Below, in pieces: positions 1 through 42,111 of a stretch of 42,111 nucleotides of DNA. Position numbers and translations under genes: made by a program. The stretch comes from Vreelandella andesensis (lineage in GTDB: Bacteria > Pseudomonadota > Gammaproteobacteria > Pseudomonadales > Halomonadaceae): the NCBI RefSeq assembly GCF_003989795.1, contig NZ_RZHG01000011.1, forward strand, positions 1-42,111, written 5' to 3'. The notes under the pieces were generated by a model, which saw nothing but the letters and a program-made list of their open reading frames with translations, did not search any database and had not been told where the DNA came from. The first letter of the stretch is position 1, and every line of letters starts with the position of its first letter.

Positions 1-1
1 T

Positions 2-181
2 CGCTGGTATCCCAGCAGTAAGCGCTGCCATGGGTGCGGGTTTGTGATGGCATCGCTGCCGCTGAATGTCCGCACCTGGGGCTGCCCCGATTGCGGCACC
101 CAAGGCATTGACCGTGATGTAAATGCCGCCTGCAATATCTTACAAGCAGGCACCGCGCTGTTAGCCGGTGCTGAGAGTTGA
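2..181 (+). pseudogene. tnpB: C-terminal end of an IS200/IS605-family TnpB (cut by the window edge)
   Basis: Open in frame from the window edge to the TGA at 179-181 (59 codons visible). The translation has the TnpB zinc-ribbon pattern: a CHGCG knuckle, then CPDCGT about 20 residues later. It is followed by the DRDVNAACNIL signature, which carries the last RuvC-type aspartate. These are the hallmarks of OrfB/TnpB, the RNA-guided nuclease of IS200/IS605 elements. The N-terminal part lies outside the window, so it cannot be said whether the gene is intact. A second, N-terminal TnpB remnant lies at 10,561-11,190. Confidence 0.85.
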
Positions 182-332
182 AGTAATACCGAGGGTCACT
201 CGGAAATCGACGCCTGTGGAGTTTGTATAAGACCGGCAATGCCAAGGCATTGCAGGCAACGGACAATGAAGCAGGAACCAGGAAGGCAACGACCTGGGAA
301 TCTGCCACTATAATCTCTGATTTAGTGGTCGG
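182..332 (+). mobile_element. Probable right end of the IS200/IS605 element, with guide-RNA-like 3' region
   Basis: Non-coding sequence directly after the tnpB stop. A 6-bp inverted repeat (CCACTA at 305-310, TAGTGG at 323-328) with a 12-nt loop resembles the subterminal hairpin that IS200/IS605 elements carry instead of terminal inverted repeats. In this family the DNA at the tnpB 3' end and right end is transcribed as the omega/reRNA that guides TnpB. That role here is inferred from position only. The exact element boundary cannot be set without an empty site. Confidence 0.5.
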
Positions 333-416
333 AGCATGTCAATGCACTTGCTTCTTCCCTTTCGACTACTCTTTCTTTTGTCTTATGCCGCATATTGCTG
401 ACGCAAAATTTGGATA

Positions 417-581
417 ATGATAGGTAAAGGTAAAGACGACCCAGAAGTAGCACTTCTAGAAGTCGACCAGCAAATGGGCGAGCGCTGTAAGGCAAAAGAA
501 AGCAAAGCATTCCAGCTCTATGAAATCGCCAACGCTAATCTCAAAAAAGATGCTACTCCCAACTACTCCCAACGTAGGTGA
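417..581 (+). CDS. Small hypothetical protein (54 aa)
   Basis: ATG at 417 to TGA at 579-581, ending 2 nt before the ATG of the CAP-domain gene. The product is charged and soluble, with no signal peptide and no motif that I recognise. No convincing ribosome binding site is visible. It may be the tail of a larger gene cut off by the IS element, or chance. Its only support is the tight spacing to the next gene. Confidence 0.25.
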   Translation: MIGKGKDDPEVALLEVDQQMGERCKAKESKAFQLYEIANANLKKDATPNYSQRR

Positions 582-583
582 AA

Positions 584-1150
584 ATGAAAAATTTGGCGGC
601 TAACGTGACCTCAAAGCACCCTGCACACTGGGCGCTCTTCAGTGCGATCACTCTTTTACTCATTAGCATCAGCAGCTCATGGGCTAATGACGAATCTCAG
701 ATCGACACCACTGAAAGCGAGTGCGGCCTTTCCGATCAGCAACGCCAAATGCTGACACTCGTTAACGAGGCAAGAAACCATGCCCGTCAATGTGGCGATC
801 AAAAATTCCCAACAGTAAGCCCATTGAATTGGAGCTGCCAACTTGAGGCGGCTGCCGACATGCACGCCAAAAATATGGCCAAGAACAACTATTTTAGCCA
901 TACCGATTCCAACGGCGCAGGAGTTGAACAACGCGTCGATCATCATGGGTACGTATGGCAAGCAGTGGGTGAAAATATTGCGGCAGGCCACATATCGGCA
1001 GAAACCGTAATAAAAGGCTGGTTAGAAAGTCCCGGTCATTGCAGCAATATCATGAACGACGCGTTCACAGAAATGGGCATGGCAAGTGCCAACAATACTG
1101 ACTCGCGGTACACAACTTATTGGGCACAGACATTAGGAACCCCCCGCTAA
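584..1150 (+). CDS. Secreted CAP-domain (SCP/YkwD-like) protein
   Basis: A 188-residue product. The N terminus has a basic start, a hydrophobic stretch (LFSAITLLLISIS) and a likely signal-peptidase site after SSWA, so the mature protein is exported. The rest is a bacterial CAP domain: LVNEARNHAR near the start, LNWSCQLEAAADMHAKNMA, the FSHTDSNG loop, VGENIAAG, and WLESPGHCSNIMN with the conserved histidine. Several cysteines suggest disulfides in the periplasm or outside the cell. The biochemical role of bacterial CAP proteins is mostly unknown. I prefer the ATG at 584; an in-frame GTG at 578 would add two residues, and AGGTGA lies immediately upstream of the ATG. It converges on creA. Confidence 0.85.
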   Translation: MKNLAANVTSKHPAHWALFSAITLLLISISSSWANDESQIDTTESECGLSDQQRQMLTLVNEARNHARQCGDQKFPTVSPLNWSCQLEAAADMHAKNMAKNNYFSHTDSNGAGVEQRVDHHGYVWQAVGENIAAGHISAETVIKGWLESPGHCSNIMNDAFTEMGMASANNTDSRYTTYWAQTLGTPR

Positions 1151-1281
1151 GCAATCGTGACTGCTCTCTGCCTTTCAGGCGAGGCTTCCACCTTGTGAGC
1201 TGCAACCGACGCGCGGCCGGTTTCACGCAAGCCTCATTGCCAGGAACCGACAGTCCTTCAGCCAGCAACATTAAATTGTCC

Positions 1282-1761
1282 CTAAAATCCGCCGTAATGG
1301 ACGGCCGAAATCGCATTCTTCGGCGAACCATCAACAAGTTTTGTGCTGTAAGTAAGGTATACAAAGGTTTCCGTTTCAACATCGTGCATACGGACCACGC
1401 GCATGTTTTTGAAAAGCGCAGAGCGCCGCTGGTTAAAAACAACGTCTTGCTCGTCTACCTCGGCAGGGTCAAAAACAATCTCCCCCGTTTGCCGACAGGC
1501 CACACTCGCCTCGCTAGCTTCCTCAGCAAGCCCCACCGCACCAGAAATACCGCCCACTTGTGAGTAAGAAAGATAACAGGAAATTCCCTGCACCTTTGGG
1601 TCGTCAAATCGCTCTACTTCAATCGTGCTGTTCGGGCCAATCAACCTGAACTCCGTGCGCACACTACCAATATGAGCATCCTGTGCCAGTAGTACGGTGG
1701 GCAGCAGCAACGAAGACATTGCAACAAACGTGGTAGTTGTAATAAATGATTGGAATCGCAT
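1282..1761 (-). CDS. creA: CreA family periplasmic protein
   Basis: A 159-residue product, close to the usual CreA length of about 157. The start is the ATG at 1761, because an AAGGA ribosome binding site lies 6 nt upstream and the protein then begins with a clean signal peptide (MRFQSFITTTTFVAMSSLLL, cleaved near LLAQDA). A longer in-frame ORF to 1890 exists but lacks this logic. CreA features are IGSVRTEF, a conserved cysteine in GISCYLSY, EASVACRQTG, and the MRVVRMHD / YLTYSTKLVDGSPKNAISAV tail. The function is unknown. It starts 46 nt after the peptidase gene on the same strand, so the two are probably co-transcribed. Confidence 0.88.
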   Translation of the reverse strand: MRFQSFITTTTFVAMSSLLLPTVLLAQDAHIGSVRTEFRLIGPNSTIEVERFDDPKVQGISCYLSYSQVGGISGAVGLAEEASEASVACRQTGEIVFDPAEVDEQDVVFNQRRSALFKNMRVVRMHDVETETFVYLTYSTKLVDGSPKNAISAVHYGGF

Positions 1762-1807
1762 GAAAACGTCCTTGAAAACGAGCAGTGGTAGTGATGGGTG
1801 ACTGCTT

Positions 1808-3826
1808 CTATCTAAAATCAGTCGCGGTAAAGGACATAGTGAGCGGAGACGCATCGGCTGGCCAGCGGCCTGCCTGCGAAGTGTCAACATTTTGTCCTTG
1901 CACTGCCTGTCTTTGAATCACATAACTTTGCTGGCCGTGGTGGCGAAGCGAGGCGGCAAGCTGGGTGATGGCAGCCACATCATTGCCACTCAACAAACCG
2001 ATACGCGTTCCTGGTGCCATCCAAAAGCGTGCTTCCCCTGCGCTTGCCATCGGCTGTGGCGGCGCGGGTAGCGCATTGCGGCGATGCCACTCATTCAGCT
2101 CTTCAGTGGTGCCGATTACCAACAGTGGAGGCTGTTCCTCCCTCTGCAATTGTATGGGCGAGGCAAGTGATTCGGCGTCTCGCCCAAGCACCTGCCGTGC
2201 CAAAGGGTAAAGGGTGTCGTTTAGTGCCAGCACCTGTGTGGTTGGGTCTAGCATCAGCTGGCGCAGAATGGCCGGGGTTGGGCCAGGGTGGCGCAGCAGG
2301 TCGGCGCCTGGATCTATCTCAAGAGATCGAGGGCGAGCTGCTAAATGCAGCTCGAAGGGTTGGTGCGTGTCATGCATGGGTTGGCGCACGTAAACTGAAC
2401 CCTCTTCGGTACTTACCACGAGCGGGATCTCCATCGGCCAAGGCGCATGTTGGCCGCTCTGAACCAGCGTGCCGCTGATCCGGTAGCCATCATCATGGGT
2501 TTCTGTTTGTACGGATTCTATATGCAGCGTAGGACGCCCTGGGCGAGTAAGCCAGGCGGTAAAGAAGGCTTGCTGTGACTCACCAGAAGCCATGCTAAAG
2601 GCGTCAATTAATGCCTGCCAATCCGCCGTGCGGTGCATCCACTCATTTGCAAGGTGACGTAGGCCGCGGTCAAACGCCTCATCGCCAATACGCTGGCGCA
2701 GCATGTGGAAGAGCATCGCGCCATGTTGGTAACCGATAAGGCGGCCTGCTGAGTCAGGGGCTCCGCGAAACGCGGCTAAGGCAACTTCTTGGCTGTTGGG
2801 CAGCGCAGCTAGGTCGGCCAGCCAGCGGCGACGAACGGTTTCGGCCTCGCCGCGCTGCTCCGCTAAAGCGTAATCGGCTAGATAGGTGGTTAGCGCTTCG
2901 GCCCAATTGCCGCTGGGATAGTCGATATTGACCCCCGCACCCCACCAGGCATGCATCAGTTCATGAGGCAGAGAGGTGCTAGGAATAAATGGCAGTGGTA
3001 TAACCCGTTCACCTAGCAGCGTAAAACCAGGAAAAGCGAGACCGACAGGTGCGGGAGTCGCTGCGATAGAAAAGCTTTTATAGGGCAGTGGTCCCAGGCG
3101 GGCTTGAAAGAGCGTCAGCTGCTCGGCGGCGTGTTGTAAATATGTCTCACCAAAAGCGGCATTCAGCGTCTCAGGAAAGAGCGTGCGCAGGGTTACCCCG
3201 CCAACCTCACGTTTGCGAAGCTGCCAGGGGCCGGTAGCAATGTCTACGTCACGGGTGTTCGGATGGTAAAAACGCGCCACATAGTGGTTATCACGGGTGC
3301 GTTGCTCTTCAACCAGCGAGCCGGTAGCAACGGTGAGTTGCCCATCTGGCACACTAACGGTTAACACTAGGGGCATGGCGGTATCGCTTAAATCGGGATA
3401 CCAACCAGCACGGGTGGGCAGCAAGCTACCTTCGATTGCTATTTGATGACGGCTGCCGGGCTGGGTTGCTGGCAGCATGCCCTCCCAGCGAAGCGTAATG
3501 GGCGTCGTGCTGTCTGCTTTGCTAGTAGCCTGGGGCAGTTGCCAGTACCCGTCAGACTCTTGAATGACCGTCAGCTCTTCATCGCCACGCAGCGCCGTGG
3601 TTAATGCTAAGCCTTCAAGCAAGCGAAAGCGGCTTTTAGTTAAGAGAGGTTGACGCAGTTCGCCTTGGAGCGACCGGGTGGCGGGGTCGAACTGAATGAA
3701 CAAGGTGCGCTCAGCTGGTGCCTTGCTCGACTCTCCCCAGGCGAACCCTGCCATTAATAGCCATAACAGAGTACTTAGGGAGCTTAGCCATAATAACGGG
3801 CTGCGATAGCCGCGACATTGGAACAT
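1808..3826 (-). CDS. M1-like zinc metallopeptidase, membrane-anchored or exported
   Basis: A 672-residue product. An N-terminal hydrophobic segment (about residues 10-30) acts as a signal peptide or anchor. The catalytic core has the gluzincin motif HELMH at residues 288-292 (zinc histidines 288 and 292, general base E289). The third ligand is probably E310 in NWAEALTTY; the spacing is 17 residues against the usual 18 in M1 enzymes. An aminopeptidase-like N-terminal beta domain precedes the core, and about 250 C-terminal residues show no motif I can name. The start at 3826 has an AGGGGAA ribosome binding site. The family trims peptides or acts as a periplasmic protease; the substrate is unknown. 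Confidence 0.75.
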   Translation of the reverse strand: MFQCRGYRSPLLWLSSLSTLLWLLMAGFAWGESSKAPAERTLFIQFDPATRSLQGELRQPLLTKSRFRLLEGLALTTALRGDEELTVIQESDGYWQLPQATSKADSTTPITLRWEGMLPATQPGSRHQIAIEGSLLPTRAGWYPDLSDTAMPLVLTVSVPDGQLTVATGSLVEEQRTRDNHYVARFYHPNTRDVDIATGPWQLRKREVGGVTLRTLFPETLNAAFGETYLQHAAEQLTLFQARLGPLPYKSFSIAATPAPVGLAFPGFTLLGERVIPLPFIPSTSLPHELMHAWWGAGVNIDYPSGNWAEALTTYLADYALAEQRGEAETVRRRWLADLAALPNSQEVALAAFRGAPDSAGRLIGYQHGAMLFHMLRQRIGDEAFDRGLRHLANEWMHRTADWQALIDAFSMASGESQQAFFTAWLTRPGRPTLHIESVQTETHDDGYRISGTLVQSGQHAPWPMEIPLVVSTEEGSVYVRQPMHDTHQPFELHLAARPRSLEIDPGADLLRHPGPTPAILRQLMLDPTTQVLALNDTLYPLARQVLGRDAESLASPIQLQREEQPPLLVIGTTEELNEWHRRNALPAPPQPMASAGEARFWMAPGTRIGLLSGNDVAAITQLAASLRHHGQQSYVIQRQAVQGQNVDTSQAGRWPADASPLTMSFTATDFR

Positions 3827-4158
3827 CGGGTTCCCCTGGGCAAAAATAGAAGATTTACATTATTGCGTGGCATTAAGAAGACCAATATGCGCGACAAACC
3901 CTGTATCTCCTAGCGAAAGAATAGCGCGGGGATGGCGCGCGACGCCTCAGCATGCCTATGTAGCCACACCTTCACAGAACGCTAGTTTGACAGCCAGTGG
4001 GTGTATTGCCGCAGATAAAGCGTTTTTGCTGGATTAAGTTAACAACAAAGTGAACGTTACAGGCCTGCTAGGCAGTGACATATTGTCAGCTGAGCATGCG
4101 ACACCATCCTCATAGCCTTTGTGAAGCTTTAACAATCGAAACAACACACACTGATTGA
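3827..4158. other. Intergenic region, no gene seen
   Basis: About 330 bp between the divergent peptidase gene and the antitoxin remnant. No ORF, RNA or convincing terminator is visible. It must contain the peptidase promoter on the minus strand. I cannot place a hexamer pair with confidence. Confidence 0.5.
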
Positions 4159-4521
4159 CCACTCCAGATTGCGAATGCTGGTGGCTCGGTCTCTTCCCGG
4201 TGGGTTGCGGAATTACTCGGTACTACAGAAGAAGCTGTACGAAAACGTGCTCAAAGAGGCGCCTTGATTGGTCGGCATACGTCTTCCGGAGATTGGAGTT
4301 TCCCCCGATTCCAGTTCGATGAAGCCCAGCGGCGACTGTTGCCCAACTTGGCGAAGTTGCGTTCTAGAACTCACTCCTGGACACCGGAAGAGCTGATTCG
4401 TTTTCTGTTAGTCCGACATGAGCCTCAGTCCACCGATGACACCTCACTCAAGCTGCTTCAGCGGGGCGAGATTGATCGGGTGCTGGAGCTTGCCGGGGTA
4501 TACATGCAGCAGAGGCCATGA
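4159..4521 (+). pseudogene. Antitoxin-like HTH protein of a RES-type toxin-antitoxin pair, probably 5'-truncated
   Basis: The frame is open from a stop at 4156 to TGA at 4519-4521. It reads a helix-turn-helix-like segment (VAELLGTTEEAVRKRAQRG), then DWSFPRFQFD, and a C-terminal stretch LLQRGEIDRVLELA like the toxin-binding tail of DUF2384/ParS-type antitoxins. No ATG or GTG precedes the HTH; the first usable start is a TTG at 4264, which would cut the HTH off. I therefore think the 5' end was lost. It lies 1 nt before the RES gene, as expected for an antitoxin-toxin operon. The exact antitoxin family is uncertain. Confidence 0.55.
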
Positions 4522-4522
4522 A

Positions 4523-4960
4523 ATGGCTAGATTCCCGCAAGATACGGATACACTTGATTCTCTGCCTGTAAAAACGATTGCGACGAATACCGGCTTTTAT
4601 CGAGTAAGCAGCACAAATCATTCCTCGGATGTTTTTTTATTCAAGAAACCTTGGAAATCGCTGGACACCGGCCGGTGGAGTGCTCGGAGTTTGCTATATG
4701 TCGGAAACACCGGTCGGCGCTTTGGCTGAATCAGTTTGTCGGAGTGTAGCTCATCTTGATGAACTGGAAATGGTTTCAACGCTAGCTGAGCTTAGACAAC
4801 TCGGCATGTTTGAGCTGGTCCTGATGGACTCCGTCAACGTGCTGGATCTCACCGTTGCGCATCTTGGGTGATACAGGCTCGATGCCTCAATCCTGGGTGA
4901 TTACGATCAACAGAGGCTGCCACCATGTCGCGTCATCGCGTTAATGGCAGCCGTCTTATT
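4523..4960 (+). pseudogene. RES-domain toxin, frameshifted
   Basis: The ATG at 4523 follows the antitoxin stop directly. The first part (LPVKTIATNTGFYRVSS) matches the start of a RES domain, with the conserved Arg. The rest continues in another frame: NRWTPAGGVLGVCYMSE, then PVGALAES with the conserved Glu. The frame changes at about 4629-4637, in a run of seven T. An in-frame TGA at 4869-4871 then interrupts the tail, because the codons after it (ASILGDYDQQRL) still read like RES sequence. RES toxins degrade NAD+. With two lesions this copy is very unlikely to work unless the T-run is a sequencing error. Confidence 0.65.
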
Positions 4961-4979
4961 TTTCAATAACCCAACTGAA

Positions 4980-5375
4980 TCATTCTTCGCCGGTATCTGG
5001 AAGATAGGCGCCGTCCTCGTCGTGCACTTCGCGGCCTGTCACGGGTGGGTTGAAAGCACAAATCAACCGCATATCCTCAGTGCCACCACGAAGCGTATGC
5101 TGATCATGCTTATCCAATGCATAGAGCGTCCCATCGCTTATTTCATGGGTTTCGCCAGTCGCTTTGTCCAGAATCGTGCCGTTACCGGCCACACAGTAAA
5201 CTGCCTCCAGGTGATGCTTGTACCAGAGGTTCAGCTCGGCACCAGCCGGAATGATCGTTTCATGGAAGGAGAATCCCATGCCGTCGCTTTTTAACAGCAT
5301 GCGACGACTCGTCCAGCCTGGGCCATGCACTTCACGTTCAGATCCGATAATGTCCTGAATTCTCACAATTTTCAT
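4980..5375 (-). CDS. ectC: Ectoine synthase EctC (orphan)
   Basis: A 131-residue cupin of normal length for EctC, which cyclises N-gamma-acetyl-2,4-diaminobutyrate to ectoine, a compatible solute. The known iron ligands are in place: E57 in HHLEAVY, Y85 in GTLYALD, and H93 in DQHTLRGG. Substrate-pocket residues W21, T40, Y52 and H55 are also present. The start ATG at 5375 has a GGAG site 7 nt upstream. The unusual point is context. There is no ectA (acetyltransferase) or ectB (aminotransferase) on either side; the upstream same-strand neighbour is an ATP-grasp enzyme 103 nt away. The sequence looks fully functional, so this is either an orphan acting with distant ectAB or a specialised relative. 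Confidence 0.92.
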
Positions 5376-5478
5376 TTTATTGCTCCAGCTATCGAAAAAA
5401 CTAATCTATCGATGAAAATAGTTACAATCTACGGCGAGCTGGGCGGCCCGGATTAACTTCCGGTCGCCCACATCTTTT

Positions 5479-6801
5479 CTAAACGTAGAAGTCCAGGTCT
5501 TCCATCGATTTCAGTAAATCCCGCATCACGATCGGGTCCTCACCAAAGAAGAACACCAGTCCCCAGTGTGTGCCGAAGGCTGAACGGTCAGGAACCGTCT
5601 CTTCTGTTGGTGCCACCAGCTCGTGAGACTCGAAGTAAGGATGCTCAATACACTCCTTGGGCATTTCCAGTTTGCTGACCACGCGACGGCGCGGATAAAC
5701 ACCGAAGCAACCCGCGACACCTTTCGCACCCTCAACTTCCTTGGGGAAGAACGCAGCCACCTCCTCTTTCGTGCTCTTCGGGTCGAAAACCAGCATGGAG
5801 GCCTGGTAAGCATTGAATCCGTAGGCTCTTTCAATCAGTTCGAAAGCCTTGAACCCAGGCGGACGATAGGCTACTTCACCGAAGTACATCTCGCCGTCAG
5901 CTGTGACAAAGTATTCGGGATGAATCAGCCCGAACTTGATATCAAAGGTTTTTATCAGCAGTTCGATCTGCTTGGTAATCGCATTCCGCCAGCTTTCGAG
6001 CTCTTTGGTCGCTGGTACAAACACCGAATAACCCAGGGTGACGTACTCAGAAATGTTAAGGAACTGAATTTTGCCATCGTGAATCCAGGCTTCAACCGCG
6101 AATTCCCAACCACTGAGATGGCTTTCCATCAGCAATGGGTATTCTTCGGCCGGAATGTAGTCAATCTCTTCGACCGTGCGGATCATCCGGTGACCGAGGC
6201 AGCCAGCCTTGTCGAACGCCTTGACGTGGATAGGGTCATCCGGGTCACCGTCAAGCTTGAGCAGCGTCTGGTTAACACGCTTCATGAAGCGAACGATGTC
6301 TTCTTTCTCGTGGGCCTCTTCAAAAATACCAACCCGAATGCCACCAAGCTGAGCCCGGCGCTTCATTAGAGCCTTGTCGCGGAACAGAATGGACTGTCCG
6401 TACATACGGGGGCTATCCATCAACACAGAGTTGATAGCACCAGACCATTCTACCGTTTCCTCGAACAGAGGAATGGCAACATCAACGCCCTCTTCTTTTA
6501 GACGTGTCGCAATATCCATGGACCGATCATTCAGACGGACAAAATCCCACGAAATGAAAGGTATGTTGTTAGCGGCACAGAAATCCGTGGCCCACTCAGG
6601 TGCAACGACAATATAGCGGCGATCAAAGTTCTGTGCCGCTTTGATGGCATTGACGCTCCAGCCAAGCAGGGCGATGTAGCCCTTGTTCGGATCTTTCGGG
6701 GTTTCGGTGCCTTTGACCGACGGCATTTCCGGATCACGCCAAGACAGTACCTCTTGGCTGAGTGCTTCTTGAGAAAGTTTTGTTTCGTTTATATTCGACA
6801 T
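5479..6801 (-). CDS. ATP-grasp ligase of unknown substrate, upstream of ectC
   Basis: A 440-residue cytosolic protein. The N-terminal third looks like the pre-ATP-grasp fold (GYIALLGWSVNAIKAAQNF, then VDVAIPLFEETVEWSGAIN). The ATP-grasp core follows: a VKAFDKAGCLGHRM nucleotide loop, YPLLMESHLSGWEFAVEAW, and the metal-binding strand GLIHPEYFV...MYFGEVAYRPPG, where E and R are typical. Such enzymes join a carboxylate to an amine or thiol using ATP. The substrate cannot be read from the sequence. The start at 6801 has a strong AAGAGGTG site 8 nt upstream. It probably forms an operon with ectC downstream, which points to an amino-acid-derived small molecule. Confidence 0.75.
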   Translation of the reverse strand: MSNINETKLSQEALSQEVLSWRDPEMPSVKGTETPKDPNKGYIALLGWSVNAIKAAQNFDRRYIVVAPEWATDFCAANNIPFISWDFVRLNDRSMDIATRLKEEGVDVAIPLFEETVEWSGAINSVLMDSPRMYGQSILFRDKALMKRRAQLGGIRVGIFEEAHEKEDIVRFMKRVNQTLLKLDGDPDDPIHVKAFDKAGCLGHRMIRTVEEIDYIPAEEYPLLMESHLSGWEFAVEAWIHDGKIQFLNISEYVTLGYSVFVPATKELESWRNAITKQIELLIKTFDIKFGLIHPEYFVTADGEMYFGEVAYRPPGFKAFELIERAYGFNAYQASMLVFDPKSTKEEVAAFFPKEVEGAKGVAGCFGVYPRRRVVSKLEMPKECIEHPYFESHELVAPTEETVPDRSAFGTHWGLVFFFGEDPIVMRDLLKSMEDLDFYV

Positions 6802-7334
6802 TTAAATATCACCTCTTATTTTGCTATGGAGGAGCATTGGAGAGTAGTCGATTCAAAACAAACTACAGTTCCAATCCGCCTCAAACACAGGTGGCAGGCC
6901 ATACAAGATACGATTTGCCTCCACCCCATCTTCACGCGAAATATATTTCTAATTGTTGCCTATGCATTATCAATTTCGACTGAAATACACTTATAGATAA
7001 AAATATTCTGGGATCAACATCCTAGATCCTTGAGCCCAGCTGCGTGACCAGCCGTGAAAAAAGAGCAACTTCGATAAGCTTTTTCAGACAGCGCAAACGA
7101 GTGAATATGCAGGGGTCCCAAGAACCGGTTTATGTAATTAAGTTGCGCCACTATTATGGAGGCCCCATGTACCCGCAACGCAGTATCTGGCTCATACCGC
7201 TTGTATGGAATGGTTGAAGGGTAACCAAAATTTACAATTTAATGTAAGCACGAAAAGGCGGAAGCTGTCCAAGGATAACCATTTGATCGTTTTCAACGTT
7301 AACCATCTCCGTTCCGTTCATGCCACGCTGCCAA
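6802..7334. other. Intergenic region, no convincing gene
   Basis: About 530 bp. The part next to 6801 is AT-rich and must carry the promoter of the ATP-grasp/ectC pair on the minus strand. Only short chance ORFs occur (for example a 37-codon frame near 7110-7220). No RNA or repeat is recognised. Confidence 0.5.
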
Positions 7335-7685
7335 TCACAGTAGCGGCTGCCGTTTCTTCTTGATAAACAGTAGCCAGTGATTGAACCAGCCTTTGTACTT
7401 CTCAGCCCAATTATAGACTAATCCCGCTTTTATATCTTTGACCAGAACTCTAGCCGACTTGGGTACGTCGTTAGCTTCTATGGACACGACGACCAGAATA
7501 TCGACTTTCTCGCGAAGCTCCGGTTGAAGTGGATGACACAGAGACACAGGGACACAGAGTCGAACAGCCAACGAGTGACGCATGCGCAAAGGATCAAGCG
7601 ATTCATCCCGATAGTACGTCATGACATCGATAAAACCGCTGGGTTTCGCAGAGCACCAATCCACCGACGTCGCTGGTAGTGGCAT
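7335..7685 (-). CDS. Hypothetical protein (up to 116 aa), doubtful
   Basis: Open frame on the minus strand. The middle part (VDILVVVSIEANDVPKSARVLV) and the basic, aromatic tail (KYKGWFNHWLLFIKKKR) look somewhat protein-like, but I recognise no family. There is no clear ribosome binding site and no partner gene. An internal ATG in VMTYYRDESLDPLRM could be the true start. It could equally be the remnant of a longer gene or a chance frame in a region of decayed DNA. Confidence 0.3.
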   Translation of the reverse strand: MPLPATSVDWCSAKPSGFIDVMTYYRDESLDPLRMRHSLAVRLCVPVSLCHPLQPELREKVDILVVVSIEANDVPKSARVLVKDIKAGLVYNWAEKYKGWFNHWLLFIKKKRQPLL

Positions 7686-7855
7686 AGTCGTTTAATTGCA
7701 CATAGGCTGAGCCGTTGCAGGCCGGTTTTCAGGGATGTAAGTTGCATCTGTTACGAGCGATTCTTTTGAATCACGATGCTGCAGTAAAGCATTGTTCTTA
7801 AAATAAAAATCTATGCACAACCTTTTTAACTTCACCTCATGCACGAGCTGGTTTA

Positions 7856-8035
7856 ATGCGACTTAGAACCAAACAATGTTTCAAATGTGATTGTTTTAGA
7901 GATGTTCTCTATCGGTGTCGGTACGAGAAGGTAATCGATTGGGTATTTCTGTGTAGTAAGTGCTTGGTTGAAGTCAAAACGCTTCATGAGCGTTCTTATC
8001 AATATGGCGGGACCTGGAAGAGCAAGAAGAAATGA
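7856..8035 (+). CDS. Small CxxC-CxxC protein (59 aa)
   Basis: ATG at 7856 to TGA at 8033-8035. The product has two zinc-knuckle-like cysteine pairs, CFKC at residues 8-11 and CSKC at 33-36, with extra cysteines at 13 and 21. It ends in a basic tail (QYGGTWKSKKK). It closely resembles small uncharacterised proteins I associate with gammaproteobacteria, sharing the DVLYRCRYE, WVFLC and YQYGGTWK blocks. The four-cysteine layout suggests one bound zinc ion. The function is unknown. It is easily missed because it is under 60 residues. Confidence 0.7.
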   Translation: MRLRTKQCFKCDCFRDVLYRCRYEKVIDWVFLCSKCLVEVKTLHERSYQYGGTWKSKKK

Positions 8036-8504
8036 ACCAGGTCTAAAATCCTGTGGAAAATTTCTGGATTCGCGATTGAGACGGCTCGGTAGAGCCGGGT
8101 TTAATCCAGTGCTATAGGTGCTCCGTTAGCCACATGAATTGAACATTACGCTTCAACTCGCTAATGCTAATTCCTGAAGGAGCGAAATTGGCATGAGTAG
8201 GTTCTCGGCGCTGATTTAATCGTTTTTGACAGTCCTCCCCCATCGCAGCTTGCGCTGCAGTCTTACGCCCCACATCGCTGATGGCTTTAGAAAAAATAGC
8301 GACTTTCGACCATGCCCTTAACTTGCAAACTTTCCGTCGCGATCACTTGGTTCTAAAGCCCGTTCAGTTTTCATAACTTACCGTTTACCTGGAAATGCGT
8401 TGAGAATAGCTAATAGCCTACGCCCGGAATTTCTTATACATTATCTATACAGCGTACAAATTAGTTGCCGTTGCTCATGCTTTTCACATCAAGAGGAAAC
8501 GCCA
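8036..8504. other. Intergenic region with one unexplained open stretch
   Basis: About 470 bp before the DUF4149 gene. On the minus strand, 8112-8342 is an open frame of 77 codons without a normal start until an ATG at 8243. Its product is basic, and I recognise nothing in it. It may be the tail of a lost gene. Otherwise only the hairpin at 8082-8097 stands out. Confidence 0.4.
8082..8097 (+). terminator. Possible terminator hairpin after the CxxC gene
   Basis: A perfect 6-bp stem (CGGCTC / GAGCCG) with a 4-nt loop, 46 nt after the stop of the small CxxC gene, followed by GGTTTAAT. The T-run is weak, so termination is only possible. Confidence 0.3.
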
Positions 8505-8897
8505 ATGCTGACTGTTTTGGCCCAGTGGATGGCTGCTTTGCTGTTTGGGGGCATGCTGCTCTATTCGTTCGGTTTTGCGGCTTTTATGCTATCGACCTTA
8601 CCCAGCGATATTGCACGCGCCTCGATCCGGCGCGCCTTCCCACATTTTTATCTGTTTGTTCTGGTGGTGGCCGCGGTGGCGGCCCTACTACTGTGGACGC
8701 TCGACCACGTGTCTTCACTACTGATGGCAGCGATTGCGCTGACGGTCATACCCACCCGCCAAAGGCTAATGCCAGCTATTAACCGCGCGACAGATGAAGG
8801 CCAGAAAAACCGCTTCAAGACACTACATGGCCTTTCGGTCGCAATCGGGCTTGTCCATATCGGTATTAATGCCTACGTGTTGGCACGCTTTGTTTAA
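8505..8897 (+). CDS. DUF4149-type small membrane protein
   Basis: A 130-residue product. The start ATG at 8505 is chosen because AGAGGA lies just upstream and the protein then begins with a membrane segment; a longer frame to 8400 has no such support. Four hydrophobic segments are visible: about 5-28 (AALLFGGMLLYSFGFAAFML), 45-65 (FYLFVLVVAAVAALLLW), 70-88 (LLMAAIALTVI) and 110-130. A short polar link RQRLMPAINRATDEGQ lies between the last two, as in DUF4149 proteins. The function is unknown. The SDR gene follows 65 nt downstream on the same strand. Confidence 0.7.
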   Translation: MLTVLAQWMAALLFGGMLLYSFGFAAFMLSTLPSDIARASIRRAFPHFYLFVLVVAAVAALLLWTLDHVSSLLMAAIALTVIPTRQRLMPAINRATDEGQKNRFKTLHGLSVAIGLVHIGINAYVLARFV

Positions 8898-8962
8898 GGC
8901 TCAAAGGGTATCGCTGGCCATTAACAGCTTAAAATTTTAAGCATCATCAATACGAGACAACT

Positions 8963-9769
8963 ATGCGTGACGAACTTCCCTTAGCACACAATACGTCCAT
9001 TATCACCGGCGCGAGTAGTGGTATCGGTTGGGCTCTTGCACAACAGCTGGCGCACCGTGGACACACCCTTTATTTACTGGCGCGTCGTGAAGCCCCGCTG
9101 CTAGCATGCCTGGAAACTTTGCAACAGCGCTATCCCAAGGGTAACTTTCACGTCCTGCCAGGGGATCTTATCGATCCGCGCCAGCGCCACGGGGTATTAA
9201 CCCGGCTAAGAACCGCCATAGGGACGTCATCGGTGGACGCAATTATTCACTGCGCGGGTACTGGATTGCCCGCCGCGAACCTTGCCGATTGGCACCCCGA
9301 TGACCTGAGCGATGCCCTTCAACTCAACACCGTCGTGCCTCTTGCTCTTGTTAATATGCTGCTGCCTTGTATGACACCCCTGCCTGTGCCATGTCGGATC
9401 GTATTGGTCGGCGCGGGTATTGATAGGCACGTTCAACGCGGTACCGGTAGCTACGGCGTCAGCAAGATGGCTATGCGACGCTTGTTCGAACAGCTTCATG
9501 AAGAATTGACGTCACAGCCAGCCGAGATCGCGCTGATGCAGCCAGGCGTGGTGGATACGCCAGGGCTTCGCCAGCACATTCGCACCGCCCGGGCGATGAA
9601 ATTGCCGCATGCCGACTACCTGCAGACACAGTTAGACACCGGTCAGGCATTTAGCGCAGAAACCGTCGGCGAGCGACTTGCCACCCTTCTTGATGTGAGC
9701 ACATCGCAAGCGTCTTTCAGCGGTCGGGAATGGCGCACAGCTGAGATATACAGCAATGAAGGGGGTTAA
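8963..9769 (+). CDS. Short-chain dehydrogenase/reductase with a changed active site
   Basis: A 268-residue classical SDR. The nucleotide-binding motif TGASSGIG is at 15-22, the CAG motif (IIHCAGTG) is near 97, N122 in LNTVV is present, and the catalytic pair is Y164-x3-K168 (YGVSK). The position 13 residues before Y164, normally the catalytic serine, is A151 (VLVGAGID). If this alignment is right, the enzyme lacks one tetrad member and may be slow or non-catalytic. The NAD(P)-binding half is intact. The substrate is unknown, and the DUF4149 neighbour gives no clear hint. Confidence 0.8.
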   Translation: MRDELPLAHNTSIITGASSGIGWALAQQLAHRGHTLYLLARREAPLLACLETLQQRYPKGNFHVLPGDLIDPRQRHGVLTRLRTAIGTSSVDAIIHCAGTGLPAANLADWHPDDLSDALQLNTVVPLALVNMLLPCMTPLPVPCRIVLVGAGIDRHVQRGTGSYGVSKMAMRRLFEQLHEELTSQPAEIALMQPGVVDTPGLRQHIRTARAMKLPHADYLQTQLDTGQAFSAETVGERLATLLDVSTSQASFSGREWRTAEIYSNEGG

Positions 9770-9847
9770 CGTTGAGTGACTGTAGGCAATAAAAACGGCT
9801 TTAAGCCGCGTGATTGCTAGCTTAATGGGGTAACGTGGGGGGGCTTG

Positions 9848-10054
9848 ATGCTCAAAGCATCCTGGGAAACGCCACAACAGTTGAAGGCCGACATTGGAAC
9901 CGCCAGCATTCTTAAAGGTGGCAGGGTTGTTTTCAATATTGGTGGTAACAAATACCGAGTCATACTCTCTATTCGGTATGAGCAGCAAATTGCTTGGGTT
10001 CGTTTCGTTGGCACCCACGCCCAGTACGATAAAGTCGATGCGGAGACAATATAA
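9848..10054 (+). pseudogene. higB: HigB-type toxin, N-terminally truncated
   Basis: The 68 residues from ATG 9848 match the C-terminal two thirds of HigB mRNA interferases: SWETPQQLKAD, the strongly conserved VVFNIGGNKYRV, and WVRFVGTHAQYDKVDAETI. Normal HigB is about 95-100 residues, so roughly 30 N-terminal residues are missing; the frame hits a TAG upstream. The stop overlaps the antitoxin start by one base (TAATG), the classic higBA arrangement. The catalytic histidine and arginine region remains, but without the first helix activity is doubtful. Confidence 0.75.
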
Positions 10055-10413
10055 TGAATATTCAGCCTATCCATAATGGAGCCGATCTTGACCGCGCATT
10101 TGCTCGTCTTGAGGAGCTTTGGGCTGCTGAGCCAGGTACTCCTGAAGCAGACGAGATCGAAGTGCTCTCAATTCTCATAGAGAAATATGAGGACAAACAT
10201 TACCCCATCGGGCCGTCTGATCCTATTGAGGCGATCAAATTCCGCATGGAACAGCAGGGGCTTACGCCGCGCGATCTTGAAGCATACATAGGCTCTAGCG
10301 GCCGAGTTTCAGAAGTACTGAACCGCAAGAGAAAACTCAGCCTACGCATGATCAAGAACCTGCATGAAGGACTGCGAATCCCTTATGAGAGCTTGATGAG
10401 TCAGGCCGCTTAA
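10054..10413 (+). CDS. higA: HigA-type antitoxin
   Basis: A 119-residue product. An N-terminal acidic region (LDRAFARLEELWAAEPGTPEADEIEVL) binds the toxin. It is followed by KYEDKHYPIGPSDPIEAIKF, then an Xre-type helix-turn-helix (MEQQGLTPRDLEAYIGSSGRVSEVLNRKRKLSLRM in the middle of the protein) typical of HigA with downstream toxin partners. It looks complete, unlike its toxin. HigA represses its own operon. With a broken toxin it may persist as a free repressor or as an anti-addiction remnant. Confidence 0.88.
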   Translation: MNIQPIHNGADLDRAFARLEELWAAEPGTPEADEIEVLSILIEKYEDKHYPIGPSDPIEAIKFRMEQQGLTPRDLEAYIGSSGRVSEVLNRKRKLSLRMIKNLHEGLRIPYESLMSQAA

Positions 10414-10420
10414 TTATTCA

Positions 10421-10446
10421 GCCGCACATTAGCGGGTTTTTTATCG
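10421..10446 (+). terminator. Terminator of higBA
   Basis: CCGC and GCGG form a short stem with a 6-nt loop, followed by GTTTTTTAT, 8 nt after the higA stop. It is a typical though weak rho-independent terminator. Confidence 0.55.
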
Positions 10447-10462
10447 AACAGCGCGGAATACT

Positions 10463-10487
10463 CCACCCAAGCCACCGCATTGGGTGG
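10463..10487 (+). repeat. Left-end hairpin of a second IS200/IS605 element
   Basis: A perfect 8-bp inverted repeat (CCACCCAA / TTGGGTGG) with a 9-nt loop, 74 bp before the tnpB remnant. The position fits the subterminal structure recognised by TnpA at the left end of IS200/IS605 elements. No tnpA is present. Confidence 0.55.
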
Positions 10488-10560
10488 CGATGGATAGCGT
10501 AGCTCCCGCAGGACGCTTTGCGCCCTGACTTCTTACATAAAGCCAGCTAAATTGTAAGAA

Positions 10561-11190
10561 ATGAAAACCTAACGCACCTACAAATACCGCTTCTACCCAA
10601 CGCCCGGGCAGGCTACCCTGCTGGCGCGGACGTTTGGGTGCGTGCGGCATGTTTGGAATGCGGTGTTGCGCTACCGCACCGATGCGTTCTACGAGCGTCA
10701 GAAAAAGATTGGTTACAACGACGCCAGCGCGTTCTTAACGCAGTTGAAAAAACAGCCGGATACCGCGTTTTTGGCTGAAGTCAGTTCGGTGTCGTTGCAA
10801 CAGTGCTTGCGCCATCAACAACGCGCGTTTAAGCGTTTCTTTGCCAAGCGGGCGCGCTATCCCAGTTTTAAATCCAAAAAGCACCGCCAGTCAGCGACGT
10901 ATGCCAGTTCGGCATTTGCGGACCATGAAGGTCAGATCACGCTAGCCAAGTGCAGCGAGCCGCTTAACATTCGCGCTGGAGCCGTGACCTACCATCGGCA
11001 CCTAGCTCCGTGACGGTATTCCAAGACCGTGCCGGCCGGTACTTCATCAGCTGCCTGAGCAAGGTCGAGTCAGAGGCGCTGCCGGTCACGCCTAAAATGA
11101 AGGTCGCTCGCTGTCACGCCAAGATCGCTGACACACCAAGATCGCTGACACGCGACGTGACCACCTCCACATGCGTGCGCGGCGCGGTTT
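10561..11190 (+). pseudogene. tnpB: N-terminal TnpB remnant with several lesions
   Basis: The frame starts ATG-AAA-ACC then TAA (10,570), and continues with TYKYRFYPTPGQATLLARTF and CVRHVWNAVLRYR, the usual OrfB/TnpB N terminus. It goes on through VSLQQCLRHQQRAFKRFF and RYPSFKSKKHRQSATY. The frame then changes near 11,005 (continuing as VFQDRAGRYFISCLSKVE) and again at a 17-bp tandem duplication (AAGATCGCTGACAC at 11,121 and 11,138). It stops matching at about 11,175, where a DUF6544 gene begins. The RuvC and zinc-ribbon part is absent, so this is a dead element. Confidence 0.8.
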
Positions 11191-11638
11191 GATCAGGCTG
11201 TCCGGTTCTGACAGCCAACGGTGGACGCAGTTTTGGCTCATGGGCTTGCTGCCAATCGCCCACCTGGGCGGAGGTTTGGACCATACCCGTTCAGCGTTTG
11301 GCCGCTACGTGGCCAAGGCCGTGTTCTGGACACCGGCGGCGGTGTTGCCCTGCCCCAGAATTTCCTGGACGGCGTTGGATGCTGATCGCGCCCAGGTCAC
11401 CATAAAACATCGGGACCTGACACAGTCAGTTGATCTGACTGTGGCGGCGGATGGTCAGCCAACAGAGATCCGTTTTGAGCGATGGAGCAATGCCAATCCA
11501 GAGAAACAGCATCGGCTGCAACCATTCGGCGGGTATCTCTCCGAATTTCGGTACTTCGGCGGGGTTCGTCTGCCTACTCATGTAACTATCAATGATCGAT
11601 TTCTAGTGCGCAATGACAGGCTTCACATTGTTCATTGA
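11175..11638 (+). pseudogene. DUF6544-type protein, 5'-truncated by the IS remnant
   Basis: The frame runs from the TnpB junction to the TGA at 11,636-11,638. Residues such as MGLLPIAHLGG, YVAKAVFWTPAAVLP, ISWTALDADRAQVTI and the FGGYLSEFRYFGGVRLPTHV block match the C-terminal half of DUF6544 (formerly DUF6920) proteins. These appear to be LolA-like fold proteins of unknown role. The N-terminal half is missing, because the TnpB remnant joins it in frame. The last residues diverge from what I expect of the family, so the 3' end may also be damaged. Confidence 0.6.
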
Positions 11639-11663
11639 GTACAACAAGAAACGTATTTTGACT

Positions 11664-12740
11664 TTAACCTTGTGCGGGTGACTCCATGCTGTGCCGACTG
11701 ATAGCATGCAGTGGGCCAATATCGGCTGCCTGAAGATCAGGTAGCCGATGACGACTCCAATGGAAAACTCCGCGTAGTAGAGTGTCATTCCTGACAGACA
11801 GGCTGTTGACGGCGATGATCAGGCGTAGGCGCCGTCGCGATATTTTGACTTCCTGGCGGCTGGAATAACCCGGATGAGCCGCAATATTGCGCAATGTTGA
11901 TAGCGCCATGCCGATTGACCAGCTGCAGAACCGCCGCATTCCGGCCTCTGACGCCGGAATAAGCAGCGTGTAGTCCTGTGCCAGCTGCAGGTGGTGGTGG
12001 GCCACGCCAACCAGATAGCGAATTCCTTCGCGATAGCCAGAGTGATCCTGCCAGTTCTTTGACTGTGTAAGGTCGATACCTCGTGCGGCGAACACATCCC
12101 GCGGCAGCCAGCAGATGCCCCGCTGTTGGTCGTCCCAGACATCTTTCAGAATATTGGTCATCTGCAGGCCTTGGCCAAAGGCAACAGACAGGCGCAGCAT
12201 GTCTTCCTGTTGGGCACGGATCTGTGGGCTCTTGCCGGCAAACAAGCGGGTGAGCATTTCGCCAACGCAGCCGGCCACAATGTAGCAGTAGTCTCGCAGG
12301 CAGGTGCTGCTTTCCAAGCCATAAGGGGATTTCAGATGCTCAAAAACGGCCATGCCCTGGCACATGGTATGCAGACAGTCACGCAGTGCCGCCTGCTGTT
12401 CCAGCGGCAGCTCACCAAAGGCGCGTAGCACACTGGGCGTTTCGGCCACTAGTTCGCGTTCCAATGGGTCATTGATCAGGCCGGTCTCCAGCAAGGTGGT
12501 AGCAAACGCTTGAGCTGCATCCCCATCGTCCAGCCCTGCCAGCAGGCGCTGATAATGAATATCTTTATCCTGCGGTGCCATCTCGGTGCTGTCTTCTACA
12601 GTGTCGGCAATCCGGCACAGCAGGTAGGCATTGGTGATGACTGGACGCAGGCTTTCTGGCAGCTGGGGAATGGTCAGAGCAAAGGTACGTGAAACACCCG
12701 GTAATAACCGATCCTGTAAAGCAAGAGACTCAGGTTTCAT
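11664..12740 (-). CDS. Squalene/phytoene synthase family protein
   Basis: A 358-residue product. Both aspartate-rich motifs of head-to-head prenyl transferases are present: ADTVED (about residues 45-50) and TNILKDVWDD (about 197-206). Also seen are SRTFALTIPQLP near the start and YCYIVAGCVGEMLTRLF. These bind the diphosphates of two farnesyl or geranylgeranyl units through Mg2+ and make squalene or phytoene. No terpene cyclase, desaturase or hpn gene lies nearby, so the product cannot be named; squalene by the eukaryote-like one-enzyme route is possible. The C-terminal 60 residues are less conserved. Confidence 0.85.
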   Translation of the reverse strand: MKPESLALQDRLLPGVSRTFALTIPQLPESLRPVITNAYLLCRIADTVEDSTEMAPQDKDIHYQRLLAGLDDGDAAQAFATTLLETGLINDPLERELVAETPSVLRAFGELPLEQQAALRDCLHTMCQGMAVFEHLKSPYGLESSTCLRDYCYIVAGCVGEMLTRLFAGKSPQIRAQQEDMLRLSVAFGQGLQMTNILKDVWDDQQRGICWLPRDVFAARGIDLTQSKNWQDHSGYREGIRYLVGVAHHHLQLAQDYTLLIPASEAGMRRFCSWSIGMALSTLRNIAAHPGYSSRQEVKISRRRLRLIIAVNSLSVRNDTLLRGVFHWSRHRLPDLQAADIGPLHAISRHSMESPAQG

Positions 12741-12975
12741 GGCAGTATCATCGCCGCTTGTAAAGGCATGGACGTTTTCCGTTCAAACCTGATCCAATCA
12801 GGCGAGGGCGCGCTCGCCGGGTAGTCGGCTGAGCTCAGTTGGCATTGTATAAGCACTCAGGATAGATACATAGTACAAGCCTTGTCCAATATGAAGTGAG
12901 TCTGAAGGGAAGTGTTATTTCCAATTAACCCCTTGATGTAGCGGATTAGACCTCCACCCGATGAAGGATCATGCC

Positions 12976-13584
12976 ATGAACATTTCGACTGAAATCTCCT
13001 TTACACCTTGGAATAAAGGCAAGTTGGTTGGGCAGAAGGCGCCTCTGCTTCTTAGAGATATTTGGACCATCCGTGTTCGTCTACAGATTGCCAAAAAGAC
13101 AAGAGACCTCGCCCTCTTCAATTTAGCCATCGATAGCAAATTACGAGGCTGCGACCTCGTCAATTTACGAGTAGGGATATAGCCCATGGTGCGTGCATAT
13201 CTCCACGAGCCATCCTGATGCAGCAAAAAAACGCATCGACTTGTCCAGTTCGAAATAACCGAGCAAACTCGTATTGCTATTATGAACTGGATACAGCTTG
13301 CTCAACTCAGAAACGAAGACTTCTTGTTTCCCAGCCGAATCAATAGCGCAAAGCATCTCTCTACGCGCCAATATGCCCGTATTGTGAAAGCCTGGGTCAC
13401 CGAAATAGGTCTCGATGCGTCAATGTATGGCACGCACACGATGCGCCGTACAAAAGCCTCACTCATATACCGCCGTGCGAAAAACTTGAGAGCAGTGCAA
13501 TTACTTCTGGGTCACACGAAGCTGGAAAGCATGGTCAGATATCTTGGGATTGAAGTAGATGATGCTCTGGAAATTGCTGAATAA
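12976..13584 (+). pseudogene. Small tyrosine recombinase/integrase, copy 1, frameshifted
   Basis: The N-terminal part (FTPWNKGKLVGQKAPLLLRDIW, then LALFNLAIDSKLRGCDLVNLRV) matches a common family of about 206-residue tyrosine recombinases. A base is lost at about 13,172 (GTAGGGATA). An extra A in a 7-A run at about 13,225 restores the frame read from 13,282: WIQLAQLRNEDFLFPSR, GTHTMRRTKASLIYRR, VQLLLGHTKLESMVRYLGI. The catalytic H-x-x-R, H/K and Y are all still recognisable. The C terminus is shortened by CAA to TAA (EIAE-stop-TEV). A second copy lies at 17,902-18,341. Confidence 0.8.
13159..13361 (+). repeat. 203-bp exact repeat, copy 1
   Basis: Base-for-base identical to 17,902-18,104, including both frameshift mutations. 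On either side the two integrase copies differ at many positions, so the identical block has sharp edges. Confidence 0.9.
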
Positions 13585-13672
13585 ACTGAAGTTTAGTTGT
13601 AGCAAACAACGGTCCTGGCTAGGCCGTCGTTATCGGCCAAGAGCAGTCTTTTAGGTGACACTGATATAATGC
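13585..13672 (+). repeat. Conserved non-coding tail of the integrase element, copy 1
   Basis: Related to 18,342-18,418: AAGTTT, a GGCCGT-GTT-GGCC hairpin (13,622-13,637), GAGCAGTCTTT and ACTGATATAATGC. Similarity between the two copies ends at about 13,672, where group II intron sequence begins, so this is probably the element's edge. The hairpin may be the recombination site, by inference. Confidence 0.6.
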
Positions 13673-13684
13673 GGAGGGCTGCGG

Positions 13685-14435
13685 TTGCCGAACCCAGCCA
13701 TCCAGTGCTTCCAAAGGACGTTTCACATTCACGAGGCTGAAGTAGCTGGCCCAGCCACACGGGACCGGAACCAGTTCTTCGAACACTCGTCGTATGTTGC
13801 GCCCTCTGTCACGCTTGGGGATATCGCGGCCACGCTGCATCAGGCGCTGCAGGCCGGCCTTGGTGAAGGTTAACCGTGCCAGCTTGTGCCGGGTCAGCGT
13901 GTAGCCCAGATATCCTTGGTTCCAGGGGCGGTCCACCGCCCAGCGGTGCCCGGCAATGACGTGGGCCTTCATCGCCGAGACAGCCTGATGGGCGCTGCGT
14001 TTGGGGCAATAGCCGTGGCTCGATTCGGAGAGTTCCGGATCGAAGATCATAGTCAGCACCTGCAACAACACCTGCTGGATCAGTCGGTGACCGTGGAAAT
14101 ACCGAGCTGTCGCGTCCCGCCCTTGGGCTTGGGAATTTCAACGGCTCGGACTGGGCTGGGGGCCGGGGGCTGGGGTGGTGCTCACCGGCCACCAGCCGCT
14201 CACGCAGCGTTGGCCAGTGTTGTTTCAAGTGATCCGTCAGCTGCTGCACCGTCATGCCGTCGGCACCCGGTGCCCCTTTGTTGGCGACCACCCTTCGTTA
14301 AGCCCGCGCCATGTTGGTTTTCTCTACGACAGCCTCCATGAGCTGGGCAGGCTCGGCTTTCGTCCTCGATGACAGCGCCGGGGCGGCAGACCACCAGATC
14401 TCCCAGGGTAAGGCGTGCGACGTTGTTTGGCGCAT
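13685..14435 (-). pseudogene. ltrA: Group II intron reverse transcriptase/maturase, heavily decayed
   Basis: On the minus strand an ATG at 14,435 opens a frame reading SHALPWEIWWSAAPAL and AEPAQLMEAVVEKTNMARA. A stop (TAA) stands where Leu is expected, followed by RRVVANKGAPGADGMTVQQL. After LVAGEHHPSP further frameshifts occur (VEIPKPKGGTRQLG continues in another frame). Next come LLQVLTMIFDPELSESSHGYCPKRSAHQAVSAM and HRWAVD, which jumps straight to NQGYLGYTLTRHKLARLTF. The palm segment with the catalytic YADD is deleted. The maturase tail ends in EALDGWVR at the integrase tail. No activity is possible. Confidence 0.82.
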
Positions 14436-14770
14436 CCATGCGCCTCCCCTTTCAGGCTTACGCTCAAATTCGTTCCCGACGAATTTGTTCCGCTTATGCC
14501 TGTCGGATATACGTCATAGCGTTCCGTGCAAGTAGCGGGCTTTAATGATAGTTGCCACCTCACCCCGCCATGAAGCCTCGTATCCGCTTTCTATTCGGCT
14601 AGGCGCCCCATCGAGCCAGCGCTTCGCCTCGGGCTTCCTTCATATTCCCCCCTTGCGAGAGACGCCCTTGCTGTCGGCTAGCACTTTCCCTTTGGGCTTG
14701 CAGTGGAGTTTCACCCCCAGCAGCACCCTCGGGTACAGCGCCAGTCCGTCGCTGCACGCCATGCCTGCGC
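13685..14770 (-). mobile_element. Group II intron remnant
   Basis: It comprises the ltrA pseudogene plus about 330 bp of upstream intron RNA (14,441-14,770). On the minus strand that part contains GGGTGCTGCTGGGGGTGAAA and GAATATGAAGGAAGCCCGAG, similar to the domain I and EBS segments of bacterial group II introns. The 3' part (domains V and VI) is missing, replaced by the integrase tail. The intron 5' end abuts a 20-bp hairpin. Confidence 0.65.
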
Positions 14771-14812
14771 GCAACACCAACGCCCCCGGAGTTCCGGGGG
14801 CGTTGGTGTTGC
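14771..14812 (-). terminator. Perfect 20-bp inverted repeat, terminator of the dioxygenase gene
   Basis: Positions 14,771-14,790 and 14,793-14,812 are exact reverse complements separated by 2 nt. The stem is GC-rich, 24 bp past the dioxygenase stop. The T-run expected on the minus strand is absent; intron sequence follows instead. This fits insertion of an intron just after a terminator stem. Confidence 0.65.
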
Positions 14813-14836
14813 TAGATTCTCAATTTACCGAGAGTG

Positions 14837-15629
14837 TCAGTAGCTCTCATTGAGGACCGCTTCCGGGAAGTGGCGACGCAACATCCGGTTCTGGAAGTCG
14901 TCCACGAAGCGGCTGTTGATGATGATTATGAACCGCTCGAAGGGTGCCTCGCTGTCGAGCTGTTCGATCCCGTCGACACTGTGGAATAGCCGGTCATCGC
15001 TCAGATGAAGGATATCACCCGGATTCAGGGTGATATCGACCAAGGGTTGCGTGCCAGCCTTGTCTGCGTAGAGGTGGTTTTCGGCGCCCACCACGTTTTC
15101 CCGATTGATGACCAGAATGCTTAGGGCTTTGCACCCATCGGCATGAATTCCCTGTCCCTGAAGGGTCGATGTTGCCTTCTCCGCGAACCCCAGTGATCTG
15201 CATCAGAATGGGTTCGTGCGCACCGATACTCCACAGCCTTGCCCAGGCGCGAACGAAGGCCTTCACATCAGGGCGTACTATGAATTCCCGAGTCAGCGGA
15301 TCATAGTACCGCCGGCGATCCGCCATGCTTTCCGCGTCGTTGAAGGCCCCCCCCTGGGCCATGGGGCATTGGCCCATATCCTCGACATCTCCCTGATCAT
15401 TCAAGACGAGCCATGACATCCGCTTCCATCGCTGGTTAACATAGGGATCGCGCGGCAGGTCAGCGGTAAACCCCTGCCAGGCGGTCAGATCGATTCGCTC
15501 CCGAATATCGGCTTTCGCCCAATTCTGATGCCTCAGCGCCTCGGTCACTCCCGGACTCCAATAATCGGCGAGTGAATCGGCAGGCATCGAGGTGAGGTCG
15601 AAACCGTGCTTGAGAGTATCGAGTTTCAT
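14837..15629 (-). pseudogene. 2OG-Fe(II) dioxygenase (PF10014/BsmA-IDO type), single frameshift
   Basis: The start ATG at 15,629 has an AGGAGA site. The first frame reads RWKRMSWLVLNDQGDVEDMG, RYYDPLTREFIVRPDVKAFV and ILMQITGVRGEGNIDPSG. After one extra base at about 15,165 (a GGG run) the true frame continues GIHADGCKALSILVINREN, VVGAENHLYADK and LNPGDILHLSDDRLFHSVDG to the stop at 14,837. The corrected protein of about 263 residues has the iron ligands His-x-Asp (IHAD) and the distal His (LFHS). Members such as L-isoleucine dioxygenase hydroxylate free amino acids. If the frameshift is an assembly error, the gene is intact. Confidence 0.75.
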
Positions 15630-15895
15630 GTTGGTATTCTCCTGTTAATTAGGCGAAATTGCCCGGTGTTGCCGGTGTAAACACCGTGGTCAACAGGAGG
15701 AAAATGAAAAGATTTGCAAGGATATGTCAAAGAAGCGTACTGAAAAAGAGTGATTTTGTTGAAAAAAGGATCAGGTCAATGATGACTTATATGTGTAGGT
15801 TATCTCCTAAAAATAGGTGTAGGATAATTATAACAAAGTGCCTATTGTTACCATTATGATGGTTCTTGACAGTGTTTTTTCTTTAAGTGGATCCC

Positions 15896-17764
15896 ATGAC
15901 TGCCAGCAATTCTCGACATCACAGAGATCCGGAACGCCTTAAGGAGAACCGCAGGGAGTTTTCCGGTGCGCCCGTGTTGAAGGTGTCAAAGACACCTTTA
16001 ACGGATGGCATCGATTCGCGTGATGCTGGCATGGAAGAAGTCGAGTTAGTGCGCCGCCAGTATCTGGAGAGTGAGCAGCGATTCCGCGCCCTGCTGGAGA
16101 GTCTGCCAAAGGTGGCGGTCCAGGGGTATGATCGCGATCGGCGAGTGATTTACTGGAATGAGGGTAGCACTCGTCTCTATGGCTATACCGCTGAAGAAGC
16201 CCAGGGAGAGTTGCTGGAAGATCTGATCATTCCTGCCTTCATGCGTGACGAAGTGATCCAGGCGCACTCTGCCTGGATCAAAGAAGGGGTCGATATACCC
16301 GCCGATGAACTCGAGCTCAAGCACAAAACCGGTGAACTGATATCGGTCTTTTCGCAGCATCTGATGCTCAATGAGCATACCGACTCGCCCTTGATGTTCT
16401 GCGTGGATGTCGATCTTTCCGACCAAAAGCGCGCCCACCGTGACCTGGAATTTGCCACCCATTTCGACAGGCTCACCCACCTACCTAACCGCCAGACCTT
16501 CGAGGTCGACCTGGACAGTCAGTTGGATTCCTGTCGACGCCAGGACAATGGCCTGGCGACCATCTACCTGGACATCGATCACTTCGTCGAGATCAACGAT
16601 GCCCTTGGCTATGATCAGGGCGATAGCCTGCTCGTTGAACTGACTAGGCGACTAAGAGAGTGCAAGCGAGTCACCGACCTGGTGTCTCGTGTCTCTAGCG
16701 ATGAATTCGTGCTGGCCTTTCCCGGCGTCCACTCAGCCCCCGATGTCAGACGGGTCGTTCGTCATGTCCAGAATGTCTTTCGGGAACCTTTCGTCCTGGA
16801 TGGTCGGGAGCGTCAGGTCACGGCCTGCCTGGGCGTGGCGCTCTTTCCCGAGAATGGTGAATCGTCACGCGAATTGATCCGTAATGCCGATGTTGCCAAG
16901 AATCGTGCCAAACTGGAGGGCCGGGGTGCTGTACGTTTATTCCAACAGAAGCTCCATGATGACTTGGTTCGCCAGCACCATCTCTCGGCGCGACTCGAGG
17001 AAGCCCTGGATAACGGTGAATTTTCCCTCCATTACCAGCCCCAGGTCGCGGCGGCCAGTGGACGAATAGAGAATCTTGAGGCCTTGTTACGCTGGGAGCC
17101 TGCCGAGGGCCCGACGATCTCGCCTGCCGAGTTTATCCCACTGGCCGAGCGTTCCGGTTTGATCCATCGTCTGGGCGACTGGGTCATCGAAGAGGCTTGC
17201 CGCCAGCAGGTGAAATGGCGTGCCAAAGGATTTCATGAGCACCGCATCGACATCAATGTCTCGGGTCGTCAACTGGTGCGTCCCGATGCCCTCAAGAACT
17301 TCGAGGACTCGCTGCAGCGTCACGGCTTATTTCCGCGGGATATCGGCATCGAATTGACCGAGAATGTTCTGATCGAAGCCGACGAAACCGTCCTCGAGGA
17401 CCTGCGGCGCCTCTATCATCGCGGTTTTCGCATTGCTATCGACGACTTCGGGACCGGTTATTCCTCCCTGAGCTATCTCAAGCACTTTCCAGTCACCGCC
17501 CTGAAGATCGATCGCTCCTTCATCCACGACGCTCCCACACAGCCGAAGGATAGGGCCATCATGGAGGGTGCCATCTTCATCGGTCATCGGTTGGGGTTGG
17601 AGGTGGTGGCCGAGGGCGTCGAGAACGCCGAACAATTATCATTGCTTCGCGAGATGCATTGCGACCTCGTCCAGGGGTTTTTCTTCTACCGTCCGATGCC
17701 TGCCAAGGAAATCGACAGCCTGCTGGGCAGTTTCGTGCCTAGTCACGAAGGGCTGTCGAGCTAA
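15896..17764 (+). CDS. PAS-GGDEF-EAL protein, probable c-di-GMP phosphodiesterase
   Basis: About 622 residues, cytosolic, with no membrane segment. Residue numbers below count from an in-frame GTG at 15,887; I prefer the ATG at 15,896, three codons in. A PAS domain (about 60-185: FRALLESLPKVAVQGYDRD, YWNEGSTRLYGYTAEEA) senses a signal. The GGDEF domain (about 190-350) begins DRLTHLPNRQTFE, but its signature is SSDEF at 270-274, so diguanylate cyclase activity is unlikely. The EAL domain has EALLRW at 398, NVSGRQL, ELTENVLIE, IDDFGTGYSSLSYLK, and DRSFIHD with EGVEN, all expected for an active phosphodiesterase. It lies between the two integrase copies. Confidence 0.88.
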   Translation: MTASNSRHHRDPERLKENRREFSGAPVLKVSKTPLTDGIDSRDAGMEEVELVRRQYLESEQRFRALLESLPKVAVQGYDRDRRVIYWNEGSTRLYGYTAEEAQGELLEDLIIPAFMRDEVIQAHSAWIKEGVDIPADELELKHKTGELISVFSQHLMLNEHTDSPLMFCVDVDLSDQKRAHRDLEFATHFDRLTHLPNRQTFEVDLDSQLDSCRRQDNGLATIYLDIDHFVEINDALGYDQGDSLLVELTRRLRECKRVTDLVSRVSSDEFVLAFPGVHSAPDVRRVVRHVQNVFREPFVLDGRERQVTACLGVALFPENGESSRELIRNADVAKNRAKLEGRGAVRLFQQKLHDDLVRQHHLSARLEEALDNGEFSLHYQPQVAAASGRIENLEALLRWEPAEGPTISPAEFIPLAERSGLIHRLGDWVIEEACRQQVKWRAKGFHEHRIDINVSGRQLVRPDALKNFEDSLQRHGLFPRDIGIELTENVLIEADETVLEDLRRLYHRGFRIAIDDFGTGYSSLSYLKHFPVTALKIDRSFIHDAPTQPKDRAIMEGAIFIGHRLGLEVVAEGVENAEQLSLLREMHCDLVQGFFFYRPMPAKEIDSLLGSFVPSHEGLSS

Positions 17765-17901
17765 GCCTCGACGTAATTTGATTTACAATCCCCGGGGTTG
17801 CAGTTGCAATACCCTGGAGTCCTTGCGAACGACATCAATACCCCTCGATCGCTTGGATTGACCCTGTGGCGCCAAACCTGGCCCATGGCAATCGGTGTCT
17901 T

Positions 17902-18104
17902 GTCAATTTACGAGTAGGGATATAGCCCATGGTGCGTGCATATCTCCACGAGCCATCCTGATGCAGCAAAAAAACGCATCGACTTGTCCAGTTCGAAATA
18001 ACCGAGCAAACTCGTATTGCTATTATGAACTGGATACAGCTTGCTCAACTCAGAAACGAAGACTTCTTGTTTCCCAGCCGAATCAATAGCGCAAAGCATC
18101 TCTC
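17902..18104 (+). repeat. 203-bp exact repeat, copy 2
   Basis: Identical to 13,159-13,361, offset 4743 bp. It starts abruptly: the DNA just left of 17,902 is not integrase sequence. Confidence 0.9.
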
Positions 18105-18341
18105 CCCGCGCCAATACGCCCGTATCGTGAAAGCCTGGGTCACCAAAATAGGTTTAGATGCGTCAATCTATAGCACGCAAACAATGCGCCGCACCAAAGC
18201 ATCGCTGATATACCGTCGCACGAAAAACTTAAGGGCAGTACAGCTGCTCCTGGGTCACACACGAAGCTTGAAAGCACCGCCAGGTATCTAAGAATAGAGG
18301 TAGATGACGCGTTGGAAATGGCAGAACAAACAGAAGTTTGA
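17902..18341 (+). pseudogene. Small tyrosine recombinase/integrase, copy 2, 5'-truncated and frameshifted
   Basis: It lacks the first 60 or so codons present in copy 1. It shares the two frame-disrupting changes of copy 1, then reads WIQLAQLRNEDFLFPSR, MRRTKASLIYRRTKNLRAVQLLLGHT. A CA insertion at about 18,258 (CACACACG) then shifts the frame before the tyrosine region. The codons beyond, in the correct frame, still encode RYLRIEVDDALEMAEQTEV and end at TGA 18,339-18,341. Outside the identical block it differs from copy 1 by roughly one base in seven. Confidence 0.78.
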
Positions 18342-18418
18342 TGAGGATGAACGACAGCCTAATTCGGGCCGTTGTTGTCCGGCCAAAAGCGGTCTTTCAG
18401 TGAGAACTGATATAATGC
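18342..18418 (+). repeat. Conserved non-coding tail of the integrase element, copy 2
   Basis: Same layout as 13,585-13,672: GGGCCGTTGTTGTCCGGCC hairpin, AAAAGCGGTCTTTCAG and ACTGATATAATGC. Similarity ends at 18,418. The tRNA-Arg gene lies about 100 bp further on. Confidence 0.6.
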
Positions 18419-18520
18419 CGCCGTCACGCGCTTGTCGCCTAATGTTTGCAAATCTAGGGGAACCAGAGCAAAAATCGTGGATATTTCAAAGGAGGAAAGG
18501 ATCTAACTAACTGATTTCAC

Positions 18521-18597
18521 TGGCGTCCCTGGCAGGAGTCGAACCTGCGACCTGCCGCTTAGGAGGCGGCTGCTCTATCCTACTGAGCTACAGGGAC
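18521..18597 (-). tRNA. tRNA-Arg (anticodon CCT)
   Basis: 77 nt on the minus strand including an encoded CCA. The acceptor GTCCCTG pairs with CAGGGAC. The D arm is GCTCAGTAGGATAGAGC. The anticodon arm is CCGC-CTCCTAA-GCGG, giving anticodon CCT. The T arm is CAGGTTCGACTCCTG. All arms pair well. It decodes the rare AGG codon. Its 3' end faces the mobile region at lower coordinates, as expected for a tRNA used as an integration site. Confidence 0.96.
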
Positions 18598-18648
18598 TTA
18601 CGGGGCGCATAGTATAGCGTGTTGGTGAGTGCCAGCCAACCGCGCTGG

Positions 18649-19596
18649 CTAAATCCACCCTAGAAGGCGCAATATGAAGATGCCCGCAGTGACGGTGACA
18701 CTCGCCATTAAAGTAGTAATCGCGATGATATTGGCGGCCAACGCCACATTACCGTTAATGGCTTTAACCATCACGAAGCTCGCAGCGGCGGTTGGGCTTG
18801 CGAAGAAAAAAAATAACAACCCTAACTGCTCATCAGAAAAGCCCACGGCCCATGCCGCTAGCGTGGAGAGGAACGGCAACACCATCATTTTCATGCTACT
18901 GGCGCTTAACGCTACTTGGCTGCCGTTACGCAGGGTGGCGACCGAGAGCGTTGCGCCAATACAGATCAATGCCAGCGGTAACGTTAACGATGCGAAGTAA
19001 TCCCCTGAGGTGATCAGCCAACTGGGCAGCGGAATCGATAACGCCGTGAATGGCAGCGCAGCGAATACAGAAATAATCAATGGGTTAGTAACGATATGTT
19101 TTAGAAGACTGCGCCAATCGGTTGATTGATCGGGCTGGTAAGCCGCCAGAGCTACCACGGAGAGTGCGTTGTATATGACAATAACCACTCCGAGCAGCAG
19201 ACTACCGGCAGAAAGGCCGTAGTTACCATACATTCCGGCCGCAAGCGCTAATCCAACGACACCGCAATTACCACGGAACGCGCCCTGCACATAAATACCT
19301 CGGTCAGCTTTAGGCACTCGATAGCTGGCCCATACCCAACTAATAAAAAATTGGCCTAGGGTCGCGGCAGCAAAAAACAGCAGTAGCGACACGTCCAACG
19401 CAATGCTTAGGTCTGCTTTGATCAAACTCATAAAAATGAGCGCGGGGAGCGTTGCTTTGAAAACTAGAGCTGACGCCGTGTTAACAAACCCACTATCAAT
19501 CCACTTTAGGCGCTTCAGGCCAATACCCGCGAACACCATAGCAAAGACAGGCAACGTGACTTCTAACGTGTGGAAAAATAACTCAAGTAAGTTCAC
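18649..19596 (-). CDS. AEC (auxin efflux carrier) family transporter
   Basis: A 315-residue integral membrane protein with about ten hydrophobic segments in two halves, as in the AEC/bile-acid-type fold. The family motif region is visible: FRGNCGVVGLALAAGMYG after the third or fourth segment. NPLIISVFAALPF begins the second half, with FFFASPTAAASFVMVKAINGN near the end. Members export or take up small organic acids such as malate or amino-acid-like compounds. The substrate cannot be told from the sequence. It has no operon partner. Confidence 0.88.
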   Translation of the reverse strand: MNLLELFFHTLEVTLPVFAMVFAGIGLKRLKWIDSGFVNTASALVFKATLPALIFMSLIKADLSIALDVSLLLFFAAATLGQFFISWVWASYRVPKADRGIYVQGAFRGNCGVVGLALAAGMYGNYGLSAGSLLLGVVIVIYNALSVVALAAYQPDQSTDWRSLLKHIVTNPLIISVFAALPFTALSIPLPSWLITSGDYFASLTLPLALICIGATLSVATLRNGSQVALSASSMKMMVLPFLSTLAAWAVGFSDEQLGLLFFFFASPTAAASFVMVKAINGNVALAANIIAITTLMASVTVTAGIFILRLLGWI

Positions 19597-19706
19597 AAAA
19601 GCACTCTCAAGAAAATAAGCAAAGGCTTATATTCCACCCTCACTCGACGTTTGTCGACTGATCTAACCCGCAGATACGCAAGCCACGTGATATGCAAATC
19701 ACACAG

Positions 19707-21803
19707 CTATTCAAATATTGACATTGGATCTTGTGCCTTTGCTAGCTTGACCACCACACTGTCACGCCCCTTACCTTTGGCATCGTAACTGGCAGCATCT
19801 GCCCGGGAAAGCGCGTCCTCTACGTTAGTGTCGGTCTCGTCGAAGCTGGTCACACCGATGCTCAGCGTCACGGTGTACTCTTTACCTTCGTGGACAACCG
19901 ATACTTCGCTTACCGCTTGGCGTAAGGATTCAGCGATGCGTTGCGCTTGACCTAATGTACAGCTAGGCAATAACACTCCAAACTCGTCGCCACCTTGACG
20001 TGCCACGTGGTCACTACGACGAACTTCCCACGCCACTACTTGAGCGATACGACGAAGCATTTCGTCCCCTAGCGCATGCCCCCCCTCATCGTTAACTGGC
20101 TTGAAGTGATCAAGGTCGAACAGTAATAGCGCCGACGGCGTGCTGGTTTTCTGGAAGTCAGCAAAGGCTTCTTCAAGGCGACGCTCAAAGCCACGGCGAT
20201 TGAGTAAGCCGGTTAATGGATCATGCTCAGCCTCCCAGCGTTGAAGGGCTTCCTGCTCTCGGCGCTCGGTAATGTCTTTTACTACGCCAACCAAGCCCAG
20301 CGAATGCCCACCTTGGGAAAGCATGACCACACGGGCATGTATATCAAGCCACAGCATTTCTTTGTCGCTGCGAATAAAGCGCAGTTGCCGGACGTAGTCA
20401 TTACCGGTTTTCAGGCTATGCGCCCACATATCCTTTGCGCCGGAACGATCGTCGTTATGGATTTGTTCCAACCAGGCTTCCATGGGTATATCCGATTCAA
20501 TGCCCAAGATTTCTAACAATGCAGGGTTCATGTAAGTAATGTTGCCGCCAAAGTCAGCTACAAACATTCCTTGGGGCGAAGCGTTGAGCACCGAATCCAA
20601 AAACGCTTCTCGCTCTTGCAGATGCTCAACAAGTTGCTGACGCTCACTTTCAACACGATTAAACGTGCTGGCCACCTGCTTCAGCTCTTGCATATTGGTT
20701 TTAAGATCAACGTAAGAGCGACGACCAAGGCCCACGTAGCCAATCTGTTTTTCCAGCCGACTTAGCGGCGTTAAAATGCGCGCTAACAACCACCACAAAA
20801 CAGGCATCATTAGCGCCGCCGCAACGACCCAAATCCACCAAAGCTTATGGATAAAACCGGAAAGCGGCTGCTGCGCTTGCTCAAGAGGTAAGAACAACCC
20901 TACCACCCAGTTCGCCGGCCATACCTGCGCGTAGGACTGCAAGCCAATTCGACCATCAAGTAACTTACCAACGCCATCGCCTTGCCAACCATCGAGCGCC
21001 AGATCTAACAGGGGGATAGTCGTTGCATCGAAAGTGTCATTATTAATGAGCACCCTATTCGGGTGATACAATACTTTTCCAGTGGCAGTAGAAACCGCTG
21101 CATACCCTTCGCTACCCAACCGAATAGTTGCCAGTCGTTTAAATAGACCACTGCTGTCTAAGCTGACCACCCCACCAATGAAGCCAGCAAATCGCCCGTT
21201 GCTGTCTAATCGAGGAACGCTCACTAACACCATTGACCTTTTGCTAGCGCGACCAACAAAAGGCTCGCTGACATAAGGCCTGCGCGCGCCTTTCAACATT
21301 TTAAAGTATTCAAGCTCTGATGTTTCAAGGCCCACTCGCCCGATTAGCGTTGGCCAATCTGACACGATTTTTCCATTACTATCGCTAACAACGATAGCGT
21401 CAAACCATGCCAATAGCGCATCGTTTTTACGCAGTTCATAGCCAAGCCACTCAGGGTCATTCGACATTCCAAGGATGCGGTTCAATCGTTCTAGCGCTTC
21501 GAAACGGTGGTCAATCTGCTGGGTAACTTCGTCTGCAATCAGGTCAGCTTCGTAGCGCATGTGGGCCATGTTGGTTTCTTGCACCATGACTTTTCCCACC
21601 TGCCACGCCATCCCCAACACCAAGCCAGCCAATAACAATAGCGCGCACAAAAGTCCCAGCAGCAGCTGGCCTTTCAAGGTGCTAAGAATTGATTTACTCA
21701 GCATTAATTTCTTAGACATCGATTTCCTAGACATCGATCTTATGAACATCGGCATTTTGCAGGCAGAAGTCAGACGAACCGACCAACTTTGTTGTGTAAG
21801 CAT
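19707..21803 (-). CDS. Membrane diguanylate cyclase: dCache-HAMP-like-PAS-GGDEF
   Basis: Up to 698 residues. A first membrane segment (about 46-68, LLLGLLCALLLLAGLVLGM), a periplasmic dCache-like sensor (about 70-315, with YVSEPFVGRASKRSMVLVSV and GYAAVSTATGKVLYHP) and a second membrane segment (about 325-350) come first. A linker, a PAS domain (about 400-520) and a GGDEF domain follow. The active site is intact (GGDEF at 604-608), and RxxD five residues upstream (RRSD) is the product-inhibition site, so it should make c-di-GMP. Several in-frame ATGs occur near the start (MFIRSM, MSRKSM, MSKKLM, MLSKSI); the true start could be up to 35 codons in. It is divergent from the capsule operon. Confidence 0.88.
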   Translation of the reverse strand: MLTQQSWSVRLTSACKMPMFIRSMSRKSMSKKLMLSKSILSTLKGQLLLGLLCALLLLAGLVLGMAWQVGKVMVQETNMAHMRYEADLIADEVTQQIDHRFEALERLNRILGMSNDPEWLGYELRKNDALLAWFDAIVVSDSNGKIVSDWPTLIGRVGLETSELEYFKMLKGARRPYVSEPFVGRASKRSMVLVSVPRLDSNGRFAGFIGGVVSLDSSGLFKRLATIRLGSEGYAAVSTATGKVLYHPNRVLINNDTFDATTIPLLDLALDGWQGDGVGKLLDGRIGLQSYAQVWPANWVVGLFLPLEQAQQPLSGFIHKLWWIWVVAAALMMPVLWWLLARILTPLSRLEKQIGYVGLGRRSYVDLKTNMQELKQVASTFNRVESERQQLVEHLQEREAFLDSVLNASPQGMFVADFGGNITYMNPALLEILGIESDIPMEAWLEQIHNDDRSGAKDMWAHSLKTGNDYVRQLRFIRSDKEMLWLDIHARVVMLSQGGHSLGLVGVVKDITERREQEALQRWEAEHDPLTGLLNRRGFERRLEEAFADFQKTSTPSALLLFDLDHFKPVNDEGGHALGDEMLRRIAQVVAWEVRRSDHVARQGGDEFGVLLPSCTLGQAQRIAESLRQAVSEVSVVHEGKEYTVTLSIGVTSFDETDTNVEDALSRADAASYDAKGKGRDSVVVKLAKAQDPMSIFE

Positions 21804-21884
21804 TTATTACCACTGCGTCCAATGAATCTGCCCCAATCGCGTTGTCAGCCGATAACTTACCAAAATGGTGAGAAAAGTGCGCGT

Positions 21885-21893
21885 TGGTATAAT
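21885..21893 (+). promoter_or_regulatory. Extended -10 promoter candidate for the capsule operon
   Basis: TGGTATAAT gives a perfect TATAAT with the TGn extension, about 120 nt before the kpsC start. No good -35 lies at the usual distance, which is acceptable for extended -10 promoters. This leaves a leader of about 110 nt. Confidence 0.5.
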
Positions 21894-21961
21894 TCAACGT
21901 GGTTGCCTTTTTAAGTTGTATCATTATGTAACAAAAAACTCTCTTACCGTAAGGCCACTTT

Positions 21962-21988
21962 AGGCTTAATTGATAAGCTAAGCCTTTT
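21962..21988 (+). terminator. Terminator-like leader hairpin (possible attenuator) before kpsC
   Basis: AGGCTTA (21,962-21,968) pairs with TAAGCCT (21,979-21,985), followed by TTT. A competing shorter hairpin (GCTTA 21,964-21,968 with TAAGC 21,974-21,978) uses part of the same sequence. It lies 25 nt before the first start codon of an operon that ends in an antiterminator gene. I found no copy of the E. coli ops motif (GGTAGC) in the leader. Function is inferred. Confidence 0.4.
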
Positions 21989-22013
21989 AACGTATGTTCG
22001 CCGCTTTAGTTGT

Positions 22014-24089
22014 TTGCGTTTATATTTACGCTTGATTTTGACACCATTCGGTTCTTTCATGGCAAAACTAATAGCAGGCTATACGTCTTACGGTATTACT
22101 AAAATCAATGCCCTTGCTTCTTTTTTGCCTGAATACTCGCATTTTTCACGCATAAGACCGCTCAGTCCTAAACCAAGTGCGATTATTGGATGGGGTCTTA
22201 AGCCCACGAGTGTTCGTGCACGACAATATGCCTCTCGTCATAACCTACCGTATGTCGCTCTAGAAGATGGCTTTCTTCGTTCTTTAGGACTAGGGGTTGA
22301 TGGCTACCAACCTCATAGCATGGTGGTCGATTATACGGGCATCTATTATGACGCTTCTCGACCTAGTGATTTAGAGAACTGGCTCAATCATGCCACATTT
22401 GATACTGAGGAGCTTGCCCAAGCAACACGCTGCATCGAGCAACTGTCGCGCTATCGCTTGTCGAAATATAATCACGCGCCCGATTATCTGTTGCCCATTG
22501 AAGGACAAAATAATGTCTTGGTAGTGGATCAAACCGCAGGCGATGCCTCTATTCACCACGGCGGCGCTAGTGCAGATAATTTTCGACAAATGTTAGCGTC
22601 CGCTTTAACTAACCACCCTGATACCAATGTTTTTATTAAGATACATCCTGACGTCATCGCAGGCAAAAAAAAGGGCCACCTGGTAGATGCCAATGAAAAT
22701 CCTCGCTGCCATATCATTAGCGATAACATTAACCCCTGGGCATTATTCGACAAAGTGCAGGCCGTTTATGTCGTGACAAGCCAGTTAGGGTTCGAAGCCC
22801 TAATGGCAGGCAAGCAAGTGCACTGCTTTGGCCTTCCCTTTTATGCAGGATGGGGATTAACACACGATCAGATTAGCTGTACGCGCAGAAGAGTCACACG
22901 ACTCCTAGAAGAAGTATTTGCCGCGGCTTATCTTCGTTATACCCGATATGCTAACCCCTACACGGGTAATGCCGCGACGCTAGAAGAAACGATTGCCCTG
23001 ATTGCCGATCAAAAGCGTCAGCAAGAACGCCTGCGTGGTGAATGGTTAGCCTGCGGTTTCTCATCCTGGAAAAGGCGATTCATTGGCCATTTTCTTGGAC
23101 CGGCAGCAAAGATTGCTTATCAAAAAGAGCTGCCAACCACTATTGCATCAGGTATTGAAAAACCAAATCTACTGGTGTGGTCCAGTCGTATTAACGATGA
23201 ATTTAAAGTCCGCCATCACAACCTAATGGCGGCGATATGGCGAATGGAGGACGGCTTTATCCGTTCAGTAGGGCTTGGGGTAGACCTCACTCAACCACTC
23301 TCTTTGGTCATTGATCGCCAAGGGATTTACTACGACCCCAGCCAGCCTAGTGAGCTAGAAACCCTGCTCAATACCGCTGATTTTAGCAATGACTTATTAG
23401 AGCGAGCAGCTCAACTACGCGAACGATTGGTAGCATTAAAGCTTTCCAAATATAATGTGCCGGGCAAAGAAACCATTGAATTACCCGCCAACAAACACAC
23501 TATTTTGGTGCCTGGTCAGGTAGAAAGCGACGCATCAATTGCCACAGGTTCGCCAGAAATCAGTACCAATAGCGCGCTTATAAAGGCCGTTCGAGATGCC
23601 AACCCGGATGCGTTTATTATTTATAAAGCACACCCAGACGTGATTACCGGTGCCCGTATTGGAGCACTCGATACCAACGCCAAACGCCTGTATGATCTTG
23701 ATGCTAGTCATGTCGATATCACCGTGCTGCTAGCTCACGTGGATGCGGTTCACACCATGAGTTCGCTCACTGGCTTTGAAGCCCTGCTTCGTCAATGCCA
23801 AGTACACACTTATGGCCTCCCGTTTTACGCAGGCTGGGGGTTAACCCTGGATGCCATGCACTGCCCGAGGCGAAATCGGAAGCTGCCACTGGATGCACTG
23901 GTCGCAGGAACCCTGCTTTTATACCCAAGCTATGTCGATCCCGGCTCTCGGCAACTGTGCAATGCTGAAACGGTAGTCAGCCTGCTGGAGCAGGCTAAAT
24001 CACAACAGTTTAAGTCTCGCAAACATATGCTTACATGGAAGCAGCGGCTATATCGCTGCTATCGTAACTTATTCATTGGAAGTCATTGA
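22014..24089 (+). CDS. kpsC: KpsC-like capsule lipid Kdo-transferase (two GT99-type halves)
   Basis: 691 residues from a TTG start; an ATG at 22,059 would give 676, nearer the usual 675. Neither has a good ribosome binding site. Two tandem homologous halves are clear: each has a WG/WS start (IIGWGLKP; LLVWSSRI), an EDGF(L/I)RS(L/V)GLGVD motif, a GIYYD(A/P)S(R/Q)PS block, an IKIHPDVI or YKAHPDVI motif, and FYAGWGLT. This is the dual-domain layout of KpsC, which with KpsS builds the beta-Kdo linker on a lipid for group 2 capsules. It is first in the operon, and its 3' end overlaps kpsS by 14 nt. Confidence 0.93.
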   Translation: MRLYLRLILTPFGSFMAKLIAGYTSYGITKINALASFLPEYSHFSRIRPLSPKPSAIIGWGLKPTSVRARQYASRHNLPYVALEDGFLRSLGLGVDGYQPHSMVVDYTGIYYDASRPSDLENWLNHATFDTEELAQATRCIEQLSRYRLSKYNHAPDYLLPIEGQNNVLVVDQTAGDASIHHGGASADNFRQMLASALTNHPDTNVFIKIHPDVIAGKKKGHLVDANENPRCHIISDNINPWALFDKVQAVYVVTSQLGFEALMAGKQVHCFGLPFYAGWGLTHDQISCTRRRVTRLLEEVFAAAYLRYTRYANPYTGNAATLEETIALIADQKRQQERLRGEWLACGFSSWKRRFIGHFLGPAAKIAYQKELPTTIASGIEKPNLLVWSSRINDEFKVRHHNLMAAIWRMEDGFIRSVGLGVDLTQPLSLVIDRQGIYYDPSQPSELETLLNTADFSNDLLERAAQLRERLVALKLSKYNVPGKETIELPANKHTILVPGQVESDASIATGSPEISTNSALIKAVRDANPDAFIIYKAHPDVITGARIGALDTNAKRLYDLDASHVDITVLLAHVDAVHTMSSLTGFEALLRQCQVHTYGLPFYAGWGLTLDAMHCPRRNRKLPLDALVAGTLLLYPSYVDPGSRQLCNAETVVSLLEQAKSQQFKSRKHMLTWKQRLYRCYRNLFIGSH

Positions 24090-25326
24090 GTTGAAGCAAA
24101 AGCGCGCGTTTTTATTTCTCCAAGGCGTCTGCTCGCCCTTTTATCAGCGTCTAGCCCGCCGGCTAACTGACGACGGCCACCGCGTGGTAAAAGTTAACTT
24201 CAACGCCGGCGATATCGTCTACTGGCAGCGCACTCACAGTCAGAACCATTTGTTTCGCGGCCCGTTAAGCGAGCTACCCGCTTATATCCAGTCGCTTTGG
24301 CAACGTTACGACATTACCGACCAAGTACTGTTTGGAGACCGCCGCCCGATTCACCGCCCAGCAGTTGACTTAGCGCCCGCCGCTGGCATTCGCACCCATG
24401 TATTTGAAGAAGGCTATTTTCGCCCTTTTTGGGTCACGCTTGAACGCGAAGGAGTGAATGGCCACTCGCTGCTACCCAGAGATCCCAAGTGGTTTTTCGA
24501 AACAGGCAAGGCATTGCCCAAATTACCTGCCCCTGTGCGCTTTCGTGCGTCATTCAAAATCCGCGCCGCACACGATATGGGTTACCACTTAGCAGGGTTA
24601 ATGAATCCGCTGGTGGCTCCTCATTACCGCAACCACGCGCCTATCACAGCGCCGGTCGAGTATGCGGGCTATGCCAAACGGTTCACCTTACTTCGCTTTT
24701 GGAAAAAGCGCGATAACGAACGAATTAAGAACCTGATCGAAGGCAGTAAGCCTTATTTTATGTTGCCGTTGCAGCTCAATACCGATGCGCAGATTCGTGA
24801 CCACTCACCTTATGCCAACATGGAAGAAGTGATGGATCACGTCATGGGGTCATTTGCTCTGCACGCTCCTAGCGACGCCTTACTGTGCATAAAAAATCAT
24901 CCTCTGGATATGGGGTTAGTTGACTACCCGAGCATCATTCAGCGGCTGGAAGATTTTTATGGTCTTAATGGGCGCATTGTTTACCTGGAGTCAGGCAACC
25001 TTAATCCGTTGCTCAAACATGCTACGGGCACGGTCACAGTCAACAGCACGGTCGGCATTGTTTCGCTTGAAAAACAGTGCCCCACCTTTGCACTCAGCGA
25101 CCCCATCTACAATTTAGCGGGCCTCACCTACGAAGGCTCTCTAGACGAGTTTTGGCACCAGCCGCCGCTGCCCAGCCAAGCGCTATTTAGCTATTTTCGT
25201 AATACCGTTATGTACGCCACGCAAGTTAATGGTGGTTTTTATTGCCAGCCCAGTATCGATTTAGCCGTCAACAATGCAGCAAGCATACTAGAAGCCTGCC
25301 CGTCGCCGTTGGAGAAGTTGCTGTGA
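24076..25326 (+). CDS. kpsS: KpsS/RkpJ-like capsule polysaccharide protein
   Basis: Up to 416 residues, starting at TTG 24,076 or TTG 24,091 inside the end of kpsC. It begins AFLFLQGVCSPFYQRLARRL, then has VFEEGYFRPFWVTLEREGVNG, YFMLPLQLNTDAQIRDHSPY, CIKNHPLD and TVNSTVGIVSLEKQCP. These match KpsS (and LipB and Sinorhizobium RkpJ), which in E. coli adds the first Kdo to lyso-phosphatidylglycerol. The enzyme acts at the inner face of the cytoplasmic membrane. The stop overlaps the SDR start (GTGA). The acceptor lipid may differ here; see the findings. Confidence 0.92.
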   Translation: MEVIELKQKRAFLFLQGVCSPFYQRLARRLTDDGHRVVKVNFNAGDIVYWQRTHSQNHLFRGPLSELPAYIQSLWQRYDITDQVLFGDRRPIHRPAVDLAPAAGIRTHVFEEGYFRPFWVTLEREGVNGHSLLPRDPKWFFETGKALPKLPAPVRFRASFKIRAAHDMGYHLAGLMNPLVAPHYRNHAPITAPVEYAGYAKRFTLLRFWKKRDNERIKNLIEGSKPYFMLPLQLNTDAQIRDHSPYANMEEVMDHVMGSFALHAPSDALLCIKNHPLDMGLVDYPSIIQRLEDFYGLNGRIVYLESGNLNPLLKHATGTVTVNSTVGIVSLEKQCPTFALSDPIYNLAGLTYEGSLDEFWHQPPLPSQALFSYFRNTVMYATQVNGGFYCQPSIDLAVNNAASILEACPSPLEKLL

Positions 25327-26147
25327 AAGTTGCTGTGAAAGCTGCTCGTGTGACTGCGCCATCACCTAGCGCCGCCGCCCCCCGCTGCGTGCTAATTACC
25401 GGCGCCACTGGCGCGATCGGTGGGGCGCTAGCCCATGCTTACGCAACCTCCACCACGCATCTGGTGCTGCACGGTCGTAATCGACAGTCGCTTGACGAAT
25501 TGGCGATAGCGTGTCGAGAAAAAGGCGCGCATGTGTCGCTCTCGACGGCTAGCTTAACCGACGAAACCGAGCTAAATGCGTGGCTGGATATGCTCTGCAC
25601 TGAGCATGTACCCGATATCGTGATTGCCAATGCGGGTATCAACACGCACCCAGGTGAAAACACACTAGAGCCGTGGGACGAGGTTCAAGCACTATTAGAT
25701 ATTAATTTAAAAGTACCCATCGCAATGGCCCAGCGCCTTGTGCCAGCCATGCAAGCACGGGGCAGCGGTCAGTTGGTGTTCATTAGCTCGTTAGCAGGCT
25801 GGCACGGCTTACCTACAACGCCTAGCTACAGTGCCAGCAAAGCAGGCATTAAAGCCTACGGCGAAGGTCTCAGAGGGCTACTTGAGCCTCATGGAATTGG
25901 CGTGACCGTGGTAATGCCTGGCTACGTTACTTCACCCATGTGTAACGCAATGCCCGGCCCCAAGCCTTGGGAATGGTCACCAGAGCGCGCCGCTAACGCC
26001 ATACAGCGCGGCATTACCGCTAACCGTGCCCGCATCAGCTTCCCCTTTCCATTGAACTTCGGCACTTGGTGGCTAGCTGTTTTACCAGCTGGCATTTCAC
26101 AATGGCTCGTCAAACGCCTTGGCTTTAATCATACCGAGGGGGCGTAG
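25323..26147 (+). CDS. rkpH: RkpH-like short-chain dehydrogenase, likely 3-ketoacyl/ketosphinganine-type reductase
   Basis: 274 residues from GTG 25,323, chosen because it overlaps the kpsS stop by four bases. A tandem 12-bp duplication offers a second GTG at 25,335. Motifs are TGATGAIGG (26-34), NAG (IANAGINTHP), S156, Y169-x3-K173 (YSASK), so the catalytic set is complete. The C-terminal hydrophobic end (FGTWWLAVLPAGISQWLVK) suggests membrane contact, as in 3-ketodihydrosphingosine reductases. The operon position beside an oxoamine synthase suggests that it reduces the ketone that enzyme makes. Substrate is inferred; rkpH of Sinorhizobium is the likely counterpart. Confidence 0.8.
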   Translation: MKVAVKAARVTAPSPSAAAPRCVLITGATGAIGGALAHAYATSTTHLVLHGRNRQSLDELAIACREKGAHVSLSTASLTDETELNAWLDMLCTEHVPDIVIANAGINTHPGENTLEPWDEVQALLDINLKVPIAMAQRLVPAMQARGSGQLVFISSLAGWHGLPTTPSYSASKAGIKAYGEGLRGLLEPHGIGVTVVMPGYVTSPMCNAMPGPKPWEWSPERAANAIQRGITANRARISFPFPLNFGTWWLAVLPAGISQWLVKRLGFNHTEGA

Positions 26148-26148
26148 C

Positions 26149-27783
26149 GTGCCGCTTTTTCTGTCTTCCTCTTTCATTAGCCCGCTGTTAGTAGGCTTGT
26201 TAGCCAGCCTATTGTTCGAAGCGCTGCTAAACCCGCGTCCCCGCCCGCCTTGGAAGCGCGGCATTGCCGCTAACATTGTGCATGTTGGTAGCTGGTTGCT
26301 GCTGTTTGGCATTTTTATACTGCTTCTACAACGCCCTTGGTTTGCTATTGTCTTCGTTCTATCGCTGCAACTGGTGGTGGTGCAATCGAGTAATACCAAA
26401 TCACGCACGTTGAACGAACCTTTTATCTGCCACGATTTTGAATACTTTTGGGATGCAGTGCTGCACCCACGCCTCTATGTGCCTTTTTTCGGTATTGGTC
26501 TCGCCATTGCTGCCAGCAGTGCCGGCGCGGTTGCTATTGGCAGCTTTTTGTTTTTTGAACCATCGCTAATCCGACAATGGGGCGCCGCAACGTTTCTAGT
26601 TCACAGCCTAGCGCTGATAGTCACCGGCGCGCTGTTCGTTTGGCTGGGGTGGCGTAAACTGCCGCCTATCACGCTTACCCCTGTCATTGACCTAGAACGT
26701 CTGGGGTTATTCTCCAGCCTCTGGGCATACGGCATCGCCCTACTGCAATCGCAGCCGCCTAAAGCTGACGCCTCGCCTTTCTATTCATATACTCAACACA
26801 GCCTTGAGCAAGATGCTCAAGCGGCACTGCCCAACGTGGTATTGGTGCAAAGTGAATCATTTTTTGATCCTCGCCCATGGTGCGGCGAGATTGCCGCTGA
26901 CTTACTGCCGAATTATGATGCTACTTGCAGGGAAGCTATCGTGAAGGGAGCGCTGAATGTGCCCGCGTGGGGCGCAAATACAGTGCGAACCGAATGCGCC
27001 GTTTTAACCGGCATAGCGCCTGATGCGTGGGGGCCGCGCCAGTTCAACCCTTACCGCACGCTGTCGAGTCACCCTTTGCCCAGCATTGCCAGTGCATTTA
27101 AAGCTCAAGGGTATCGAACGATTTGTGTTCATCCTTACCCTGCTACTTTCTATATGCGAGACAGCGTTATTCCGGCATTGGGTTTTGAGACGTTTATCGA
27201 CATTAGCGCCTTCGAAAGTCAGGATAAGCATGGTCAGTACATGGGTGACCAGGCTGTTGCACGAAAAGTTGGACGCCTGCTTGAAGATAACGATAATAGG
27301 CCACTGTTTGTCTTTGTGATTACCATGGAAAACCATGGTCCTTTACACTTAGAAGCACCCGACAAGGCCGGAGTAGCGTCAACATTGCCAGCAGCGCCGT
27401 GGCCGCTGCCCGATTATTTGCGTGATTTAGCCGTATACCTGCACCATCTAGGCGAATCAGATAAAATGCTCAAAAGCGTAAAAGCAGCGCTAAACTCAGC
27501 TAGTAGACCAGGGCTGCTGGGCTGGTACGGTGACCACGTACCCATACTGCCTGCCGCCTACAGGCATTATTCACCGCCTGCTAGCAGCACCCCGTACATG
27601 ATATGGTCAACGGAAATTGAACGTCGTTTAGATGGTAACTTGCATGACAAACCGCCTATTGAGTGCGAGTCGTGCCCGCTGGAAGCAAACGAACTTGGTG
27701 TCTACCTATTTAAACAAGCGTTTGGACGCGATATAAGTAGCGATGTGATCAAGGCAGAACCAGAACCTCAGGAGCAAGAATGA
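26149..27783 (+). CDS. rkpI: LTA-synthase-like membrane phosphotransferase (sulfatase fold), RkpI-like
   Basis: 544 residues from GTG 26,149, one base after the SDR stop; an upstream TTG at 26,119 would add ten. About five membrane helices fill residues 3-167. An extracytoplasmic sulfatase-fold domain follows: metal site E236 (SESFFDPR), nucleophile T278 in GANTVRTE, H396 in MENHGP, and D462-H463 in YGDHVP. This matches the LtaS/OpgB group, which moves phosphoglycerol or similar groups from phospholipids onto glycans or lipids at the outer face of the inner membrane. In a capsule operon it could decorate the polymer or add a head group to the anchor lipid. Equivalence to rkpI is by position, not proven. 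Confidence 0.8.
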   Translation: MPLFLSSSFISPLLVGLLASLLFEALLNPRPRPPWKRGIAANIVHVGSWLLLFGIFILLLQRPWFAIVFVLSLQLVVVQSSNTKSRTLNEPFICHDFEYFWDAVLHPRLYVPFFGIGLAIAASSAGAVAIGSFLFFEPSLIRQWGAATFLVHSLALIVTGALFVWLGWRKLPPITLTPVIDLERLGLFSSLWAYGIALLQSQPPKADASPFYSYTQHSLEQDAQAALPNVVLVQSESFFDPRPWCGEIAADLLPNYDATCREAIVKGALNVPAWGANTVRTECAVLTGIAPDAWGPRQFNPYRTLSSHPLPSIASAFKAQGYRTICVHPYPATFYMRDSVIPALGFETFIDISAFESQDKHGQYMGDQAVARKVGRLLEDNDNRPLFVFVITMENHGPLHLEAPDKAGVASTLPAAPWPLPDYLRDLAVYLHHLGESDKMLKSVKAALNSASRPGLLGWYGDHVPILPAAYRHYSPPASSTPYMIWSTEIERRLDGNLHDKPPIECESCPLEANELGVYLFKQAFGRDISSDVIKAEPEPQEQE

Positions 27784-30700
27784 CTAAACGCGTTGCCATC
27801 ATCGGCGCCGCCCATCGTTTCCCCGGCACCACACCTGAAACGTTCTGGCAGGACCTGCAAGCCGAAAAAGACCTCGTCACTCAAGTGGCCCCCGACCGCT
27901 GGAGCCAGGAAGCTTTCTGGCATCCAGATAAACGCCATCCTGGCACCAGCGTCACGTTTGCCGCGGGTAGCCTAGGCGATATCAGCGGGTTCGACGCAGC
28001 GTTTTTTGGCATTTCGCCCCGTGAAGCGGCGAACATGGATCCACAACAGCGCATGTTGCTAGAGCTTACCTGGGAAGCCATGGAAAGCGCGGGCATCGTG
28101 CCCAGCACCCTCCGTGGCAGCCAATGCGGTGTTTTCCTTGGCGTCGCCAGCCTGGATTATTCCTATCGCCTGGCCGATGACATGTCGGCGATTGATGCCT
28201 CTACTGCGACCGGTAACACATCAAGTATCGCGTCTAACCGGCTGTCTTACGTCTTTGATCTGCATGGTCCCAGCATGTCGCTGGACACCGCCTGCTCGTC
28301 TTCCATGGTGGCATTCCACCAAGCGTGCCAATCCATTCGCAGCGGCGAAACTAACATGGCGCTGGCGGGTGGCATCAGCCTGCACCTGCACCCGTATGGC
28401 TTTATTATTTTTTCGAAGGCCAGCATGCTCTCACCCACTGGGCGCTGCCAAGTCTTCGATGAAGCCGGTAATGGCTACGTGCGCTCAGAAGGTGCTGGGC
28501 TGTTTTTGCTTAAAGACTATGATCAAGCCGTGGCCGATGGCGATAATATCCTCGCAATTGTCGCAGGCTCGGCGGTCAATACTGACGGCCACAAATCTGG
28601 CCTTACCGTGCCTAACCCCAGCGCGCAAATAGAGTTAATGCGCCGCGCCTACGAACAGGCGGGCATTACGCCAGATGAGATCGACTACCTTGAAGCGCAC
28701 GGCACCGGCACCGCCGTTGGCGACCCCATTGAAACCCGTGCCATTGGCGAAGCACTCGGCAAGCACCGCAAAACGCCGCTGCTGATTGGCTCGGTGAAAA
28801 GTAACCTTGGCCATTTAGAAACCGCCTCTGGGGTGGCTGGGCTCGCTAAGGCGCTGTACAGCCTGCAGCACCGTGAAGTGCCCGCGACGATCGGCATACG
28901 TAATCTTAATCCTCGCATCAAATTCGATGAGTGGAATATCAGCGTTGTCACCAAAGCCAAGGCGCTTAAAAAGCAGGGCCGCTTGGTCATTGGCATCAAC
29001 TCTTTCGGCTTTGGCGGCGCCAATGCGCACGTCATACTGGAAAGTGCGCCAGAAAAAACGCCGAGTCCTCGTCAAGTACCAGATACGGCGCTGCCCATTC
29101 GCGTTAGCGCGCGAAGCCAAGAAGCATTGGCAGATAACGCTCGTGGATTAGCGAACCTCCTACGCGAAGAAAGCCACGCGTTCTATGACATTGCCCATAC
29201 ATTGAACAGCCATCATGAACAGCACACGTACGGTGCGCTCTGTTTTGCTCAAACACCGCAAGCCGCCGCCAGTGCACTCAGCCAGTTTGCCGACGGTGAA
29301 GCCAACGACGTTGTAACACTGGAGCGCTTAGCGAATGCACGTGGCCCTGTGTTCGTTTACGACGGCAACGGCTGCCAATGGGAAACCATGGGCCACGACT
29401 TACTAGAGAGCGAACCAGCGTTCAGCGAGGCCATTGACCGCGTAGATGCGCTGTTCCAAAAACATGGCGATTTTTCGCTGCGTGACGAGCTGGCAGGCCG
29501 AAACCGACCAGAGGCCAGCGGAGGCCGCTTTGACCGCACTGAAATCGCTCAACCTGCCTTGTTTGCGCTGCAGGTAGCGTTGACGGAATGGCTGAAATCG
29601 AAGGATATTGTGCCCACTGCCGTCTTTGGCCACAGCGTTGGTGAAGTGGCTGCCGCATGGGCGTCCGGCGCGCTAACGTTAGAAGATGCGGTAAAAGTCA
29701 TCTACTACCGCAGTTTCTATCAAGGCAAAACCCGTGGCCTCGGGGAAATGACGGCCGTCGCCATGAGCGCGGAAGAGATCGCGCCCTGGCTTGAAAAACC
29801 TGAATTTAGTGACATCAGCTTAGCGGGTATTAATAGTCCCAAAGGCATCACCTTAGCGGGTGACCGTGACCAACTAAACGCTATTGAAACAGCCTTTAGT
29901 GAACAGAGTACCTTTGCTAAGCGACTGCCCTTGGATTACGCCTTCCACAGCCCCGCCATGGACAGTATCAAAGCAGGCGTTGTGGAAGCATTGGCGGACA
30001 TCTGCCCACGCCCCACGCAAATCCCTTATATATCTACTGTTACGGGCACCATCAGTGAAGGCACCCAGCTGGATGCTAATTACTGGTGGCTCAATATTCG
30101 GGAACCGGTTCTGTTTGATAGCGCCGCCACGGTGTTGATTGAACAGGGGTATAACGTGTTTGTGGAAGTCGGCGCCCACCCTATCCTGCGCCGCTACCTT
30201 AACGAGTCACTGCACCAACAAGAGCGCAGCGGATTGGTGCTGGGCACTATTGAACGCAATCTGCCTGGCGTAGACGGCTTAACGCGCTGCCTTGGCCAAT
30301 TGTTGCTAAGCGGACTCACCCTGGATAGCCACCAGTTCTTCCCGGTGGAAGGCCAGCGGGTTCCGCTGCCACGCTATGCATGGCAACGCACCCAGCTTTG
30401 GGTGCAAGGCACCAACGATGGCCAGGGGCTGCTTTCCCGTTACTACCAGCATCCGCTACTGGGATACCCACTGGCGCAGCAGGATCACACCTGGGAGAGT
30501 CAGCTAGATACCAAACGCCAGCCATGGCTAGCAGATCACGTTGTCGGTGAAGGGGCGGTCTTCCCCGGTGCCGGGTTTGTTGAGCTGACGCTAGCGGCAG
30601 CCCTGCAGCAGAAAGACACACCGCTTTTAGACATTGAAGAGCTAGAGATCCGTGCCCCGCTGCTGCTGGATGGCCCCAATGGCCGCACCATGCGCTTAAC

Positions 30701-33700
30701 ACTGGATCCAGATGATGGTCGCTTAGCAATCCACTCCCGTGAACCGGCTACCGGCAGTGAGTGGCAACTAAATGCTGTTGCCCGCCGCATGCGTGAAAGC
30801 CGAGGCTTCTTGCTTAATCGCAAAGCGCCCAGCCTGCCAAGCCGTGCACCCGACTACACCTTGGCTGAGCACGTGCAGATGGCCGAGCGCATTGGGCTGC
30901 ACTACGGCCCTGCGTTCCAAGCCATTAGCCGTGGCTGGATTGAAGGCGACAGCGTCATCGGTGAAATCACGCTCTCCGAGAGTATTCAGGCACAGCTCGA
31001 CACGCTGCACGTTCACCCTGGAATTCTCGACAGTGCTTTCCAAATGTTCATACCGCTGCTGGCTCAACATAGCGAGTTTGCAGCGCAGTTAGCGTTTGTG
31101 CCGGTTCGTGTGGGACGCATTCAAGTGAATGCCGACGCCGGTGCCCCCGTGTTGGCACGGGCACTGATGGGCAAACGCGCGCCCCACTCTTTCACCGCCG
31201 ACTTCGAACTGTATGATGCGGCCGGCAACGCCGTGGCGGTGCTCAGCGAAACCCGCTTCAAGGCGATTCGCTTAAACCGCGCCCATCATCAGCACTTCAG
31301 CTACCTGGATGTTGAATTAACGCCTGCCCCGCTGACCGCAGCAACGCTACCGTTGGCTGGCAATGCCCTTGTGCAATTGGTTGGGCTAAGCAATGCCTTT
31401 GCCGACAGCACCGGCCAACGCTATGCACAAGAAGTGTCGCCACTGCTCGATAGCCTTAGCGAAGCTTTTGCTGGTGCCAATGATAACGACAGCGAAGATC
31501 AGCCCGCACCTGAAACCATTTGGCAATTACTGGTGCAGGATTACCCCGATTATTTTGCGCCTATTCACATAGTAGGCCGATTAGGTCTGCACCGTGGGCA
31601 ACTAGCAAGCGGCAGTGAAACACTTGAAAGCTTAGGCATTACCAATGAGCACTTGGCGGGCATTAATCGCGTCCTGATCGGCGAAAACGGCTGGCAAGTG
31701 CTAGCGGCTGAGCTTGGCGCGCTGGTGGAAGCCTCGCTAACCACCCTGCCCGTTGGTCAGCGGCTGCAATTGTTGGAAGCGGGGCCCTGCGCCCCCGCTC
31801 TCGGTCAGCGCCTACTTGAACAGCTTGCGAATACAGCAAACATTGCAAACGATGCGCACCATTATCGTGCCATCACCACCAGCGACACCGCTCGCCATCA
31901 GGCTGAACAGCTTCAAGAGCGTTTCCCGCTGATAGATGTTCAGCCGCTGGAAGATACGTTACCTGCGCTTGGCAATGCAGAGAAAGCTCAGCTGGCATTT
32001 ATCAGCGTGGATGTGACCCAGCCTGAACGCACTCGCCAACTGATTGAAACGCTGCCTACCCAGCTTGCCCCAGGTGCTCACGTCGTGGTGATCGGCGTTC
32101 ACCCCAGTCGCTGGCTGGATGATTTGTTGGCCACACCAGGCATCGACCAAGCGCCCCTTGAACAAGATACCCTGCGTGAGTGGTTATCGAACCAGGGCCT
32201 CAGCGTTTCGCCGCCGGTCGAGCTTGAAGAAAATGGCGCTTACCTGCTGCATGGCCAATACACAGCAGATGAAGAGTTACCGCGTCAAAATGCTCAAAAT
32301 TCGTCAGATGCCCTGCACCTGATCGTCGCTGACGCAGAACACGAAGCCCTCGCCACTCAGCTTGCAGAGCGGCTAGACCCGACCAACGCATGGCTAACCG
32401 TCAGTGACGCGTCCCCGCAGGCGCTGTTAACGACAGCGCTGGAAGAACGCCAAGCAGCACCTGCCGAGCTGAATGTTGTTGATCTGCGTGGGCTTAATGG
32501 CAGCACCACTGCTGCTCAAACCCAGCGTTGCTACACAGCACAGCAGTGGTCGTTAGCACTTGAAGCAAGCGGGCTGGAAAGCCAAGGCAGCCACGTTACC
32601 CTTTGGCTGACGACCCAGAATGCCAGTACCGGCGATGACGCTGCGCTATGGGGCTTTGGCCGTTCGCTTGCCAATGAAGCCGTTGGCCATAGCGTCACAC
32701 TGATTGATCTACCAGACAGCCCCAGCAAAGCGGCACTAAACGCGTTGGCAGCCTCAATAGCCACACCGGATAGCGAAAACGAACTGGTCATCACCGTTGA
32801 CGGCGAACGGTTTGCGACGCGTCTTCGCACCCTGCCTGCGCCTCACCCGGTGGCGCAAGCAAGTGCTGCGCCTCATCAAGCAATGACCCTGGGCTTCGCG
32901 CTACCAGGGCAATTGCGTCAGTTGCAGTGGCGGCCACGACCGTTGCCTGAACTTGGCGCGGATGAGGTGGAAATCTGTGTTAAAGCGACGGGCCTCAACT
33001 TCCGCGATGTGATGTATACCCTTGGCTTACTGTCTGATGAAGCGATTGAAAACGGTTTCGCTGGCCCGACCCTGGGGCTTGAGTTCTCAGGTGAGGTTCT
33101 CGCGGTAGGTGCCAATGTTCAGCACGTCACCCCCGGCCAAGCGGTGGTAGGCTTTGGCCCTGCCAGCTTTAGCGACCGGCTGATTGCCAGCCAGCATGCC
33201 GTTGCGCCGCTGCCTGAAGGCGTCAGCTATGCTGCTGCCGCGACAATCCCGACCACCTTCTTCACGGTTTACTACGCGCTAAAACACCTTGCGCGCCTGG
33301 AACCCGGTGAGAAAGTATTGATTCACGGTGCCGCGGGCGGCGTCGGCATCGCCGCGCTGCAAATTGCCCAGTGGCTAGGTGCCGAGATCTACGCCACGGT
33401 GGGGTCTGAAGAGAAGCGCGACTTCCTGCGTCTTATGGGGGAAGAGCGCATCTACGACTCCCGCTCACTGACGTTTGCCGAAGAGATCCTAGAGGACACT
33501 CAAGGCGAAGGCGTGGACGTCGTATTGAACTCTCTGGCAGGCGAAGCGATTAACCAAAACCTGCGCGCATTGCGCCCATTTGGCCGCTTCCTGGAATTAG
33601 GCAAACGTGATTTCTATGAAAACACGCACATCGGTCTACGCCCGTTCCGCAACAATTTAAGCTACTTCGGCATCGACTCCGACCAGTTGATGAAAGTACA

Positions 33701-35105
33701 GCCTGCGCTCACTCAACGCTTGTTCGGTGAAATGATGGCGCTGTTTAACGATGGCACGCTCAGCCCGCTGCCGTTCACCGCCTTCAGCCACAGCCAAGTG
33801 ATTGACGCCTTCCGTTATATGCAGCAAGCACGCCAAATCGGCAAAGTGGTGGTGACCTATGAACAGCCCATTGTGCCGCCGCATAACGAGCTGTTAGGCA
33901 CCGGTGCCATAACGCTATCTGCCGATGCCAGCTATTTGGTGACCGGCGGACTAGGCGGCTTTGGCCTCAAAACGGCCCAATGGCTGGTCAGCAAAGGCGC
34001 ATGCCAGCTTGTCTTGTTAAGCCGTAGTGGCCCCGCTAGTGAAGAAGCTCAAGCCGCTATCGCGACGCTCGAAGCCCAAGGCGTGAAGGTGCTGGCAGCG
34101 GCGTGTGACATTACCGATCACGCGGCACTAGCAAGCGTTATGGCGCGCGTTCAGAACGAACTCAGCCCGCTTCGCGGCATCGTGCATGCCGCAACGGTGA
34201 TCGACGACGGCCTGATTCGCAACCTAGATGCCGAACGTATCCAAAAGGTGCTGGCTCCTAAAATTGATGGTGCCCGTCATCTGGATGCGCTTACCCAGGA
34301 CATCTCACTCGACTTCTTTGTGCTCTACTCCTCGGCGACCACGCTGTTTGGTAACCCAGGGCAGGCCAACTACGTTGCCGCTAACCACTGGCTGGAAGCC
34401 TTTGCTGCCCGCCGTCGCGCGGCGGGCCTACCCGCCACGTGCGTACGCTGGGGAGCCATTGAAGATGTCGGCTTCCTGGCGCGTAACACGCGCACACGCG
34501 ATGCGCTGCAAGAGCGCTTAGGGGGGTCGGCACTCCATTCGGATGACGCTCTCAATGTGCTCGAGCAAATGTTGCTGACCCCTGGCCCAAGCTTGGGAGT
34601 TCTTGAACTCGAGTGGGGCGCCCTGGCGCGCTTCTTGCCCACGGCCCAAGCGCCACGCTTTAACGAAATTGCGCGCGTTAGCGATGATGATGCTAGCGTC
34701 GACCACGATGACGATATCAGCGCACTACTGGCAGATCTTTCGCCTGAAGAGTTGCATAGCACCATCACCGACCTTCTGCGTGCCGAGCTGGCTAGCATCC
34801 TGCTGATTGATGAAGAGAAAATCGACATCAATCGCTCGGTGTACGATATGGGCTTTGATTCGCTCATGGGCGTCGAATTGATGACCGCCATCGAGAACCG
34901 CTTAAACGTGCAAGTACCGGTAATGGTGCTAAGCGAAGCGTCAACGTTAAACAAACTGGCCGGTGTGCTGATTCAAAAGTTACATCAGCATGACAATGAT
35001 GTTGAAGAAGCGCCACAAGATGCGTTAGCCTCTCTGGCCGCTCGCCACGGGGCAGATGGGCTAACCAGTGAGTCTGCCTCAACATCTACGACCGAGATAC
35101 CATGA
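27780..35105 (+). CDS. rkpA: RkpA-like fully reducing type I FAS/PKS megasynthase
   Basis: 2441 residues. Domains: KS (1-430; C172 in DTACSSS, H307, H345). AT (about 530-820; S619 in GHSVGE, H723 in YAFHS, which suggests malonyl). DH (about 880-1150; H920 in HVVGEGAVFP, D1084). A methyltransferase-like region (about 1250-1450) whose SAM motif is degraded to EAGPCAP. A structural KR half (ALWGFGRSLANE). ER (about 1690-2000; NADPH loop HGAAGGVG near 1850). KR (2050-2250; S2185, Y2198). ACP (S2361 in GFDSLMG). No thioesterase. It should make a saturated or hydroxylated acyl chain iteratively. The ATGA overlap with both neighbours and an AGGAG site show tight coupling. Confidence 0.93.
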   Translation: MTKRVAIIGAAHRFPGTTPETFWQDLQAEKDLVTQVAPDRWSQEAFWHPDKRHPGTSVTFAAGSLGDISGFDAAFFGISPREAANMDPQQRMLLELTWEAMESAGIVPSTLRGSQCGVFLGVASLDYSYRLADDMSAIDASTATGNTSSIASNRLSYVFDLHGPSMSLDTACSSSMVAFHQACQSIRSGETNMALAGGISLHLHPYGFIIFSKASMLSPTGRCQVFDEAGNGYVRSEGAGLFLLKDYDQAVADGDNILAIVAGSAVNTDGHKSGLTVPNPSAQIELMRRAYEQAGITPDEIDYLEAHGTGTAVGDPIETRAIGEALGKHRKTPLLIGSVKSNLGHLETASGVAGLAKALYSLQHREVPATIGIRNLNPRIKFDEWNISVVTKAKALKKQGRLVIGINSFGFGGANAHVILESAPEKTPSPRQVPDTALPIRVSARSQEALADNARGLANLLREESHAFYDIAHTLNSHHEQHTYGALCFAQTPQAAASALSQFADGEANDVVTLERLANARGPVFVYDGNGCQWETMGHDLLESEPAFSEAIDRVDALFQKHGDFSLRDELAGRNRPEASGGRFDRTEIAQPALFALQVALTEWLKSKDIVPTAVFGHSVGEVAAAWASGALTLEDAVKVIYYRSFYQGKTRGLGEMTAVAMSAEEIAPWLEKPEFSDISLAGINSPKGITLAGDRDQLNAIETAFSEQSTFAKRLPLDYAFHSPAMDSIKAGVVEALADICPRPTQIPYISTVTGTISEGTQLDANYWWLNIREPVLFDSAATVLIEQGYNVFVEVGAHPILRRYLNESLHQQERSGLVLGTIERNLPGVDGLTRCLGQLLLSGLTLDSHQFFPVEGQRVPLPRYAWQRTQLWVQGTNDGQGLLSRYYQHPLLGYPLAQQDHTWESQLDTKRQPWLADHVVGEGAVFPGAGFVELTLAAALQQKDTPLLDIEELEIRAPLLLDGPNGRTMRLTLDPDDGRLAIHSREPATGSEWQLNAVARRMRESRGFLLNRKAPSLPSRAPDYTLAEHVQMAERIGLHYGPAFQAISRGWIEGDSVIGEITLSESIQAQLDTLHVHPGILDSAFQMFIPLLAQHSEFAAQLAFVPVRVGRIQVNADAGAPVLARALMGKRAPHSFTADFELYDAAGNAVAVLSETRFKAIRLNRAHHQHFSYLDVELTPAPLTAATLPLAGNALVQLVGLSNAFADSTGQRYAQEVSPLLDSLSEAFAGANDNDSEDQPAPETIWQLLVQDYPDYFAPIHIVGRLGLHRGQLASGSETLESLGITNEHLAGINRVLIGENGWQVLAAELGALVEASLTTLPVGQRLQLLEAGPCAPALGQRLLEQLANTANIANDAHHYRAITTSDTARHQAEQLQERFPLIDVQPLEDTLPALGNAEKAQLAFISVDVTQPERTRQLIETLPTQLAPGAHVVVIGVHPSRWLDDLLATPGIDQAPLEQDTLREWLSNQGLSVSPPVELEENGAYLLHGQYTADEELPRQNAQNSSDALHLIVADAEHEALATQLAERLDPTNAWLTVSDASPQALLTTALEERQAAPAELNVVDLRGLNGSTTAAQTQRCYTAQQWSLALEASGLESQGSHVTLWLTTQNASTGDDAALWGFGRSLANEAVGHSVTLIDLPDSPSKAALNALAASIATPDSENELVITVDGERFATRLRTLPAPHPVAQASAAPHQAMTLGFALPGQLRQLQWRPRPLPELGADEVEICVKATGLNFRDVMYTLGLLSDEAIENGFAGPTLGLEFSGEVLAVGANVQHVTPGQAVVGFGPASFSDRLIASQHAVAPLPEGVSYAAAATIPTTFFTVYYALKHLARLEPGEKVLIHGAAGGVGIAALQIAQWLGAEIYATVGSEEKRDFLRLMGEERIYDSRSLTFAEEILEDTQGEGVDVVLNSLAGEAINQNLRALRPFGRFLELGKRDFYENTHIGLRPFRNNLSYFGIDSDQLMKVQPALTQRLFGEMMALFNDGTLSPLPFTAFSHSQVIDAFRYMQQARQIGKVVVTYEQPIVPPHNELLGTGAITLSADASYLVTGGLGGFGLKTAQWLVSKGACQLVLLSRSGPASEEAQAAIATLEAQGVKVLAAACDITDHAALASVMARVQNELSPLRGIVHAATVIDDGLIRNLDAERIQKVLAPKIDGARHLDALTQDISLDFFVLYSSATTLFGNPGQANYVAANHWLEAFAARRRAAGLPATCVRWGAIEDVGFLARNTRTRDALQERLGGSALHSDDALNVLEQMLLTPGPSLGVLELEWGALARFLPTAQAPRFNEIARVSDDDASVDHDDDISALLADLSPEELHSTITDLLRAELASILLIDEEKIDINRSVYDMGFDSLMGVELMTAIENRLNVQVPVMVLSEASTLNKLAGVLIQKLHQHDNDVEEAPQDALASLAARHGADGLTSESASTSTTEIP

Positions 35106-36436
35106 CCGTAAAGCGCTCTGAACTGAAACAACAGCTGCTGGAACAGGCACGCAAGCGCCCCACTCCGCGTGCTGCCAGCTCGCAAGCCCTGGCATCCGCA
35201 GGGGCAGAATCAACGCGGCGAGTTCCCGAGCGCTTTACACGTTTTGATGCCCATCCTGGCTATCAGCAACTCGTGATGATGCGTCAAGGTGCCAAACAAC
35301 TCGGGCTGATTGACCCGTTTTTTAAAGTTCATGATGGCCTGGCCGGCGCCACGAGTATGATTGACGGACAATCCTGTATCAATTTCGCCAGCTACAATTA
35401 CCTGGGTTATTCCGGTGACCCACGGGTCATTCAAGCGGCGTGCGATGCCGCTTCTCACTACGGAACCTCTGTGTCTGCCAGCCGGGTTGTATCGGGCGAG
35501 CGACCAATTCACGGTGAATTAGAGCAAGCGATCGCTAGCACCTATGGCGTTGAAGATGCGGTTGTTTTTGTCAGCGGACACGCAACAAATGTGTCGACTC
35601 TTGGGTACCTATTAGGCCCAAAAGATCTTGTGCTTCACGACGAGTACATCCACAACAGCTCGTTAGTGGGCGCTCAGCTTTCCGGCGCTAAGCGCATGTC
35701 CTTTAGCCATAACGACCCCGACGCACTGGACGCCTTGTTAAGTCGTCATCGCCATCAATTCGAACGCGTGCTTGTTGTCATCGAAGGGCTTTACAGCATG
35801 GATGGTGATATACCTGACCTTCCCCGCTTTGTTGAGCTAAAACAGCGCCATCAGGCATGGCTAATGGTGGATGAAGCGCATTCGTTTGGCGTAATGGGCG
35901 ACACTGGCTTAGGCTTAAGGGAACATTTTGCGGTTGACCCAACCGATGTTGATATCTGGATGGGCACCATGAGCAAAACGCTATCAGGCTGCGGGGGCTA
36001 TATTGCCGGTAATAAAGCCCTGGTGGAAACGCTGCGCCACTTCGCGCCGGGCTTTCTGTATAGCGTCGGCATGCCCGCTCAAGTGGCTGCGCCCTCGCTT
36101 AAAATTCTGGAATTAATGCCCCAGGAAACCGAGCGCGTTGTCCAGTTACAAGCTATCTCGCGCTATTTCTTAGCGCAGGCGCAAGCACGAGGAATGGATA
36201 CAGGCCACAGTATTGGCTCTGCCGTTGTGCCCGTTATTGTTGGAAGCTCACCGCTTGCAGCGCATTTGTCCCATGCACTGCTTGAACAGAACATTAATGT
36301 CCAACCCATTCTGTATCCCGCGGTGCCTGAAAAAAGTGCCCGGCTTCGCTTTTTCCTTTCCTGTGAGCACACGAAAGCCCACATCGACCAAACGCTGGAT
36401 GCACTCGCACTACTGCTCGCAAACGCCAAAGGGTGA
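35102..36436 (+). CDS. rkpG: Alpha-oxoamine synthase (AONS/SPT-like), RkpG-like
   Basis: 444 residues, PLP fold type I. An N-terminal extension of about 60 residues precedes the core: NFASYNYLGYSGDP, SRVVSGERPIHGELE, HDEYIHNSSLVGAQLSG, VVIEGLYSMDGDIPDLP, DEAHSFGVMGDTGLG and the Schiff-base lysine K292 in TMSKTLSGCGGYIAG. The family (8-amino-7-oxononanoate synthase, serine palmitoyltransferase, ALA synthase) condenses an acyl thioester with an amino acid, losing CO2. Placed directly after a megasynthase without thioesterase, it is the natural chain-release enzyme. Its amino acid partner (serine, glycine or alanine) is unknown. Biotin synthesis is unlikely because no bio gene is nearby. Confidence 0.9.
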   Translation: MTVKRSELKQQLLEQARKRPTPRAASSQALASAGAESTRRVPERFTRFDAHPGYQQLVMMRQGAKQLGLIDPFFKVHDGLAGATSMIDGQSCINFASYNYLGYSGDPRVIQAACDAASHYGTSVSASRVVSGERPIHGELEQAIASTYGVEDAVVFVSGHATNVSTLGYLLGPKDLVLHDEYIHNSSLVGAQLSGAKRMSFSHNDPDALDALLSRHRHQFERVLVVIEGLYSMDGDIPDLPRFVELKQRHQAWLMVDEAHSFGVMGDTGLGLREHFAVDPTDVDIWMGTMSKTLSGCGGYIAGNKALVETLRHFAPGFLYSVGMPAQVAAPSLKILELMPQETERVVQLQAISRYFLAQAQARGMDTGHSIGSAVVPVIVGSSPLAAHLSHALLEQNINVQPILYPAVPEKSARLRFFLSCEHTKAHIDQTLDALALLLANAKG

Positions 36437-36439
36437 TAT

Positions 36440-36961
36440 ATGGAGGAGCTTGAAACTCAAGCAGAATGGATTAACCCCTGCTGGTATGTGATTCAATGTA
36501 AAGGCGGCGAGTCATTTCGCGCCGCTGAACACCTCACCAACCAAGGGTACGAGGTGTTCCACCCCGTCTTAAGCACCAAACGTAAGCGCCAAGGCAAACC
36601 CACCGTGGTAACCGAGCCACTTTTCCCCTACTACCTGTTTATCCGGCTGGATCAGGTTGTCAGCAACTGGCGGCCTATTCGCTCTACCCGTGGCGTACTG
36701 CGCCTGCTTACCTTCGGCAACACCCCTATCGCCGTGCCAGATGCCTTGGTAGATACCCTACGCGCACAACCACACCATCTGGAAGGCAGCCACAGCTACT
36801 TCAGCGCGGGAGAAAAAGTGACGATCACCGATGGGCCTTTCAAAGATTTAGAAGCCGTTTTTAAACGCTGCAAAGGCGAAGAGCGCGCTATCGTGTTGCT
36901 TAACGTGCTACAACGCCCACAGGATGTCGAAATATCTGTCGACAGCTTACAAAAAAACTAA
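36440..36961 (+). CDS. rfaH: RfaH/NusG-like transcription antiterminator
   Basis: 173 residues. The NGN domain fills about 12-110: CWYVIQCKGGESFRAAEHL, GYEVFHPVLSTKRKRQGKP and PLFPYYLFIRLD are typical of RfaH rather than of NusG. The C-terminal KOW domain follows (FSAGEKVTITDGPFKDLEAVF, then RAIVLLNVLQRPQDVEIS). RfaH proteins load on RNA polymerase at ops sites and keep long surface-polysaccharide operons transcribed. It is the last gene of this 15-kb operon, 3 nt after rkpG, with AAGGGTG before the ATG. It probably controls its own operon; the leader hairpin before kpsC is a candidate target. Confidence 0.88.
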   Translation: MEELETQAEWINPCWYVIQCKGGESFRAAEHLTNQGYEVFHPVLSTKRKRQGKPTVVTEPLFPYYLFIRLDQVVSNWRPIRSTRGVLRLLTFGNTPIAVPDALVDTLRAQPHHLEGSHSYFSAGEKVTITDGPFKDLEAVFKRCKGEERAIVLLNVLQRPQDVEISVDSLQKN

Positions 36962-37061
36962 CGCTCCTCTTTGATTTTTGTCATTAAGCATGGTGGCAAA
37001 CGTACGGCAACTCGTAACGTCCCCTTAACAACGCATCATTTGATTGATATAACGCGACGTA

Positions 37062-37081
37062 GAGGCCGCAGTGACGGCCTC
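37062..37081 (+). terminator. Hairpin after the capsule operon, possible terminator
   Basis: A perfect 7-bp stem (GAGGCCG / CGGCCTC) with a 6-nt loop, 100 nt after the rfaH stop and 53 nt past the end of the convergent tolC-like gene. No T-run on either strand, so it may be a weak or rho-assisted bidirectional terminator. Confidence 0.35.
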
Positions 37082-37134
37082 GCACGCCCGGATGGGATTC
37101 TGTCGTAGATATTATCTCGCGACAGACTTTGTAT

Positions 37135-38748
37135 TTATCCTTGCGAAAGTGTCTTGTTGATTTGAACACCATAGCGTTCAAACAATGAGCCTTCCGCTAA
37201 CCTAATAGCCACCAGCGCTAACTGGTACAGCGCTAGCGACTCTGCATGGCGCTGTTGCGCTTCAATGCGGTCGTCTTCGCGCTCATAGAGATCTCTTAAC
37301 CGCCCACGTCCTAACGTATAATTACTGCGCTCAGCCGCATAAAGCTCACCATAAAGCTGCTGGTTGCGCGCCGCTAGCTGTAGGTCATTGTGCGCTACCT
37401 CAAGTTGGTGAAGTCGGGTACGCAGCTCGTTGACCACGCTGACCTCGATATCACGTAGTTCTATCTCAGCTTGACGTTGGCGAGCCTCAGCGCTACCGAT
37501 GTCGCCTGAACGTTTCAGGTTCGCCCCTAATGGCATAGAAAACTCGACACCTACATACCACGTTGGGTAGGTCGTCGCGTAAGACTCGCTCACTGCATCA
37601 CCTATGCGGGTTTCCAGTGCACTCGTACGGTAGCCCGCCACTAGATCAAGCTGGTTGCGATTTTCTTCAACCGCACGATTCGTTTGTAGACGTTGGATGT
37701 CCCGCGCTAATAATGCGCTGTGATACCCTGGCCACTGCGATAATACGTCTTCGGCATAGGCATCAAAATTCTGCGACGCACCGTATGGTGTGGTCTCAGG
37801 AGAGTCAATAGGCGTAAATGTGAGCATCGCATAGGCGTCATGCGACAGGTTTAATAACGTTTTAAGCTCACTTTGAATATCTCGCCAGCGCTGTTCTTCG
37901 TTGTAGAGCGCCGCGCGGCTTTCAATTACCCTTGCCTCGGCTTCTAATAAGGCCGTCCGGGGCTGACGACCTGCATTAACCTGATTTTGGGTTTCTTGCA
38001 TAATATTACGGGCGTTATCCAGTGCCGACTGTTGTATCTCGATAAATTGAGAGGAAAGATACATCCGCCAATAGGCTCTTAACGCCGAAGATGACACACG
38101 CAGCAATTGGTCATGAAAGTCATACTCTGCGCGCTGATGCTGCAACTCAGCTTCTTTAATTCTAGCATTAGCAATCCGATTCCCTATTCCTTGAAGCAAA
38201 GGCTGCCGGATACTCACATTCAACGATGCGACGGCCTCTGTGTTGCTATCGCCGTTAGACGCGGCCTCCACTAAATTGCCTTCTCGTTGGTTGCCTGACC
38301 AACTCAACACAAGCTCCGCTCCCGTGGCCACGGGAACACGAACGCCCGCCTCAACATCTGTGTTCTGCTCGTCAATCGTGCCAAACGCTGAAGTAATATT
38401 AGACAGTCGGTCTGACGTCGTTGACTGGCGTTCTGTGTCTGTATAACGAGCTTCAGCGAAGAGCTCCGGTTGAAGCAGACTGCGCTCACGATTGATATTG
38501 CCCGCCGCTACCTGTTGTTGCGTTTGCGATAACAACGCCTGCCCATTACGAAGTATGATCGCTTGGATCAATTGCTGCTGATTAAGCGCCATATTAGGGG
38601 CATTGACGAAGGTAATCTCCGCACTCTGATCCTGCACTATGCTGTCTTGTGCATTAACCTGTGTTGACGCGCTGGCAATAGCGAGCACTAGTAGTGCACG
38701 AGATAGGGGGCTAGTTTTCATAGCACGAGATAGAGGGCTAGTTTTCAT
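37135..38748 (-). CDS. TolC-like outer membrane efflux/secretion protein
   Basis: 537 residues. A signal peptide (ALLVLAIASASTQVNA, cleaved near AQD) is followed by two OEP repeats of TolC type: long alpha-helical stretches rich in Q, A and L (LQHQRAEYDFHDQLLRVSS, NARNIMQETQNQVNAGRQP), with beta-strand parts such as VEAGVRVPVATGAELVLSW and WYVGVEFSMPLGANL. It forms a trimeric channel through the outer membrane. The start is doubled: a 27-bp tandem duplication gives MKTSPLSRA twice, so translation can begin at 38,748 or 38,721. It lies 79 nt downstream of the giant adhesin on the same strand, suggesting it exports that protein. Confidence 0.88.
   Translation of the reverse strand: MKTSPLSRAMKTSPLSRALLVLAIASASTQVNAQDSIVQDQSAEITFVNAPNMALNQQQLIQAIILRNGQALLSQTQQQVAAGNINRERSLLQPELFAEARYTDTERQSTTSDRLSNITSAFGTIDEQNTDVEAGVRVPVATGAELVLSWSGNQREGNLVEAASNGDSNTEAVASLNVSIRQPLLQGIGNRIANARIKEAELQHQRAEYDFHDQLLRVSSSALRAYWRMYLSSQFIEIQQSALDNARNIMQETQNQVNAGRQPRTALLEAEARVIESRAALYNEEQRWRDIQSELKTLLNLSHDAYAMLTFTPIDSPETTPYGASQNFDAYAEDVLSQWPGYHSALLARDIQRLQTNRAVEENRNQLDLVAGYRTSALETRIGDAVSESYATTYPTWYVGVEFSMPLGANLKRSGDIGSAEARQRQAEIELRDIEVSVVNELRTRLHQLEVAHNDLQLAARNQQLYGELYAAERSNYTLGRGRLRDLYEREDDRIEAQQRHAESLALYQLALVAIRLAEGSLFERYGVQINKTLSQG
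38695..38748 (-). repeat. 27-bp tandem duplication of the tolC-like start
   Basis: The first nine codons including the ATG occur twice, with only one or two base differences. The two ATGs lie at 38,748 and 38,721. Confidence 0.85.
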
Positions 38749-38781
38749 AGTTTTCTGCCTAAGCCGTAATAAGTTGTTCTA

Positions 38782-38805
38782 CTCGGCGCGTGCCTACTCG
38801 CCGAG
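38782..38805 (-). promoter_or_regulatory. Hairpin between adhesin and tolC-like gene
   Basis: A perfect 7-bp stem (CTCGGCG / CGCCGAG) with a 10-nt loop, 22 nt after the adhesin stop and without a T-run. It may protect the upstream mRNA or reduce read-through into the channel gene. Confidence 0.35.
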
Positions 38806-38827
38806 CGCGTGGTAATTAATCTCTCGA

Positions 38828-41800
38828 CTAGAACACCATCTCGTCGTCTTCGATAAATACGTCGTAGAGATAGGGATTGTAATGGTCAAATTCGCCAGTC
38901 ACTTGAGGCTGTAACCCCGCGACTCGCCCTAGTACTGAAGACAAGCCATTGCCCGTCAGGCCGTACCCAGGCATCTGGTAACGCGAGAAGAAGTTGTCAC
39001 GATCACCTTTTGAGTGGCCGAACATATCCTGACGAACCAGCTGCTCCAACCTCATGCCACCTTCATAATTTGTGCCGTCGTTAATACTATCGTGGCTAGC
39101 CGCTGCGATACGGTCACGCAGCCAGCTGCTTAAACCATTTGGAGCAGTCATACGCTCGCTCATGCTTCGCGGTTCAATAAACGGAGTTTCTGCCAGAGTA
39201 CCGTCTCGCCCATCACCAATCTCAGCCATAACTGCGCTCAGACGCTGTATTTCGTAACGCTCAACCGTCAGGGAAATAGGATTAAGGGCCGCCAAATTCG
39301 CACGGTTACCCACTAGCGAGAGGTAAAGATCGCTTTCAGCTCCACGTGCTTCCAGTAGGTAGCCATTACCATCAGCGATGATGTTCAGAAGGCGGCCGTC
39401 ACTTGCTAATACCTCGACACGGGTCACGTCGACTTTGAGCAGATTTGGCAACAAAGTAACCAGCGTTTCGCTCAATCGGTCATTTTGATCATCGGTGAGG
39501 CGGAGCCCATTGGCATTAACCACAAGAGAACCAGCCTTAATATTAACGCCACTGGCTACATCGCTTCCCAACAGGCGGCCGTTAATGCTGGTCAACGAGA
39601 CACGCCCTTGCTCTGCCAACAGCGTTCCCACGCGCAAGTCACCACGAGCAGTCAACGTGACGTCACCTGCAAACGTACCCGACACCAGCGTTAAGGGCGT
39701 GTTCGCTTTCTGGTTGATAAAGACATCGCCCTTAGCCACGTTCATTAAGAGCGTATCAACCGCGATGTCTAACGCTTGTAACGAGCTGCCAACACCAGAA
39801 GCAGCCAGAATATCGAGCCTAGAGGCATCAAGCAGACCGCTACTGCCTACCTGTTGTACCACTCTGCCACCGCTATTGAGTCGTAGTCTGTCACTCGCCT
39901 CTATTCTGCCACCCAGCACCATGTCGCTGGCTGCCGTCAATGTAACGTTACCAGCGCCAGTGACATCACCGGTGATTGTCAAAACGCCGCCCACTACTAA
40001 GTCGGAGAGACCCGCGACATTAATCATGCCGCTTAGCGTGGTGTTGCCCACGCTATCTAGATCAAAGCGGCCCACGTCCAGCGTGCCATCGACATTGACA
40101 GAGGAACCGCCATTGATCGTGGCATTGCCCCTGACCGTGACGCTGTCTGCCAAAGTAATGGCACCCGTACCCTCGATCAGCAGATCGTTGGTAACATCCA
40201 GCGAGCCATCTAAATCAGTGATCCCCGCGACCGTCAGGGTGACATTGTCGCCGCCGCTATAAGAGCCGGTGATGACCAAGTTTTTACCGACATTTAGGTC
40301 GGAGATGCCAGCGACATTGACCGTGCCGTTCAGGGTGGTGTTGCTCACGCTATTAAGATCTAGATTGCCACCGACCTTTAGCAGTCCGCTGGCTGTCACA
40401 TCAGTGCCGCCATTGATCGTGGCATTGCCATTGACCGTCACGTTGTCTGCCAAGGTAATGGCATCAGTACCGTCGATCATTAGATCGTTGATGACGTTCA
40501 GCCTGCCATCTAGAGCCGTGGAGCCTACAACTGTCAGCGTGACGTTATCGCCGCCGGTGACGTCGCCAGTGATGGCGAGATCGCCACCCGCTGCCAGGTC
40601 AAAGAGACCCGCGACAATGACCGTGCCATTCAGAGCGGTGTTGCCAACGCTATAAAGATCAAGGCTGCCCACGTTCAGCGTGCCACCGACATTGACAGAG
40701 GAATTCCCTTTGATCGTGGCGGCGCCACCGACCGTCACGTTGTCAGCCAAAGTAATGGCACCCGTGCCAACGATCAGCAGATCGTTGGTCACGTCCAACG
40801 CCCCACCTAGAGCCGTAAAGCCTGCCACCGTCAGGGTGACGTTGTCGCCACCGATGACGTCGCCAGTGATGGTGAAATCGCCGCCCACTGCCAAGTCAGA
40901 AACACCCGCGACAGTGACCGTGCCGTTTAGAGCAGTGTTGCCAACGCTATAAAGATCAAGGCTGCCCACATCCAGCGTGCCACCGATATTGACAGAGGAA
41001 TTCCCTTTGATCGTGGCGGTGCCACCGATCGTAGCGTTGTCTGCCAAAGTAATGGCACCCGTACCGTCGATCAGCAGATCGTTGGTCACGTCCAATGAGC
41101 CTTCTAGATCCGTGGTGCCATCGACCGCCAGCGTGACGTTATCGCCGCCAGTGATATCACCAGTGATGGCAAGATCGCCACCCGCTGCCAAGTCAAAGAG
41201 TCCCGCGACAGTGACCGTGCCATTCAGAGCGGTGTTGCCAACGCTATAAAGATCAAGGCTGCTCACATCCAGCGTGCCACCAATATTGACAGAGGAATTC
41301 CCTTTGATCGTGGCGGTGCCACCGACCGTAGCGTTGTCTGCCAAAGTAATGGCACCCTTACCGTCGATCAGCAGATCGTTGGTCACGTCCAGCGCCCCAC
41401 CTAGAGCCGTGAAGCCTGCCACCATCAGGGTCACGTCGTCGCCACCGATGACGTCGCCAGTGATGGTGAAATTGCCGCCCACTGCCAAGTCAGAAACACC
41501 CGCAACATTGACCGTGCCGTTCAGCGTGGTGTTGCCCACGCTATCCAGATCAAGGCTACCGCCAACCTCTAGCAATCCGCTCGTTGCCACATCAGTGCCG
41601 CCATCAATCTTGGCATTGCCGCTGACCGAGACGCTGTCTGCCAAGGTAATCGCACCGCTGCTGTTAAGCAGCAGATCGTTGATGACATCCAGCGAGCCAT
41701 TTAGATCAGTGATACCCGCGACCATCAGCGTGACATTATCACCGCCAGTGACATCACCAGTGATGGCCAGATCGCTACCCACTGCCAAGTTAGAGAGACC

Positions 41801-42111
41801 CGCGACATTGATTGTGCCGTTCAACGTGGTGCTGCCCACGCTATCGAGATCAAGGCTACCCCCAACGCCCAGCAATCCGCTGGTTGTCACATCAGCGCCG
41901 CCGTTGATCGTGGCATTGCCACTGACCGTGACGCTATCTGCCAGGGTAATGGCATCCGTACCGTCGATCAGCAGATCGTTGGTCACGTCCAGTGAGCCTT
42001 TTAGATCCGTGGTGCCATCGACCGCCAGCGTGACGTTATCGCCGCCGGTGTAAGAAGCGATGATGGCGAGATCGCCACCCACTGCCAAGTTAGAGAGACC
42101 CGCGACATTGA
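38828..42111 (-). CDS. Giant repetitive surface protein, C-terminal part (cut by the window edge)
   Basis: About 1,090 residues visible; the N terminus is outside the window. The first 740 or so residues are beta-strand repeats of 99-100 residues rich in G, D, T, V and N (GGDNVTL, LDVTNDLLI, GAITLAD), resembling beta-helix adhesins and haemagglutinin-type exoproteins. The last 350 or so residues are unique, less repetitive and acidic, ending FIEDDEMVF. That end does not alternate like an outer-membrane barrel strand, so an autotransporter is unlikely. The tolC-like gene downstream suggests type I secretion with a C-terminal signal, but no RTX nonapeptides are visible. Role inferred: cell-surface adhesion or biofilm matrix. 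Confidence 0.75.
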   Translation of the reverse strand, partial: NVAGLSNLAVGGDLAIIASYTGGDNVTLAVDGTTDLKGSLDVTNDLLIDGTDAITLADSVTVSGNATINGGADVTTSGLLGVGGSLDLDSVGSTTLNGTINVAGLSNLAVGSDLAITGDVTGGDNVTLMVAGITDLNGSLDVINDLLLNSSGAITLADSVSVSGNAKIDGGTDVATSGLLEVGGSLDLDSVGNTTLNGTVNVAGVSDLAVGGNFTITGDVIGGDDVTLMVAGFTALGGALDVTNDLLIDGKGAITLADNATVGGTATIKGNSSVNIGGTLDVSSLDLYSVGNTALNGTVTVAGLFDLAAGGDLAITGDITGGDNVTLAVDGTTDLEGSLDVTNDLLIDGTGAITLADNATIGGTATIKGNSSVNIGGTLDVGSLDLYSVGNTALNGTVTVAGVSDLAVGGDFTITGDVIGGDNVTLTVAGFTALGGALDVTNDLLIVGTGAITLADNVTVGGAATIKGNSSVNVGGTLNVGSLDLYSVGNTALNGTVIVAGLFDLAAGGDLAITGDVTGGDNVTLTVVGSTALDGRLNVINDLMIDGTDAITLADNVTVNGNATINGGTDVTASGLLKVGGNLDLNSVSNTTLNGTVNVAGISDLNVGKNLVITGSYSGGDNVTLTVAGITDLDGSLDVTNDLLIEGTGAITLADSVTVRGNATINGGSSVNVDGTLDVGRFDLDSVGNTTLSGMINVAGLSDLVVGGVLTITGDVTGAGNVTLTAASDMVLGGRIEASDRLRLNSGGRVVQQVGSSGLLDASRLDILAASGVGSSLQALDIAVDTLLMNVAKGDVFINQKANTPLTLVSGTFAGDVTLTARGDLRVGTLLAEQGRVSLTSINGRLLGSDVASGVNIKAGSLVVNANGLRLTDDQNDRLSETLVTLLPNLLKVDVTRVEVLASDGRLLNIIADGNGYLLEARGAESDLYLSLVGNRANLAALNPISLTVERYEIQRLSAVMAEIGDGRDGTLAETPFIEPRSMSERMTAPNGLSSWLRDRIAAASHDSINDGTNYEGGMRLEQLVRQDMFGHSKGDRDNFFSRYQMPGYGLTGNGLSSVLGRVAGLQPQVTGEFDHYNPYLYDVFIEDDEMVF
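39890..42111 (-). repeat. About seven 297-300 bp coding repeats of the surface protein
   Basis: The ITLAD motif recurs seven times. Two repeat types alternate in blocks: one with GNSSVN-GGTLDV (99 residues; three consecutive copies at about 40,680-41,570 spaced exactly 297 bp) and one with GG-DV-SGLL-VGGSLDLDSV (about 100 residues) on both sides. Confidence 0.85.

Follow-up and report, generated by a model that had tools for sequence, protein, structure and literature searches.

A wcb/rkp-1-type capsule-lipid operon in Vreelandella andesensis and its possible sphinganine-based capsule acceptor

Which lipid the rkp-1/wcb genes make is a question dating from the 1990s, and it is raised again by a locus of Vreelandella andesensis in which genes for capsule priming adjoin genes of predicted lipid synthesis. 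The window considered here is the whole stretch of DNA analysed, 42,111 nucleotides long (assembly GCF_003989795.1, contig NZ_RZHG01000011.1, positions 1 to 42,111, forward strand). Seven plus-strand genes with overlapping or touching ends occupy approximately 22059-36961:

22059..24089, + strand: kpsC, dual beta-Kdo transferase, linker extension (PF05159, 310 bits; Capsule_synth in three stretches)
24076..25326, + strand: kpsS, first beta-Kdo transferase (PF05159, 264 bits; NF050054, 263.7 bits; trees)
25350..26147, + strand: SDR, predicted 3-ketosphinganine reductase, rkpH/wcbP/sgaC-like (PF00106, motifs)
26119..27783, + strand: LTA-synthase/GacH-like membrane protein, rkpI/wcbQ-like, predicted phosphoglycerol transferase (PF00884)
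27780..35105, + strand: iterative type I PKS/FAS, rkpA/wcbR/sgaA-like (Pfam domains, catalytic motifs)
35102..36436, + strand: AONS, alpha-oxoamine synthase, predicted serine-using SPT, rkpG/wcbT/sgaB-like
36440..36961, + strand: rfaH, transcription antiterminator (TIGR01955, above cut-off)

All seven genes had been named in a preliminary description, and open reading frames and domain profiles recover every one of them; the set is one tight operon. Its range had been given as 21885..36961, of which the end coincides with the rfaH stop while the start falls some 170 bases ahead of kpsC. The mechanical frame of kpsC runs from 22014 to the stop at 24089, with a likely ATG at 22059; the SDR frame is listed from 25242 to the stop at 26147, and because its adh_short domain begins only at residue 49 translation probably starts near 25350. 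Promoter scans returned 13 sites, where shuffled sequence gave a mean of 10.8, and terminator scans 19, where it gave 18.2. A survey of gene neighbourhoods for PKS-AONS-SDR beside kpsC/kpsS, suggested in the same description, found the arrangement to recur in relatives, and thus it is not due to chance. As in rkp-1/wcb loci, a reducing PKS/FAS of one module, equipped with an ACP but no thioesterase, adjoins an AONS-family gene, and an SDR, an LTA-synthase-like gene and KpsS (rkpH, I and J) accompany them. The operon is of the wcb/rkp-1 capsule-lipid type, a kind of cluster already described, including in the Halomonadaceae (Cobetia, Halomonas piscis). Such an operon in a halophile had been put forward as novel; this holds for the sphingolipid idea, whereas the genes themselves are already annotated as wcbR/wcbQ in Halomonadaceae (PMC10752968), and in Cobetia, where they adjoin kpsSC, they were interpreted as lipid-carrier genes (PMC11766843).

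The capsule itself is predicted to be of the ABC-transporter (group 2) kind, to judge from the two beta-Kdo transferases KpsC and KpsS, both with PF05159; KpsS scores 263.7 bits on NF050054 against an equivalog cut-off of 600. The export genes lie on another contig (C20) in the order kpsD-kpsM-kpsE-kpsT, followed by rmlB/D/A-type genes, where Poly_export, ABC2_membrane and ABC_tran genes flank a KpsE-like gene whose 271.9 bits fall below the TIGR01010 cut-off of 437.5. RfaH exceeds its cut-off (TIGR01955, 170.2 bits versus 144.5). The exact ops sequence GGCGGTAGCGTG occurs four times in the genome (reversed control, once), twice about 0.3-0.5 kb upstream of the genome's two Poly_export genes, and no such site precedes kpsC within 21701-22100.

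What lipid, then, would the remaining genes make? The PKS (2441 aa) has the Pfam domain order KS-AT-DH-ER-KR-ACP, with catalytic motifs present and no thioesterase, and in one genome (G520) PKS and AONS are fused in a single 2622-aa frame. Both SDR motifs, TG...GG and YSASK, are present, and the protein has no sequence relative in the PDB at E <= 1e-28. Among the best 120 of 7997 homologues, the nearest relatives of the AONS are from Halomonas and Vreelandella, and its nearest solved chains are the SPTs 3a2b and 8guh; it scores under every NCBIfam SPT cut-off (282.1 of 640, 272.6 of 500 and 203.4 of 670 bits). The Pseudomonas sgaB-type protein is likewise below these cut-offs. Three other identities were considered and rejected: BioF, since the AONS does not reach the TIGR00858 cut-off (341.1 bits, cut-off 426.45) and sits in a PKS operon; a Caulobacter-type sphingolipid pathway, since the operon lacks a separate gene for an ACP or an acyl-ACP synthetase; and a PKS serving solely to make a free natural product, given the kps neighbours and the co-variation of KpsS described below.

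The PKS and AONS are homologous to SgaA and SgaB of Pseudomonas fluorescens MYb115, an SgaAB-type pair, with identities to the Pseudomonas homologues of 60% for the AONS, 49% for the PKS (over its length) and 50% for the SDR (in the sgaC position). The sections of PMC12134224 drawn on here (2025) show that SgaA and SgaB are required for C24-C28 sphinganines, and that PfSgaB, with a near-exclusive preference for L-Ser over Ala and Gly, carries out the condensation in vitro with acyl-CoAs; SgaC is proposed as the 3-keto reducer. By this homology, use of L-serine and a sphinganine product are predicted for the AONS line. The chemistry supposed in the preliminary description, acyl-ACP plus an amino acid to an aminoketone and on to a sphingoid amino alcohol, has strong, though indirect, support in that the homologues are of SgaABC type, with L-serine as the amino acid used there.

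The Pseudomonas loci also lead back to the capsule. SgaB-type genes were found in 1 of 25 and 12 of 278 genomes from two genera of the Pseudomonas family, and in 10 of the 13 Pseudomonas genomes with such an AONS it is followed by kpsC, kpsS, SDR and LTA-like genes within 15 kb; in another, G771, the 17 kb read downstream contain no kps match. The SDR of locus L216 comes fifth after the AONS, the spacing implied for MYb115 by the locus tags of sgaB (RS19800) and sgaC (RS19775), and the published MYb115 sgaA 3' primer site is present, with 1-3 mismatches, in six of the 13 loci. Capsule, kps and polysaccharide go unmentioned in the main text of PMC12134224.

Does the capsule machinery itself register the lipid genes? 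KpsS acts first in priming, on a phospholipid, and KpsC then extends (PMC10148158). We compared trees of the two proteins, using 56 KpsS from 54 genomes, including 16 strong-KpsS genomes of the class sample; the phylum sample, which overlaps it in some genomes, yielded 58 in which PF05159 matched at E <= 1e-40, 17 of which were left out (16 in family f223). KpsC was extracted for 40 of the 54 genomes, with three rows less than half filled and a long branch for G666. Over the 40 matched genomes with both proteins, the label 'LTA-like or AONS in genome' requires one change on the KpsS tree and six on the KpsC tree, against about 13 in shuffles, and a single clade is rejected for KpsC. The label R type was assigned to KpsS once the tree had been seen, while the LTA-like and AONS labels are independent of it. 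The branch that parts off the KpsS type with lipid genes has middling support (93/81; SH-aLRT 86 in a tree with later KpsS). All 30 of these later KpsS, selected for nearness to operon-type AONS and placed by a quick tree method, fell on the predicted side. The accompanying Fisher tests take no account of kinship. By these trees the KpsS of the window is of the type accompanying lipid genes, and by position it is rkpJ-like.

The closest genomic partner of lipid-type KpsS is the LTA-like gene, to which the earlier reading had given no task: at E <= 1e-27 it turns up in 20 of the 23 genomes that have lipid-type KpsS and in none of the 31 others. Four genomes (G314, G652, G666, G676) combine lipid-type KpsS and the LTA-like gene without an AONS of the operon kind, the best match being 34% identical in G314 and absent at E <= 1e-80 in the other three, and three (G612, G615, G518) have AONS and KpsS with no LTA-like gene at E <= 1e-8. 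At least 80 loci were named, many cut by contig ends; 22 had a KpsS match and 20 gave KpsS of at least 300 positions.

A cause other than lipid, such as a different linker sugar or transporter, might have split KpsS while lipid genes merely hitchhiked in the locus. Co-inheritance is common for genes of one locus, and few columns discriminate the two types (none at 80% and two at 70%; none at either level in the KpsC control); KpsS has no PDB sequence relative at E <= 1e-3. We nevertheless consider this explanation very improbable, as KpsC has the linker in common with KpsS, usually sits in the same locus and yet has no such split, and as AONS co-occurs with kpsS even where the two are apart, on other contigs in G332 and G158 and about 29 kb away in G363.

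A second possibility is that the anchor is ordinary (lyso-)phosphatidylglycerol, as in E. coli, the sphingolipid being a membrane lipid in its own right, or a secondary metabolite, with genes that simply lie in the locus and aid retention or export. PKS-AONS does occur without a KpsS match (G289 and G306 at E <= 1e-3; G673, G377 and G520 at E <= 1e-40), and these genomes, together with G771, indicate that the lipid is not confined to capsules. As cited in PMC7902896 and PMC7694667, a phospholipid anchor is reported for the KPS of S. meliloti 1021, and PMC12134224, in the sections used here, regards its sphingolipids as secondary metabolites. An ordinary anchor does not, however, predict that KpsS but not KpsC should track the lipid genes, and in the passages of PMC4881576 and PMC3557214 concerned, rkp-1 has long been proposed to contribute to a lipid carrier for secretion of K antigen. 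On this evidence we regard the ordinary anchor as improbable. That a sphingoid product serves KpsS/KpsC, as first supposed, is also supported indirectly by the co-variation of KpsS with lipid genes, and such a product would likely be the anchor of the capsule.

The LTA-like protein has the sulfatase fold with the E, T and DH active-site motifs of LtaS/LtaP/GacH (QSESFFD, NTVRTE and YGDH, aligned to GacH and LtaP), and its best solved relatives are GacH (5u9z) and LtaP (4uop); as an LtaS equivalog it scores 23.2 bits of 970. Strict patterns across 21 homologues were found in 21 (YGDH/FGDH), 13 (QSESFxD) and seven (NT..TE). This gene likely supplies a phosphoglycerol head. Alternatively, KpsS could glycosylate sphinganine directly, with the LTA-like enzyme placing glycerol phosphate on the exported polysaccharide in the periplasm. 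GacH, the closest solved relative, decorates a polysaccharide, and the solved relatives are extracytoplasmic enzymes. The capsule of Cobetia marina, also of the Halomonadaceae, contains Man-6-P-glycerol, and its authors tie WcbQ to the transfer (PMC11766843). This reading is unlikely in our judgement, if the least unlikely of those set against ours: occurrence of the LTA-like gene across several classes with lipid-type KpsS, and in none of the 31 other genomes, points to the acceptor rather than to any single polymer, and MYb115, whose genus has the same locus, produces +154 Da species assigned, from exact mass in the part of PMC12134224 that treats them, as phosphoglycerol-sphingolipids. The same part shows that these lipids were not raised along with sphinganine.

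We therefore favour, with somewhat more confidence than doubt, a scheme in which the operon makes sphinganine, the LTA-like enzyme gives it a phosphoglycerol cap, and the resulting look-alike of lyso-phosphatidylglycerol is the acceptor of KpsS. The iterative PKS, with its complete reductive loop and no thioesterase, would assemble a saturated acyl chain bound to its built-in ACP; the AONS, acting like PfSgaB, would free it by decarboxylative condensation with L-serine; and the SDR, as proposed for SgaC, would reduce the 3-keto group to yield a very long-chain sphinganine. The RkpI/WcbQ-like enzyme would probably then transfer glycerol phosphate from phosphatidylglycerol to a sphinganine hydroxyl, with which the MYb115 +154 Da lipids are consistent. 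By analogy with E. coli, lipid-type KpsS would start and KpsC extend the Kdo linker before export by KpsMTED (C20), while RfaH may couple expression of the operon to the distant export operon via ops-like sites. The LTA-like active site may face the periplasm; as its relatives are extracytoplasmic, KpsS is cytoplasmic, and counts of positive charge in its loops are ambiguous as to the side faced by the domain, a flip step may be needed. Sphinganine-phosphoglycerol would itself count as a phospholipid anchor (compare the S. meliloti 1021 KPS).

The wider proposition, to which we give an even chance, is a second chemical class of Gram-negative capsule, both primed and anchored on a dedicated very-long-chain sphinganine-phosphoglycerol that mimics lyso-phosphatidylglycerol and is made locally by the PKS, the serine-using oxoamine synthase, the SDR and the phosphoglycerol transferase, with its own KpsS lineage, in which the 'protective sphingolipids' of Pseudomonas are intermediates. 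If it exists, this class takes in Halomonas, Pseudomonas, Rhizobium/Ensifer, Bordetella and further groups, and the question of the rkp-1/wcb lipid would have one answer, valid for the capsules that rhizobial symbionts, halophiles and many Betaproteobacteria make. It would give the LTA-like gene a task, explain why there are two types of KpsS but not of KpsC, and predict that host-active Pseudomonas sphingolipids are capsule-anchor intermediates. It would also join capsule priming to PKS-derived bacterial sphingolipids, two literatures between which we found no cross-reference.

How does the locus compare with known systems? The E. coli group 2 capsule is not known to have dedicated lipid genes. 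It shares KpsC, KpsS and the export genes with our genome, but its lipid is (lyso-)phosphatidylglycerol (PMC10148158) and the KpsS of the window is of the other type. SgaABC of MYb115 comprises a PKS, a serine-using oxoamine synthase and an SDR of the same families, and Pseudomonas loci too hold kpsC, kpsS and the LTA-like gene; unlike the window, it was published as a secondary-metabolite cluster, the PKS-AONS pair of the Pseudomonas loci is convergent to the kps genes, and those of L216 include an extra second KpsC-like gene with GNAT and PhyH genes. In fungal sphinganine-analogue clusters release is by an oxoamine synthase, while the products are free metabolites with no tie to a polysaccharide. 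Those of the fumonisin and sphingofungin clusters are, like the predicted product here, PKS-derived and sphingoid-like, with keto reduction by an SDR (PMC12134224, in the part consulted). The wcb operons (wcbPQRT) of Cobetia, Halomonas piscis and Burkholderia have the same protein kinds, although in loci of Burkholderia, Paraburkholderia, Cupriavidus, Ralstonia and Pandoraea (L145, L152, L157-L160, L165) an LpxC-like gene, absent from the window, lies between PKS and AONS. The Sinorhizobium rkp-1 region was rightly said to have the same set, sharing five protein kinds (rkpA, G, H, I, J). The window differs from it in its order (kpsC-kpsS-SDR-LTA-PKS-AONS), with kpsC inside the operon, rfaH after it and kpsD/M/E/T on another contig, whereas Ensifer loci L140, L142 and L147 present the shared set as PKS-AONS-SDR-LTA-like-KpsS, in that order.

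The seven-gene capsule and lipid operon of the preliminary description was confirmed by open reading frames, Pfam and NCBIfam, which identified kpsC, kpsS, an SDR, a PF00884 (LTA-synthase-like) membrane enzyme, a PKS, an alpha-oxoamine synthase (AONS)-family enzyme and RfaH in the window. The ends of neighbouring genes touch or overlap: the PKS starts 4 bases within the stop of the gene before it and the AONS 4 bases within the PKS stop, while 3 bases separate the AONS end from the RfaH start. By Pfam the 2441-aa PKS contains KS, AT, DH, ER, KR and ACP domains and no thioesterase domain; a motif scan found motifs for all six domains, together with the PLP-lysine motif SKTL in the AONS and YSASK in the SDR, which we take to be the respective active sites. 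Among the best 120 of 7997 homologues, the closest relatives of the AONS are from Halomonas and Vreelandella (identity up to 93%). The window is the whole of contig C3; contig C20 carries the export genes kpsD-M-E-T and, after them, genes of dTDP-rhamnose type. At 39985-42111 a 297-base tandem repeat (7.1 copies) extends to where the contig stops, within a large repeat protein that adjoins an OEP (TolC-type) gene, and probably caused the contig break. A group II intron domain match (RF02001, 84.8 bits) lies at 14474-14662 on the minus strand.

Homology to the characterised SgaAB pathway and the way KpsS behaves (below) lend good support to the proposal that these lipid genes make a sphingoid product. 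In Pseudomonas fluorescens MYb115, C24, C26 and C28 sphinganines are reported to require SgaA, an iterative PKS, and SgaB; purified SgaB condenses acyl-CoA with L-serine, which it uses almost exclusively over alanine and glycine; SgaC, an SDR, is the proposed ketone reductase; and +154 Da species were assigned as phosphoglycerol-sphingolipids (PMC12134224). The window proteins share 60% (AONS, with an sgaB-type protein), 49% (PKS) and 50% (SDR) identity with their Pseudomonas relatives.

KpsS is reported to put the first Kdo on the phospholipid and KpsC to extend it (PMC10148158), so that a different acceptor should change KpsS and need not change KpsC. In the class sample, KpsS identity to that of the window was 41-79% in the six other genomes bearing this AONS and 31-38% in eight of nine genomes without it, the exception (G314) being at 50%. 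A tree built from 56 KpsS required three changes of the AONS label, against 17 in shuffles, and its branch parting the two KpsS types had support of 93/81, slightly under the tool's star. Across the 40 genomes with both proteins, the labels LTA-like gene, AONS and either of them required 2, 3 and 1 changes on the KpsS tree and 6, 7 and 6 on the KpsC tree, and a single clade for 17 KpsC was rejected (AU p 3e-83). All 30 further KpsS (20 from named loci, 10 from Pseudomonas) fell on the predicted side of a quick tree (branch support 86). KpsS thus tracks the lipid genes, whereas KpsC does not.

The best tracker of KpsS type is the LTA-like gene, since at E <= 1e-27 it was present in 20 of 23 genomes with the KpsS type that accompanies these genes (lipid-type) and in none of the 31 genomes with the second type; three of these 31 had matches near 1e-9, outside that threshold. 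The window protein matches the solved phosphoglycerol transferases GacH and LtaP, and, read most simply, it would attach phosphoglycerol such as that reported for the MYb115 lipids; sphinganine would then become sphinganine-phosphoglycerol, similar in shape to lyso-PG. We retain as a rival that the enzyme instead decorates the exported polysaccharide with glycerol phosphate: its probable site, the periplasm, counts against lipid capping, as does the glycerol phosphate reported on capsular mannose in Cobetia marina, where wcbPQRT is named a lipid-carrier operon (PMC11766843).

Four lipid-type genomes (G314, G652, G666 and G676; loci L045, L087, L091 and L092) have the LTA-like gene without this AONS, and must have another lipid source. 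At the thresholds applied, G612, G615 and G518 lacked an LTA-like gene; G289, G377 and G520 had PKS-AONS and neither KpsS nor the LTA-like gene; and G306 and G673 had PKS-AONS and the LTA-like gene with no KpsS match. In G520 the PKS and AONS are fused in one 2622-aa frame, which fits direct acyl transfer from ACP to AONS. In several lineages a formyltransferase-like gene, whose product might N-formylate the lipid amine, lies near AONS or SDR (L031 11738-12523, L033 17764-18612, L066 7690-8523; also L076, L077, L086, L105, L143, L146, L168 and L196); that of L033 is a Formyl_trans_N protein, the two copies scored were both far under the Fmt cut-off, and the window operon has no such gene. An LpxC-like deacetylase, perhaps acting on a sugar-bearing or N-acyl lipid, is encoded between the PKS and AONS genes of seven among the 80 named loci listed (L145, L152, L157-L160, L165; Burkholderia-type) and of G673, and near the LTA-like gene in G306. 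Two copies have the coordinates:

L098 9442-10380, LpxC-like deacetylase
L033 19181-19999, LpxC-like deacetylase

Planctomycete loci L155, L173, L178, L180, L183, L188, L190 and L195 have an AONS relative, but the flank fetched, in some cases short, gave no match to a PKS, kps or LTA-like gene; these relatives perhaps serve another use.

The sequence GGCGGTAGCGTG, which we take to be the RfaH ops element, has four exact sites in the genome (reversed control, one), none of them before kpsC (21701-22100 scanned). Each of the genome's two Poly_export genes, on C19 and C20, has one of these sites some 0.3-0.5 kb upstream:

G000:C20:104258 (about 10258 in locus L054), exact ops-like site
G000:C19:41605, exact ops-like site

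rfaH itself is the last gene of the lipid operon, distant from these genes. Because of the sites upstream of the Poly_export genes, the operon's RfaH may couple supply of the predicted anchor to export.

Two genera of the Pseudomonas family had sgaB-type genes, one in 1 of 25 genomes and the other in 12 of 278. In ten of these 13, kpsC, kpsS, SDR and the LTA-like gene lie within 15 kb after AONS and convergent to it; G957 lacks kpsS and SDR but has kpsC and matches the LTA-like gene in part, the G920 contig stops 0.9 kb past AONS, and G771 has none of the four in the 17 kb read downstream. Five of the 13 loci contain the published 3' primer site of MYb115 sgaA, at 1-3 mismatches, and a sixth (G762) contains it at 2 mismatches. 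In locus L216 the order after AONS is PhyH, KpsC-like, GNAT, LTA-like and SDR, and the MYb115 locus tags RS19800 (sgaB) and RS19775 (sgaC) likewise imply an SDR in fifth place. Given this match and the kps genes near sgaB-type genes, it is very likely that the MYb115 sphingolipid cluster, as published, is a capsule locus; 'capsul', 'kps' and 'polysaccharide' are all absent from the main text of PMC12134224. The GNAT acetyltransferase, second KpsC-like protein and PhyH dioxygenase between the LTA-like and sgaB-type genes of L216 (12811-16664) may be tailoring enzymes that act on the amine and the chain of the sphingoid lipid.

The window operon is a member of an already known kind of cluster. 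The rkp-1 region is described as making, modifying or transporting a lipid carrier for KPS (PMC4881576, PMC3557214), wcbR/rkpA PKS have been handled as one group (PMC3908369), and wcbR and wcbQ are listed along with kpsC, kpsD and kpsS in Halomonas piscis (PMC10752968). No word starting 'sphing' occurs in a 2025 capsule-attachment review (PMC12220298), and a literature search, with most subscription papers beyond its reach, found no paper joining SgaAB-type sphingolipids to capsule. Among the 80 named AONS-found loci listed, the fetched flank matched a PKS in 67, with PKS and AONS on the same strand in 66, and several loci of Ensifer and Rhizobium show the order PKS-AONS-SDR-LTA-KpsS.
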